This document shows, in pieces, positions 1 to 64,000 of a stretch of DNA of 64,000 nucleotides. How positions within the stretch are numbered: position 1 is the first letter of the stretch; every line of letters begins with the position of its first letter. Below the pieces are notes generated by a model. It searched no databases, was not told the origin of the DNA, and was given only the letters and a program-made list of their open reading frames with translations. The DNA is from Lantana camara (taxonomy: Eukaryota; Streptophyta; Magnoliopsida; Lamiales; Verbenaceae). The stretch lies in the NCBI GenBank assembly GCA_037501455.1, contig CM074858.1, positions 79,582,501-79,646,500 on the forward strand. Direction: 5' to 3'. The position numbers and the translations under genes were made by a program.

Positions 1-2
1 AC

Positions 3-945
3 AACATCGATAAGAGGCTACAGGATTATGTACCGCCGGCACCTCCAGCACCACCTGCACCTGCTGTACCGCCCGAGGCACCGATTTCTATTATACTTAG
101 GGAGTTTCAGAATCAAAGACCTTCCATATTTTTCAAGGGAAATGATATGCAGGCGGAAATGTGGTTGAAAGAAGTCGAAAGAATATGGGAGCTCATTCCA
201 TGTGAGTCCCGAGAGAAGGCTCGATGCACCATTACTTTGATACAAGGGGAAGCCTACTCTTGGTGGGAAAGCACACGGATAGTCTTGGAAGCATCTGGAG
301 AAGAGATCAATTGGGAAGTCTTTACAAGAGAGTTTAAGAATAAATTCATTCCTCCTTCATCCCGTACTCGAAGATTGAGGGAATTCACCGAATTGAAGCA
401 AGGATCGAGGTCTGTGGCCGAGTATATTTTGGAGTATGAGAGGATATCCCGCTATGCACCTAATATAGTAGGTGATGACTTTCATAAGGCTAAGCAGTTT
501 GTTCAGGGACTTCGACCGGATATCTAGGCAGCTCTTGAGGCAGTTAATACGAGCACTTGGGCGAAGGCTACTTCGAAAGCCTTAAAGGTTGAAGATTATG
601 TGAATGCTAGGAGGCCAGTTTATCGCCAAGGACAAGGGTCAGGACCTGGCTCGGGATTTAATAAAGGAAAGAAGCCGATGACTTTACCAGCTCCACCACC
701 AAAAGGACCTTTCAAGAAACCTAGGGTAGGAGGTCAGATTGCACCCATTCCACGAGCACTCAGGCTCCATCGGCTCCTAAGGGATATCGTAACGATCAGC
801 CACCGTGTACTTATTGTGGATGGCCAACCCATTCTTATAACAATTGCCGAAAAAGATTGAGGTTGTGCCTAATTTGTGGGAAGGGAGATCATATGACTTT
901 TGCATGCCCGTACAAGACTCCAGGAAATCATTCTGGAGCTCAGAG
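3..945 (+). pseudogene. gag: Element A gag (capsid/nucleocapsid), broken
   Basis: Gag is the structural protein of the retrotransposon particle. The frame opens at base 3 with a proline/alanine-rich linker and runs into the retrotransposon Gag core: the stretches WLKEVERIWELIPC, GEAYSWWES, FTREFKNKFIPPS and FTELKQGSRSVAEYILEYER are clear. A TAG at 525-527 follows GLRPDI, and a frameshift near 745-775 moves the reading into another frame. Two CX2CX4HX4C zinc knuckles follow in that new frame, at about 806-847 (CTYCGWPTHSYNNC) and 866-907 (CLICGKGDHMTFAC). Two complete knuckles are notable, since many plant Ty3 Gags have one. The N-terminus is outside the window. The gene is not functional as it stands. 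Confidence 0.88.
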
Positions 946-1636
946 ACCAATGATTCAGGCACGAGCTTATGCTCTTGAGGGCGAGGAGCAGAATGTCGAG
1001 GTTATACCAAACACCGTGGTGGAAGGTACCATTTGCATTCATAACACGAGCATTCATGCATTATTCGATCCGGGTGCCACGCATACTTTTATATCTTCTG
1101 ATCTATGTGCCTCTCTGTGCCTACCTATTACTTGTTCAAATTCTTGCTATTTTGTGAGTTCGCCTCTTGGGGGTAGTTTGCAGACAGATCGGGTTGTCAG
1201 GGGTTGTTCAGTTTTGATAGAAGGGAAAGATTATCCTGCAGATTTCATCGCGATGCCTATGAAGAAGTATGGGGTAATCTTCGGGATGGATTGGCTATAC
1301 CGGCACCGGGCCGAAGTTGATTGTTTTAAGAAGAAGATAAAGTTGGGTAAAGAGTTGATTGGAGAAGTTGGGTCGAAGAATGTACCCCTCTTATCGTTTA
1401 TGGAAGCTCGCAAGTTGGTAAACGATGGAGCCACGGGATTTATTTCCTATCTCCTTAATAAACCAAAGGATCAATCAAGTTTTGAGGAGACGGCCGTAGT
1501 AAAGGAATATCCCGATGTATTTCCAGAAAATTTAGGTTCTCTACCACCGGATCGGGAGATTGAGTTTGTTATTGACTTATATCCGGGGTCAGAACCTTAT
1601 TCTAAGACGCCTTATAGAATGGCTCCGCAGAGTTGA
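857..1636 (+). pseudogene. pol: Element A zinc knuckle 2, aspartic protease and start of RT
   Basis: One open stretch of 259 codons begins just before the second zinc knuckle and covers the retropepsin-like protease, which cuts the polyprotein. The active-site motif FDPGATHTF is intact, with the catalytic Asp at about residue 71 (codon 1067-1069). It is followed by the protease C-terminal block GVIFGMDWL and by a linker ([28 protein letters not shown]) that leads into reverse transcriptase (SKTPYRMAP). The frame ends just after 1620: compared with the same place in elements D and F, one base is missing in the codons after MAP. The ATG is simply the first in the stretch; the real product would be made from one long Gag-Pol reading frame. 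Confidence 0.85.
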
Positions 1637-2217
1637 AGGAGTTAAAGATTCAACTCGAGGAATTACTCAAGATTGGTTATATTCGACCGAGTTCATCTCC
1701 GTGGGGTGCTCCGGTTCTCTTTGTCAAGAAGAAAGATGGATCGTTGAGGATGTGTATAGATTACCGGGAGCTTAATCGGATGATTATCAAGAATAAGTAC
1801 CCGTTTCCCCACATTGAGGATTTATTCGATATGCTGCAAGGTTCAGGAGTTTATTCGAAATTGAATTTAAGGCACGGTTACTACCAGTTGAAAATCCGGG
1901 AAGAGGATATACCAAAGACAGGATTTAATACCCGGTATGGGCATTATGAGTTCGTAGTGATGCCTTTTGTTTTGACAAATGCCCCTGCAGCATTCATGGA
2001 TATGATGCATCGGATCTTTCGACCGTATTTGGATAAATTCGTAGTAATCTTCATTGATGACATTCTTGTGTATTCAAAGACTCCGGAAGATCATGCTAGG
2101 CATCTCAGATTGGTATTGGAGACGTTGAGAGAGCACCGGTTGTATGCGAAGTTTAGTAAGTGTGAGTTTTGGATCGTCCGGGTTGCTTTTCTAGGCCATA
2201 TTATTTCAAGTATGTAA
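1633..2217 (+). pseudogene. pol: Element A reverse transcriptase, frame-shifted and mutated
   Basis: This is the Ty3/gypsy RT, which copies the element's RNA into DNA inside the particle. Visible blocks are [29 protein letters not shown], then [29 protein letters not shown] and the catalytic box [11 protein letters not shown]. The first catalytic carboxylate normally sits in the block S-K-L-D-L-R; here it is Asn (SKLNLR), a G-to-A change, so the enzyme would be dead even without the frameshift before it. A TAA at 2215-2217 ends the frame just before the connection domain. Neighbours on both sides are the rest of the same polyprotein. Confidence 0.87.
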
Positions 2218-2890
2218 ATGGAAGTTGATCCTTCTAAGATCGAGACGGTTATTCAGTGGCAGAGCCCCAAGAATGCTTCCGAGATTAGAAGTTTCTTGGG
2301 ATTGGCAGGTTATTATCGAAGGTTCGTAAAGGAATTTTCAAAGATAGCCTGTCCTTTAACTCGGTTGACTAAGAAGAAAGCTAAATTTGAGTGGGACGAG
2401 GCATGTGAAGCAAGTTTTCAACTCTTGAAGGAAAAATTAACCACTGCACCGGTATTAACACTTCCCGAGGGCACTGAAGGATACATGGTTTATACGGACG
2501 CCTCGAAAGAAGGGTTGGGATGTGTTTTGATGCAGAAGGGTAAAGTGATAGCCTATGCCTCGAGGAAATTGAAGGATCATGAACAGAATTATCCCACTCA
2601 TGATCTTGAGCTTGTAGCAATGATCTTTGCTTTGGGAAAGTGGAGACACTATCTTTATGGAATTTCTTTTGAGATCTTTTCCGACCACAAGAGTCTACAG
2701 TATTTGTTTTCTCAGAAGGAATTAAATAAGAGACAAAGGCATTGGATGGAGATGTTGGCGGATTATGAGTGTATAATTCGATAGCATCCCGGAAAGGCCA
2801 ACGTGGTCGCGGATGCGCATAGTAGGAAAGCTAGCGTGTCAAGTGTTAAGGTGGAAGTTAAGGATGAATCTGAGTCTTTCAAGCTGAAAG
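2218..2890 (+). pseudogene. pol: Element A RT thumb/connection and RNase H
   Basis: The frame continues after the TAA at 2215-2217 with the RT C-terminus ([35 protein letters not shown]) and RNase H, which removes the RNA strand after copying. RNase H carboxylates are visible in order: TDAS, then DLELVA (Glu), then SDHKSL (Asp). A TAG at 2782-2784 replaces the aromatic residue expected before the HPGKANVVADA block, and the next motif reads A-H-S-R-K where A-L-S-R-K is usual. A further in-frame stop lies near 2915. It is a decayed part of the polyprotein. Confidence 0.85.
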
Positions 2891-3813
2891 CTAGTATTCG
2901 GAATATTACCATTTAACCGGATCTTCAGCAGAGATTATTTGAAGCTCAAAGAGTGGATTCCGAGGTTCAGAAGTTAGCGCAGAAAGCTAGAAATGATCCA
3001 GAGAGTCCGTTTGGATTTGATGACACCGGGCTTCTAAGGTTTAAGAACAGAGTTGTGGTTTCGGAAGAGTTGAAACGGTTGATATTGGAAGAAGCTCATC
3101 GGTCTGGGTATTCGATACATCCCGGGGGAAATAAGATGTATAAGGACTTAAAGAAATTTTATTGGTGGAATGGACTTAAGCGGGGTGTGATCAAATTCGT
3201 GAGACATTGCTTGACTTGCCAAGTTGTAAAAGCAGAGCATCAGAAGCCATCGGGGCTACTTCAACCGTTACCTATTCCAGAATGGAAATAGCAGCAAGTG
3301 GCGATGGATTTCGTTACGGGTCTTCCTAGAGTGAAAGGTGGTTTAGATGGAATTTGGGTGATCGTGGATCGATTGACAAAATCTGCACATTTTCTTGCTA
3401 TTCGGATGTCGGATAAGGTGAATAAGTTAGCTAAGAAATATGTTGATGAAATTGTCCGACTTCATGGAGTACCGGTTAGCATTTTATCAGATCGGGATCC
3501 GAGGTTCACTTCTAGATTTTGGCAAGAATTGCAAAGGAATCTGGGCACAAGGCTTCAATTCAGCACAGCTTTCCATCCTCAGACGGACGGGTAATCAGAG
3601 AGATTAATTAAATATTTGGAGGATATGTTGATAGCATGTGCATTGGACTTTTCGAGTTCATGGAACGAGTAATTGCCTTTGATTGAATTTGCCTATAATA
3701 ACAACTTTCAAGTGTCGATAGAAATGGCTCCATATGAGGCTCTCTACGGACGGAAATACAGGTCACCGTTGCTCTTTGATTTGGAAGAATGGAATTAGAC
3801 CAAGCAGGAAGGG
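2891..3813 (+). pseudogene. pol: Element A integrase, zinc-binding and catalytic core
   Basis: Integrase inserts the DNA copy into the chromosome. The HHCC zinc-binding module is visible (EEAHRSGYSIHPGG, then HCLTCQ), followed by the DDE core: MDFVTGLP carries the first Asp, LSDRDPRFTS the second, and the Glu lies in the block after TDG (S-E-R-L). Stops break it at 3289-3291 (after PIPEWK), 3592-3594 (after FHPQTDG), 3670-3672 (after SSWNE) and 3796-3798 (after EEWN). By comparison with element D these replace Gln or Trp codons, consistent with C-to-T or G-to-A transitions. The core is otherwise well preserved, suggesting moderate age. Confidence 0.87.
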
Positions 3814-4389
3814 GTGAAACAAGGGGAGAAAAAGGAAAAACCCTCTAAGGCTGTGCAAGAGGCAATTGATAAGGTCCAAATAATCAGACAACGGATGAAA
3901 GCAGCCCAGGACCGACAGAAAAGCTATGCCGATCACCGAAGGAAAGATCTTAAGTTTGAGGTTGGTGATAGGGTATTCTTGAAAGCCTCACCTCGTAAGG
4001 GATTCTCGAGGATTGGAAAAGGAGGAAAATTGAGTCCTCGGTATTTAGGACCGTATGAGATTCTTAAGAAAATTGGAGATACGGCCTACCGTTTGGACCT
4101 ACCGCCGAGTCTGACCGGAATCCATAATGTATTTCATGTTTGTCAACTTCGGAAATATTATCCGGACGAATCCGAGATCCTACCTGTTGAGGAAGTGGAA
4201 CTGGAGCCTAACCTTACCTTCGTTCAGAAACCGGTTAGAATTTTGGATCCGAAATTGCAAGAATTAAGAAATCGGCGTATCCCACTAGTTAAAGTCTTAT
4301 GGAGAAGTGATAAAACGGAAGAGGCTACGTGGGAGACGGAGGATAAGATGAAAAGATTTCATCCCGAATTGTTTCCGGGCGATCAATGA
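3814..4389 (+). pseudogene. pol: Element A integrase C-terminus with chromodomain-like tail
   Basis: This 191-codon open stretch is the last part of Pol. It carries the GPY/F-type module (KLSPRYLGPYEILKKIGD, AYRLDLPPSLTGIHNVFHV) that follows the integrase core in Ty3 elements, and ends with a chromodomain-like block (ILDPKLQELRNRRIPLVKVL, then EATWETEDKMKRFHPELF). In chromoviruses this tail reads chromatin marks and steers integration into heterochromatin, which fits the nested accumulation seen here. The stop at 4387-4389 is the natural end of Pol: the polypurine tract and LTR start about 20-35 bases later. The upstream part of the polyprotein is broken. Confidence 0.88.
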
Positions 4390-4407
4390 ATCCCAAGACG
4401 GATTCCT

Positions 4408-4422
4408 TTAAGGGGGAGAGGT
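4408..4422 (+). other. Polypurine tract of element A
   Basis: The purine run AAGGGGGAGAGG directly precedes the LTR start TGTGACGCCCCG at 4423. It is the primer for plus-strand DNA synthesis. The same arrangement is seen at the ends of elements C, D, G and H. Confidence 0.85.
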
Positions 4423-5689
4423 TGTGACGCCCCGATAATTCGACCGTACAGGTATGACGTAAGTGTTTACAAAATTACGCGAATTAATTGTTTATACGTA
4501 TTTTATATATTTAATTTTGTTTTAAATATTAAAAATGTTAATTATTATATCTTAAGTTTTATTAATATTAATTTTATATGTTAATGTGATTTGTTATTAA
4601 ATCAATTATGAAATTCAATTATGTTTATTAATATTAATGTCATTCCATTTTCGTTGACTTCAATTTCATTTCTTTTATTTTACGAATTCAATTTTATATT
4701 ATTGTAAATGTTATGGATTTTCTTGTTGCATTGCTTATGAGTGACACATACGTGCTTCGTTTTTATATGAATTGATACCGAAATTTCGTGTAAATTTAAT
4801 ATGTTGGACTTATATGTGTCTTGAATATGAATATATGTTCGTTTCGTATTTTCGGGTTCATTTGCATGAGTTTCGAATTTATTTTAATTTTGGAATCCAA
4901 GTCGGGGGCTAACGAGCAATTAGCGCACACTTGGTTCCGTAATTGATATCTTGAGGTCGGGAACTCGGATTCGAGCTCCGTCAACTTCGCTGAACTCGCA
5001 ACAAAAATTCGAGTTTAGTGAACTTAGCCTTATAATTTTCCCAAGTCATTTGAACCTCCGAAATCCAACCGAAAAACGAATCGGCACCTAAACTGCCATG
5101 TTTTACTAAATGAGCCATATCTCTTACAATTCTTGACCAAATTAACCATAGTTGGAGTCCATGGAACCCTAACTCAACCACCTAACCTATCATACCATCC
5201 CTTAACCGAACCAACCCTCCCATAAACAAGAAATCTCAGCCAAAGCTACTGACTTCCAGTCATTCCCGTAACCTTGCCTTCCTTGGAGATTTTGGAGCTC
5301 AAATCTCTTCCAACCTTCACCCAATCAACAAGGCAAGCTTAGGATGGTAATATACATTCAATTTGTGTCATTTTAAGCTATGCATCCCCAATTTTGATCA
5401 TGGTTTCATGAGTATATGGCTGATTCAGTGAATAGTAAGGTTTAGAGCATTTTTGTTGATCTCATTCGTTTCTTGTTGGTTTTGAGTGATTCCAATCTTA
5501 AATATGATTGTTTTGACATCCTCTTCTCATTTATGATCATTGATTACATGGTAGTTGAAGTATTCATGAGATATCATTAATGGCATTTTGAGGAAAATTC
5601 ATGAAATGATCACTTATGCCTTGTTCTCACGTTTGAGCTTCCTTAGAACTGATTTATATGTCAAATTGATATTGTTTTGCTGTATATTT
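4423..5689 (+). repeat. 3' LTR of element A, first part
   Basis: It starts TGTGACGCCCCG. After an AT-rich stretch it has the block shared by most LTRs here (GGGGGCTAACGAGCAATTAG, then a GGGAACTCGGATTCGAGCTC region). At 5286-5307 there is an inverted repeat GAGATTT ... AAATCTC. A splice-donor-like CAAG|GCAAGC is at 5329-5338 (GC rather than GT). No coding sequence is visible. The LTR is cut at 5689 by solo LTR B, with TSD TATTT at 5685-5689 repeated at 19603-19607. Net length about 3.6 kb. Confidence 0.88.
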
Positions 5690-8447
5690 TGTAGCACACT
5701 GCACGTGAGGCACCACATCCCCCGCACTATGGTCCAACCCGAGCAACGACATGGAGAGTCCGCACCCGGATCAAACGGTAGCGAACGGGAGACAAAGAAA
5801 ACAAACACCTAAGCTAGGCGGAACGTAGACCCTGTCAAGCAAAACCAACCAACAAAGCAAAGTGCAGCGGAAGACTAAAGATCAAACACATGCATTGGCC
5901 ACGGGCCTATAGAAATTAAACACACGGCTCACAAATAGACTTGGGCTCTTCAGGCCTATTTTTAACAAATTACAAAACCCATCAAGGTCAATTCAAAATA
6001 ACAAATGCATAAACATCCATATACGTATCTTACATACCGATTCAAATTTAAATAAAGCAAATGCAAATGTAGACTAATCTAACCCAGACCGACCGACTCA
6101 AAAGACTTGACTCAACTCCGCCTAGCTCCAAACTCCAAAGCAGACCTGCACACTAAAAGATTGGGGAGGGAGAGGGTCAGTCTACAACTCGACTAAGTGA
6201 GGGGCCTACCCACACACACCACATATACATATTGAGCAAAGCACAAATTAACAAAAGACTATGAACCGGGATAAGGTTTTTCATACCAAAGTCATTTCGT
6301 AGCAAACTTATACTTATACATAATAAACAGAGCAAGCTTAACGAGATCACAATAATATAAGAGAAGCTCCTATCCCGTTTCATAATCATCATAACAAAAC
6401 AAATCTAATACCCGGCGAGTACGGGTCTCCAACCTTACTTCCAAATCCTAACACACGAATCAAACGGAAAACAAACAAATATCACAAACAATCCCACCTC
6501 AACAACCATGGTGTTCGGGAGTCAAACCCTCTTCACCAAATTACCAATACATACGGGGTAGCTAACCCACGATATGCCTTCCCCGGTTATCCACCGAGGG
6601 CTCAAGATACCACGCCTTCCCAACCTCCAAGAGTCGCACGTGAATATCTCAAATGGAATTATGCCCAGGTCAAACCCAACGACCTTTGTCGTACCGGGGC
6701 TCCCAGCCCATAATTCTGGGGTCCAACAAACCAAAACAAACCAAACTCCCATCTTTCATGGATAAACTCGCTACAAAACACACTTAACAAAACATAACCA
6801 AAACTTACGTACCTTATCGGAGCATACCATACCTTGCCACTTAGCATATGCTATAAACGTACCTCTCCGTGTCATCCTAATCCGTAGCTAGTATGAAGAC
6901 ACACGGTTTGGAGCATAGCCTCGTTACAAAACATTTTCCAGCTTACATACGCTCGTATACATAGTTCGAAAAACCTTTAATCAAATGACAAAGTCATATA
7001 CATATTGTATAAGCACATATCTTCTGTATAAATAATATAATATATTCGCATGCGGGCTTGAAAACGAGCGCATAGGGTTGTAGGTCACATTAACTAAAAG
7101 AAACAAACCTAAACCTCACCTTACACCGAAGAAACCAAAACCGGATAAATAATTCACCCCGGAATCAGAACGGACCACGAAACACCACCCCCGGGTGTAC
7201 CTGAACCAATTGAAGACAAAACACAATGCTTAGACTCCAAATGAACCACATTGACGCACGACTTATGTTTACGCACTTAGAGAATGCAAGTAGGTAGGCA
7301 AAGTTCATATGAAAATCAAATTCATGCAAACGTGTGTGTCTCATAATGTAATGGAGTCATAATCATGCTTAGGAAACACTCATGTATCCAATTAATCCAA
7401 TTAAGAGCAAACAAGATGCTCATGATCGCATACTAACCAATTCATGCATATGGAAGGCATACAAACGAATACGGAATGCAAAACTCATAAATAACATGCA
7501 TAAATAAAACAAATATGAACACATAAGCATGTTATAACAAGTTAGGAACAAGCTCGGGGTCGGAAAGGTACAAGAAAAGTGGAAGAAGAACACGAAAATT
7601 GGTTTTGAGCGAAATTGGGCAAAAGTCGGAAATTTTCCAAAATGCGTAGGTCGTAGGAAAACTGAAATATCTTGAGTTTGACAAGTGGGAATCGAGTTTT
7701 TCTTCTTGGGTATGAAACTAGACATATAGACCTTTAAAATTATATAAGGCTCGAATTCTAGTTCAAAGTGAATGAGGAAATGGCGTAGGATCAAAGTTGG
7801 GTGATCTCAGATATTCGGGAAAATAGCGACACCAAATTAAAATGATTATATCTCACAATCTAGAAAAGATATTGAGTTGATTCCAATTGGAGCTTGTAGT
7901 ACACTTCATAAGGTTTCCAACAAATTACCAATCAGGTCATTATGAGTTCGTATGAGGGAGAAACGGGTGTTTGAAAAATACACTAAAAGTAGAAACGGGC
8001 GTTTGGAATCTCTCGGGTGAAAACAGAAAGTGCCCAAATGGGCGTTTGGGAATTACACTGAGGCACGAAACGGGCTTTTGGGTATCGTCTGCTAGAAAAA
8101 TGGTGGAACAGTAACAATGGCGGAAATGGGACCAAACCCCAAGCTCACACGAACCCATGCAACACCGAATCACACAAAATTCATACAACGAAGCATACAT
8201 AACACGTAAATCACATATTTGCATATAAAAGCTCCCGAAACAAACCCGAACACATAAAACTCGAACCAAACACAATTCATCATCTTCTCCAACTAGCACT
8301 TAGGCAATGAATCAAGACACGAAAAAGGTATAGAACTAAAGCACGTAATGAAAGGGTCACAAATCTTACCTTGGGTCGTTGATCGGATGGTCGGATCGTC
8401 GGAAGCTTGAGCCAAAGCTTAATGGCCAAAAGGGGAATGTTTGCTTC
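5690..8447 (-). repeat. Solo LTR B, left part (3' end of a minus-strand LTR)
   Basis: It begins TGTAGCACACTG, the reverse complement of an LTR 3' end. Read on the minus strand it holds the same modules as the other LTRs: donor-like AAG|GTAAGA at 8370, mini-exon 7200-7120, and the complementary pair GCTAGGCGGA (5813-5822) / TCCGCCTAGC (6117-6126). Short inverted repeats with centre GGGC or GGGT lie at 7961-8050. Open reading frames here are short and unlike known proteins. It is interrupted at 8447 by element C. Confidence 0.88.
7961..8075 (-). repeat. Short inverted-repeat cluster in LTR B
   Basis: On the plus strand: AAAC/GGGT/GTTT at 7961-7972, AAAC/GGGC/GTTT at 7993-8004, CCCAAAT/GGGC/GTTTGGG at 8033-8050 (one T.G pair), and a decayed copy AAACGGGCTTTT near 8067. 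The pattern is complementary arms around a 4-base GC-rich centre, as in the other LTR families of this window, but with different arms. Confidence 0.75.
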
Positions 8448-10644
8448 TGTAGCATCCCGATCGTTCGGATTTCCAGGTACGCCGTAACGAGAGGGTTTTA
8501 TGCGTATTTAAATTATTTAATTACGTATTTGAATGTTCTTTTAATTCTTTTATGATTATTTGAATTTATATGAAATTAATTGTTTATAATTATGAACTTT
8601 GAATTTTAAACGTTAAAGTTTGTATACTCGTAATTTGCTCGTTATGTGCCGGAATTCAATTCCGATTTTTGTGAAATTTTGGTATGCGTGATATATGTGA
8701 GTTATGAATGTGTTTGCATGCTCGTTTTAAGTTTTCGTGTTCGTTTGTCGAGGTTTTAAACCTTTGGTATTTGACGAGGGACATGAGGGCCTAACTAGTT
8801 TTAGTGCGCCTCTTGTTCCGGAGGCCATAACTTGAGCTAGGGAATTCGGATTCGAATTCCGGAAAATGTGTTGGACTCATAACGAAGAGATGAAGCCAAG
8901 GAACCTGATTTGGTATTTTTCTAAGTCCATTTGGACCCTCGTTTTTCACCCGGAACGAACAGCTTGCGCCTAAGCCACCATCTTTGACTAGTTCACTTGT
9001 GGGGCCAATTTAACCATGCTCAAGCCTTTAACCTTGGTTTATATGATATTAACTCAGCCCTATCCCTTCCCTACCCTTTCATTTCGTCCAACACACCCAC
9101 AAGACGAGGAAGAGCAGTTGATCCATGGAGAAAAGAGAAGAGAAGAAGAAGCCCTTTCCATGTCTTGAGATTTTGAAGACAAATCTTCTCCATACTTCTT
9201 CATATCTTAAAGGTACGTATATTTATGTATTCTCCTCTCTTCTATGCTTCATTTTATTCTTGAAATTCATGAAATGCATCAGATTTTAATAAGGGGATTG
9301 AGGCTTGCATGAATAGTTAGGGTTAGACTTCATTTTTGAATCCTTGTCTTAGCTTGAGTTTCATGGAGGTTTGATGCATGTTAACTGATTATTTGAGCTT
9401 CTTAACCTCAATATATGCCTTATACTTCATATTATTTGTGTAACATATGATCTACCATTGTTAACTTGAAGAAAATCTTGAGTTTTTAAGCATGAAACTG
9501 GAAGTTCGAACTGCTGCTGTCAGCTCCTTTTTAACCGAACTGCTGTCATGTTTTTGAGTTTTCTTTGATGAATTCTTACATCCAATTTCGTGTGTTAATG
9601 CTTGGTTATGTGTTACACATGTTGCTTTATAAATATGCTCGGTTTTTGCCTTGAAAACCTTGGTTTATATGATGAGTTTTGAGCTTAAAAACTGCTGCAA
9701 AAATCTGCTCGCACGTATGAACTGCTGTCAGGATTTTTTGGTTTGGTTTGATGATGTCTTGTGCTTATTTTCGTGTGACATTGCATGGACATGAAGTATA
9801 TGAGTTTTTCTACATGTTAGCTAAGTTTCCTTAAGCATTTATGCCCCTTTTCATCTGTATATATGAGTTAGAATATGACTTGTTTTCATGCCTTTTGTTG
9901 CATCAGTTTTGTGTGGTTGTTTTGGGGTGCTAAAGCTGATCATATGAACTTATTATGCCCCATTTTGGATACTTAACTGATAGTACATGATGTTTGGATG
10001 ATTTTCTCTTAAGATCCTTTGATGAAATTATGAGGTTTTGAGCCCCAAACCTAGGTTAGAAATCTGCTCCCCTGTTTTGGAACTGTTGTGACGTTTTGTG
10101 CCTTGTTACTTGAGTTAATGGCTTCCAATTCATGTGCATTTTGATGGAGACATGGTATACTAATTGATTTACATGTTAGCCCTGTTGTTTCAAGCTTTTA
10201 GATCCATTTTCAGCTCCTAAATCGAAACATGAGGCCTATTTGTATGCTGTGTACGAACTGATCTGCTGCTGTTGCATTTTGTGATTAGTCGGTGGTTCTA
10301 ATGTGCTCCAATTCGTGTCAATATGCATATACATGGAGTATTTGAGTAGCTTAGCATGTTAGCATTTAGTTCCCAAGCTTTTAACTCCTAACTCAGCCCC
10401 TAAGTTGATGATCATGGCATGAATGTATCGATTTCTCAATTTTGGTTCTAATTGCATTGCTTGTTTGATGAACCTTTTTGGATGCATTCTTCAATCTCTT
10501 TATGTGATTCTTTGGTATGTATTTGATGCTTGTTTTATGTGTTAATGCTTGAGTAGTCCCTCTCTTTCAGCCCTTGATTTGCTCTTGGTTTTCTTCCCCT
10601 TTTCAATCGCAGTTGTCAGTCCTTTCCGCCCTTTTCGCCTCTGT

Positions 10645-10788
10645 ACCGAGACACCCCCGTGTCTCGGTTTGTTCTTCTGGAGTGACACGGGCGTGTCACC
10701 CCCCCTTTTTGTAGCTTTGTTTCCCTCCTGTACTGAGACACGGGGGTGTCTCAGTTTAGGCTTCTGGGATGACACGGGCGTGTCATTC
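10645..10788 (+). repeat. Four-hairpin cluster in 5' LTR of element C
   Basis: Four inverted repeats lie within about 145 bp. ACCGAGACAC/CCCC/GTGTCTCGGT at 10645-10668 has 10-bp arms. GTGACAC/GGGC/GTGTCAC lies at 10682-10699. ACTGAGACAC/GGGG/GTGTCTCAGT at 10732-10755 has 10-bp arms. ATGACAC/GGGC/GTGTCAT lies at 10769-10786. Every centre is four G/C bases. The same cluster is at 17162-17303 in the 3' LTR, where one centre is CGCC but its arms are unchanged. Confidence 0.9.
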
Positions 10789-11263
10789 CCCTCGGTTAGA
10801 TTTTTAAGTGTAACTCTTTTTCGTTCCCTTGCTTCTCTTGTCCCGTTTGTGGCCTATATGCATTATTAGCTTAATGTATTATGTGTTAACTTGTGTAATA
10901 TGAATTTAAGATTTGATTTATGTGCTCGTTTTTGAATTATGGCTTCATATGTGCGATATGCTCCTTTAACGGGCGTTTATGACCTTCTGTCTCGTTTATA
11001 TGCCTTGCATGATCAATCGTTGCTCTTTATATGACATTAATGCTTTGATAACATGTTGTATGATATGATATGTGTGTTATATGGAACTTGTGAATTCGTT
11101 TAGTAGTAATTTTTGAGATTTATGGTTTAATATGAACGTGTATGCATTATGTGCCAATTTGTTTAGATTGATAAGCATCACTCGCATTCATATGCATTTG
11201 CCGAGCGTCAATACGGTTCATTTTGAGTCTAAGTTTGCCTCTTGCTCTTTGCTTTGCTCTTAG

Positions 11264-11333
11264 GTTCGTTCCGATGTGGGGAAGTGGTTCGTTTGACTCC
11301 TTTTTGTCCGTTTTGTTCGGATTGGTCGTCCAA
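11264..11333 (+). other. Candidate LTR mini-exon (element C, 5' LTR)
   Basis: A pyrimidine-rich tract ending CTCTTAG precedes this 70-bp segment and GTGAGG follows it. The 3' LTR copy (17791-17860) is also 70 bp and has the stronger donor CCAG|GTGAGG. The same arrangement, 65-90 bp long, recurs in LTRs A, B, D, E, F and H. It has no coding potential that I can see. Splicing is inferred from sequence only. Confidence 0.6.
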
Positions 11334-12609
11334 GTGAGGTTTATTTCTTTTAGTTTTTCGACCTACAACCTTGTGTGTTTTTGAAACCCGCATGCGAGTA
11401 TTATATATGTATATTTATGGTAAATATGTGTGAGATATGTATGTTAAGGGCTTGTCCCATTTGTTATACGACTTTGAAACGGATTTGTATACGTATAGAA
11501 ACTATTTTCCGCTTGTTTTGAAAACTTTGGTAAGGGTGTGTGTGTTAGCTTTGTTCGTTTGTATCGGATTCAAGCAAGTCTCTGATTTTCTGTTGGTTTT
11601 GATCTGTTGGGCCACGGAGAGTGGAATGGCAACTCGGGACGACCATGGGGTCGCTGAGCTCTCCCATCAACACTTTCCATTGAGAGTTTCGCCCGACCTT
11701 AGGAGGTTGAGGAAGGGCGGTGCTCTTGAGCCGGCGTAGGCAAACGTCGAAGGATTCAAGGAAGTAATTAAGCCTTGTATCGTTGGTACTGAGTTCGTAA
11801 GCTCGTTAGATAGTTCGGGCTTTACACCCTACTATCACCCGGTGTGAAGAATGGTTTATGATTTTTGTTTGATTTGTTCGTTTTGATTCAGAGTTAGGGG
11901 TTTACTTTTGTGTGAACCGTGAAACGAGATTGGCCTTGTGATTAACTAAAATTTGGCATTTTGGCACTTGCCCCTTTTGTTTCCTTTTCAACCTATACAT
12001 CTAATATCACGGGAAACGTTTTAGTTTGTAAAACCCACTCTCGGTTCAAGGTTCTTTACTTTTGATACGTGTTTTGCTTTATACGTATTAGTGTGAGTGT
12101 GTTAGCCCCCTCACCAGTCTCTAGGACTGACCCTCGTTATTTCTATCTTTTTCCCCCTTTGATTTGAGGTTGCAGGTACCCATGTTGTGGGAGTTGGAGC
12201 TAGGCGGTTGTCTTTGAGTCTTGGTTTTGGAGAGCTTGAGTCTCATGCATTGTATCTCGGTTATTTGACGCAATTTGTTAGTTTCGAAATATGTATTAAT
12301 TTGCTACTTAGTTGTGTCCTGGGATTCAGTTTTTATATTTGCTTGGGTGTCTAAAATTTGTATAAGTAATATGTGGAGAACAAGATATGATTTGTACTTT
12401 CATGTTATAAGTTTTTATCTATTGGCTTCCGTGATTTTGTCTATTGCGTGCTCTGAGTAGGGTCTAGACCGCCTAGCTTAGGTTGGATTTTTGTTTCTCA
12501 CCCGTTCGCCATGGCTTGATGCGTGGACGGAGACTTAATTTCGTTTCACGTGTTGGGTTATGGTGCGGGGGATGTGGCGCCCTTCGTTCCGGGGTGTTAC
12601 ATCCTTAAG

Positions 12610-12622
12610 TGGTATCAGAGCT
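12610..12622 (+). other. Primer-binding site of element C
   Basis: TGGTATCAGAGCT, complementary to the 3' end of initiator tRNA-Met, lies 8 bases after the LTR end (spacer TCCTTAAG). It primes minus-strand synthesis. Confidence 0.9.
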
Positions 12623-14030
12623 CTAGGTTGCAAAACCGGAGCTCTCGTGTCGTGTTGGGTTTGTCTAGGTCGTTCGGCTTAGGATTTTGTGTTTGTTGGC
12701 ATTCACTACATAACTTATGTAACTTACTTGATATTATTTGATATTATTTGTATTAATAGTTCACATGAACATGCACTAGAAACCCCGCATGCATCGATAG
12801 CTTCTTGGAATTGTATTTTATTCCAGGATACTCCTTCGACATAAACGAGTGTTACCAGGAAAAGGACAAGGGAGACAGGTATATTCGGGCTATAAGGGGT
12901 TTAGAGATTTTTATCTTTCGAAGCGGTTTGAAATGGGGATATCAAGGCCAAGTTCTAGGTGATCAAGAGAATGGAATTGAGATTTGAGGAGCTCGAGAAT
13001 AATTCCTGTGAAGAAGTTCTATTCGAGAACTTTGTACAACTACATCCCTTCCGAGTTCGATGATAGAAATATTTCAACTAGAAGATTGGGAGAAGGTGGA
13101 TGATTTCATATAAGGGCTTGAAAGACAGGGTACCTTCGAGTACTATCCTAGGGTCGGAGTTATTTGTAAGTAAGAAGGCATGGAATTCGATCAAATAGTC
13201 AAATTCCAAGAATGCGTACACATGATCCGAGAATGCCAAATATATGGGGCTACGAAGGAATGGATAAATAATGGATTGAGCCTTCCACACTACTCATGTG
13301 AAGAAAAGATCGATTTGGGGTTAGAAGATCAACCAAGGAATCCAAACTTCAAGAAATTCTTAGGAGGATTCAAGATACCAATAACGTCAAGAAAAGAGAG
13401 ATTTCAATGCCGAATGGAAGGATCAAATTAAGAGGGATTAACAAATTGTTTCAAGCCCCGCTGGACGGGAGAATACTTTAATATTAAATAATTGGAAGAC
13501 AAGGCGAGAAACCAAGAGACAAGAGAAATTTTTGAAAATTTAAGACTTCAAAGTTGCCGAGTATAAGAAGATTCAGTTACCGAAGATGGATAGATTTTTA
13601 CGTCTCCTTACCGGAAGCAATTTAATATATACATTGTAGAGACTCGAATTACATGGAATGAAGAAACTCAAGAATCTCATGAGGCTACCAATATCAAACA
13701 AGGAGAGATTCCAATACCAAAGGTGATAGGAGGACTCATTTATGGAGGAATCGGAGGCATGATGAAAGTTAATCGAACAATAAGAAGTTGAGGTCTTCAA
13801 GGAAATGCCATGACTTCAAGATCCCGGTTCAAGCACAAGGTGATCCTCGTGGAAAACAAGAAGATGGCACCACACTCAACGCTACTCCTATGGTGAACGG
13901 TACATAAAGCATTCATGGCATCCCATTGCATACATGTTTTATTATCGGGGAAACCCACGTGCTTACTGCTTTATTCCTTGTTCTTCGGTGGTTCTTGATT
14001 ACAATTGTTATGTAATTGTTTTCCTTCTTG

Positions 14031-14236
14031 TTCTTGTTCATTGTGTGTTTCTTTCCCTTTGTGACTCTTGTTTGTAATGTGCATCCTTCCCTTCTCAGTT
14101 TTGTTCGTTATGTGTTTCTTTTCCTTTCTAGCTCTTGCTTGGAGTGTGCTTCATTTTTTCTTCTTAGTTTTGCTTGTTGTGCATTTCTTTCCCTTCTTAG
14201 TTCTTGCTCGTCGTGTGCTTTATTTTCCTTTTTGTG
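14031..14236 (+). repeat. Degenerate ~34-bp pyrimidine-rich tandem array in element C
   Basis: About six units of roughly 33-36 bp with the pattern TTGTT(C/G)(A/G)TTGTGTG, then TTCTTTCCCTTCT(C/T)AG. They account for the small hydrophobic open frames at 14016-14300 and 14068-14331, which are not genes. The array sits in the same relative place as the hairpin array of element H. Confidence 0.65.
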
Positions 14237-14949
14237 GTACCTCTCTTTTGGAGAGAGTTTGGTGGTGCGGAGTGTCCGAGAGTGTTTTGGTGAGTTGTGA
14301 GGGTCGAGCTGCTTTTGGTCGACTTGTCTGAAGGTGTTTTGTTCTCGTTGATGTTGGGTATTGCTTTTAGGAGGTCCGTCAGGGACTCAACGATATTTTC
14401 GGGGATAGATTGAAGGCTAACCCGTTGATATTCCTCTTAGAAGAACCGAGTATTGCCTCAGAGTAAGAGGTACGGTTTTGAGTGAGAGGAGGCGGTTGAA
14501 GAGAGTTACTCACGGTATTGGCTTTTGCCTAACCGGAGGTACAAATGGCTACCTTGTTTCCAACCGAGGCATAAAGGAAGGCCTTTGTTGTGTGTTGCTC
14601 GTAGAAGAACGGTAGCCTACGCCTTAAAGAGTGCAAGGTCACGAGTTAATCCCACTGAGGGTTGAAGTTGTTCAGAGTTTTAGGAAAACTGGTGGTTATG
14701 GCATAAGAAAGACGTTATGGACTTTGTGTAGTAATGTCTATGTGCCATAGGTTGAGAATTCTCCAACTACTCCCGAATCTTTATTTGGGAAGTAGGGGCA
14801 AACGACTAGGACTTTGAGTCCGGTTCGCCATTTAAGGAGATAGTGTCTTGAGAAGTATAGGATCAGAGTGGCGCAGCGGAAGTCTGGAGTTGGGCTTGAC
14901 TTCGGAGCCGTTCAAGATTCTCCTTAGGACCTGAGGACAAGTCCTTTTG

Positions 14950-14962
14950 AAGGAGGGGAGTT
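14950..14962 (+). other. Polypurine tract of element C
   Basis: AAGGAGGGGAGTT immediately precedes the 3' LTR start TGTAGCATCCCG at 14963. Confidence 0.85.
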
Positions 14963-17900
14963 TGTAGCATCCCGATCGTTTGGATTTCCAGGTACGCCGT
15001 GATGAGAGGGTTTTATGCGTATTTAAATTATTTAATTACGTATTTGAATGTTATTTTAATGCTTTTAGGATTATTTGAATTTATATGAAATTAATTGTTT
15101 ATAATTATGAACTTTGAATTTTAAACGTTTAAGTTTGTATGCTCGTAATTTCCTCGTTATGTGCCGGAATTCAATTCCGATTTTTGTGAAATTTTGGTAT
15201 GCGTGATATATGTGAGTTATGAATGTGTTTGCATGCTCGTTTTAGGTTTTCGTGTTCGTTTGTCGAGGTTTTAAACCTTTGTTATTTGACGAGGGACATG
15301 AGGGCCTAACTAGTTTTAGCGCGCCTCTTGTTCCGGAGGCCATAACTTGAGCTAGGGAATTCAGATTCGAATTCTGGAAGATGTGTTGGACTCGTAACGA
15401 AGAGATGAAGCCAAGGAACCTGATTTGGTATTTTTCTAAGCACATTTGGACCCTTGTTTTGTGCCCGGAACAAACAGCTTTCGCCTAAGCCAACATCTTT
15501 GACTAGTCTTTCACTTGTGGGGCCAATTTAACCATGCTCAAGCCTTTAACCTTGGTTTATATGATATTAACTCAGCCCTATCCCTTCCCTACCCTTTCAT
15601 TTCGTCCAACACACCCACAAGACGAGGAAGAGCAGCTGATCCATGGAGAAAAGAGAAGAGAAGAAGAAGCCCTTTCCATGTCTTGAGATTTTGAAGACAA
15701 ATCTTCTCCATACTTCTTCATATCTTAAAGGTAAGTATATTATGTATTCTCCTCTCTTCTATGCTTCATTTTATCCTTGAAATTCATGAAATGCATAAGA
15801 TTTTAATAAGGGGATGGAGGCTTGCATGAATAGTTAGGGTTAGACTTCATTTTTGAATCCTTGTCTTAGCTTGAGTTTCATGGAGGTTTGATGCATGTTA
15901 ACTGATTATTTGAGCTTCTTAACCTCAATATATGACTTCTACTTCATGTTATTTGTGTAACATATGATCTACCATTGATAACTTGAAGAAAATCTTGAGT
16001 TTTTAAGCATGAAACTGGAAGTTCGAACTGCTACTGTCAGCTCCTTTTTAACCGAACTGCTGTCATGTGTTTGAGTTTTCTTTGATGAATTCTTACATCC
16101 AATTTCGTGTGTTAATGCTTGGTTATGTGTTACACATGTTGCTTTATAAATATGCTCGGTTTTTGCCTTGAAAACCTTGGTTTATATGATGAGTTTTGAG
16201 CTTAAAAACTACTGGAAAATTCTGCTCGCCCGTATGAACTGCTGTCAGGATTTTTTGGTTTGATTTGATGATCTCTTGTGCTTATTTTCGTGTGAAATTG
16301 CATGGACATGAAGTATATGAGTTGTTCTACATGTTAGCTAAATTTCCTTAAGCTTTTATGCCCCTTTTCAGCTGTATATATTAGTTAGAATATGACTTGT
16401 TTTCATGCCTTTCTTGCATCAGTTTTGTGTGGCTGTTTTGGGGTGCTAAAGCTGATCATATGAACTTATTATGCTCCATTTTGGATACTTAACTGATAGT
16501 ACATGATGTTTGGATGATTTTCTCTTAAGATCCTTTGATGAAATTATGAGTTTTTGAGCCCCAAACCTAGGTTAGAAATCTGCTCCCCTATTTTGGAACT
16601 GCGGTGACGTTTTTGTGCCTTGTTGCTTTAGTTAATGGCTTCCAATTCATGTGAATTTTCATGGAGACGTGGTATACTAATTGCTTTACATGTTAGCCCT
16701 GTTCTTTCAAGCTTTTAGATCTATTTTCAGCTCCTAAATCGAAACATGAGGCCTATTTGTATGCTGTGTGCGAACTGATCTGCTGCTGTTGCATTTTGTG
16801 ATTAGTCGGTGGTTCTAATGTGTTCCAATTCGTGTCAATTTGCATATAAATGGAGTATTTGAGTAGTTTAGCATGTTAGCATTTAGTTCCCAAGCTTTTA
16901 ACTCCTACCTCAGCCCCTAAGTTGATGATCATGGCATGAATGTATCGATTTCTCAATATTGGTTCTAATTGCATTACTTGTTTGATGAACCTTGTTGGAT
17001 GCATTCTTGAATCTCTTTGTGTGATTCTTTGGTATGTATTTGATGCTTGTTTTATGTGTTAATGCTTGAGTAGTCCCTCTCTTTCAGCCCTTGATTTTCT
17101 CTTTGTTTTCTTCCCGTTTTCAACCGAAGCTGTCCGCCCTTTCCGCTCTTTTTGCCTCTGTACCGAGACACCGCCGTGTCTCGGTTTGTTCTTCTGGAGT
17201 GACACGGGCGTGTCACCCCCCCTTATTGTAGCTTTGTTTCCCTCCTGTACTGAGACACGGGGGTGTCTCAGTTTAGGCTTCTGGGATGACACGGGCGTGT
17301 CATTCCCCTCGGTTAGATTTTTAAGTGTAACTCTTTTCCGTTCCCTTGCTTTTCATTGCTTTCTCTTATCCCGTTTGTGGCCTATATGCATTATTATCTT
17401 AATGTATTATGTGTTAACTTGTGTAATATGAATTTATGATTTGATTTATGTGCTCATTTTCGAATTATGGCTTCATATGTGCGATATGCTCCTTTAACGT
17501 GCGTTTATGACCTTCTGTCTCGTTTATATGCCTTGCATGATCAATCGTTGCTCTTTATATGCTATTAATGATTTGATAACATGTTGTATGATATGATATG
17601 TGTGTTATATGGAACTTTTGAATTCGTTTAGTATGATTTTTGAGATTTATGGTTTAATATGAACGTGTATGCATTATGTGCCAATTTGTTAAGATTGATA
17701 AGCATCACTCGCATTCATTTGCATTTGCCCAGCGTCAATACGGTTCATTTTGAGTCTAAGTTTGCCGCTTGCTCTTTTCTTTGCTCTTAGGTTCGTTCCG
17801 ATGTGAGGAAGTGGTTCGTTTGACTCCTTTTGGTCTGTTTTGTTCGGATTGGTCATCCAGGTGAGGTTTATTTCTTTTAGTTATTCGACCTACAACCTTG

Positions 17901-19127
17901 TGTGTTTTTGAAACCCACATGCGAGTATTATTTACGTATATTTATGGTAAATATGTGTGAGATATGTATGTTAAGGGCTTGTCTCATTTGTTATACGACT
18001 TTGAAACGGATTTGTATACGTATAGAAACTATTTTCCGCTTGTTTTGAAAACTTTGGTAAGGGTGCGTGTGTTAGCTTTGTTCGTTTGTATCGGATTCAA
18101 TTAAGTCTCCAATTTTCTGTTGGTTTTGATCTGTTGGGCCCCGGAGAGTGGCATGGCAACTCGGGACGACCATGGGGTCGTTGAGCTCTCCCATCAACAC
18201 TTTCCATTGAGAGTTTCGCCCGACCTTAGGAGGTTGAGGAAGGGCGGTGCTCTTGAGCCAGCGTGGCAAACGTCGAAGGATTCAAGGAAGTAATTAAGCC
18301 TTGTATCGTTGGTACTGAGTTCGTAAGCTCGTTAGATAGTTCGGGCCGTACACCCTACTATCACCCCGTGTGAAGGATGGTTTATGATTTCTGTTTGATT
18401 TGTTCGTTTTGATTCGGAGTTAGGGATTAACTTTTGTGTGAACCGTGAAACGAGATTGGCCTTGTGATTAACTAAAATTTGGCATTTTGGCACTTGCCCC
18501 TTTTGTTTCCTTTTCAACCTATACATCTAATATCAAGGGAAACGTTTTAGTTTGTAAAACCCACTCTCGGTTCAAGGTTCTTTACTTTTGATACGTGCTT
18601 TGCTTTATACTTATTAGTGTGAGTGTGTTATCCCCCTCACCAGTCTCTAGGACTGACCCTCGTTATTTCTATCTTTTTCCCCCTTTGATTTGAGGTTGCA
18701 GGTACCCGTTTTGTGGGAGTTGGAGCTAGGCGGTTGTCTTTGAGTCTTGGTTTTGGAGAGCTTAAGTCTCATGCATTGTATCTCGATTATTTTACGCATT
18801 TTGTTAGTTTCAAAATATGTATTAATTTGCTACTTAGTTCTGTCTTGGGATTCAGTTTTTATATTTGCTTTGGTGTCTAAAATTTGTATAAGTAATATGT
18901 GGAGAACAAGATATGATTTGTACTTGCATGTTATAAGTTTTTATCTATTGGCTTCCGTGATTTTGTCTATTGCGTGCTCTGAGTAGGGTCTAGACCGCCT
19001 AGCTTAGGTTGGATTTTTGTTTCTCACCCGTTCGCCATGGCTTGATGCGTGGACGGAGACTTAATTTCGTTTCACGTGTTGGGTTATGGTGCGGGGGATG
19101 TGGCGCCCTTCGCTCCGGGGTGTTACA
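14963..19127 (+). repeat. 3' LTR of element C
   Basis: Copy of 8448-12601 with the same modules: donor AAAG|GTAAGT at 15730/15731, hairpin cluster 17162-17303, mini-exon 17791-17860, and acceptor TTGCAG ending 18701. It ends GGGGTGTTACA at 19127, followed by TSD GCTTC. Confidence 0.92.
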
Positions 19128-19132
19128 GCTTC

Positions 19133-19602
19133 TCTTCCTCCTCTATTGTGGCTAAAACGTGGGAAATGGGGAGAGAAAAAGGGCTTGGCTCCTTTTTGAA
19201 CTGAAACGGGTCGGGTCGAACGGGCAGGGTCAAACGGTATCCGGTCTAAACGGATCGGATTTTAAAACGGTAGGGCTATCAAACGGCTTTTGAAAACTAA
19301 AAGGTTAAATCCATTAAATCCGAATCATCGAAACGAATCAAATGGCGGGGTCAGAATTCGAATTCGAATTCCCGAGCTCAAATAGCCACAAAAACCAAAA
19401 CACCGTAATTAAAATTAGGTATCCTAATTCGGCAAATATTGGGCGATTGAGCCCAAGAACAATTAATTAAATTCTAATGCACACGTAATAAATTAAATTC
19501 ACGTTGGCACGTAAGCATGCTAATTACATAATTCACATAAATTATGGAATTAAACTCACTCGTGATGCCGTACCTGGAATGCCGAAGAGGCGGGGTGTCA
19601 CA
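19133..19602 (-). repeat. Solo LTR B, right part (5' end of the minus-strand LTR)
   Basis: Resumes after the second GCTTC copy (19128-19132) left by element C. It ends GGGGTGTCACA at 19602, whose reverse complement TGTGACACCCCG is an LTR 5' start. TATTT at 19603-19607 matches 5685-5689, so B is a solo LTR with an intact TSD, formed by recombination between two LTRs that removed the interior. Confidence 0.88.
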
Positions 19603-19886
19603 TATTTGATGACCTAACTTATCTGAACTTGATGGGATAAAGGAGATCAGTTGTTGCTCTGTTTTTCGTGGTTTTTGCGCCTGTTTTGAACTGGTTTTTG
19701 CTGCTGTCAAACTGCTGCGTTTTCTTGCTTGTTGTTGTCAGTTTTAAGGCATTTAAGTGGCTTGGTCATGCTATATTGCTGCTGCATTTCATGCCCTGGG
19801 TTGCTGCCTTTTTGCTGCTGCATTTTCATGACAAAAAACTGGGGATTGCTTTGTGTGTTGCTGCTGCCTCGTTTCTGGACTGGATC

Positions 19887-20010
19887 TCCCCGGGCGGGGA
19901 AATTTTGGCTGTAAAAGAGCCTGACCGGGTAGTGCTGATGCAGAAACCTTCTGCATAAGACTCCCCGGGCGGGTAATTTTGTGAGCAAAATCTCCCCGGG
20001 CGGGGAGATT
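19887..20010 (+). repeat. Inverted-repeat cluster in LTR A
   Basis: Three units share the core CCCC/GGGC/GGGG. They are TCCCC/GGGC/GGGGA (19887-19900), CTCCCC/GGGC/GGGT (19961-19974, one arm shortened) and AATCTCCCC/GGGC/GGGGAGATT (19989-20010, 9-bp arms). Confidence 0.85.
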
Positions 20011-20744
20011 GAATCTGTACCGTTGTGCCGCTGCTTCATTTTCCTTCCTTTCTTTACATGATATGGTTGTTTGCCGGGGATGTGAATTGGCTCAAGGTCT
20101 GCATACGATTAAGTAAATGTTTCATGCATGTTTTTATGGATGCTTGTATAGTTACGTAGAGATAAATAGATGTATATTAAGTAGGCATGCATATGTTTGA
20201 AGTTGAATGTTTCATGCATGAAATTTGTTTGTGCTTTATTGAATTGCATGCATGTTGTTGTTGCTGTACGTATGAATGCATGTTATATGTATATATTTAA
20301 ATAGTTTGCATGCATGAGATATATATATATATAATATATGTACGCATATTGATATATATATATATATATATATATGTTTATTAAATATTATTTGATTTAA
20401 TTGAATTATAGAATTTAATTGTTACCTATTTCATGTTTTATTTAATTTCCGATATTGAATTGAATGTATTGAATTGTTTATTTTCTCATTGTAAATGCGA
20501 TTTAATACGTGCTATGATCATATTTGAAATTCTTGGATTGAATTGATATGAAATGTGAATTTATGAATTCGAATGAAAGTGAACGAATGATTGAATGGCT
20601 TGTTTATATGATTTAAATTCCTTAATAGTGCACATGAACATTTTCATGACATAATCTTATCTTTTATACATTCATATCATGATCATTACATTGCCAAGCG
20701 TCTTATATGGTCATATTGAGTCTCACTTCACCTTTCTTGCACAG

Positions 20745-20810
20745 ATTTTGATCCCGTTGGAGACGAGGCCGGTTAGTGAGGCTCTTGTGTTCTCCTTTTT
20801 GCCGTTTAAG
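20745..20810 (+). other. Candidate LTR mini-exon (element A)
   Basis: A 66-bp segment between acceptor-like TTTCTTGCACAG and donor-like TTTAAG|GTGGGT. The equivalent segment in both LTRs of element D is also exactly 66 bp. Confidence 0.6.
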
Positions 20811-21916
20811 GTGGGTTTCTCTTCTATTTAGTTATATGATCCTATATATACCTTCAATGTGAAAATTTTTCGACCAAAATGTAAATATATATATAGAGTT
20901 GTTTAAAGAGTAAATGTTTCCAACGTAAAACCCTTATTTTATAAATCCTACCAAATGTTTTGGCGAGAAATGAATGAATGCACGAATGGGGCCCAGGGAC
21001 TTAGTGTGAGTGGCTATCCGGGGAGGCATGGGCCGACGGTGGTCCCTCACACTAGTTCCACCAATTAACGACGTAACCAGACCTCTTTAGGAGTTAGCGA
21101 GGAATGGACGCTGAGTGCCACTAGGGGAGTCATGTAACCCCTTTTGGTCAATGAATGGGTGGTCGGGCCTTGCAAACCCACCACCAACCCAGAGGAAGAA
21201 GGTGTAAATGTTATTGAATGTGCACGAAAGAATTTTATGCATGAAAAGAAAGAAAGAATGAATGTTAATGAACTACACAAGGTGTTGGTTGGAGATAATG
21301 CACGCCCACTCGTCGAGCCAATAATGACCTAATATAAATGAATCGTTATAATCCCTTTTGATGATTTCTATTCACCCACTTGGGAAATTCTTTAAAAACC
21401 TCACTTGGGATTATAACTTGCATGTGAAGGTTTAAATATCATCGTATATTATATTTATGCCCTGTTTTATACCCACCAGTCCCTTTTGGACTGAACCCGT
21501 TTGGTTTTCAGTTGTGTTGTGCAGGTGTCAAGGGAGCTAGGCCGGAATTCAAGTCATAGGTGTTGCATTAGTCTCTAGCTCTTGTATTTTGGTCTTACAC
21601 TTACATACTCTACTGTTGATCATTGTATATGAATATTAATGGAGCGTACATGTTTTGAGCCTTGACGGCATTTGATGATGTATATGGCTTATTTTTGGAG
21701 CTTTGATGCTCATGGTATATATATATATGTTATATGTTCAGTTTATGCTTCCGCTTTAATGTTACTCTGATTTTATGGTTTAAGGGTTAGCCCGCCTAGC
21801 ATAGAGTGTGTGTTTGTCTCCGTTCGCCGTGATTTAACCCGGGTATGGATCGTCCATTACATATTCGGGTCGGGTCTCGGTGAGGGGAATGTGGTACCTT
21901 ACGCTCGGGTGCTACA

Positions 21917-22471
21917 ATCCGACAGAAGAAATTTTGTGCATCTGCTGCTACAGTTGCTAAGACTCCTACTATGCCAAGGATGGGAAAGTTCCACGTCTTT
22001 GCAGAGGATTTTCACTGGAAACCTTATGGCGTAGTTTCGGAAAGAAATGGAATTCCTCATATCCAACTTTCTGATAATGAAACAGAGGAATTATCACAAT
22101 TGTTCCATTTTGCACTTATTGGAAAATTATCTCATAGATATCCGACAATGGGGCGTTTGCATGAATCTTTCATGGAACTTGAACTTAAGGGAGAGTTTAA
22201 GATTGGGGTCTTTGAACGTTAAACACGTTCTAATCAGGCTTAGCTATCGTAACGATTATTAAAAAATCTGGCTCCGGAGGATAATCATGTTTGATGGATT
22301 TCCTACGCGAGTTCTTACATGGACTCCGACGTTCAATCCTAAAATTGAGTCATCGATGATCCAATATGGATCAAACTCCCAGAGTTAAAAACATAGTTTT
22401 TAAAAGTTGAGATGCTTCATAACATACTGAAGTAAATTGGAGAGCCTTTAGGTTTTGACGAGGGAAATTTT
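21917..22471 (+). pseudogene. DUF4283-domain gene fragment (LINE ORF1-type or related), frameshifted
   Basis: This is the only stretch in the window unrelated to LTR elements. From about 21971 the translation reads MPRMGKFHVFAEDFHWKP, VVSERNGIPHIQLSDNE, then ELSQLFHFALIGKLSHRYPT and ELKGEFKIGVFER, which matches the start of plant DUF4283 proteins as I know the family. Near 22215 the frame shifts; the next pieces (KHVLIRLSYRNDY, then FDGFP and LTWTPTFNP) continue the domain in other frames. DUF4283 occurs in plant LINE ORF1 proteins and in stand-alone retroelement-derived genes, often with a zinc knuckle. Both ends are cut by LTR insertions. The cellular role is not established. Confidence 0.72.
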
Positions 22472-23057
22472 TGTAGCACCCCAAGCGGTGGGCACTACCT
22501 CCCCCGTATTAGAGCCCGACACTTGTAACGAAATGGAATGTCCGCACACGCACCAAGCAATTGCAAACGAGTGATGAAAAAAAATCTCACCTAAGCTAGG
22601 AGGTCTAGACCCTAAAACAGGGCGCACAATAATAAACAAACATATAGCAGAAGCGATTTAAACATAAACATATCAACCAACAAGTATAACCATATCACTT
22701 ATATAATTATACATGCACTTGCCCATTTCGGGCCAAAAGAAACAAATTATAATCTCCGAAGCCATAACTAACAAAAGTATTCATAAATACAATAACGAAT
22801 CAAGATACGAATGTATGCAGACTCGAGTTACAAAACAAGTAAGACTTTAGAGAAACAAAGGGGAAAAAGAAAAAACGAAGAGGGGTTAGTCCTAACGACT
22901 AGCGAGGGAGCTAACACACACACACACCCATACATATACGTACGAGCAAAGCAAATATCAAAGCCAAAAGCTCATAAAACGAGGCATGGTTTTTGCAATC
23001 TAAAATACTTTTCCATTATAATAGATATATAAGAGATTTTAAGGCTTAGAGGCAAAA
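22472..23057 (-). repeat. LTR fragment I (3' part of a minus-strand LTR)
   Basis: It starts TGTAGCACCCCAAGCGG, the reverse complement of a typical LTR 3' end. It keeps the AAGCTAGGAGGTCTAGACCC block near 22590 and a GAGGGAGCTAACACAC block near 22900, in the order found in the minus-strand LTRs B and D. It interrupts the DUF4283 fragment and is itself cut at 23058. The rest would lie beyond the right end of the window. Confidence 0.7.
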
Positions 23058-23357
23058 TGTAGCGCCCCCACTGTGTAATCAGAGAAAGGCACCTCAACCC
23101 CCGCACTAAAGCACCTCTCAAGTAATGGTGTAAGCCATCACTCAAGAAATACTCCGGTGAACGACATTAGAACAATAACATTGAGAAGATATTGAAAGAA
23201 ACGTGGCGATAGAAAATTGAGGAAATTTAAAACTTTCGAAACAAGTAACAGAGGACACAGGAGTTCAGGTGATTACAACTAGAATGATTAACATGATAAC
23301 GATAAGTGAATTGAGTTCAGAATAGTTCACGAGAACCTTGCCGAAAGAGTATAATAA
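23058..23357. repeat. Short insertion J with LTR-like left end
   Basis: It starts TGTAGCGCCCCC inside LTR fragment I and is cut at 23358 by K. The start resembles a reversed LTR 3' end, but the 300 bp do not match the LTR modules of the other families. Orientation and family are unknown. Confidence 0.45.
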
Positions 23358-24188
23358 TGTAGCACCCCGGAGCAAAGAGCACTACCCCCCCCCCCCCCCA
23401 ATAGCCCGACACGTGTAATGAAATGGGAACTCCGAACACGCACCAAGCTATAGCGAACGGGAGACAAATAAAATCTCTCATAAGCTAGGCGGTCTAGACC
23501 CTAAGACAAAGTGCGCAATAAAAATCAAATCAAAGGCGGAAGCCACAGGATCTCAGACATACAAATATACATGCATACATATTAAAGGTATAACTAGTCA
23601 AATTTTACATGCCATGCCCACCCCGGGCCAAAAAAAATCATACAATTTCAAAATTTCAATCTGAATCATAATCTTATACATATTTATACATAATACCAAA
23701 ACTGAAAAGTAAAGATGTAAGGTATGCAAAAGACTCGACTACAAGACTCGAAGAACTCAAAAGAAAGACCGCCACCTAGCTCGAACCGAACTCTACACCT
23801 GCAACTCAAGAAACAGGTCATTCCTAATAACTAGTGAGGGGGCTAACACACTCACACGTACATATGCATAAGAGCAGAGCATATTCAAATTCAAAGAATT
23901 CATGAACCAGGGAGTGCTTTTTGCATTCTAAAATATTTTATCCCGTGATACTATATATAAAGAAAAGGTTTAAGGCCGAGGGCCAAAATCAACCAAGTTT
24001 TAGAAATTAGAAATTCACTCCCAATCCACAAACCATATTCAGAATCAAAATCACACTAACTTGGCGAGTACGAGTTTTCAACCAACCTACTTCATAGTGA
24101 TATTCAAAATCAAAGACAAATACAAAGTTCAAATTCTATCTAACCTTCTCCATTTGGGGATGAGGGGGCGCCCTCTCACCCCCGGTTC
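23358..24188 (-). repeat. LTR fragment K (3' part of a minus-strand LTR)
   Basis: It starts TGTAGCACCCCGGAGC and carries a run of 15 C (23385-23399), then AAGCTAGGCGGTCTAGACCC. Further on are a CCGCCACCTAGCTCG block and a GAGGGGGCTAACACAC block. It resembles solo LTR L. It is interrupted at 24189 by element E (candidate TSD GGTTC, 24184-24188). Confidence 0.72.
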
Positions 24189-27100
24189 TGTAACGCCCCG
24201 ATTTTTTTCGGCCATACAAGTATGCCATAACGAGAGTGTTAAGTGCGTATTTAATTATTTATTTATGCTATTATTTTTTATTTAATCGTTTAAGTGCTTA
24301 TTTGAAATTATATGAAATAATTGTTAAGTGTTTTATCTGAACTTTGATACGTTTGTGTCCGTCTGCCCCTGAACTTGACCTGTATGTGCCCAAACTTGTT
24401 TTCGATTTTTGTGACTACGTGTTATGCATGAAATATGTGATTTATGAAGTCGTTTATATGCTCATTTCTTATTTTTTAGTTCGTTTGATACGGTTCTTAA
24501 ACCGTTTTATTTGTTAAGGGATTTGAGGGCCTAACTCGTTTTAGCGCACCTTGGGTTCCGGACGGTGTAACTTAAGCTCGGGAATTCAGATTCGAATTCC
24601 GAAAGTGGTGTTGGACTCGTAACAAAATTTGGGAGCTCTGAACCTAAACTTGTATTTTTCCAAGCCCGTTTAAACATTTGAAATTTGCCCGTACCATTAG
24701 CCTCGAGCGTGATTACCACCTTTTACGGTTTTTGCTATGACTCATTCGTTTCTTAACCAAATGACTTGATCCTTGATCCTAATTGACCATGGTTAGACCC
24801 TATCTCTCAATATCTTAACCCCAATCTCGAACTTAGCAAGAAAGAAAGGAGAAAGGGCTGCCAAACCGAGATCCAAGGGAGAAGAAAAAGGAAAGACCCG
24901 ATACTATTCACTCGTGGCACTTTTGAACTCGATTCTTTGTCATTTCTTCTCCAATTGAAGAGGTAAGCATATTTTCTTGTTCTCCACTCCCATTTTCTTC
25001 TTTTAAGCTATGATTTGCATGATTTCATGAAGAATTGAGCATGTATTGATGAAGAATATGAAAAGTAAGGGTTGAGTGAACTTTTGATGATTTCTTGCTA
25101 ATCTTTGATGTAATTCTTAGTTTGAAGCTAGATTTATGATCTACATGACTTCTTGATGTAATTTTGAGCATAAATTTCGTGATATTTTCTGGGAAATCGA
25201 ACCACCATGGCTGCACTTTTGAAGAACTTGAAGAACATGTGCTAATATGAACTCTTTTGCCTTCTTGCTTCTTGCCCTTCGTTTGTTGTTGTTTCCTTGC
25301 ATGAATTGGAGTGTTTTTTGGGTGCTTTGTTGTGGTTTAGCTGCTGCTTTATGGTCTTTCTTTCCTCCCCTGCTTTGGCCTTGTTTTGCTGCTGCTCGAG
25401 TAGGGGCGCGACCGCGATCACACCACTTTCTTTTAGCATCGTGGCCATGACGCTGCTGGGTTTTGGCCACTATAAGGGTGGTCGTCCATGACCATTTCCT
25501 TCCTCTTTGGTGTCACGGCCGCGACAACTTGGCAGTAGTTCTCTTGGAGTGGTTGTGCGGCCACGACTCCTTGTGCAAGTGGTGGCGTGGCCGCGACATG
25601 TTGTTGCTAAGTGTGCTTTGTTGTGTGTTTTGTTACATCTTATGTGTTCTGTTAGCTCTATTCTTCGTTTGTATGCTTAGTTAACTTCATGTATTGCATG
25701 TTATGTGCTTTACTTTGAATTTGTAATGTGATTTCGATGCAATTATACTCAATATGTGACATGATATGTTTTAAACGCTGTCGTAAGTGTATGCATGAAC
25801 TAATGCCTTGTTTATTCGATTTATATCATATCTCTTTACTCTTTTATGAGATGTATGCATTGTTAACATGTTATATGATGTGTTATGCTTGTTATGTGAA
25901 ATGTATTCGTTTGACATGAAATATGCTCGTTATGACTTCATATGAATTGATATGCCTTGAATGCTACCTTGTTGCATTTCAATCGTATCATTTGCATTCA
26001 TATGCATGTGCCGAACATCTAATTGGTTCATATTGAGTGTAAGGTGTCTCTTGTCACTTGTTTTGTTCAAGGGATCATCCCGTTGGTGACGAGGTGTTGC
26101 ATAGGCATTTGTTTGCTTCTTTTGCCCCGTTAAGTCTCGAAGGTGAGGTTTTTTTTCTTTTAGTTAAAGTGACCTACAACCCTACATGTTTTGAAGCCCG
26201 CATGCGAAATATGTATATTATATGATAAATACGTGCTTGATATGTATTTTGAGGGCTTGTCCCGCTTGTCACGAATCTTGAAAACGCTTTTATATGTATA
26301 TAAACTATGTTTGGATTTGTTTTGAAAAGTTTTGAAGTACGTCTTGAACTTGTAGCAAGATATGACCTTGAAAGATAGGTCACTTGACATGAACTTGTAC
26401 TTGATTTGATGGGCCCTGGAGATTTGTACGAAGGAGCCCCGAGACGGTGTCGGGCAATCCGGTTAACTCCTGAGAACGATCTCCACTTGATAGAACGAAG
26501 CCGGAACCCATTTGGAGATTAGTGGGGGATGGAGTCCTGGGGCGTGAGTGTCACGAAACTCATGACCCATACATACACGCTTGCTTAGATGGTTTAGGGT
26601 CGACTAGCCCTTCCATCACTAGAGTATGAGGTAGGATTGTTTTGATTTGATCTTGCTTCACTTGAACTTGTCTTGACACAAGGATCTTGGAGAAAACTCG
26701 TGCTCGTCGAGTGGTTTGTCTTGTCTTGAGGCTATGAAGCAGGGAATGGATTCTTAACTATTTAAAATTTGTTATTTTGGCCTTTGGCCCTTAACTTCTT
26801 TTAAATATATATATATATATATATATATCTATTATCACAGAAAACAATTTGGTATGCAAAAACCATCCCCGGTTCATGGATTATTACGATCTTGATACGT
26901 GCTTTACTCTATATTTATACTGGTGTGTATGTTAGCCCCCTCACCAGTCTCTAGGATTGACCCTCATTGTTTCTCTCTTTTTCACCCCTTATCTTTCAGT
27001 TGCAGGTGCAGGTTGTCGGTGCGAGCTAGGCGACGGTCTTGCTTTTATATCTTGGAGTCTTGTAGCTAGTCTCATGCGTCTCTTATATTTATTTTGTAAT

Positions 27101-27439
27101 ATGGAGCTTTTGAACTTATTTATATGATCATGTTTCGATATGGAGCACATGTTACGATTTAATTTGGCCCGTAGAGATATGGCATGTATATTTGATTTAA
27201 TTGATATTAGGGTATTGCATGTATGTATACTTGTATTTTGGATCCTGTTGCTTCCACTTATGTACTTGATTTTGTATGCGCGCTGTGTATTAGGGTCTAG
27301 ACCGCCTAGCCTAAGGTTTGTTTTTTTTTTTGTTTATCTCTCGTTCGCTATGGCTTGGTGCGTGTGTGGAATCCTTGTTTCGTTGCACGTGTCGAGCTAT
27401 AGTGTGGGGGATATGGTGCCCACCGCTCGGGGTACTATA
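24189..27439 (+). repeat. 5' LTR of element E
   Basis: It begins TGTAACGCCCCG. The 3' terminus reads GGGGTACTATA where the related family C has GGGGTGTTACA, so the terminal CA appears mutated to TA. It holds the GAGGGCCTAACTCGTTTTAG block, donor GAAGAG|GTAAGC (24962/24963), a palindrome cluster (25401-25600), mini-exon 26072-26142, a TA microsatellite (26805-26829), acceptor TTGCAG ending 27005, and the pair GCTAGGCG (27025-27032) / CGCCTAGC (27303-27310). Length 3251 bp. Confidence 0.85.
25401..25600 (+). repeat. GGCC-centred inverted-repeat cluster in LTR E
   Basis: Four or five decayed copies of a GTCGC/GGCC/GCGAC-type palindrome: GGCGCGACCGCGATC near 25404, TCGT/GGCC/ATGA near 25438, TGTCAC/GGCC/GCGACA near 25511, GTTGTG/CGGC/CACGAC near 25552, and GGCGTGGCCGCGAC near 25583. 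The arms match the family seen in LTR D. Confidence 0.7.
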
Positions 27440-27447
27440 TCCTTAAG

Positions 27448-27460
27448 TGGTATCAGAGCT
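27448..27460 (+). other. Primer-binding site of element E
   Basis: TGGTATCAGAGCT, initiator tRNA-Met type, with the same 8-base spacer (TCCTTAAG) as in element C. Confidence 0.88.
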
Positions 27461-28430
27461 CTAGGTTGCAAAACCAGAGCTCTAGTGTCATGTTGGGTTT
27501 GTCTAGATTGTTCAGCTTAGGATTACGTGTTTGTTTGCATTCACTACATCACTTATGTGACTTCTTTGCTATTAATTGTATTAATTGTTCACATGAACAT
27601 GCACAAAAACCCCCGCATGCATCGATATTTTCTTGGAATTGTATTTTATTTCAGGATATCTCTTCAACATCAACAAGTATCATCGGGAAGAAGACAATGG
27701 AAACATGTATCTTTTGTCTACAAGAAGTTTAAGGGATTTTGACCCTCCGAATTGATTTGAAGATGATGATATCAAGGCCGAATCTCAAAGTGGTTTAAGA
27801 AGTTGAAGTTGAGATTTGAAGAGTACGAGAAGAGTTCACTTGGGAGGCCTTTATTCGAAAACCATGTTACAAGTACATCCCTTCCAAGTTCAATGATAAG
27901 AAGATTTCAAGAATTATTAAATCTTGAAGAAGAATGGAAGAAGATTGGGCATCGACAAGGATTACCCTAAAGTTTGGAATTATTTACAAGCAACTAGAGA
28001 TGGAATTTAACCAATTTTCAAATTTCAAGAGTACATACATGGTCCGAGGATGCGAGATACATGGTTCAAGATGGAACGGGTAAACAATGGATTGAGTCTC
28101 ACACTTCTTATGTGGGACAAGAACCCAGTTCGAGTTTTAGTTCGAGAAAGAGGCCCGAAATACAAGAGCAATCTCAAGAACTTCACGATATCACCAATAC
28201 CAAGCAAAAGAAGATTCCAATGGTGAAGATGGAAGTAAAATTTTTGGAGAATTTGGGGATTGCTTCAAGTGCCAAGAGTTGGGAGAATGCCTCAAGTGTA
28301 GAGAATTTGAAAACATGATGAGAGTTGCCCAAATGATAAGAATTTGAGACCTTCGAAAACGCCGTAACTTCAAGATCCTGGTTCAAGCTCAAGAAGACAC
28401 TTTGGAAAGCAAAGGAATTAATACTATAGC
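27461..28430 (+). pseudogene. Decayed gag relic in element E interior
   Basis: No open frame of useful length exists, but around 27835-27910 one frame reads TWEAFIRK, then KYIPSKFNDKKISRII, which resembles the conserved W-E-x-F-x-R ... K-Y-I-P core of Ty3 Gag proteins. Flanking text parallels element C's interior. The last bases before 28431 resemble C near 13880. This suggests that the C/E family descends from an autonomous Ty3 element that lost pol and let gag decay. It is an inference from weak similarity. Confidence 0.5.
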
Positions 28431-29509
28431 TGTAGCACCCGAGTGCAAGGCACCACATCCCCCGCATCGAGACCCGATCCGTATATGAAATGGAAACTCC
28501 ATACACATGCCAAATCATGGCGAACGGGGACACAACACACACGCTATGCTAGGCGGGGCTAACCCTTAACCCATTCAAACCCAATATAATATAAAATCAG
28601 AGTGATAACGAAAATGCAGAAGCAAATAGTAACATATATTATATACAACGAGCCACCAAGCTCCCAAATAGATTATCTACAACATTTATACACCATCACG
28701 GCTCAAAACATGTACGCTCAAGTCATCAGTCATATACAAAAGTCATGATTATAAATATGAGTGTGCGAGACCCAGAATAAAAGCTAGAAACAAATGCAAG
28801 ACACGCCGACTCGAATTCTCGTCTAGCTCCTCTCACACCTGCACAACATAACTGGAAAAAATCAGGGCATAAGTATAAATATCAGGGAATTTAAACATAT
28901 ACCTGCAAGCCATAATCCCGTATGAAGTTTTTTACAAAATTTCCCAAGTGGGTAAAACAAAGGACATCTACGGGATTATAACTATCATATTCATTCATAT
29001 TTAATCATGAGTTTGAAGACCCGGCAAGTGGGCGTGCATAATCTCCAACCTTCTCCTCGTGTATTCATAACATGATTCATTGGTTATCATACGTATATCT
29101 TTTGCGCACATTCATATCATGATCATAATCATACATATACACCTTTTTCCTACGGGTGGTGGACGGGTTTGCAAGGCCCGACCACCTCATACATGATGGC
29201 TAGTGAGGTACATGAATCCTCAAAAGCCCGGTTAGCCTTTCCTCGTCAAAACTCCTGAACGAGGTCGGTTTCGCCATAATTTGGTTGGAACTAGCATATG
29301 GGATCACCGACGGCCCTTGCCTCCCCGGATAGCCACATACACTAAGTTCCAGCTCGCCAAAATCATAGGATATAGTTTCATAAAAGAAAGACTTACGTTT
29401 GAAATCATTTACTCTTAAAAAACTCGATATATAAATATACTATTTTGGCTCAAAACATTTCACGGAAGGGATATATCGGGTTGTTTTAGCTATTATAAGA
29501 GAAACCCAC

Positions 29510-29575
29510 CTTAAAAGACAAAAGAAGAAGAGCAAGAATCTCAAGGATCGCCCTCGTCTCCGACCAAACCTAAAT
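29510..29575 (-). other. Candidate LTR mini-exon (element D, 3' LTR)
   Basis: On the minus strand TTTTGCACAG precedes this 66-bp segment and TTTTAAG|GTGGGT closes it. The other D LTR has the same segment at 46888-46823, also 66 bp, as does LTR A. Confidence 0.6.
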
Positions 29576-30178
29576 CTGTGCAAAAGAGGGTGAAGTGAGA
29601 CTCAATAAGACCATATATGACGCTTTGTAATGAAATGAGTATGATATGATATGCATAAGAGATAATATTATGTGATGGAGACGTTCAAGTGTACGATTAA
29701 TGCCTTTAAGGCATATAAACAAGCAATTCATTCATTCAAGGAAGCGTTCAAATTCATTCAAGTTCATAATTTCACATTTCATATCAATTCAATCCAAGAA
29801 TTTCATATAACAATCAAAACACGTACTATTTCACGTTTACAATTAGAAAATAGACAAATGAAAATGTTTAAGTCATGATCGGAAATTAAATAATGCGAAA
29901 TAGATAACAATTAAATTCTGTAATTTAAATAAATTAAATAATACTTAATATATAAAATAAATATACATATATACGCATAAATATGCATGCAATTATATAT
30001 ATATATATAGCTACTTAACCATGCATGCAACATATATTTATATACATATACCTTCATGCATGCAAACATATATATGTATAAATATACCTGTAGCCCGTGC
30101 AAGACAAAATAAAGAATCAAAATAAAAAGGAAATGCATGAAGAAAATCAAAGCAGCAAAGAGCACTGAAACACCCAGG

Positions 30179-30325
30179 CGCGGCCGCGACACCTTTCTTC
30201 ACAAAACTAGCGCGGCCGTGACACCTTCCTTCACAAAACTGGCGCGGCCGTGACGCCATTACAGAAACGAAATGAGCATGCAGTCGCTGCCGCGACACAA
30301 AATGAACATGTAAGCTGCGCGGACG
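30179..30325 (-). repeat. GGCC-centred inverted-repeat cluster in LTR D
   Basis: CGCGGCCGCG at 30179-30188, two copies of GCGCGGCCGTGAC (near 30211 and 30243), GTCGC/TGCC/GCGAC at 30283-30296 and a decayed GCGCGGACGCG near 30317. The first three units are separated by near-identical spacers (CACCTTTCTTCACAAAACT-type), so this is a short tandem array. Confidence 0.8.
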
Positions 30326-31723
30326 CGATGCTGCTTAGCAGCAGAAAATAATGTAGCAAACAGGGTATGAACAACATGAAAACAGGGTAGCAACATGTCC
30401 AGACTTCATCAAACATCAAGCCAACAAATCAAGGTACAAAATACAGCAAAACTCAACAAGAAATCAGGCCCCAACAGCCCCAAAACGCAGCAGCAGCAAC
30501 ATGAAGGAAGAAGGGGAGGGGGGGGAGGGAGGGACTCCATTTTCATTCAAAATTCATTAATGGTAACTCATTTATTACTCAAACACCATATAATACAAGT
30601 CCATAGGGAAGAAAAGAGATTTCTTAGGATCAACTTTCATACATTAAACATAAAGGAATCATAAGGAAACAAGGATAATCAACGTATGAGCTAAAACCCT
30701 TACTATTCATCGTAAAATTCAATACACATTCAAATATCCACCAAAATTAGCAAATAAGCATTCATAAGAAAGAGCAGAAGATGCTTAACACATTCATGGA
30801 CTCACCTCTTGAATTTGTTGAAGGATGGACGAGATTTAAGCTCAAAATCTTCAAGGTTTGTAGAGTGGCGAAACTGGAACTGGAATGCAGAAGATTGGCT
30901 GAGTTTTTCCTCTTTTGTTAGAGTGTGGTTCGCTATGGGGTGAGTGAAAGATGATATATGGTTGACTTAGGCTTCCAAAAAGTCCAACCATGGTTAATTT
31001 GGTTAAATATGGTTAGATTTATGATTAAAATGATAAAATGTGGCAGTTTTACGGCCGATTCGTTTTTCGGTTGAATTTCGGGGTTTCAAATAGGCTTAGA
31101 AAAATATGAGGCTTAATTCATTGAGCCCAAATTTTCAATATGAGTCCAGGGAGGTTGACGGAACTCGATTCCGAGTTCCCGAGCTCAAGATATCACATAC
31201 GAAACCAAAGGTGCGCTAATTGTCAGTTAACCCCCGATTTGGTTCCAACACTCAAAATAAATTCGTTACCACGCCAAACGAGATCGAAAACATGAAACGA
31301 GCATATGGTCATGTTCATAACATATAAATCTACAACATACTAAAATTTCACGAAATTTCGATATCAAATCCTATAAGAACGAAGCGCGATTATAACACTC
31401 ATAAACAGTGCATTTACAAATTCATTGAATTCCATATTAAATAACAAAATTTAAATTTCATTTTTTTAAATAAAAAAAAAAAACGAAGTCAACGTTTTAA
31501 ATACAAATTTAATATTAATCAAATCAATGATATCATTATTTAACATTTAACATTAAACTATAAAATTTAAATATACTAACTTAACGAAAAAAATTTAAAA
31601 TAAAATAAAATAGTAACAATTATAATAAAATTAAATATATAAAACACTTATAAACAATTAATTCATGCAAATTGGTAAACACATACGTCATACCTGTACG
31701 ACGAAAATATCGGGGCATGACAA

Positions 31724-31737
31724 TCTCTCCCCATTAA
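31724..31737 (-). other. Polypurine tract of element D
   Basis: On the minus strand AATGGGGAGAGAT precedes the LTR start TGTCATGCCCCG. Confidence 0.83.
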
Positions 31738-31755
31738 AAGAATCCGTCCTCGGAT

Positions 31756-32458
31756 TCACAGCTCGCCCGGAAACAACTCAGGGTGAAACTTTCTCATTTT
31801 GTCCTCCGTTTCCCACGTAGCTTCTTCGGTTTTATCACTTCCCCATAGAACCTTGACAAGTGGGATACGCCAATTTATGAGCTCTTGAAACTTCCAGTCT
31901 AAAATCTTAATCGACTTCTGAACAAAGGTAAGATTTGGCTCTAGTTCCACTTCTTCGACGGGTAAAACCTCGGATTCATCTTGGTAATACTTCCGGAGCT
32001 ACGAGACATGAAATACATTACGAGTTCCGGTTAATCTTGGAGGCAAATCTAAATGGTAGACCATATCACCAATTCTCTCCAAAATCTTATACGGTCCCAA
32101 ATACCGAGGCTTTAGTTTTTCTCCTCGACCAATCCTTGAAAACCCTTTTAGTGGAGAAGCCTTTAGAAAGACTCTATCTCCAACTTCAAATTCAAGATTC
32201 TGCATAGCTCTTTTGTCGGTCTTGAGCTGCCTTCATCAGTTGTCTAATTATCTGGACCCTATCTATTGCATGTTGCACAACCTTAGAGGGTTTTTCTTTC
32301 TTCTGCCCTCTTTTCACACCTTCTTGTTTGGTCCAATTCCATTCCCCCAAGTCAAAGAACAATGGAGACCTACACTTACGTTCGTAGAGAGCTTCATAAG
32401 GTGCCATCTCTATCGAGGCTTGATAGCTATTAATGTAAGCAAACTCGATTAATGGCAA
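31756..32458 (-). pseudogene. pol: Element D integrase C-terminus and chromodomain-like tail
   Basis: Three overlapping open pieces in two frames form the end of Pol: MPLIEFAYINSYQASIEMAP to QDRQKSYAES, then FEVGDRVFLKASPLKGFSRI with RYLGPYKILERIGD, then the tail ILDWKFQELINWRIPLVKVL with EATWETEDKMRKFHPELF. A frameshift near 32200 separates the first two. A TAG follows NVFHVS, where element A has Cys-Gln. It matches the C-terminal segment of element A closely, so both belong to the same chromovirus clade. Confidence 0.85.
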
Positions 32459-32476
32459 CTGCTCATTCCACGAGCT

Positions 32477-33263
32477 CTAAAAATCCAATGCACACACTCT
32501 CAACATATCCTTCAAGTACTTGATTAACCTCTCTGACTGTCCGTCGGTTTGAGGATGGAAAGTTGTGCTGAATTGAAGCCTTGTTCCCAAATTCTTTTGA
32601 AGCTCTTGCCAAAATCTCGATGTAAACCTTGGATCCCGATTCGACACAATACTTACCGGCACTACATAAAGTCTTACAATCTCATCCTTGTACTTCTTAG
32701 CTAGCTTGCTTACTTTGTCGGACATTCTTATGGCAAGGAAATGAGCAGACTTCGTCAAACGGTCTACACTAACGTAAATTCCATCAAGTCCCCCTTTCAC
32801 TCTTGGCAAACCCGAAAAGAAATCCATAGCTATTTGCTCCCATTTCCACTCCGGGATAGGTAAAGGTTGAAGTAGCCCCGATGGCTTTTGATGTTTCGCC
32901 TTCACCACTTGACAGGTCATGCAATGCTTCACGAAGTTGATCACGTCCCGTTTCAAACCATTCCACCAATAAAACTGTTTCAAATCCTTATACATTTTGT
33001 TCCCTCCGGGATGTATCGAATACCCTGACCTATGAGCTTCTTCAAGAATAATCCATTTCAACTCTTCTGGTACAACAACTCGGTTCTTAAACCTAAGAAG
33101 TTCCGTATCATCAAATCCGAATGGACACTCAGGATCAGCTCGAGCTTTCTCAGCTAATTTTTGAACCTCGGAATTAGTCCTCTGAGCATCAAACAACCTT
33201 TGCTGAATATCTGGTTGAACTGAAATATTCCGAATACTAGCCCTCAACTTGAAACACTCATCT
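32477..33263 (-). pseudogene. pol: Element D integrase core
   Basis: A long open stretch reading DECFKLRASIRNISV, the HHCC module (EEAHRSGYSIHPGG, HCMTCQ), then the DDE core. The first Asp is in MDFFSGLP. The second site reads VSNRDPRF, where element A has LSDRDPRF, so the catalytic Asp appears changed to Asn. The Glu site TDGQSERLI is intact. A stop follows CALDF near 32477. The 5' edge at 33263 is the insertion point of element H: removing H and one CATCT copy rejoins the frame exactly with 42448. Confidence 0.87.
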
Positions 33264-35633
33264 TGTAACATCCCGTGTGTTCGATGTATAAGGTACGTCA
33301 CTTTTCAACCTTTTTATGTGTTTAATTTTGTGATTTTATGTTTTTCGTAGCCCTATTTTGATCTCTTTAAGAGTTTAGGGGTTTTTTATAATTTTCTTTT
33401 TTTGGGGTTTTTCGGTTACTTCTCGTTCGATCGAGATTTTGACCTCTTTGACCCCTTCACCGTGTTCGGGGCATCGAAATGAGTCCGTAGACTCTAAGTT
33501 TGCCCAATTCTGACATCGTTAGCCTTTCCTCCCGTTCGTTTTGTGCGACGACCTGGGATAAAACACCCGGATCCTCGTTATTCGTACCAGAACATCAGCA
33601 GCTCTCTCTCTCCTCTTTCTCTCTCTCCCTCACACACCAGCACACACACTCACGGTATGATTTCACACACTACTCAAACTCGCTCGTTTCTCGACATAAT
33701 TCGACGAATCAATAGTGCATTTCGAAGAACTCGATTAGCGGTCACCACCGTACCAAGATCTCGACCAAACGATGAACCTGGTGGAGATATTACCGATTTT
33801 CAGATGTGCAGGCGGGTGGTGGCGAGCCGTGTCTTCGCCGACTATTTACGGCCGATTCCGATGGCGGTTCGCGGCGGTGTTGGTACGATTGAACAGGTCT
33901 TCCAGTAGCCGTCATTTTTGGACTGGTGGCGCGGCCAGCGGGGCCACGGTCACGTCGCAGCGGCGCGTTACTGTAGCGATGACGATTCCGCCATTCCGAT
34001 GACTTTTTTCGACAAAGGTTAGTGTTTTCCAAGGTTTTCCGACCCCCTGAGTTCGTTTCCGGTATCAATTTGAGCGAATTTTGGCCGTAGGTGGTGGTTC
34101 CGGCGATTGGAGTGGTGGCAGAATTTTCGGAGGACATCGGGGGCCTTTTCCGGTGATCTTTTGGCAACGGACCCTTCACGGAAGTTGTTCGGAACAATGA
34201 GAACTATCGATCCCCATTCACACGACTCCAGATTTGGCTGTTTAGTAGCGGATCACGGTGGTGAAGTGGAGGTTCACGGCGGAGGTCTGCTCCGGGGATT
34301 TTTCCGGGCGAATAGCTTAGGGCTTTCGAAGAGCTCGTCACAGGTAAGACAATGCCTCTTTCGGATCTCATTTTCGTTCACCCATTTGGAAGTAATTTTG
34401 ATTTGAAGATTTTAGGGTTTTAATATTCTTGGATTTGAAACTGGAGACGATTGGCTTGGAATTTCCAGAAATTGGTTGAGGAATTGGAACGAGCACGAGG
34501 AGTACTTGCACGGATGATTTTTCAGGAGTTTTTCGGCACGTTCCGGAGGCGGCCGGGCACTCTTCCGGCAGCTCCGATGGCGGCGCTCCGGCGACCTTCG
34601 GACAGTTTGTCCGCCTCATTGTGGTGAGTCCAACGCCACTTTCCGTTCGTTAATCGGACACTGGGATTTATTTGATTAATTGTTCTAAATGTAATTTAAT
34701 TGCTATTAGCTTGATTTATCGATTTATATGAACTCCAATGTATACGTAATCATACATTTAATGAAATGTGATATGTATTGATGCTTTGAATTGTAAATTG
34801 AACCCGGTTATGCCGAAATTGTATTAGTTGTTAATTGTTTAAAATGTAATTCGTTCTTGTATGTTTGATAAATTGATGAATATGCATTGCATGGTATTTA
34901 AAAATATGTAATGAATTACGAATGTATCAATTCATGATTTGTTGTTGATATTAGTCCCGTTTGATGCCAATTGTTATGTATAAAAACAAGGAGGTGTTAC
35001 GTAATTTTAGAAAATACAATTTGTATAACTTCATTTAATAGAACATTATCATTTGAAAACGATTATGCTAAATTTTGATTAAGTTAAAGTTTAATTATTA
35101 TGCCTTGGATGATTAAATTTTAGACTTTTACAATTAAAGTTTAATTACCTAAATTGAATTTGAATCTACTATGCAATGTATGAATTGTATGAACTTTGAA
35201 TTGTTAAATGGCTTAGTCGAAATTTGGTATGTAACCCTGTAGGTCTAAATGACTTCGTCACATGCTATTATATGATTTAATTGGCCTTATAATATGTGGA
35301 TTCTGTATAAAATGTGAAATATGACTAGAATGGAACTTTCAGGATTTAATTAGAAACTTTTGCACGTAAGCAATAATTTATTCGTACGAATATGAACTGG
35401 TTATTGATAAATGAATTTATATGAAATGATATGATTTGCATCGCCTTTCATTTCCTTCTATTTACATTAATCGTTCACCTGAACGTACTCTGATGTTTTC
35501 TTTTGCATATAAGTGATGTGCAGTTGAATTCCACTTATGTGATTGCATCCCTTAAGTGTTAGAGTAATTGTCATGCGTCTCTGTGTGATTGTCTGCCTGG
35601 GTCTGAGCTTTGTGGTCTGTTTTGTGTGTTCAG

Positions 35634-35723
35634 TTGGTACAGGTGCACCCGGGGTGGTGACTTGGGGTCGTGCAGGTTCCGGAGTGGACCATTTGTCGTG
35701 TCTTCAGCTTTGTCTGGTACCAG
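35634..35723 (+). other. Candidate LTR mini-exon (element H, 5' LTR)
   Basis: A 90-bp segment preceded by TTTTGTGTGTTCAG and followed by ACCAG|GTAAGG. The 3' LTR copy is 40833-40922, also 90 bp, with ACCAG|GTGAGT. Both donors fit plant consensus although the two LTR copies have diverged there. Confidence 0.62.
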
Positions 35724-36845
35724 GTAAGGTTAGGATATAGTTATACCCTAAACAAATGTGCCGGTTTTCGAATGCATGTGACTTATAAGCCTCTATGTAT
35801 ATATAGATATGTGTGAGATACGTATTTGTTGGCTTTGCTATAAGTTTGAAAGTATGAAGCTATGTATAAGCCTATGTACGCTTAGCTTTGATTTCATTAT
35901 GATTTTGAGGTCGGCGTGATATGTACGTACGATATGATAAGTACAATATGTGTGTGCTATGTATAAGTGTGAGTCTAGCGGGATTAAGCTTTGTATGATA
36001 TGTGTAAGTGTAAGTGTAAGTTTGGGCCCGGAGTTATGTGTAATGGGAGATCCGGGTCGACCATGGGGTCACCGGTTGCAACCCCTGTACACTTCTCCAT
36101 TTTATAGGATGAACCCAGAACCCACTAGGAGGATAGTGGGGGATGGAGTCCTTGGGCGTGAGTGTTATGAAACTCACGACCCTGACATATCAGCGCGGAT
36201 GGTTTGGGTATGTACAACCCACCCATCAACCGGTGTAAGTGGAGGTATGTGTATTTTGATTTCGTGTGCTTAAGTCTTTGTGTGTTATGAAGGAGTTGGT
36301 TGGTTGTGTACTCGTACCCGCCGAGTTTCATTATGTTTGACGGTTATAAGTTCGTGAAACGGGGTTAGACTCTTAAGTTAAGATAAAATTGGTTTTCGCC
36401 ATTAACCTAATAAGTTATGTTCCGATATGTGTGCTAAATCTACATGAATCCGAGTTTATACGTTAAGAAACGTTTGAGTTAAGATTTGTTTGTTTGATTT
36501 TAAGCCTCCCTATATGTATACTATCACGGGAAAATGTTTTGGCGTGCAAAAACTAACCCCGGGTTCACAAACATTGGTTCTACTATGTGCTGTGCTCTGT
36601 ATATATATATATATAGCGTGCATGTGTTAACCCCTGGCTCAGTCTTTGGATTGACCCCTCCCCCTTCTATGTTTTTAGTTGTAGGTTCAGGTCATTGGAG
36701 TTCTTGCTAGGCGGCGGTGTATCGTGTCTGTTGAGTCTGTGTCTGTTCGTTTAAGTTGTTAAGTATTTTGTTCTGATTTATGATTCGTAAATTTTATATA
36801 AGATTTCTTCTGTACAGGTTTGCTTGTATGATTTGAATGTGTGAA

Positions 36846-37009
36846 ATTCGGGACAGGTTAGGACAGGTGCTTGGATTAGATGAACCCGTTTCATTATATG
36901 ATTATTCGGGACAAGTTTCTAGGACCAGTTGAACCCGTCTTGTTGTGTAATTGTTCGGGACAGGATAGGACAGGTTCGATCGATTAGTTGAACCCGTGTA
37001 GATGATTTT
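36846..37009 (+). repeat. Three-copy TTCGGGACAGG...GAACCCGT repeat in LTR H
   Basis: Units start at 36846, 36904 and 36953 (58, 49 and about 57 bp). Each has TTCGGGACA(G/A)G near its start and TGAACCCGT near its end. The array is repeated in the 3' LTR from about 42045. Confidence 0.75.
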
Positions 37010-37258
37010 GATTTCTGTATTGCTCAATATGTTTAATGTATGAAATTTTTTGAAAGTTGGTATTTTGCCTGGCATCCGCTGTCATGTTCCTCATATTCTC
37101 TTTTGTATAGGGTTTGGTACCGGCTAACTAGTGTGTTTGTTTTCGTTTGTCAACCATTCGCTGTGACTTGGTGCTTGTGCGGACTCTCCATTTCGTACAC
37201 ATGTCGGGTCATAGTGCGAGGGTGTGGTGCCCCACCGCTTGGGGTGTTACATCTTAAG

Positions 37259-37271
37259 TGGTATCAGAGCT
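37259..37271 (+). other. Primer-binding site of element H
   Basis: TGGTATCAGAGCT, initiator tRNA-Met type, 7 bases after the 5' LTR end. Confidence 0.9.
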
Positions 37272-37789
37272 ACCAGGTTCAAAACTGATGATCTGGAGTC
37301 GTGTCGTGTCAGTCTAGGTCATACGACATAGGAATATGTGCGCATTGCATCCGTTTTACATGAAATTTTGCTTCTTTGGCGTGAATTGCATTGAATTATA
37401 TGATTATGTGCACGTTATGACGGATTGTGCAATATCTTGTTAATGTACTTTTAATTACATTTGATTGATGCACTTACGTAACTTAAGTGCCACATTTCAT
37501 TTGCACATCTAACCCTCATGCACCAACTCTAGTGTTTTAATTACAGGGTTGCAATACCAACAATTTAACCAGCTTCCATGACATCATTGAAACTTTATGG
37601 TCAAGATTTCAAACACCACGGTGAACGGTACACTAAGCATTAATGGCACTAGCATACATGCATCCTTTGTTTGATTAATTCTTGTTATTATGAGATATAT
37701 TTACTAAATGTTCTATGTGTTAATTGTTGTAATTTCTGACTCTGCTTATGTGCTTGAGTGGAAGGGAGATTCAATTCTTTCTGTTTACG

Positions 37790-38168
37790 TGCTAGGGAGA
37801 TGTTAACTCTTCCTACTTGTGTGTTAGAGAGATGTTGGATTCTCTCTAATTATGTTATAGAAAGATGTTGGATTCTTTCTAAGTTCTGTGCACGAGAGAT
37901 GTTGGATTCTCTTGTACTTAGGTATTCGAGGGATGCTGGATTCCCTTGGATTTAGGGATTTGAGAAATGCCGGATTTTCTTAAACTAGAATGTTTAGGAG
38001 ATGTGGAATTTGTCAGACTTAGGTTGAGAGACGGGGTTCTCTCAATTCTGTGTTTGAGAGACGGGGTTCTCTCAATTATGTGCTTGAGAGACGGGGTTTC
38101 TCTCTTTTGTGTGTGCTGAGGGATGGGGTTCTCTCACTTGCGTGTTGAGAGATGGGATTCTCTCTTGT
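37790..38168 (+). repeat. Tandem array of ~13 hairpin units in element H interior
   Basis: Units of about 30-40 bp each form a short stem. Examples: AGGGAGA/TCTTCCT (37794), TTAGAGAGA/TCTCTCTAA (37824), TAGAAAGA/TCTTTCTA (37857), TGAGAAA/TTTCTTA (37961) and TTGAGAGA/TCTCTCAA (38024 and 38055). Loops are TGTTGGAT-like in the first half and CGGGGT-like in the second. Stem bases change in pairs between units, and mismatches are mostly G.T. Confidence 0.85.
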
Positions 38169-38473
38169 TTGTCGTAGTTGAGTTACGAGTAGCCTGACGA
38201 CAGTCTGCAAGCAACGAGGATGCGACAGTATGGACCTTTGGGTACAGTAGCCTAGTGGTGATCAAATGAGTTTGAAGTGACCAACGGTCAAGTGCTCAGT
38301 GGGACCTTATTGACAACGAGATGCTATGAAGGGAGTTGATGCCAACTAAGGGAGAAGTATCCTGAAGAGTTTGCAGTTCGCCTAGATTAGAGTTACGCAG
38401 CGGAAGCTTGGAGTGGAATTCGTTTCAGAGTCGTTCAAGATCCTGCTTCCGGACCAGAGGACAGGTTCTTTTG

Positions 38474-38486
38474 AAGGAGGGGAGTT
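38474..38486 (+). other. Polypurine tract of element H
   Basis: AAGGAGGGGAGTT directly before the 3' LTR start TGTAACATCCCG, identical to that of element C. Confidence 0.87.
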
Positions 38487-41400
38487 TGTAACATCCCGTT
38501 CGTTCGATGTATAAGGTACGTCACTTTTCAACCTTTTTATGTATTTAATTTTGTGATTTTGTGTTTTTCGTGGCCCTATTTTGAGCTCTTTAAGAATTTA
38601 GGGCCCTTTTTGTAATTTTATTTTTTTGGGGTTTTTCGGTCACTGCTCGTTCGATCGAGATTTTGACCTCTTTGACCCGTTCAACGCGTTCGGGGCATCG
38701 AAACGAGTCTGTAGAGTCTAAGTTTGCCCAATTCTTACGTCGTTAGCCTTTCCTCCCATTTCTCTTGCGCGCGACGACCCGGGATAAAACACCCTGATCC
38801 TCATTTTTCGTACCAGAACATCAGCAACTCTCTCTCTCATCTTTCTCTCTTTCCCTCACGCACCACTACACACACTCACGGTGTGATTTCATACACTACT
38901 CAAACTCACTCGTTTCTCGAAGGAATTCGATGAATCAATAGTGCATTTTGAAGAACTCGACGACGCGGTCACAACTGTACCAAGATCTCGACCAAACGAC
39001 AAATGATGGTGGAGATATCGCCGATTTTCAGATGCGTTGGCGGGTGGAAGCGAGCCGCGACTTCGCCGGCCATTTCCGGCCGATTCCTATGGCGGTTCGC
39101 GGCGGTGTTGGTACGATTGAACAGGTCTTCCAGTGGCCGTCATTTCTGGATTGGTGGCATGGCTAGCGGGGTCACTGTGGCGGCACACGTGTCGTCGAAA
39201 GCTGACGTCGCGGCGGTGTGTTACTGTAGCGGCGATGATTCTGCCATTTCGATGACTTTTTCCGACCAAGATTAGTGTTTTCCAAGGTTTTCCGACCCCC
39301 TGAGTTCGTTTCCGGTATCAATTTGAGCGAATTTTGGCCGTAGGTGGTGGTTACGGCGTTTGGAGTGGCGGCAGATTTTTCTGTGGACATCGGGGGCCTT
39401 TTCCGGTGATCTTTTGGCCGTTTGGTGGCGGATCGCGGTGGCACAGCGGCGGTTCACGGTGGAGGTCTGCTTCGGGGATTTTTCCTGGCGAATAGCATAG
39501 GGCTTTCGAAGAGCTCGTCACGGGTAAGACAATGCCTCTTTCGGATCTCATTTTCGTTCACCGGTTTGGAAATAATTTCGATTTGAAGATTTTGTGGTTT
39601 TCGTTTTCTTGGATTTGAAATTGGAGACGATTGGCTTGGAATTTCCAGAAATTGGTTGAGGAATTGGAACGAGCACGAGGAGTACTTGAACGGGTGATTT
39701 TTTGGGATTTTTCCGACACGTTCCTGCGGCGGCCGGGCACTGTTCCGGTAGCTACGACGACCTTCGGACAGTTTGTCTGCCTCGTTGTGGTGAGTCCAAC
39801 GCCACTTTCCGTTCGTCAATCGGACAATCGGTATAATTTCTGCGAATTTATTTATGCATTTGGGATTTATTTGATTAATTGTTCTAAATGTAATTTAATT
39901 GCTATTAGCTTGATTTATCGATTTATATGAACTCCAATGTATACGAAACATACATTTAATGAAATGTGATATGTATTGATGCTTGGAATTGTAAATTGAA
40001 CCCCGTTATGCCGAAATTGTATTAGCTGTTAATTGTTTCAAATGTAATTCGTTCTTGTATGTTTGATAAATTGATGAATATGCATTGCATGGTATTTGAA
40101 AATATGTAATGAATTATGAATGTATGAATTCATGATTTGTTGTTGATATTAGTCCCGTTTCATGCCAATTGTTATGTATAAAACCAAGGGTGTGTTTAAG
40201 TAATTTTAGAAAATACAATTTGTATAACTTGATTTAATTGAACATTATCATTTGAAAACGGTTATGCTAAATTTTGATTAAGTAAAAGTTGAATTATTAT
40301 GCCTTGAATGATTAAATTTGAGGCTTTTGCAATTAAAGTTTAATTACCTAAATTGAATTTGAATCTATTATGCAATGTATGAATTGTATGAACTTTGAAT
40401 GGTTAAATGGCTTAGTCGGAATTTGGTATGTATCCCCGTAGGTTTAAATGAATTCGTCACATGCTATTATATGATTTAATTGGCCTTGTAATATGTGGAT
40501 TTTGTATAAAATGTGAAATATGACTTGAATGGAACTTCTAGGATTTAATTAGAAACTTTTGCACGTAAGAAATAATTTATTCGTACGAATATGAACTGGT
40601 TATTGATAAATGAATTGATATGAAATGATATGATTTGCATCGCCTTTCATTTCCTTCTATTTGCATTAATTGTTCACCTGAATGTGCTCCAATGTTTTCT
40701 TTTGCATATAAGTGATGTGCATTTGAATTCCACTTATGTGATTGCATCCCTTAAGTGTTAGAGCATTTGTCGTGCGTCTCTGTGTGATTGTTTGCTTGGG
40801 TCTGACCTTTCTGGTCTGTTTTGTGTGTTCAGTTGGTACAGGTGCACCCGGGATGGTGACTTGGGGTCGTGCAGGTTCCGGGGTGGACCATTTGATGTGT
40901 CTTCATCTTTGTCTGGTACCAGGTGAGTTTAGGATATAGTTATACCCTAAAGAAATGTGCCGGTTTTCGAATGCATGTGATTTATAAGCCTCTATGTATA
41001 TATAGATATGTGTGAGATACGTATTTGTTGGCTTTGCCATAAGTTTGAAAGTATGAAGCTATCTATAAGCCTATGTACGCGTAGCTTTGATTTCGTTATA
41101 ATTTTGAGGTCGGCATGATATGTATGTACGATATGATAAGTACGATATGCATGTACTATTTATAAGTGTGAGTCTAGCGGGATTAAGCTTTGTATGATAT
41201 GTGTAAGTGTAAGTGTAGGTTTGGGCCCCGGAGTTGTGTGTAACGGGAGACCCGGGACGACCGTGGGGTCGCCGGTTGCAACCCTTGTACACTTCTCCAT
41301 TTTATAGGATCAACCCGGAACCCACTAGGAGGATAGTGGGGGATGGAGTCCTTGGGCGTGAGTGTCATGAAACTCACGACCCTGACATATCAGCGCGGAT

Positions 41401-42447
41401 GGTTTGGGTATGTACAACCCACCCATCAACCGGTGTAAGTGGAGGTATGTGTATTTTGATTTCGTGTGCTTAAGTCTTTGTGTGTTATGAATGAGTTGGT
41501 TGGTTGTGTACTCGTACCAGCCGAGTTTCGTTATGTTTGACGGTTATAAGTTCGTGAAATGGGGTTAGACTCTTAAGTTAAGATAAAATTGGTTTTTGCC
41601 ATTAACCTAATAAGTTATGTTCCGATATCTGTGCAAAATCTACACGAATTCGAGTTTATACGTTAAGAAACGTTTGAGTTAAGATTTGTTTGTTTGGTTT
41701 TAAGCCTCCCTATATGTATACTATCACGGGAAAATGTCTTGGCGTGCAAAACCTAACCCCGGGTTCACGAACATTGCTTCTACTATGTGTTGTGCTCTGT
41801 ATATATGTATAGCATGCGTGTGTTAACTCCTCGCTCAGTCTTTGGACTGACCCCTCCCCCTTTTATGTTTTTAGTTGCAGGTTCAGGTCGTTGGAGTTCG
41901 TGCTAGGCGACGGTGTGTCGTGTCTATTGAGTCTGTGTCTGTTCGTTTAAGTTGTTAAGTATTTTGTTTTGATTTATGATTCGTAAATTTTGCATAAGAT
42001 TTCTTCTGTACAGGTTTGCGTGTATGATTTGAATGTATGAAATTCGGGACAGGTTAGGACAGGTGCTTGGATTAGATAAACCCGTTTCATTATATGATTA
42101 TTCGGGATAGGTTTCTAGGACCAGTTGAACCCGTCTTGTTGTGCACTTGTTCGGGACAGGATAGGAGAGGTTCGATCGATTAGTTGAACCCGTGTAGATG
42201 ATTTTGATTTCTGTATTGCCCAATATGTTTATTGTATGAAATTTTTTGAAAGTTGGTATTTTGCCTGGCTTTCGCTGTCATGATTCGCATATTCTCTTTT
42301 GTATAGGGTTAGGTACCGCCTAGCTAGTGCGTGTGTTTTCGTTTGTCAATCGTTCGTTGTGACTTGGTGCGTGTGCGGACTCTCCGTTTCGTACACGTGT
42401 CGGGTCATAGTGTGGGGGTGTGGTGCCCCACCGCTTGGGGTGTTACA
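38487..42447 (+). repeat. 3' LTR of element H
   Basis: Copy of 33264-37251. Donor GGG|GTAAGA near 39523, mini-exon 40833-40922, acceptor TTGCAG ending 41880, GCTAGGCGACGGT from 41902 and its partner ACCGCCTAGC at 42315-42324. It ends GGGGTGTTACA, followed by CATCT. Confidence 0.9.
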
Positions 42448-43363
42448 CATCTTCATCTCCAATTTCCACTTTCACATTGGACACGCTAGCCTTCCTACTA
42501 AGCGCATTAACGATCACGTTGGCTTTGCCTGGATGGTATTTGATTGTACACTCAAAATCTGCAAGAATTTCAATCCAACGCCGTTGTCTCTTATTCAACT
42601 CCTTCTGAGAGAATAGATATTGAAGACTCTTGTGGTCGGAAAAGATCTCAAAATAAACTCAGTAGAGATAGTGTCTCCACTTACCTAAAGGAAAGATCAC
42701 TACTGCAAGTTCGAGATCGTAAGTGGGGTAATTCTGTTCATGTTCCTTCGATTTCCTCGAGGCATATGCAATCACTTTACCGTTCTGCATCAAGACACAT
42801 CCCAAACCTTACTTCGAGGCATCCGTATAAACCGTATAGCCTTCAGTGCCTTCAGGAAGTGTTAATATAGGTGCAGTGGTCAACTTTTCCTTTAAGAATT
42901 GAAAACTCGCCTCGAACTTATCATCCCACTTGAATTTAACCTCTTTCTTAGTCAATCGGGTTAAAGGAGCGACAATCTTTGAAAAATCCTTCACGAACCT
43001 CCGATAATATCCCGCCAAACCCAAGAAACTTCTTATCTCTGAGGCATTCTTTGGACTTTGCCACTGAGTAACTGTCTCAATCTTAGAAGGATCTACTTCC
43101 AGACCTTTCCTTGAGATAATGTGGCCTAGAAATGCTACCCGGTCAATCCAAAACTCGCATTTGATAAACTTAGCATATAACCGGTGTTCTCTTAAAGTAT
43201 GCAATATAATTCTGAGGTGTCGAGCATGATCTTCCGGAGTTCTCGAATAAACAAGAATATCATTAATGAATATAACCACAAATTTGTCGAGATACGGGTG
43301 TAAAATCCGATGCATCATATCCATAAAAGCAGTCGAAGCATTAGTTAATCCAAAAGACATCAC
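42448..43363 (-). pseudogene. pol: Element D RT C-terminal half and RNase H
   Basis: Minus-strand RT continues from [10 protein letters not shown] through [12 protein letters not shown], where the usual F-I-D-D box reads F-I-N-D, so a catalytic Asp is lost. Then come [32 protein letters not shown] and RNase H (YTDASK). A stop at about 42806-42808 follows TDASK. Beyond it the frame continues with [42 protein letters not shown] and YHPGKANVI to 42448, where element H is inserted. Confidence 0.87.
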
Positions 43364-43370
43364 TACAAAC

Positions 43371-44027
43371 TCATAATGACCATACCCGGGTGTTAAATCC
43401 CGACTTTGGAATGTCCTCTTCTCGGATTTTCAATTGGTAGTACCCTTGTCTCAAATCCAACTTTGAATACACCGCTGAACCTTTTAACATGTCGAATAAA
43501 TCCTCGATGTGGGGTAAAGGATACTTGTTCTTTACGGTCGTCCAATTAAGCTCCCGGTAATCTATACACATCCTCAAGGTCCTGCCTTTCTTCTTGACAA
43601 AAAGAACCGGTGCACCCCAAGGTGAAGAACTTGGCCGAATATATCCAATCTTAAGCAACTCTTCAAGTTGAATCTTTAACTCTTTCAATTTGGCCGGTGC
43701 CATCCGATAAGGGGTTTTAGAATACGGCTCGGATCCCGGATATAAGTCTATCACAAATTCAATCTCACGATCCGACGGTAATGAACCCAAATTTTCCGGA
43801 AAAACATCAGGAAATTCCTTTACAACATCGGTATCCTCCAACTTAGCTTGATCTTTCAGCTTATTGAGAAGATAAGCAATAAATCCCGTTGTTCCCTCTC
43901 TTACCAATTTATGAGCTTCTGTAAAGGACAAAAGAGGTACTATCTTCGAACCAACACCAACAATCAGTTCCTCACCCAACTTAATCTTCTCTGCAAAACA
44001 ATCAACCATAGCCCGATGTTTGAACAA
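43371..44027 (-). pseudogene. pol: Element D protease end and N-terminal RT
   Basis: A 218-codon minus-strand stretch: the protease-RT linker ([40 protein letters not shown]), [45 protein letters not shown] and [18 protein letters not shown], where the first catalytic Asp is intact, unlike element A. The frame is lost near 43380, where an extra G (CCCGGG, against CCCGG in element A) shifts the reading after FNTR. Upstream it is separated from the protease by a TAG replacing the Trp expected after GMD (44028-44030). Confidence 0.87.
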
Positions 44028-44657
44028 CTAATCCATTCCTAGAATAACCCCATACTTCTTCATAGACATAACAATGAAATCTGCCAGATAATCTTTCCCT
44101 TCCAATAACATTAAACAATTCCGAACCATCTGATTGGTCTGAAGGCTTCCACGGAGAGGGGAACTTACCAAATAACAAGAATTCAAACAAATAATAGGTA
44201 AGCACAGAGAAGTAGCAAGTTCACACGAAATAAAGGAATGCATGGCACACGGATAAAAAAGTGCATAAATGTTCGTGGTATGAATGCATATGGTACCTTC
44301 CACCACGGCGGTCGAATCAACCTCTGTATCCTGCTCCTCACCCTCAAGGGCATAAGCACGTGCCTGGATCATAGGCCTCTGAACTCCTCTTTGAAATCCT
44401 GGGTTCTTGTCCTGACACGCATCCGCCATATAATCGCCCTTTCCACAGATGAGGCATAGTCCCAACCTCCTTCGACAATTGTAATAATTGTGACTCGGTC
44501 CTCCACAATGTGTACATGGTGATTGGCGTAACCGAGCCTCACTAGGAGCTTCTTGAGTTGTAGGAGTCGTTGGTCGAGTCGATGCATCCTGAGAAGCTTG
44601 TCCTCCACACCGAGGCTTCTTAAAAGGACCCTTAGGTGGAGGGGTAGCTTGAACCAT
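44028..44657 (-). pseudogene. gag-pol: Element D zinc knuckles and protease
   Basis: A 209-codon minus-strand stretch. It opens with the basic proline-rich end of Gag (PPPKGPFKKPRCGG) and two zinc knuckles: CTHCGGPSHNYYNC is complete, while CLICGKGDYMADAC has Tyr in place of the zinc-binding His. The protease active site reads ALFYPCAMHSF where element A reads ALFDPGATHTF, so the catalytic Asp and the Gly are both gone. The block GVILGMD is followed by a stop. The element could not process its own polyprotein. Confidence 0.88.
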
Positions 44658-44659
44658 CG

Positions 44660-45465
44660 GTCTCTTTCCCGAATTTGATCCGGAACCTCATCCCATTGGT
44701 GCCCTAAAGACCGGATCCCTTTTATACTCTTCCTCTTGAACCAAAACCCTTTGTACAGTGTCAGCAAATGACTCAAAAATTATGACCGGTGTGCCCGTGC
44801 CTGAAATCCTGCCTCAAGCCAGCAATAAATTTCCTAGCCTTCCTCTTCTCATCACGAGTGATATGAGCAGTATATTTTCTAAGCCTATTAAACACGACGA
44901 GATATTGGGCCACCGTGCGGTTTCCTTATTTCAAATTCATAAATTCCTATTCTTTTCTTTCCCTTACCACCTCTTGCACGAAACACTCCCGAAATTCCCT
45001 TTTAAATACTTCCCATGTCACTTCTTCACCATCAACTTCCAGCTTCTCTCTTGTTCTCTCCCACCATTCATAAGCGTCGTCATCAAACTGAAAAATGGAA
45101 AATTGGCCCTTCTCCTGGGTACTGAACTCTCGGACCCCAAAAATCCTCTCTAGTCTAGTCAACCAACCCTCTGACACATAGTCATCAATAGAGCCAGAAA
45201 ACCGAGGGGGATTATAGCTCAAGAATACCCCATGTGGATCCCAGTTTTTGTTATTGTTGGGTGGCGGAACCGGTTGCTCTACTTGTTGTGGTAGGGGAGC
45301 TTGAGCTCTTCGGTGCTCAACATAATTGAAGACCGCTTTCGTAAAGTTCTCCATATTCATCGGAGGCGGTTGCGGTTGTTGTGGCTCTTGTTGTGGTGGG
45401 GATGGTGATCGGTTACGATGATGGCTTCGATCTGGAGACCTACGTCTGTCTCTTTTTGGAAGCAT
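44660..45465 (-). pseudogene. gag: Element D gag, N-terminal and capsid part
   Basis: The ATG at 45465 is about 200 bases downstream of the PBS and a good candidate for the real Gag start: a basic, Ser/Arg/Pro-rich N-terminus (MLPKRDRRRSPDRSHHRN), a Gln/Pro-rich linker, then the Gag core (WLTRLERIFGVREFSTQEKG, DDAYEWWERTREKLE, EEVTWEVFKREFRECFVQEV). After 44947 stops alternate with recognisable Gag text (GNRTVAQYLVVFNRL, HITRDEKRKARKFIAGL). This half of Gag is much less like element A's Gag than the knuckles and Pol are. Confidence 0.82.
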
Positions 45466-45660
45466 CCTATCAAAGAAAAACTGAAATGCGTGCTATTTTT
45501 AGTCCATACGTGGGATTGCAATTAATTTAAACAATCAAGAGTTAGGCACATTATCACATAAGAAATGCATATGCAACACGTTGACAAGTTGTTCCTAAAG
45601 CCGTACGACTTAGACTGACTCGACATGATACGAGACGAGAGCTCGGGTTTTGTAACCTTA

Positions 45661-45673
45661 GGCTCTGATACCA
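45661..45673 (-). other. Primer-binding site of element D
   Basis: Reverse complement is TGGTATCAGAGCC, initiator tRNA-Met type, 8 bases from the 5' LTR end at 45682. Confidence 0.9.
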
Positions 45674-45681
45674 CATAAGGA

Positions 45682-47316
45682 TGTAGCACCGTAGCGCAAG
45701 GCACCACATCCCCCGTACCGAGACCCGACCCGTATATGAAATGGAAAGTCCATACACGTGCCAAATCATGGAGAATGGGGACACAACACACACGCTATGC
45801 TAGGCGGGACTAACCCTTAAACCATTCAAACCCAATATAATATAAAATCAGAGTGATCACAAAAATACGGAAGCAAATACTAACATATATTATATACAAC
45901 GAGCCACGAAGCTCCAAAATAGATTATCAACAACATTTACACGCCATCACGGCTCAAAACATGTACGCTCAAGTCATCTTTCGTATACAAAAATCATGAT
46001 TATAAATATGAGTGTGTGATACCCAGAATAAAAGCTAGAAATAAATGCGAGACACATCGACTCGAATTCTCGTCAAGCTCCTGTCACACCTGCACAACAC
46101 AACTGAAAACAATCCGGGTTCAGTCTATAGGAGACTGGTGGGTATAAAACAGGGCATAAGTATAAATATCGCGGAATTTAAACATATACATGCAAGCCAT
46201 AATCCCGTATGAAGTTTTTTACAAAATTTCCAAAGTGGGTAAAACAAAGAAGGACATCTACGGGATTATAACTATCATATTCATTCATATTTAATCATGA
46301 GTTTCAAGGCCCAGCGAGTGGGCGTACATAATCTCCAACCTTCTCCTCGCGTATTCTTAACATGATTCATTGGTTATCATACATATATCTTTCGTGCACA
46401 TTCATATCATGATAATAATCATACATATACACCTTTTTCCTCTGGGTGGTGGATGGGTTTACAAGGCCCGACCACCTCATACATGATGGCTACTGAGGTA
46501 CATGAATCCTCAAAAGCCCGGTTAGCCTTTCCTCGTTAAAACTCCTGAACAATGTCGGTTTCGCCGTAATTTGGTTGGAACTAGCATATGGGATCACCGT
46601 CTGTCCTTGCCTCCCCGGATAGCCACATACACTAAGTTCCATGGCCCGTGTGTTCATAACATGCTCTCGCCAAAATCATAGGATATGGTTTCATAAAAGA
46701 AAGGCTTACGTTTGAAATCATTTACTCTTAAAAGACTCGATATATAAATATTCTCTTTTGGCTCAAAACATTCCAAGTAAGGGATATATCGGGTCGTTTT
46801 AGCTATTAGAAGAGAAACCCACCTTAAAAGTCAAAAAAAGAAGAGCAAGAATCTCAAGGATCGCCCTCGTCTCCGACCAAACCCGAATCTGTGCAAAAGA
46901 GGGTGAAGTGAGACTCAATAAGACCATATATGACGCTTGGTAATGAAATGAGTATGATATGATATGCATAAGAGATAATATTATGTCATGGAGACGTTCA
47001 AGTGCATGATTAATGCCTTTAAGGCATATAAACAAGCAATTCATTCATTCAAGGAAGCGTTCAAATTCATTCAAGTTCATAATTTCACATTTCATATCAA
47101 TTCAATCCAAGAATTTCATATGACAATCAAAACACGTACTATTTCATGTTTATAATTAGAAAATAGATAAATAAAAACGTTCAAGTCATGAACGAAAATT
47201 AAATAACGCGAAATAGATAACAATTAAATTCTATAATTTAAATAAATTAAATAATACTTAATATATAAAATAAATATACATATATACTTATAAATATGCA
47301 TGCAATTATATATATA
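45682..47316 (-). repeat. 5' LTR of element D, truncated by element F
   Basis: Matches 28431-30010 of the 3' LTR up to the TA-rich stretch, where element F begins at 47317. It includes the mini-exon at 46888-46823. Small indels separate the two copies: the 5' copy has a GACTGGTGGGTATAAAAC segment near 46132 that the 3' copy lacks, and a GTTCATAACATGCTC insertion near 46655. Confidence 0.88.
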
Positions 47317-48259
47317 TGTAATGGCCCAACTTTCGGCCTTCCAGGTATGAACGTCACATGTGAGTTTGAGAGTTAGAATTTAAATTAATTTGATCATTTC
47401 TTTAACTTTTCATTCCATGACATAATTTTTATAAAATTTTATTCCAAGTGTTTCTATGAAATTCATTCTAAATTGATATTTATTGCATAAATTGAACTTG
47501 AACGAAACGTGAATTAAATTCCCGAGCATGACTTAATTTCTTCTATGTCCTTATTTGATCATTTTCTTGAATTTGGGGACTTATTGCATGAATCTTGTAG
47601 TGGACTTAAGTGATCATTTATTATGGAATTGGACTCAATTGCATGACTTAATAACTTGAGGGACTTAATAGCGAATTGGAGCATTCTTTCTTACATTTAG
47701 CAGCATTCACGTACCATTTCCTTCTCTCATACAAACATTTCGTATATTTTCTCCTTTTGCTTCCATTCCATCGATCAAAAACCCTACCAAGAAGAGAAGG
47801 GGATGTTCATCATTCAAGCTTTATTTTGTGGGTTTTGTGTACATTGGATCATCATCATCATATCTCCATCTCTTCTTCCATTTCTTTCATTCAAGGTAAC
47901 TTTGGAGATGGTGTTGCATTCTTGAATCATGAATGGTAGGTAGGGTTATGATATGAATTGGTTGAAGTGTGTTTTAGTTGTTGGAAGTATGAATACTTGA
48001 TCATGGCTTGAATTTGATGTATATATATTGAAGTTTATAGTCTTGGAGCATAGGTTGACATATGGGTTTGAAATGAGTGATTTTGAAGATCAAGCTTGGA
48101 TTTAAGTGTTTATATGAGTTATTATTGAATTATAAGTATGCTAGTATGGTTATATCATGAATTATGTGCATTTGAACTTGGTTTTGAATCATTTATGATT
48201 GTAAGATTTTGGTTCGTTTTTCCCCTGCTGCTATGCTTTGTTTCTGCTGTCATTGCGTA

Positions 48260-48481
48260 ACGGGAACGACCCTTCCCGTCCTAGTTCATTCTGGGAACGA
48301 CCGTTCCCACCCCTGACAGTTGGCGCACGAGAATGGGAAAGACCGTTCCCATTTTGGTCTGTGGCCGGAACGGCAGTTCCCAGCCTCAAAATTTTTTCCA
48401 AAACTTACAGACGCGTTGGATTGAATCGGGGAGCCGGGAACGACCCTTCCCATTTCCAGTGTCAACCGGAACGGCCGTTCC
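48260..48481 (+). repeat. Six-unit GGGAAC/GTTCCC palindrome array in LTR F
   Basis: Units: ACGGGAA/CGACCC/TTCCCGT (48260-48279); TGGGAAC/GACC/GTTCCCA (48292-48309); AATGGGAA/AGACCG/TTCCCATT (48332-48353); GGAAC/GGCA/GTTCC (48367-48380); GGGAA/CGACCC/TTCCC (48436-48451); GGAAC/GGCC/GTTCC (48468-48481). Flanking bases vary but stay complementary in the first three units. Confidence 0.9.
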
Positions 48482-48708
48482 CATCCTCCAGAGGGTTTTG
48501 TCAATTTTCTGCATAAAATGTAACTTTCCAAATCCGTTTCTAATGCCATAATTGATCGATACGTGTTATTATATGCTCATTTTATGCATGAATATGATCA
48601 TATCATTCCATAAATTGTCAATGCATGATATATTGTTCATGATCACGCCGTTCGTCCTAATTGGTACATTTGAGTCGTGTCTCACGGGCAATTATCTTTC
48701 TTGCACAG

Positions 48709-48773
48709 ACCACCTTCCTGGTGATGAGGAGCAGGCCCCGTGAGCCGTATCCTTGTTTATTTTGGTCACGCAG
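48709..48773 (+). other. Candidate LTR mini-exon (element F)
   Basis: A 65-bp segment between TTATCTTTCTTGCACAG and CACGCAG|GTGAGG, both strong splice-site matches. Confidence 0.62.
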
Positions 48774-48935
48774 GTGAGGTTTAATTTCTAGATATATAGA
48801 ACCTTACAACCGTTACGTGGATTTCGGCCAAAATGTATTAATATATCTATAGATTTTCATAAACCTCAAATGATTTCAAAATCCACCGAGTCTACTGTAC
48901 TGAATTGACCGTATTTTTGGCGAGTATACTGTATT

Positions 48936-51836
48936 TGTAACACCCCGGAGCGAAGGGCACCATATCCCCCCGCACCATAGCCCATCAAAGGCCAAATGAA
49001 TCATAATTCATACAAAGCTTATACATAGTACCATACTTATACATATTTATACGTAGTACCGTATTTATAAATAGTACCAAAACTGGAAAGTAAAGATGTA
49101 AGGATGCAAAAGACTTCTCTAACAAACTCGAATGACTCAAAGTAAAAGACCACCGCCTAGCACGAACCGAACTCCTGCACCTGCAAACTCAAAAACAAAG
49201 GGGGAAAAGAAAACAACAAAGAGGGGTCAGTCCTAAAGACTGGTAAGGGGGCTAACACGTGCACCCATACATAAATATAGAGCATAGCATATACAAAACT
49301 TAGAGTGTTCATGAACCGGGCGTGGTTTTTGCAATCCAAATCATTTTAACATGTGATAACATATATATAGAAAGGTTTAGGGCCGAAGGCCAAAATCAAC
49401 CAATTTTACTAATTGAAAATCCGCTCCCGTTTCACGAACCATAGGCAAAAGCAAAACACACACACACACACCACTCGGCGAGTACGAGTGCACAACCATC
49501 CTCCTTCACAAGGTAAAACTCGAAAGTTAACACAAACGAAGCCATAAAGCAAACACATACACATACCTCTTCTCCAGGGATGGAAGGGTGGCCCTCTTTC
49601 ACATCCATCACGCTTATATCTCAGGGTCGTAAGTTTCATGACACTCACGCCCAAGGATTCTATCCCCCACTAACCTCCTAGTGGGTTTCGGGTTGATCCT
49701 ATCGATGTGGAGTCCATACTTGGGGAGTAACCCGATGCCGTCCCGGGGCTCCTTTGTACAAAACTACGGGGCCCAACACAAAAATGACACACACTTAACA
49801 CGCTTATAAAAAGGCTTATCTTTCAAAGCCAATCTCGCTGAAGCTTATCACACGCACACCAACCCTTTTTCAAAACAAAGGAACGAAAATATAGCTTACT
49901 TATATATAAAAGGATTTTTCAAACATTTCATAACAAGAGGGCCAATTCCCACAAAATACATATCAAACACGTATCTATATACATATACGTATACATAGGT
50001 CGCATGCGGGCTTAAAACATATTTAGGGTTGTAGGTCGTGATAACTAAAAGAAAGAAACCTCACCTTGCTGACCAAACCGACGAAACAAACTAAAACCCT
50101 TCTAAGAGACCACCTCTTCAACCACGGGGCAAACCCAAAAGCAAATCAAAGGTCACAAGACAAACTTAAACTCAAAATGAACCAAACAGACGCTCGACCT
50201 ATGAATATGGATGCTAATGATGCATAAAGATTGAGATGAAGTAGCACTTAGATCACATGAGTTCATATTAGATCATATCAAATCATAATTCACATATTTC
50301 ACGTCAAACAAGTTCACAAACTTCATGCAATACACATAACACATTATATAACACGTTAACAAATCATTCATATCATAAAAGAATCAAAGAGATATCGCAT
50401 GAGGCAAAGAAATAAGGTATTCAATCAAACACGTACGTTAGAGAGCAATTAGAGCATATCAAGTCATATATTGCACCTAAGAGCATCGAATTACTTCATA
50501 AATTGAATATAAGAGTCATAACATATCATATTATAACATAGAGCAATCACTCATGTGTTTGAATTACACAAACAAGGCAAAAGAATGCAAGCAAGCACCA
50601 AATGTAACATTTAAACATTCTTGCAAGTACGTCACATTTGCACTAATTAAACAAGGTCTTAAAATTAAAATAATTAATTAAACATATTATATACTAACAT
50701 ATTAACATATTGGGATCATAATTGGGGTGGCAGAAATCACTTAATAACACAAACGAAGCAAGAAACGAACAACGAAATGAAACTGGAAACGAAACAAACA
50801 TAACACACGAAACACACATCAAAAGAGAGGGGGTAACAAGGGTTAACAAACCCAAGGCAACCCCCATTAACAAGGTCAGGAGGCAAAGGGATCCAGCAGC
50901 TATGGGGGTAACGGGCGTTACCCCCACAAAGCTTCCACGGGTTAACGCCTGTTAACGGGCACAAATCATCATCTTCGTCGCGCAGCAGCAGCTCTGTTCC
51001 TTCATTTCCATGGTAGCAGCAACAAGGGCTCGCACACAGAAGCAAAGGCAGCCAAAAGACAAGGAAAAACTAGCAAAAAACATCACACAACAACCACCAA
51101 ACACGAACAAACAAAGGACCAACAAGAATGAAGGCAAGAGATGCACAAATTCAAACATTCTTCAAGCTTTTATGGAGTTCATCAGTGGTGGTTCGATTCT
51201 CAGCATATTTTCCAAAAAATTATTGCGTACAAATGAAACATATAAGTTATATAGATCACATAACACTTATCAATTCACGAAATGATCCAAGAAAATGGAA
51301 GAACTCATCAAATATATCATATGACCTAACTATTCATCACAACAACCATAACATGCTCTAATGTTCAACAACATGGACAAAATCATATGCAAAAGAAAGG
51401 TAAGAAGATGGAGATCACAAATATGTACTCACCTTTCAAATTTGAGGCGAATCGGAGGTCAACCGAACAAGAAACTCCAAGTTGTGAATAGTGCCAGCTC
51501 CTCTTCTCTTTTCTTCCCTTTTTCCTCTGGTTTTCTGCCCTTGCTTGCTTTCCTTGGCTGCTGGTCCGAAATGGGAGAGGTAGGGATGGATAGAGGGTTT
51601 AATAAGGGTCATATGGGCTCAAAAATGGCTTGACTCGGATAAGAAACGGGTCGGTTATTAGCAAAACGGGCGAGAGTGGCGAATCTGTCACACTAGTCGC
51701 GTTTCGGGCAAAAATCGGAGTATCAAACGGGCTTAGAAAAATTTGAGGCCAAGTTCTCTAGCTTTCATTCTTCTTTATGAGTCTTACGCCACTCCCAGAA
51801 TTCAAATTCGAATTCCTGATCTCAAGTTACGTTACA
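48936..51836 (-). repeat. Solo LTR L (minus strand), inserted in LTR F
   Basis: Left end TGTAACACCCCGG, right end GTTACGTTACA, TSD GTATT at 48931-48935 and 51837-51841. On the minus strand: donor AAAG|GTGAGT near 51452, palindromes at 50840-50956, and donor CAAG|GTGAGG at 50065/50064. The minus-strand 5' end reads TGTAACGTAACTTGAG; in related LTRs a ...TGTAACTTAAGCTCGGG motif lies roughly 350-400 bp inside the LTR, so the 5' part seems deleted. Confidence 0.87.
50840..50956 (-). repeat. Inverted-repeat cluster in solo LTR L
   Basis: Plus-strand reading: GGGTT/AACA/AACCC (50840-50853), GGGGGTAAC/GGGC/GTTACCCCC with 9-bp arms (50904-50925), and GTTAAC/GCCT/GTTAAC (50941-50956). Confidence 0.85.
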
Positions 51837-51841
51837 GTATT

Positions 51842-52717
51842 ACACTGTGGGCCCGAGGGTAGTGGCTTGAGCCAACCGGGAAAGCATGGGCTGATGGGTA
51901 ACTCTAGCGCTATCCTTACCATTTTGGGATGACCTGTGAATCCACTAGGAGATTAGTGGAGGAAGGAGTTCCGGGCTTAGGGATTCATGTACCCTCTTCT
52001 CACACTAACTGGATGGTTGGGCCTTGCAAACCTACCATCACCCGGAGGAAGAAGGGACTGAAACTGCTACTAAATGTACTGCCTGTAATAACTTACTTGA
52101 TCACTTAAATTATTGATAACCTAATTATTGTACATAGTCGGAGTAAGGTTGGAGAATTTCCCTCACTCGTCGGGCTACTGATTGACTGAAATTGATATAA
52201 TTGTTAAACCTGATAGTTGTAACCTCGGGCGATATTATATCTTATTTTCTTAAATTGTAATGTTTTACAAGATATTACCCGAGATTATAACTTGCATGTA
52301 GGTACGCATATTTTTACTTAAACCCCTCCCTTAATCTGTTGTAGACTGACGCCTCAATCTTTCAGTTTTGCAGGTGCGTACCAGGCGGGAATTAGAGTCG
52401 AGTCTTGTCTTTAATTTTGGTCTAACACACTTTACCTTCATATTATGTTCATGTATTGATACCTATGATATTTTGGCATGTCTAATGGAATACTTGGGAG
52501 ATGATAATGTATTGATATATATGATAGATAGTGTGCTTTTGGATACTTGATATTTGATAATGAAAGTTATGCTTCCCTCTTTTATTGTTCTGAATTGATT
52601 GTTTGGTTTGGGGTTAATCCCACCTAGCTATTGTCGGGTTTTTCTGGTTCATGTATGGATTGTCCAATTCAGAGCTATAGTGCAGGGGATGTGGTGCCTA
52701 GCGTTCCGGGTGCTACA
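51842..52717 (+). repeat. 5' LTR of element F, second part
   Basis: Resumes after L with a GGGCCCGAGGGTAGTGGCTTG block found also in LTR A. Acceptor TTTTGCAG ends at 52373. A weak form of the complementary pair is near 52383 and 52618. It ends GGGTGCTACA. Net LTR length about 2.5 kb. Confidence 0.86.
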
Positions 52718-52725
52718 TCCTAAGG

Positions 52726-52738
52726 TGGTATCAGAGCT
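52726..52738 (+). other. Primer-binding site of element F
   Basis: TGGTATCAGAGCT, initiator tRNA-Met type, 8 bases after the LTR end. Confidence 0.9.
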
Positions 52739-52978
52739 CGGTTGCAAAACTGGGTCTCTAGTGTCGTGTCTTGTGAGTCTAGGTTACACGACATAGGAAT
52801 TAATTGGCAACTTGAGAGTCTTGCATCGTTATTTGAATTATTTGAACCTATCTGAATACTTGAATTATTTGAATCTATTTGAATTCTTTGAATTATGTGA
52901 TTTATGTGCAATTTGAGAATTATTTGCACACATTTGCACCTACTAATTGAACATGCATATTAGTGACTTGATTTCAGG

Positions 52979-54040
52979 ATGGCTCGCGATAGACATCACC
53001 GTGATTGTTCTCCGGGACATCGTCATCATTTCCTCCACCTCCTCAGGCTCAGCCCAGAACTTTATGAACCTAGTGGTTGGGCTTATTGATCAGAGGCTCC
53101 AGGAGTATGTTCCTCCAGCACCACCCGTTCCACCTCCACAGCCGGGGGCACAGATTTCAGCTGTATTCAGGGAGTTTCAGAATCAACACCCACCAAAGTT
53201 ATTTAAAGGAAATGATATTTAGGCCGAGCAGTGACTTAGAGAGGTTGAGAGAATTTGGGAGGTCATTCCTTGTGAGTCCCAAGAGAAAGCCCATTGTACC
53301 ATTTCTTTGATTCAGGGCGAGGCATATTCTTGGTGGGAGAGTGAAAGGATTATACTAGATGCCACTGGTGAGGAAGTTACTTGGGAGGTTTTCACCCGGG
53401 AGTTCAGAAACAAGTTCATTCCTCCATCTTCTCACACCCGAAGATTAAAGAAGTTCACTGAATTGAAGCAGGGAAACAGGTTTGTTTCGGAGTATATCGT
53501 CGAGTTTGAGAGATTGTCCCGCTATGCCCCTAATATAGCGAGTGATGATTTCCATAAGGCAATGTAGTTTGTTCAGGGCCTTAGACCAGATATTTAGACA
53601 ACGATTGAGGCGGTCAACACGATCACTTGGTTGAAGGCTACTACAAAGGCATTGAAGGTCGAGGATTCAGTGAATGCAAGGCGATCTACTTATCGCTCAG
53701 GTTCGAGTTCAGGCTCCGTATAGGGTTTTAGAGGTTCAGGTTTCGGTTCTAGTTCGGGCACGAGGCCTATGACTTATTCTTCTCTACCACCAGCTCCGAA
53801 GGGCCCGGGGAAGAAGCCCCAACCCACGGGACCCATGTTTAGAGCTCCAGGTGTGCCAGCTTTGCGACCACCACCCGAGAGGCCTGCATGTACCATCTGT
53901 GGCCAGACTACACATACCTTTGATAACTGCAGGAGGCGTTTGGGTTTATGTTTGATTTGTGGGAGTACCGAGCACATGGTAGATGGATGTCCAGATTACA
54001 GGATGACGCCACCTAGGGGTCAAAGACCACTGATTATTTG
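52979..54040 (+). pseudogene. gag: Element F gag with two zinc knuckles
   Basis: The ATG at 52979 starts a basic, His/Arg-rich N-terminus (MARDRHHRD) as expected for this Gag family. The frame is soon lost and continues in another: GLIDQRLQEYVPPAPPVPPP, FREFQNQHPPKLFKGNDI, WEVIPCESQEKAHCTISLIQ, GEAYSWWES, FTREFRNKFIPPSS. Stops: TAG 53220-53222, TGA 53232-53234, TAG 53565-53567, TAG 53595-53597. Two complete knuckles follow (CTICGQTTHTFDNC and CLICGSTEHMVDGC, from 53889). It is closer to element A's Gag than to element D's. Confidence 0.87.
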
Positions 54041-54672
54041 ATCCGGGAGCTACACACTCCTTTCTCTCGAGTGCTATATCTGTTTCATTGCTTTTGCCTG
54101 TTATTCGCTCTCTTGTATGTTATGTGGTTAGTACTCCTTTCGGTAGTAGTATAGAATCTGATGGGGTGTTCAGAGAGGTTCCGATGAGTATCGAGGGTCG
54201 AGTTTTCTTGATAGACATCATTGAGATGCCGATGACTCGCTACGGATCTATCTTGGGCATGGATTGGTTGTACAAAAATTGTGCCACGGTTGATTGCAGG
54301 GCAAAGAGAGTTCAGTTGGGGTCAGATTTGACAGTGGGTTAGAGTTCTAAGACTGTGCCCCTACTTTCGTTCGCAGAAGCTCAGAAATTAGTTCGAGAGG
54401 CAGATACGGGTTTTATTGCATATATTCTCAACAAGCCCAAGGATCAGATTAAGTTGGAAGAAACGGAAGTAGTGAAGGAATTTCCTGAGGTCTTTCCAGA
54501 GAAATTAGATTCTTTACCTCCAGATTGGGAAATTGAGTTTGTGATCGATTTGTACCCTAATGCAGAGCCATACTCCAAGACTCCGTATCGGATGCCTCCG
54601 GCCGAGTTGAAAGAGTTGAAGACTCAACTTGATGCGTTGTTGGAGATTGGGCACATTAGACCGAGTTCTTCT
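54020..54672 (+). pseudogene. pol: Element F protease and start of RT, truncated by element G
   Basis: After the knuckles (RGQRPLI) the text passes almost directly into the protease active site LFDPGATHSF, read in a different frame. About 40 residues present in element A between these points are missing, so a deletion fused them. The protease continues with GSILGMDWLYKNCATVDC, then a stop near 54340. Next is the linker VPLLSFAEAQKLVREADTGF, VFPEKLDSLPPDWEIEFVID and TPYRMPPAELKELKTQLDAL. Pol ends at 54672 (IRPSS), where G is inserted. Confidence 0.86.
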
Positions 54673-55826
54673 TGTTAGGAATAGTGCCCTAGAAAGCCGA
54701 TTCGACGTAATCTGCTTTGGGACTTTTCTTGTATCACAGACAATCTTTGAATAATATACGATTAATTATAGGCAAACACTTCTTTATATGCCAATATGTG
54801 TTTTGTGTGTTTCCATTACGTGCGCGTGTATGAGAACTCCCCTAATCCTGATGACTTTAGGACTCTACCATTTAGGTGAAATGGTTCATGAAACGAGCCC
54901 TATATCACATAAGTCATGATTAGTAAAATACTCCAAGCCGATGAGTCCTACAGACAGTGGGAGTGTCAACCTGACTCCTCTAAGGCTTGCTTGTGGGATC
55001 ACGCCCTTAAGAAGGACCACCTTGTTTCATGGAGGTGCAAAATGTATAGTTGATACGTGCGTGATATATGAGGGTGCTTACTTTAATAAGTAAGTTCACT
55101 GAGGTGCCCCATGTGAGAACATTCCTAAATGGGAAAGGAAGTTTCTATTTCAGGAAATGGAAACTTCCAGATTAGGAAATATCTCACGAGTCATTGATGT
55201 GATTAATTGATCCTTAGACTTGAGGTTCCATGTTACTTTATGAGTTAACTCTATAGTCTTTGGTATAAGCTTTAAAGGGTGTCGCCTTAGACAACTGATT
55301 CAAAGCTTATGCTGGGGCTGCACAAGTGACTCATGAAAGTGAATGAGAATCAAGAAAGGACCTACACTTGCATTTGCAAGGTGATCTCTTATTGTGTAAG
55401 TCATTCATATGCCATATGGAGTCCTTGGCCAAGGCAGTAGATCAAGACATCAAGAAAAGGGTTTCTTGGATTGAGATCAAATGGATATGAAATGCACTTT
55501 AGCTTTAAGACCAGATTATTAGGGTTCTAATTATTCCCTTACCCTAGATCATGGTTGAGAGATAGTAAGTAGGAGGATTGTATCTCACATGAATCAATGA
55601 CTTAAAGGTTCTGTCGAATCCGAACATTCCAATTCAGCTAGGGGTTAAACACCTGTTGCTAGACTATGGTCGTTTAATCTGTGGACTGATTAATTAATTA
55701 GTGAATTAATTAATTAGGGTCACTGCTAATTGAATTGAGAACCTAGAGGGTCACACACAACAACTTGGTTACATGAGTTGAGGCTTTAAAATGATTAAAC
55801 GAGTTAATCAAGCCAAGAGGGTTCCA

Positions 55827-55902
55827 CACGTGTGAAACCACACGTGTGGCTCACGTGAGTGACACGTGTCATTGTGACACGTGTCACACACGTGTATAAA
55901 TA
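55827..55902 (+). promoter_or_regulatory. Six CACGTG (G-box) motifs before a TATA-like element
   Basis: CACGTG cores start at 55827, 55841, 55852, 55863, 55878 and 55889. TATAAATA is at 55895-55902. G-boxes of the ACACGTGT/ACGTG type are bound by plant bZIP and bHLH factors in abscisic-acid, light and stress responses. The 3' LTR carries the same set starting at 63342. Transcriptional activity is inferred. Confidence 0.75.
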
Positions 55903-56241
55903 TATGTGTATATTTATTTATGTATTAAACAATTAATGTGATTAATTATTTAATAGACTTTGGTTTAATTTTGAATTAAAAAGAAAGTCTTATTTTGGAG
56001 AAAAATAATCTAGTTAATTAATTATGAATTAATTAATTAGATAAAATAAGTTATTTATTTTAAATAAATAAAGTATAAAATTATCCAAAAATAGTTTGGA
56101 TATTTTTAGCTCTCTTGAAAGTTGATTTGAATTAGAATTCAAAGTCAAAGTCAAAATTACTTGATGATCAAGTAATAGGAGAGAGAGAGAGACCAAAATC
56201 CTAGCCCATTAAGGACTAGGAATTTCGTCCCTCCCCTTTCT

Positions 56242-56267
56242 TATATATAGGGGAGCTCATGCTCCCC
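56242..56267 (+). promoter_or_regulatory. TATA box followed by GGGGAGC hairpin in LTR G
   Basis: TATATATA (56242-56249) is followed at once by GGGGAGC/TCAT/GCTCCCC (56250-56267), a perfect 7-bp stem. A start site 25-35 bases after the TATA would fall at or just after the hairpin. The 3' LTR copy begins at 63757. Confidence 0.65.
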
Positions 56268-56638
56268 TTTAGAGCTAATTTGACAATTCTTGGTTCATGT
56301 GTTGAACACCTTCCTTTCTCCAAGATTAAATTAAACCCTAGGTTAAGCCTAAACACTAACTAGAGAACTAGCATCCTTACTAGTTAGATTGTGATCAAGT
56401 TGGTGGACTTTCTCTAGAGACTTCAAGTTAGAAGTTTGAAGATTCGAGCTTTACCAAGGAGAGGGGATCAAGCCGCGTGAAGAGCGTTCTTGGGTGGCTT
56501 GAAACGCTTCAAGAAAGAATAAAAGAAAAGTAAGTTTTCTATCTTTACGAATTTGGTTACACGATTGCGAGTTCAAGGTCCTTTTGTTGGGAAAAATTTT
56601 TAAATTCCGCTGCTTTCTGATTCGTGTTTTCCAACAAG

Positions 56639-56651
56639 TGGTATCAGAGCC
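56639..56651 (+). other. Primer-binding site of element G
   Basis: TGGTATCAGAGCC two bases after the LTR, initiator tRNA-Met type, as is usual for copia elements. Confidence 0.92.
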
Positions 56652-59001
56652 ACCTCGTTAATCGTGTTTCTGATTCGTCTCAATTATACTGAATTTGGTA
56701 GAAATTCTTAGGCTTGATGCTATTGAGTATTTGTAATTGTTTTAGAAAACCTGAATTACGAAACTGTATTTTTTCCTGAAAGTTTCTGAAAATTGGTTTT
56801 TATAAAATTTAATTTTGAAAAACAATTTTAGATTTGAAACTGTATAAACTGTTTTTGGATTTCTTGGATTGGTTTGGCTTTTGAACGAAAACACGAAACG
56901 AAAGCCCAGATCGCGATGAACACGCGAAACCCCGCGCGCGCGGGCTTCGCGCGCCACCCTCCCGCAACCGCGCGGGAGGCCCTCCCGGGCGCGCCTAGGC
57001 GTGCCCGCCCATCATTGCCCAGGGCTGGCCGGAACAGACCGGCTAGTCTCCCGCACGCCGTCCGCCCGTCGCCGCCCAGGCCTGGCCGGGACAGACCGGC
57101 CAGTCGCCCAGCACCTCCCGCACTTCCGGCGCGCCCGCCCAGGGCGGCCGAGACTGGCCGCCCAATGCCCGGCAGGAGCTGCGCGCTCCAGCGCGCACTC
57201 GCGCGGCCTTGGCCGCGCGCTGTGCGCGCATGCTGTGCGCACACGCCGCACATGGGACGGGCAACCCCGTTTTCGTGATCCGGCCTTTTCGTGTTTCGTG
57301 CAATCCAGTCCCAATTTTTTATTTTAATTTTAAAATTTTATTTTTGAATATTTATTTTAATTTTTTTTTTTGAATAAAACTTAAAATTGGGATTTTTGAG
57401 AAATTGAAACGGTTTATATTTTGGGAAAATACATCTTGATAAAATTATTAATTTTCAGAAATTAATTGGAATTTTATTTGTTTTGGTAATTTGGGATTTA
57501 TTGAAAACTTTTATAAATAAGACTCGCATCAAGTCGTGTTTTAAGCTATTAGAGCTTAAAGCGAGAATTTTAATTTATTGGTTAAATTTAAATTCTTGCA
57601 AAAGCATGTTAGGTGATCATGGGTTTAGATCTATGTATGGTTTTAATTTATGCACATGGATGGTTTAAATTGTGGTTGGAGCCCTATAGTTGCGTTTTTC
57701 AATTGAGGTTGGAGCCTCACTTATGTGCGTACTGTTATGTGATTTATTATGTGGCTTTCCATATTACTGTTTTTGAGGCCGGGGTATGCCCCGTGTAATT
57801 GTCTAAGGCCAATATGAAGATTGAGCCTTATTACTTTATGTCTTTTTCTTTTTATTGTAATTTGAGAGTAGAGATAGGTGGTGAGGTTTTATTTTCATTT
57901 TGGAGACAATGCATCCATGGAGTAAGATGGACCACATTCAAGTAACAAGGAGGCCATAAGTGAAGACCCCTCAAAATGTTAGGGAGGGGAATCTCAATTG
58001 TTAAATGTAATAGAGATAGGGCTCGTATTTTGTTACCGCTTTCCCTTATGTGATTTAAACTGTTTATGTGGCATGTATGTTAGAACTTGTGATTGTGGAG
58101 TGGCTCCCACATATCACGCATAAGATAGGTAGAACCCATGATCATTACATGTTAGTATCATGCTAGGACATGTTATCTGTTTATGTGCTTGTTTGAAATG
58201 CATTTAAGTGTACTTGCATTAATCAAGACTAATAAAATTGGATAACATATATGTTGGTGAGGTCGAACCGGACAACTCTCCGGTTGATTCGAAAATTCCC
58301 ATTAAATATTAAGCTAATTTCGAACAAATAGGTGTTTAATTCGAGATGCAAATTTTGAATTAAATTCCTAGCATTCCATCAATAGGTTTTAAGTTTAGTA
58401 AGTAAAGCTAGTTATTGTCCGCGAGTCGTGGGATAGCTAGTGGAGCTTATTAGTTCTTAGTTACCTAATTAATCATTTTAAATGGTCAATATTTCGTGGT
58501 CAATTTTAGCAAGGGCGATGTCCGCGAGTCGTGGGTCGTTCGAACTAAGTTTTGGTCATGATCTTATGAGTGATGGGTCTAGCTTAACACCTAAGTAAAT
58601 ATGGATGTCGCACGAGTCATGGGTCCATATTGAAAGATAGGTGATGCAAAAACAATTACTAAGAATTCTAAAGGTGTTAGAATTGGTAAGTTGTACCTAC
58701 CTAGGGTTCTTACTTAGAATGTCCGCGAGTCGTGGGTTCGAGGTAAAATGCCTAGGATCTTAGTACCCATTGGGAAACGTGTTCCTCTTAGATCTTTGGG
58801 AATTATAGATCTTTGAAAAACAGTGGGAGCTACATTAGATTAAAGACCTTATCTTTTGTATATCGTTATAATTCAGCATGCCCACATTTTCTCTGCTTAG
58901 CATTTAGGTTGTAGTTCTGTGATTCTCTACAATATGAAATGCAAACCCATTCGTATCCATCCTTAAGTCAAATAAGTTGACTAAGTCCTGACTAACTCTA
59001 A
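56652..59001 (+). other. Untranslated leader of element G
   Basis: This is 2.35 kb of non-coding leader between the PBS and the gag relic. It holds a GC-rich, CpG-dense island (about 56925-57275) inside AT-rich DNA, and four copies of the motif TGTCCGCGAGTCGTGGG (58416, 58519, 58606 in variant form, 58720). Long open frames over the island in several frames reflect its base composition and are not credible proteins. Confidence 0.7.
56925..57275 (+). other. GC-rich island in element G leader
   Basis: Very rich in CpG and in CGCGC and GGCC words, including two related copies of a GGCCGG(G/A)ACAGACCGGC segment (57027-57044 and 57083-57100). The flanks are strongly AT-rich. Origin unknown. Confidence 0.75.
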
Positions 59002-59640
59002 ATGGCTTCGGATCCTAAAATTCATTTTAGAATCCGACTAGAGAAAGGCGTTCTCTAAAGGGCGAAGTTTTCAATTGTGAAAAGTCGACCCGGGCCAAAA
59101 GAGAAGCAATCTGAGGTGAATGGATTTTTCCAAACCACTTAAAAGCAATTGAACCACCTCATAAAAATGTTACAAGGTATAACATTATGGAATTATTCAA
59201 TATTCCAAATGAGGAAACAAGTGCACACGAACAAGGTCTAAAGATCTTATTTGAAGATCTTATGGTCTCGATCATCAACTGAGAAAAGAGTTCTCAATGC
59301 ACTGATTGCTTACATTGCTTCGACTATCATTCAAACCCTTTATGCTCAACTAGAATGATGCTAATGTAGCATAGTTAATCATTTAAGTTGATAATGGTTG
59401 AGAGCATCCTTAAGAAGGAATAAAAGGTTGAGATGGTTAATTCTTCTTCTAAAACTCCCTAAGTTAAAGGCTTGAAGGCCTAAAGAAGAAGAAACCCTTA
59501 AGAGCCCAATGGAGGGGCATGTAAGGGGTACGCCCAAAAGACACTAGAGATCAAATAGACGTTTGCTTCTATGGTGGCAAATAAGGACTTTGAAAGGGAA
59601 CTGCAAAGAGTATGAGTACTTTGAAATGTTACCTCGTTTA
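59002..59640 (+). pseudogene. gag: Element G gag relic with broken zinc knuckle
   Basis: The ATG at 59002 opens MASDPKIHFRIRLEKGVL, typical of the start of a plant copia Gag, and meets a stop 18 codons in. Beyond it there are only short open pieces. At 59563-59606 a decayed CX2CX4HX4C knuckle can be traced: CFYGGK, a stop, GL, a stop, KGNCKEYE, with the second Cys now Gly and the His now Leu. The gene could not make a capsid protein. Confidence 0.65.
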
Positions 59641-62172
59641 GTAATTCTACTAGGAATAGAATTTACTAGTCTTAAGTCAATTCTGCATAAGCCGTTGTGC
59701 AAAGACTCAAGGCACTAATGTTCTGAACATACAACGAGATAACAAAAGTAAGTGAGATGACAAAGCTTCGAATTACTTTGGAACGTTGAGATATAAAAGG
59801 ATTAGCAAGTCAGACACCTTAGGATCATTCTATGAAAATGAACCTATAGTGTTGACTTCCTGTGAATCCTATCATGAGGGAAGCGTTCCTGAATCCCGTT
59901 TATAAGAAACGTGGAACGTTCCAAAATTATAGTGGATTTCAATCCGTGCTGATGAGTGTAAGATGCTTAATGTAAGCACTAGATACAATCGTCAGTTTAA
60001 TCATTATGAATGATGTACTTGTTAAAGTACAAATTCGAAACTTATATGAAATTCTTAGAATTTCGAAAGGAGGTTAGGAACCGAAGTAGTCATAAGTTAT
60101 AGGTAAATCGATATGATCGAGATAGCCAATATCTTAGCAACTAATTCCTTACTCATCTTAGAGATAATAGGGTTATCTCTCAGTAAACTAATTCGAGATC
60201 ACCTTAGTGTTTCCGAATGAGGGAATGAAATCTAATGCAACATGGTCCATTCCATAGCAAGCTTTACTGACTTATAATCATTCTAGGAATAAACTCCCAG
60301 AATATGTAGTTAGAGATTTTTGAATTTTGTACCTTCCAAAATCAGTCCTTTAGTTGCACTATGCAATGTGGCATATTAAATTCCCTAATTATTCTTATCC
60401 AAGAATTTAGTAGAATCCTCTTAAGTGAAGAGGATAGTGGGAGATAAGTTTGAAATGAGTTCAAGTTTATACAACGATATTGAATATTGTTTCTGCAATT
60501 CCCTTAGACAAAGGTTGTTTGTCTCAAGGAATGTATCTTTCTCAAGGAATCGTTCCTATAGAAGAAGAAAGACAAGCAAGCAGACCTCAAAGAAATTTAA
60601 GGATAAATATCCACGCCACATATAGAAGAAACGAGCCCATCTGATAAAATGTAGCCAAATTTTAGAGTATGTACACGTGTGAAACCCTTCTCTTAAGACG
60701 TGTTTAGAACGCGTTCCTAGATAGCCAAGGAATTACTTGAAGAGGAGACACTGTCAGATTTGGAATCTGAGTAGTGTAAGCAAGCCTTGAAATCCAATAT
60801 GGATTCCATATACTCAAACCAAGTTTTGACCTTGGTTGATCCACCTGATAGGATCAAGCTCGTGGAGCTTCGAGTAAATGGAAAGCATTACAACCTTCTT
60901 GACGATTGAAATGCAAAAGTCCATTTGGATTATGTTTACCACATCCTCATATTCTGACTATGAGATATGATAAATGAATATGAGAACTATCTTGTTCAAT
61001 ATGAGATTGAAAGAGACTGAAATAAGGTATTTCTATAAATCTCATATTCAGTGGGAGTATGCATAAGGTATGCAAATCCCTAAAGTCAATCTGTGGATTG
61101 ATAAAGGCTTCTAGGAGTTAGACAATTCGATTCCACAGTCAAATCGTTTGACACAGATAGAACTCGAATAAGTCTCAGAGTGTACATATGGAAGTTAGTG
61201 ATGTAAGAGTCAATTTTGGTTCTTTAGAAGACGATGTCCTTCTCATTAGGAATGTCAAGGATGACGTGAAAGTTACCAATTCTTGTTTAAGAAACAATTT
61301 GACATGAAATATCTTGGTGATTATCCTATATTCTCGACATTCAGATCTATAGAAGATAGATCTAAGAGAATAAAAGGATTATCACAAAATGAGTACATAA
61401 CCACGGTACTAAAATGAGTTTAGTATGGACAATGGAACATTTCTTTTGAAGAGTGTGTGTCCTAAGATAAACTTTGAGAAAGTTAGAATGTCCAAAATCC
61501 CTTTAAGTGAAAGGGTGCATAATGTATGAAAAGTTATGTACTAAATTAGATATGGCACAACACTAAGCGTAGTAGGCCGAATCTAATATGACCTCAGAGA
61601 AGGTCATTAGATCTCTGTAAAGGATGTCCTCAGAGTACTTGAGAAGAAATGAGGATATGTATTAGTTTACAGAGCCCAAAAGATCTTGTTGTTAGAAGGA
61701 TATTTGATGTAACCGTTCATCAAACATGGATGATTATGAAATCATTGCAAGCATACAACTTCTACCAGAATGGTAATGCAATGTGTTGGAAAGGGTTCCA
61801 AGGACGGACATTGCAAAAACTCGACTGTCGTAGTTGAGAACTTAGTCGTATTATATAACGCTAAGTTAAGTGTTTGGGTAAGAAACTCCATCTAACCAGT
61901 TAGATGAAGTTCCTAGCATGAAACAACTCCTTTATCATATTGTATGATAAAATGGATGGTTGCTCAAGTAAGAGAACCAAGACCTCACCAAGAGACTGAA
62001 CACGTGATTACGAATCACTTTATAAGGAAAAGGTGTTTCCTAAGAGATGTGTAAACAAGAGGGTCACATCAGCAGAGAATATAGCAGATCCACTTTGGAA
62101 ACGCCCAAAGTCAATAGGCTCTCAAAGTGCATCTTGAGAAGATGCGACTTAGAATACCTAAATGGCTTTTAC
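59641..62172 (+). pseudogene. pol: Element G pol relic (copia order), heavily decayed
   Basis: No frame stays open for more than about 70 codons. Copia RT can be recognised at 60824-60862 (VLTLVDPPDRIKL) and at 61230-61253 (DDVLLIRN, the catalytic YVDD box with the first two residues lost). Further pieces are RIKGLSQNEYITTVLK near 61378, MSKIPL near 61489, and the RNase H end ENIADPL at 62075-62095. The preceding protease and integrase part is too eroded to place with confidence. The end at 62172 leads into the PPT. It must have been dead for far longer than the LTRs have been diverging. Confidence 0.68.
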
Positions 62173-62187
62173 GGGCAAGTGGGAGAT
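62173..62187 (+). other. Polypurine tract of element G
   Basis: GGGCAAGTGGGAGAT immediately before the 3' LTR start TGTTAGGAATAG. Confidence 0.85.
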
Positions 62188-64000
62188 TGTTAGGAATAGT
62201 GCCCTAGAAAGCCGATTCGACGTAATCTGCTTTGGGACTTTTCTTGTATCACAGACAATCTTTGAATAATATACGATTAATTATAGGCAAACACTTCTTT
62301 ATATGCCAATACGTGTTTTGTGTGTTTCCATTACGTGCGCATGTATGAGAACTCCCCTAATCCTGATGACTTTAGGACTCTACCATTTAGGTGAAATGGT
62401 TCATGAAACGAGCCCTATATCACATAAGTCATGATTAGTAAAATACTCCAAGCCGATGAGTCCTACAGACAGTGGGAGTGTCAACCTGACTCCTCTAAGG
62501 CTTGCTTGTGGGATCACGCCCTTAAGAAGGACCACCTTGTTTCATGGAGGTGCAAAATGTATAGTTGATACGTGCGTGATACATGAGGGTGCTTACTTTA
62601 ATAAGTAAGTTCACTGAGGTGCCCCGTGTGAGAACATTCCTAAATGGGAAAGGAAGTTTCTATTTCAGGAAATGGAAACTTCCAGATTAGGAAATATCTC
62701 ACGAGTCATTGATGTGATTAATTGATCCTTAGACTTGAGGTTCCATGTTACTTTATGAGTTAACTCTGTAGTCTTTGGTATAAGCTTTAAAGGGTGTCGC
62801 CTTAGACAACTGATTCAAGGCTTATGCTGGGGCTGCACAAGTGACTCATGAAAGTGAATGAGAATCAAGAAAGGACCTACACTTGCATTTGCAAGGTGAT
62901 CTCTTATTGTGTAAGTCATTCATATGTCATATGGAGTCCTTGGCCAAGGCAGTAGATCAAGACATCAAGAAAAGGGTTTCTTGGATTGAGATCAAATGGA
63001 TATGAAATGCACTTTAGCTTTAAGACCAGATTATTAGGGTTCTAATTATTCCCTTACCCTAGATCATGGTTGAGAGATAGTAAGTAGGAGGATTGTATCT
63101 CACATGAATCAATGACTTAAAGGTTCTGTCGAATCCGAACATTCCAATTCAGCTAGGGGTTAAACACCTGTTGCTAGACTATGGTCGTTTAATCTGTGGA
63201 CTGATTAATTAATTAGTGAATTAATTAATTACGGTCACTGCTAATTGAATTGAGAACCTAGAGGGTCACACACAACAACTTGGTTACATGAGTTGAGGCT
63301 TTAAAATGATTAAACGAGTTAATCAAGCCAAGAGGGTTCCACACGTGTGAAACCACACGTGTGGCTCACGTGAGTGACACGTGTCATTGTGACACGTGTC
63401 ACACACGTGTATAAATATATGTGTATATTTATTTATGTATTAAATAATTAATGTGATTAATTATTTAATAGACTTTGGTTTAATTTTGAATTAAAAAGAA
63501 AGTCTTATTTTGGAGAAAAATAATCTAGTTAATTAATTATGAATTAATTAATTAGATAAAATAAGTTATTTATTTTAAATAAATAAAGTATAAAATTATC
63601 CAAAAATAGTTTGGATATTTTTAGCTCTCTTGAAAGTTGATTTGAATTAGAATTCAAAGTCAAAGTCAAAATTACTTGATGATCAAGTAATAGGAGAGAG
63701 AGAGAGACCAAAATCCTAGCCCATTAAGGACTAGGAATTTCGTCCCTCCCCTTTCTTATATATAGGGGAGCTCATGCTCCCCTTTAGAGCTAATTTGACA
63801 ATTCTTGGTTCATGTGTTGAACACCTTCCTTTCTCCAAGATTAAATTAAACCCTAGGTTAAGCCTAAACACTAACTAGAGAACTAGCATCCTTACTAGTT
63901 AGATTGTGATCAAGTTGGTGGACTTTCTCTAGAGACTTCAAGTTAGAAGTTTGAAGATTCGAGCTTTACCAAGGAGAGGGGATCAAGCCGCGTGAAGAGC
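62188..64000 (+). repeat. 3' LTR of element G, cut by window end
   Basis: Same sequence as 54673-56485 at a constant offset of 7515 bp, with about nine substitutions and no indels that I can see. The constant offset itself shows how little the copies have changed. Confidence 0.93.

Follow-up and report, generated by a model that had tools for sequence, protein, structure and literature searches.

Clusters of palindromic boxes with family-specific words in long terminal repeats of chromovirus-like retrotransposons: predicted cis-regulatory DNA sites

Several short hairpins lie close together at positions 10645 to 10788 of the window, the 64,000-nucleotide stretch of Lantana camara DNA analysed here. 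The first-pass annotation saw such clusters, each with arms of its own, in the middle of the long terminal repeats (LTRs) of seven element families. The locus therefore raises the question of what these boxes are, and why their two arms stay complementary while the words change. Our answer, to which we give a probability of about 0.47, is that they are predicted cis-regulatory LTR DNA boxes for dimeric, family-matched factors.

Element C and the box clusters of the window

The window is nested LTR-retrotransposon DNA of plant type, from a source genome of 1.27 Gb. Its coding pieces lie in neighbouring frames and comprise an aspartic protease, a reverse transcriptase, an RNase H and an SH3_Tf2-1 (Tf2-type SH3) domain, all above cut-off. 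A chromodomain match at 3799-4386 (E 0.00054) scored 20.3 bits, below the curated cut-off of 25.1. These pieces are Ty3/gypsy and chromovirus-like. Presumably the elements are also Tekay/Del-like, a clade label assigned solely from their very long LTRs.

Positions 10645-10786 fall inside the 5' LTR of a chromovirus-like element, C, which has the following parts.

8448..12601, forward strand: 5' LTR of element C, with TGTAGC...GTTACA ends
12602..14962, forward strand: internal region of element C, with the PBS-like TGGTATCAGAGC close to the LTR edge
14963..19127, forward strand: 3' LTR of element C, 96% identical to the 5' LTR

The word GCTTC is found on both outer flanks, before the 8448-12601 LTR and after 19127. 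Element C is non-autonomous, since no open frame of more than 94 codons lies between its LTRs.

The hairpins themselves are real. The 5' LTR carries four perfect inverted repeats (10645-10668, 10682-10699, 10732-10755 and 10769-10786), and all four are present again in the second LTR at 17162-17303. Their words are GAGACAC/GTGTCTC and GTGACAC or ATGACAC, each with its complement. The clusters of the window, with 3-6 boxes each, are listed below.

10645..10786, forward strand: family C cluster, four palindromic boxes in two units of a ~87-bp tandem duplication
17162..17303, forward strand: family C cluster of the second LTR, same boxes as at 10645..10786
19886..20010, forward strand: family A cluster, three TCTCCCC-GGGC-GGGGAGA boxes, two of them imperfect
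48260..48482, forward strand: family F cluster, six GGGAAC/GTTCCC boxes with GACC, GGCC and related centres
50903..50956, reverse strand: family L cluster, GGGGGTAAC/GTTACCCCC and GTTAAC/GTTAAC boxes
25404..25597, forward strand: family D cluster, imperfect boxes around CGGCCG and CGACCG, weak in the window copy
30176..30330, reverse strand: family E cluster, imperfect GTCGC/GCGAC boxes, window copy not above chance
7959..8049, reverse strand: family B cluster, short AAAC/GTTT boxes, window copy not above chance

Three of the six family F boxes have a C-C mismatch beside the centre. As the first-pass annotation had it, the clusters occupy one mid-LTR place. In A, B, C, D, E and L its distance to the LTR 3' end is ~1.7-2.4 kb by our coordinates; F is truncated.

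We folded the sense strand of each cluster and compared it with 150 dinucleotide shuffles. The z values were -6.7 and -4.2 for the two family C clusters, -6.4 for A, -3.7 for F and -2.5 for L, with none of the 150 shuffles as low in any of these. Family D was weak (-2.2; 7 of 150 as low), and the window copies of B and E showed no folding excess (+0.25, 83 of 150, and +0.7, 118 of 150). When whole LTRs were scanned more coarsely, with 25 shuffles per scan window, the lowest z fell at the cluster in C, A, D, F and L but not in B and E. Thus the claim that seven families share the clusters holds clearly against shuffles for C, A, F and L and weakly for D; the window copies of B and E are at chance. 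The arms of class B (AAAC/GTTT) are perfect in another locus, L210 (4484-4678), and those of classes D and E (GTCGC/GCGAC) in L219, L220, L224, L232, L240, L241 and L247. Counting palindromes that have a CGNNCG core and arms of at least 5, the window holds 14, whereas 100 block shuffles give 1.4 (maximum 5); 10 of the 14 sit within clusters. Rfam at gathering scores gave no match within the window.

The window holds other palindromes and repeats as well. A second hairpin, CCCACTA-6 nt-TAGTGGG, is found at 36121-36140, 41321-41340 and 49666-49685, with a similar one at 51941-51960; unlike the mid-LTR boxes, it is a near-fixed word across different LTR families. Tandem GAGAGA-CGGGGT-TCTCTC hairpins, outside the mid-LTR place, occur at 38024-38164 and in L213 at 4286-4359; those of the window lie within a longer tandem-repeat stretch directly upstream of an LTR-like copy. 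The repeat pair 54672-56485 and 62187-64000 is 99.5% identical. Inside its two copies, dense palindrome runs at 55689-56268 and 63204-63783 combine AT-rich palindromes with CCACACGTGTG and GTGACACGTGTCA words, whose core is CACGTG. The segment 56931-57270, shortly after the 54672-56485 repeat, is very GC-rich and has several strong palindromes.

Kept symmetry and changing words across families

Downstream of the cluster, GACCTACAAC is common to B, C, D and L; CCCGCATGCGA is present too, in the first C LTR as well as in B, D and L. Made stricter, this conserved LTR block matches 1053 places in the source genome and none when reversed. The conserved block has no match in viral_contigs; a 14-mer scan of the same set returned at least 120 stretches, which we took as chance matches. 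From 100 block places among the matches listed (1053 in total), all on contig C1, we selected 40, mainly for differing spacer words, although a few words are present 2-3 times. Each sampled stretch runs from 1150 to 350 bases upstream of the block. We infer the lineage of these LTRs from the LTR blocks that they have in common.

The 40 stretches contained 70 GC-rich hairpins, compared with 16.5 +- 3.8 in 30 block shuffles (maximum 23). Two or more hairpins were present in 21 stretches (shuffles: mean 2.8, maximum 6), one in 12 and none in 7, with a range of 0-5 per stretch. The arm words include GACAC, GGACAC, ATCCAC, TGAAC, GGTAAC, CTAAC, GTCGC and TCCCC, each with its complement. We also took four extra 10-kb stretches, two next to the window and two from other places. 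Clusters are present in three of them, with the words GGAAC, AAAC, ATCCAC and C-type words, and the fourth, L212, has none. The general claim of palindrome clusters with many arm words is thus supported by an independent sample, and the clusters are real and widespread in the chromovirus-like LTRs of the source genome.

Two individual loci are worth recording. A C-type family at L213 6240-6430 (G000:C7:50006240-50006430) has multiplied recently; its best 40 copies are at least 98% identical, and many pairs lie ~6-7 kb apart. At the expected cluster place, L252 (G000:C1:88807160-88807960) holds an AT-rich inverted repeat with 37-base arms, perhaps a small inverted-repeat insertion.

So as not to select palindromes by their arms, we used all 80 CGNNCG cores present in the 40 stretches, with 1000 mixes of partners as the control. 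Counting outward from the core, flank positions 1-6 were complementary in 50, 46, 47, 48, 41 and 41 of the 80 cores. The mixed-partner means were 30.3, 28.7, 24.3, 26.8, 21.7 and 21.3, and the observed count exceeded the maximum of the 1000 mixes at each position. At positions 7 and 8 the complementarity faded to 26 and 13 (mixed 20.8 and 18.9). Reversed sequences showed no such excess in this test. With one core from each of the 36 regions holding one, the complementary fraction was still 0.49-0.64 vs 0.26-0.37. With one core per distinct left 6-mer (62 cores), 14.5 had five consecutive flanking pairs matched, compared with 0.85 in mixes, and 11 distinct words were fully paired. Other G/C-rich cores gave a weaker effect (5.6 of 80 vs 0.28), and the effect was small when all 118 CGNNCG cores of the window were counted. 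As a flank control, 154 cores taken at the ends of F and D loci were complementary at positions 1-6 in fractions of 0.31, 0.36, 0.38, 0.36, 0.50 and 0.38. These values are below those of the clusters without being flat, and the copies used are related.

The centre, described earlier as mostly 4 nt and GC-rich, can be refined to a 4-nt slot chiefly within three core types. Of the 43 boxes selected by the CGNNCG core and paired at 4 or more of 6 positions, CGGCCG occurs 20 times, CGGGCG/CGCCCG 6 and 7 times, and CGACCG/CGGTCG 4 and 3 times.

Changes can also be followed box by box, and related families whose clusters can be aligned do show paired changes. One box in L214, L221 and M (L211) has the outer words GGG...CCC, CAG...CTG and AAA...TTT around ATCCA...TGGAT, and L231 and L245 have GGG...CCC and AAG...CTT around TGAAC...GTTCA. 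Between C and L213, an A-T pair became C-G in box 3 and G-C in box 4; boxes 1 and 2 of L213 lost outer pairs. Outer pairs matched in the first sequence were unchanged in 173 cases, changed on one side in 53, and changed on both sides in 20 that stayed paired and 13 that did not; this count excludes 32 gapped boxes, and events recur in it because the comparisons are ordered. A looser count over 84 box comparisons gave 16 two-sided changes with both sides paired (9 of them not accounted for by transitions), 33 two-sided changes not both paired and 102 one-sided changes. Such modest compensation (16 vs 33 and 102) counts against reading the boxes as regulatory. The evidence for kept symmetry is strong across families and modest box by box.

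Within families C (28 copies) and F (40 copies) we saw no covariation, and changes were mostly one-sided. At non-CpG sites of the F cluster, box stems were off the majority at 0.026, compared with 0.076 elsewhere in the cluster. Over 1.6 kb in 30 F copies the values were 0.045 in boxes and 0.096 elsewhere, and in the 28 C copies, again at non-CpG sites, they were 0.016 and 0.048. Boxes in these two families are thus 2-3 times less variable than their surroundings, a conservation that may be flattered because the copies are best hits to the cluster itself. It is not extreme either, as single boxes rank from the 5th to the 41st percentile of 20-nt windows (F and the 28-copy C set). In 21 copies of family D the cluster is more variable than the rest (0.23 vs 0.18), which also counts against the regulatory reading. 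The exact word is kept within families C and F. The idea of selection on a palindrome and not on a fixed word therefore survives in part: symmetry outlives the arm sequence (14.5 of 62 left words with five pairs vs 0.85), but within a family the word is fixed (F, 40 copies: 96 one-sided changed pairs, 6 two-sided, none compensatory).

DNA dyads, RNA stems and other explanations

Among strong palindromes of the 40 stretches, 60 have an even asymmetric centre and 6 an odd one, compared with 8.0 and 6.6 in shuffles. The excess is confined to even spacing, a single phase. Along the LTR, the two orientations of an asymmetric centre are about equally frequent (CGCCCG 7, CGGGCG 6; CGACCG 4, CGGTCG 3). 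The 102 one-sided changes, a small and related sample, comprise 25 G-T, 27 A-C and 50 other; within boxes, 6 of 34 mismatches are G-T and 8 are A-C. The even-only excess of centres, the unbiased orientation and the lack of a G-T preference together favour recognition of symmetric double-stranded DNA. The wobble test is not decisive because decay after insertion could mask a G-T preference, and the fixed 4-nt slot could be inherited.

These data bear on the main rival, an RNA packaging or dimerisation signal in which the hairpins act in genomic RNA and self-complementary, family-specific arms pair like RNAs. Retroviral packaging and dimerisation signals are clusters of stem-loops downstream of a donor site, and the strong RNA folds of C, A, F and L recall them. 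Splice-like words that flank the cluster in B, C, D and L point the same way: a donor-like AG|GT stands before it, an AAG|GTGAGG-type donor-like site comes after it, and a TGCAGGT acceptor-like site then follows, at these positions (donor-like / donor-like / acceptor-like).

15727 / 17859 / 18696: C, second LTR
24960 / 26140 / 27000: D
51436 / 50067 / 49186, reverse strand: L
8372 / 7122 / 6151, reverse strand: B

The upstream donor-like site is altered in the first C LTR, B has two further donor-like words downstream, and the donor-like word is present in 4 of the 8 C loci that either extend far enough or match. The sampled stretches are also T-rich like plant introns (T 0.385, A 0.238). The long LTRs may contain leader introns, the first of them with the boxes; a cluster inside such an intron, if real, would be present in unspliced RNA only, as packaging signals are. 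Complementary loop pairs for kissing exist within C (CCCC, GGGG) and L213 (GGGC, GCCC); we set kissing loops aside, as L226 carries G-rich loops only. Unlike retroviral packaging stem-loops, the boxes have no wobble preference, no preferred loop orientation and even centres only. Odd-length loops are at background, the G-U-inclusive covariation expected of a packaging stem was not seen (G-T 25 vs A-C 27 of 102), and antisense strands fold as well as or better than sense in C, A, D and F. We therefore consider an RNA signal unlikely. Packaging or dimerisation, which the first-pass annotation had put forward, is not favoured; its other suggestion, a binding site with a co-evolving partner, does better if the site is taken as DNA and its partner is allowed to switch or co-evolve.

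Transcribed hairpins might instead be small-RNA substrates targeted by host silencing, with the structure arising as a side effect of host recognition or of some other function. Small RNAs are in excess on the palindrome clusters of maize Sirevirus elements, as summarised in PMC10760457. A pure liability should vanish, yet the recently multiplied C-type family at L213 keeps its cluster, and we find silencing quite improbable as the explanation. Template switching during reverse transcription or replication could also make or mend palindromes, with tandem duplication, under no selection at all. Centres do flip between CCCC and GGGG or between GGGC and GCCC in homologous boxes, and the C cluster is a tandem duplication. 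This origin would leave unexplained the single LTR place, the even-only centres, the limited reach of the symmetry and the lower variation of C and F boxes; we find it improbable.

Proposed function and known systems

A typical box is a ~18-bp dyad: its 4-nt G/C-rich centre is usually closed by C-G, and the resulting 6-nt core is flanked on either side by some six complementary bases. Under the preferred reading, as regulatory DNA boxes, a protein dimer would dock on both halves of the double-stranded box, and several boxes per LTR would raise its occupancy. The docked protein would then activate the LTR or shield it from silencing. Between families both half-sites would change jointly, either because a family switches partner or because the partner co-evolves. 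The seven of 40 stretches with no hairpin and the weaker effect at cores other than CGNNCG count against this reading. So does the fit to factor sites, as we know of no single one that matches all box words. Among known plant sites, TGTCTC in C resembles an auxin-response site and GAA/TTC in F a heat-shock site; with NAC and bZIP sites also considered, at most single families seemed to match, and we rejected these candidates.

Although the first-pass annotation knew no standard name for the feature, a close precedent is in print. Bousios et al. 2010 (PMC2829016) describe clustered palindromic repeated motifs in the LTRs of Sirevirus (Ty1/copia) elements, with one word per element and a CGG-CCG core in 12 of 13, and propose a regulatory role. 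There the motifs are Sirevirus-specific among the Ty1/copia elements compared. They number at least 8 per element with the 3' LTR counted, lie in the upper half of the LTR, 200-400 bp from its start, and precede a conserved TATA-type promoter, within CpG islands. Like these, our boxes are repeated palindromes with dyad symmetry clustered in LTRs, with one word per element, words that vary between elements, a CG-containing core and a short variable centre. They differ in host (Ty3/gypsy chromovirus-like vs Ty1/copia Sirevirus) and in number, with 3-6 boxes per cluster and eight over both LTRs of element C. They also differ in position, as the C cluster starts ~2.2 kb into a 4.15-kb LTR, and in core, with CGGCCG in 20 of 43 CGNNCG-selected boxes. 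Because superfamily, copy number, position and core differ, the boxes are not Sirevirus repeated motifs. We think that they may nevertheless work in the same way. Among the matches listed in full-text searches of the open-licence literature, at most 20 papers for each, we found no title or abstract on boxes of this kind in chromovirus LTRs.

A bolder and fairly unlikely version is that every chromovirus-like family has a private dyad 'operator' word, which a co-evolving trans-acting dimer, element-encoded or recruited, reads in double-stranded DNA for anti-silencing or self-recognition. The model here is the VANC targets of Arabidopsis VANDAL transposons, which PMC5735166 presents as short non-coding repeated words that evolve with a partner protein. 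In both cases words are repeated in non-coding DNA and differ between related families. VANDALs, in contrast, are DNA transposons, their motifs are tandem, in one orientation and non-palindromic, and they have a partner protein, whereas element C encodes none. If this version were true, families, the protein-less C included, would be told apart from their neighbours, and Ty3/gypsy LTRs would have a VANC-like recognition code.

More than 1000 LTRs in one genome, with words changing at one place, would offer a test system, and the question of what reads the boxes becomes testable with arm-swapped probes. The boxes look like a Ty3/gypsy counterpart of the Sirevirus palindromic boxes, presented in the 2010 paper as Sirevirus-specific among the Ty1/copia elements compared. 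Family-specific dyads across many Ty3/gypsy chromovirus-like families would suggest a common rule for how the control regions of plant LTRs are built.
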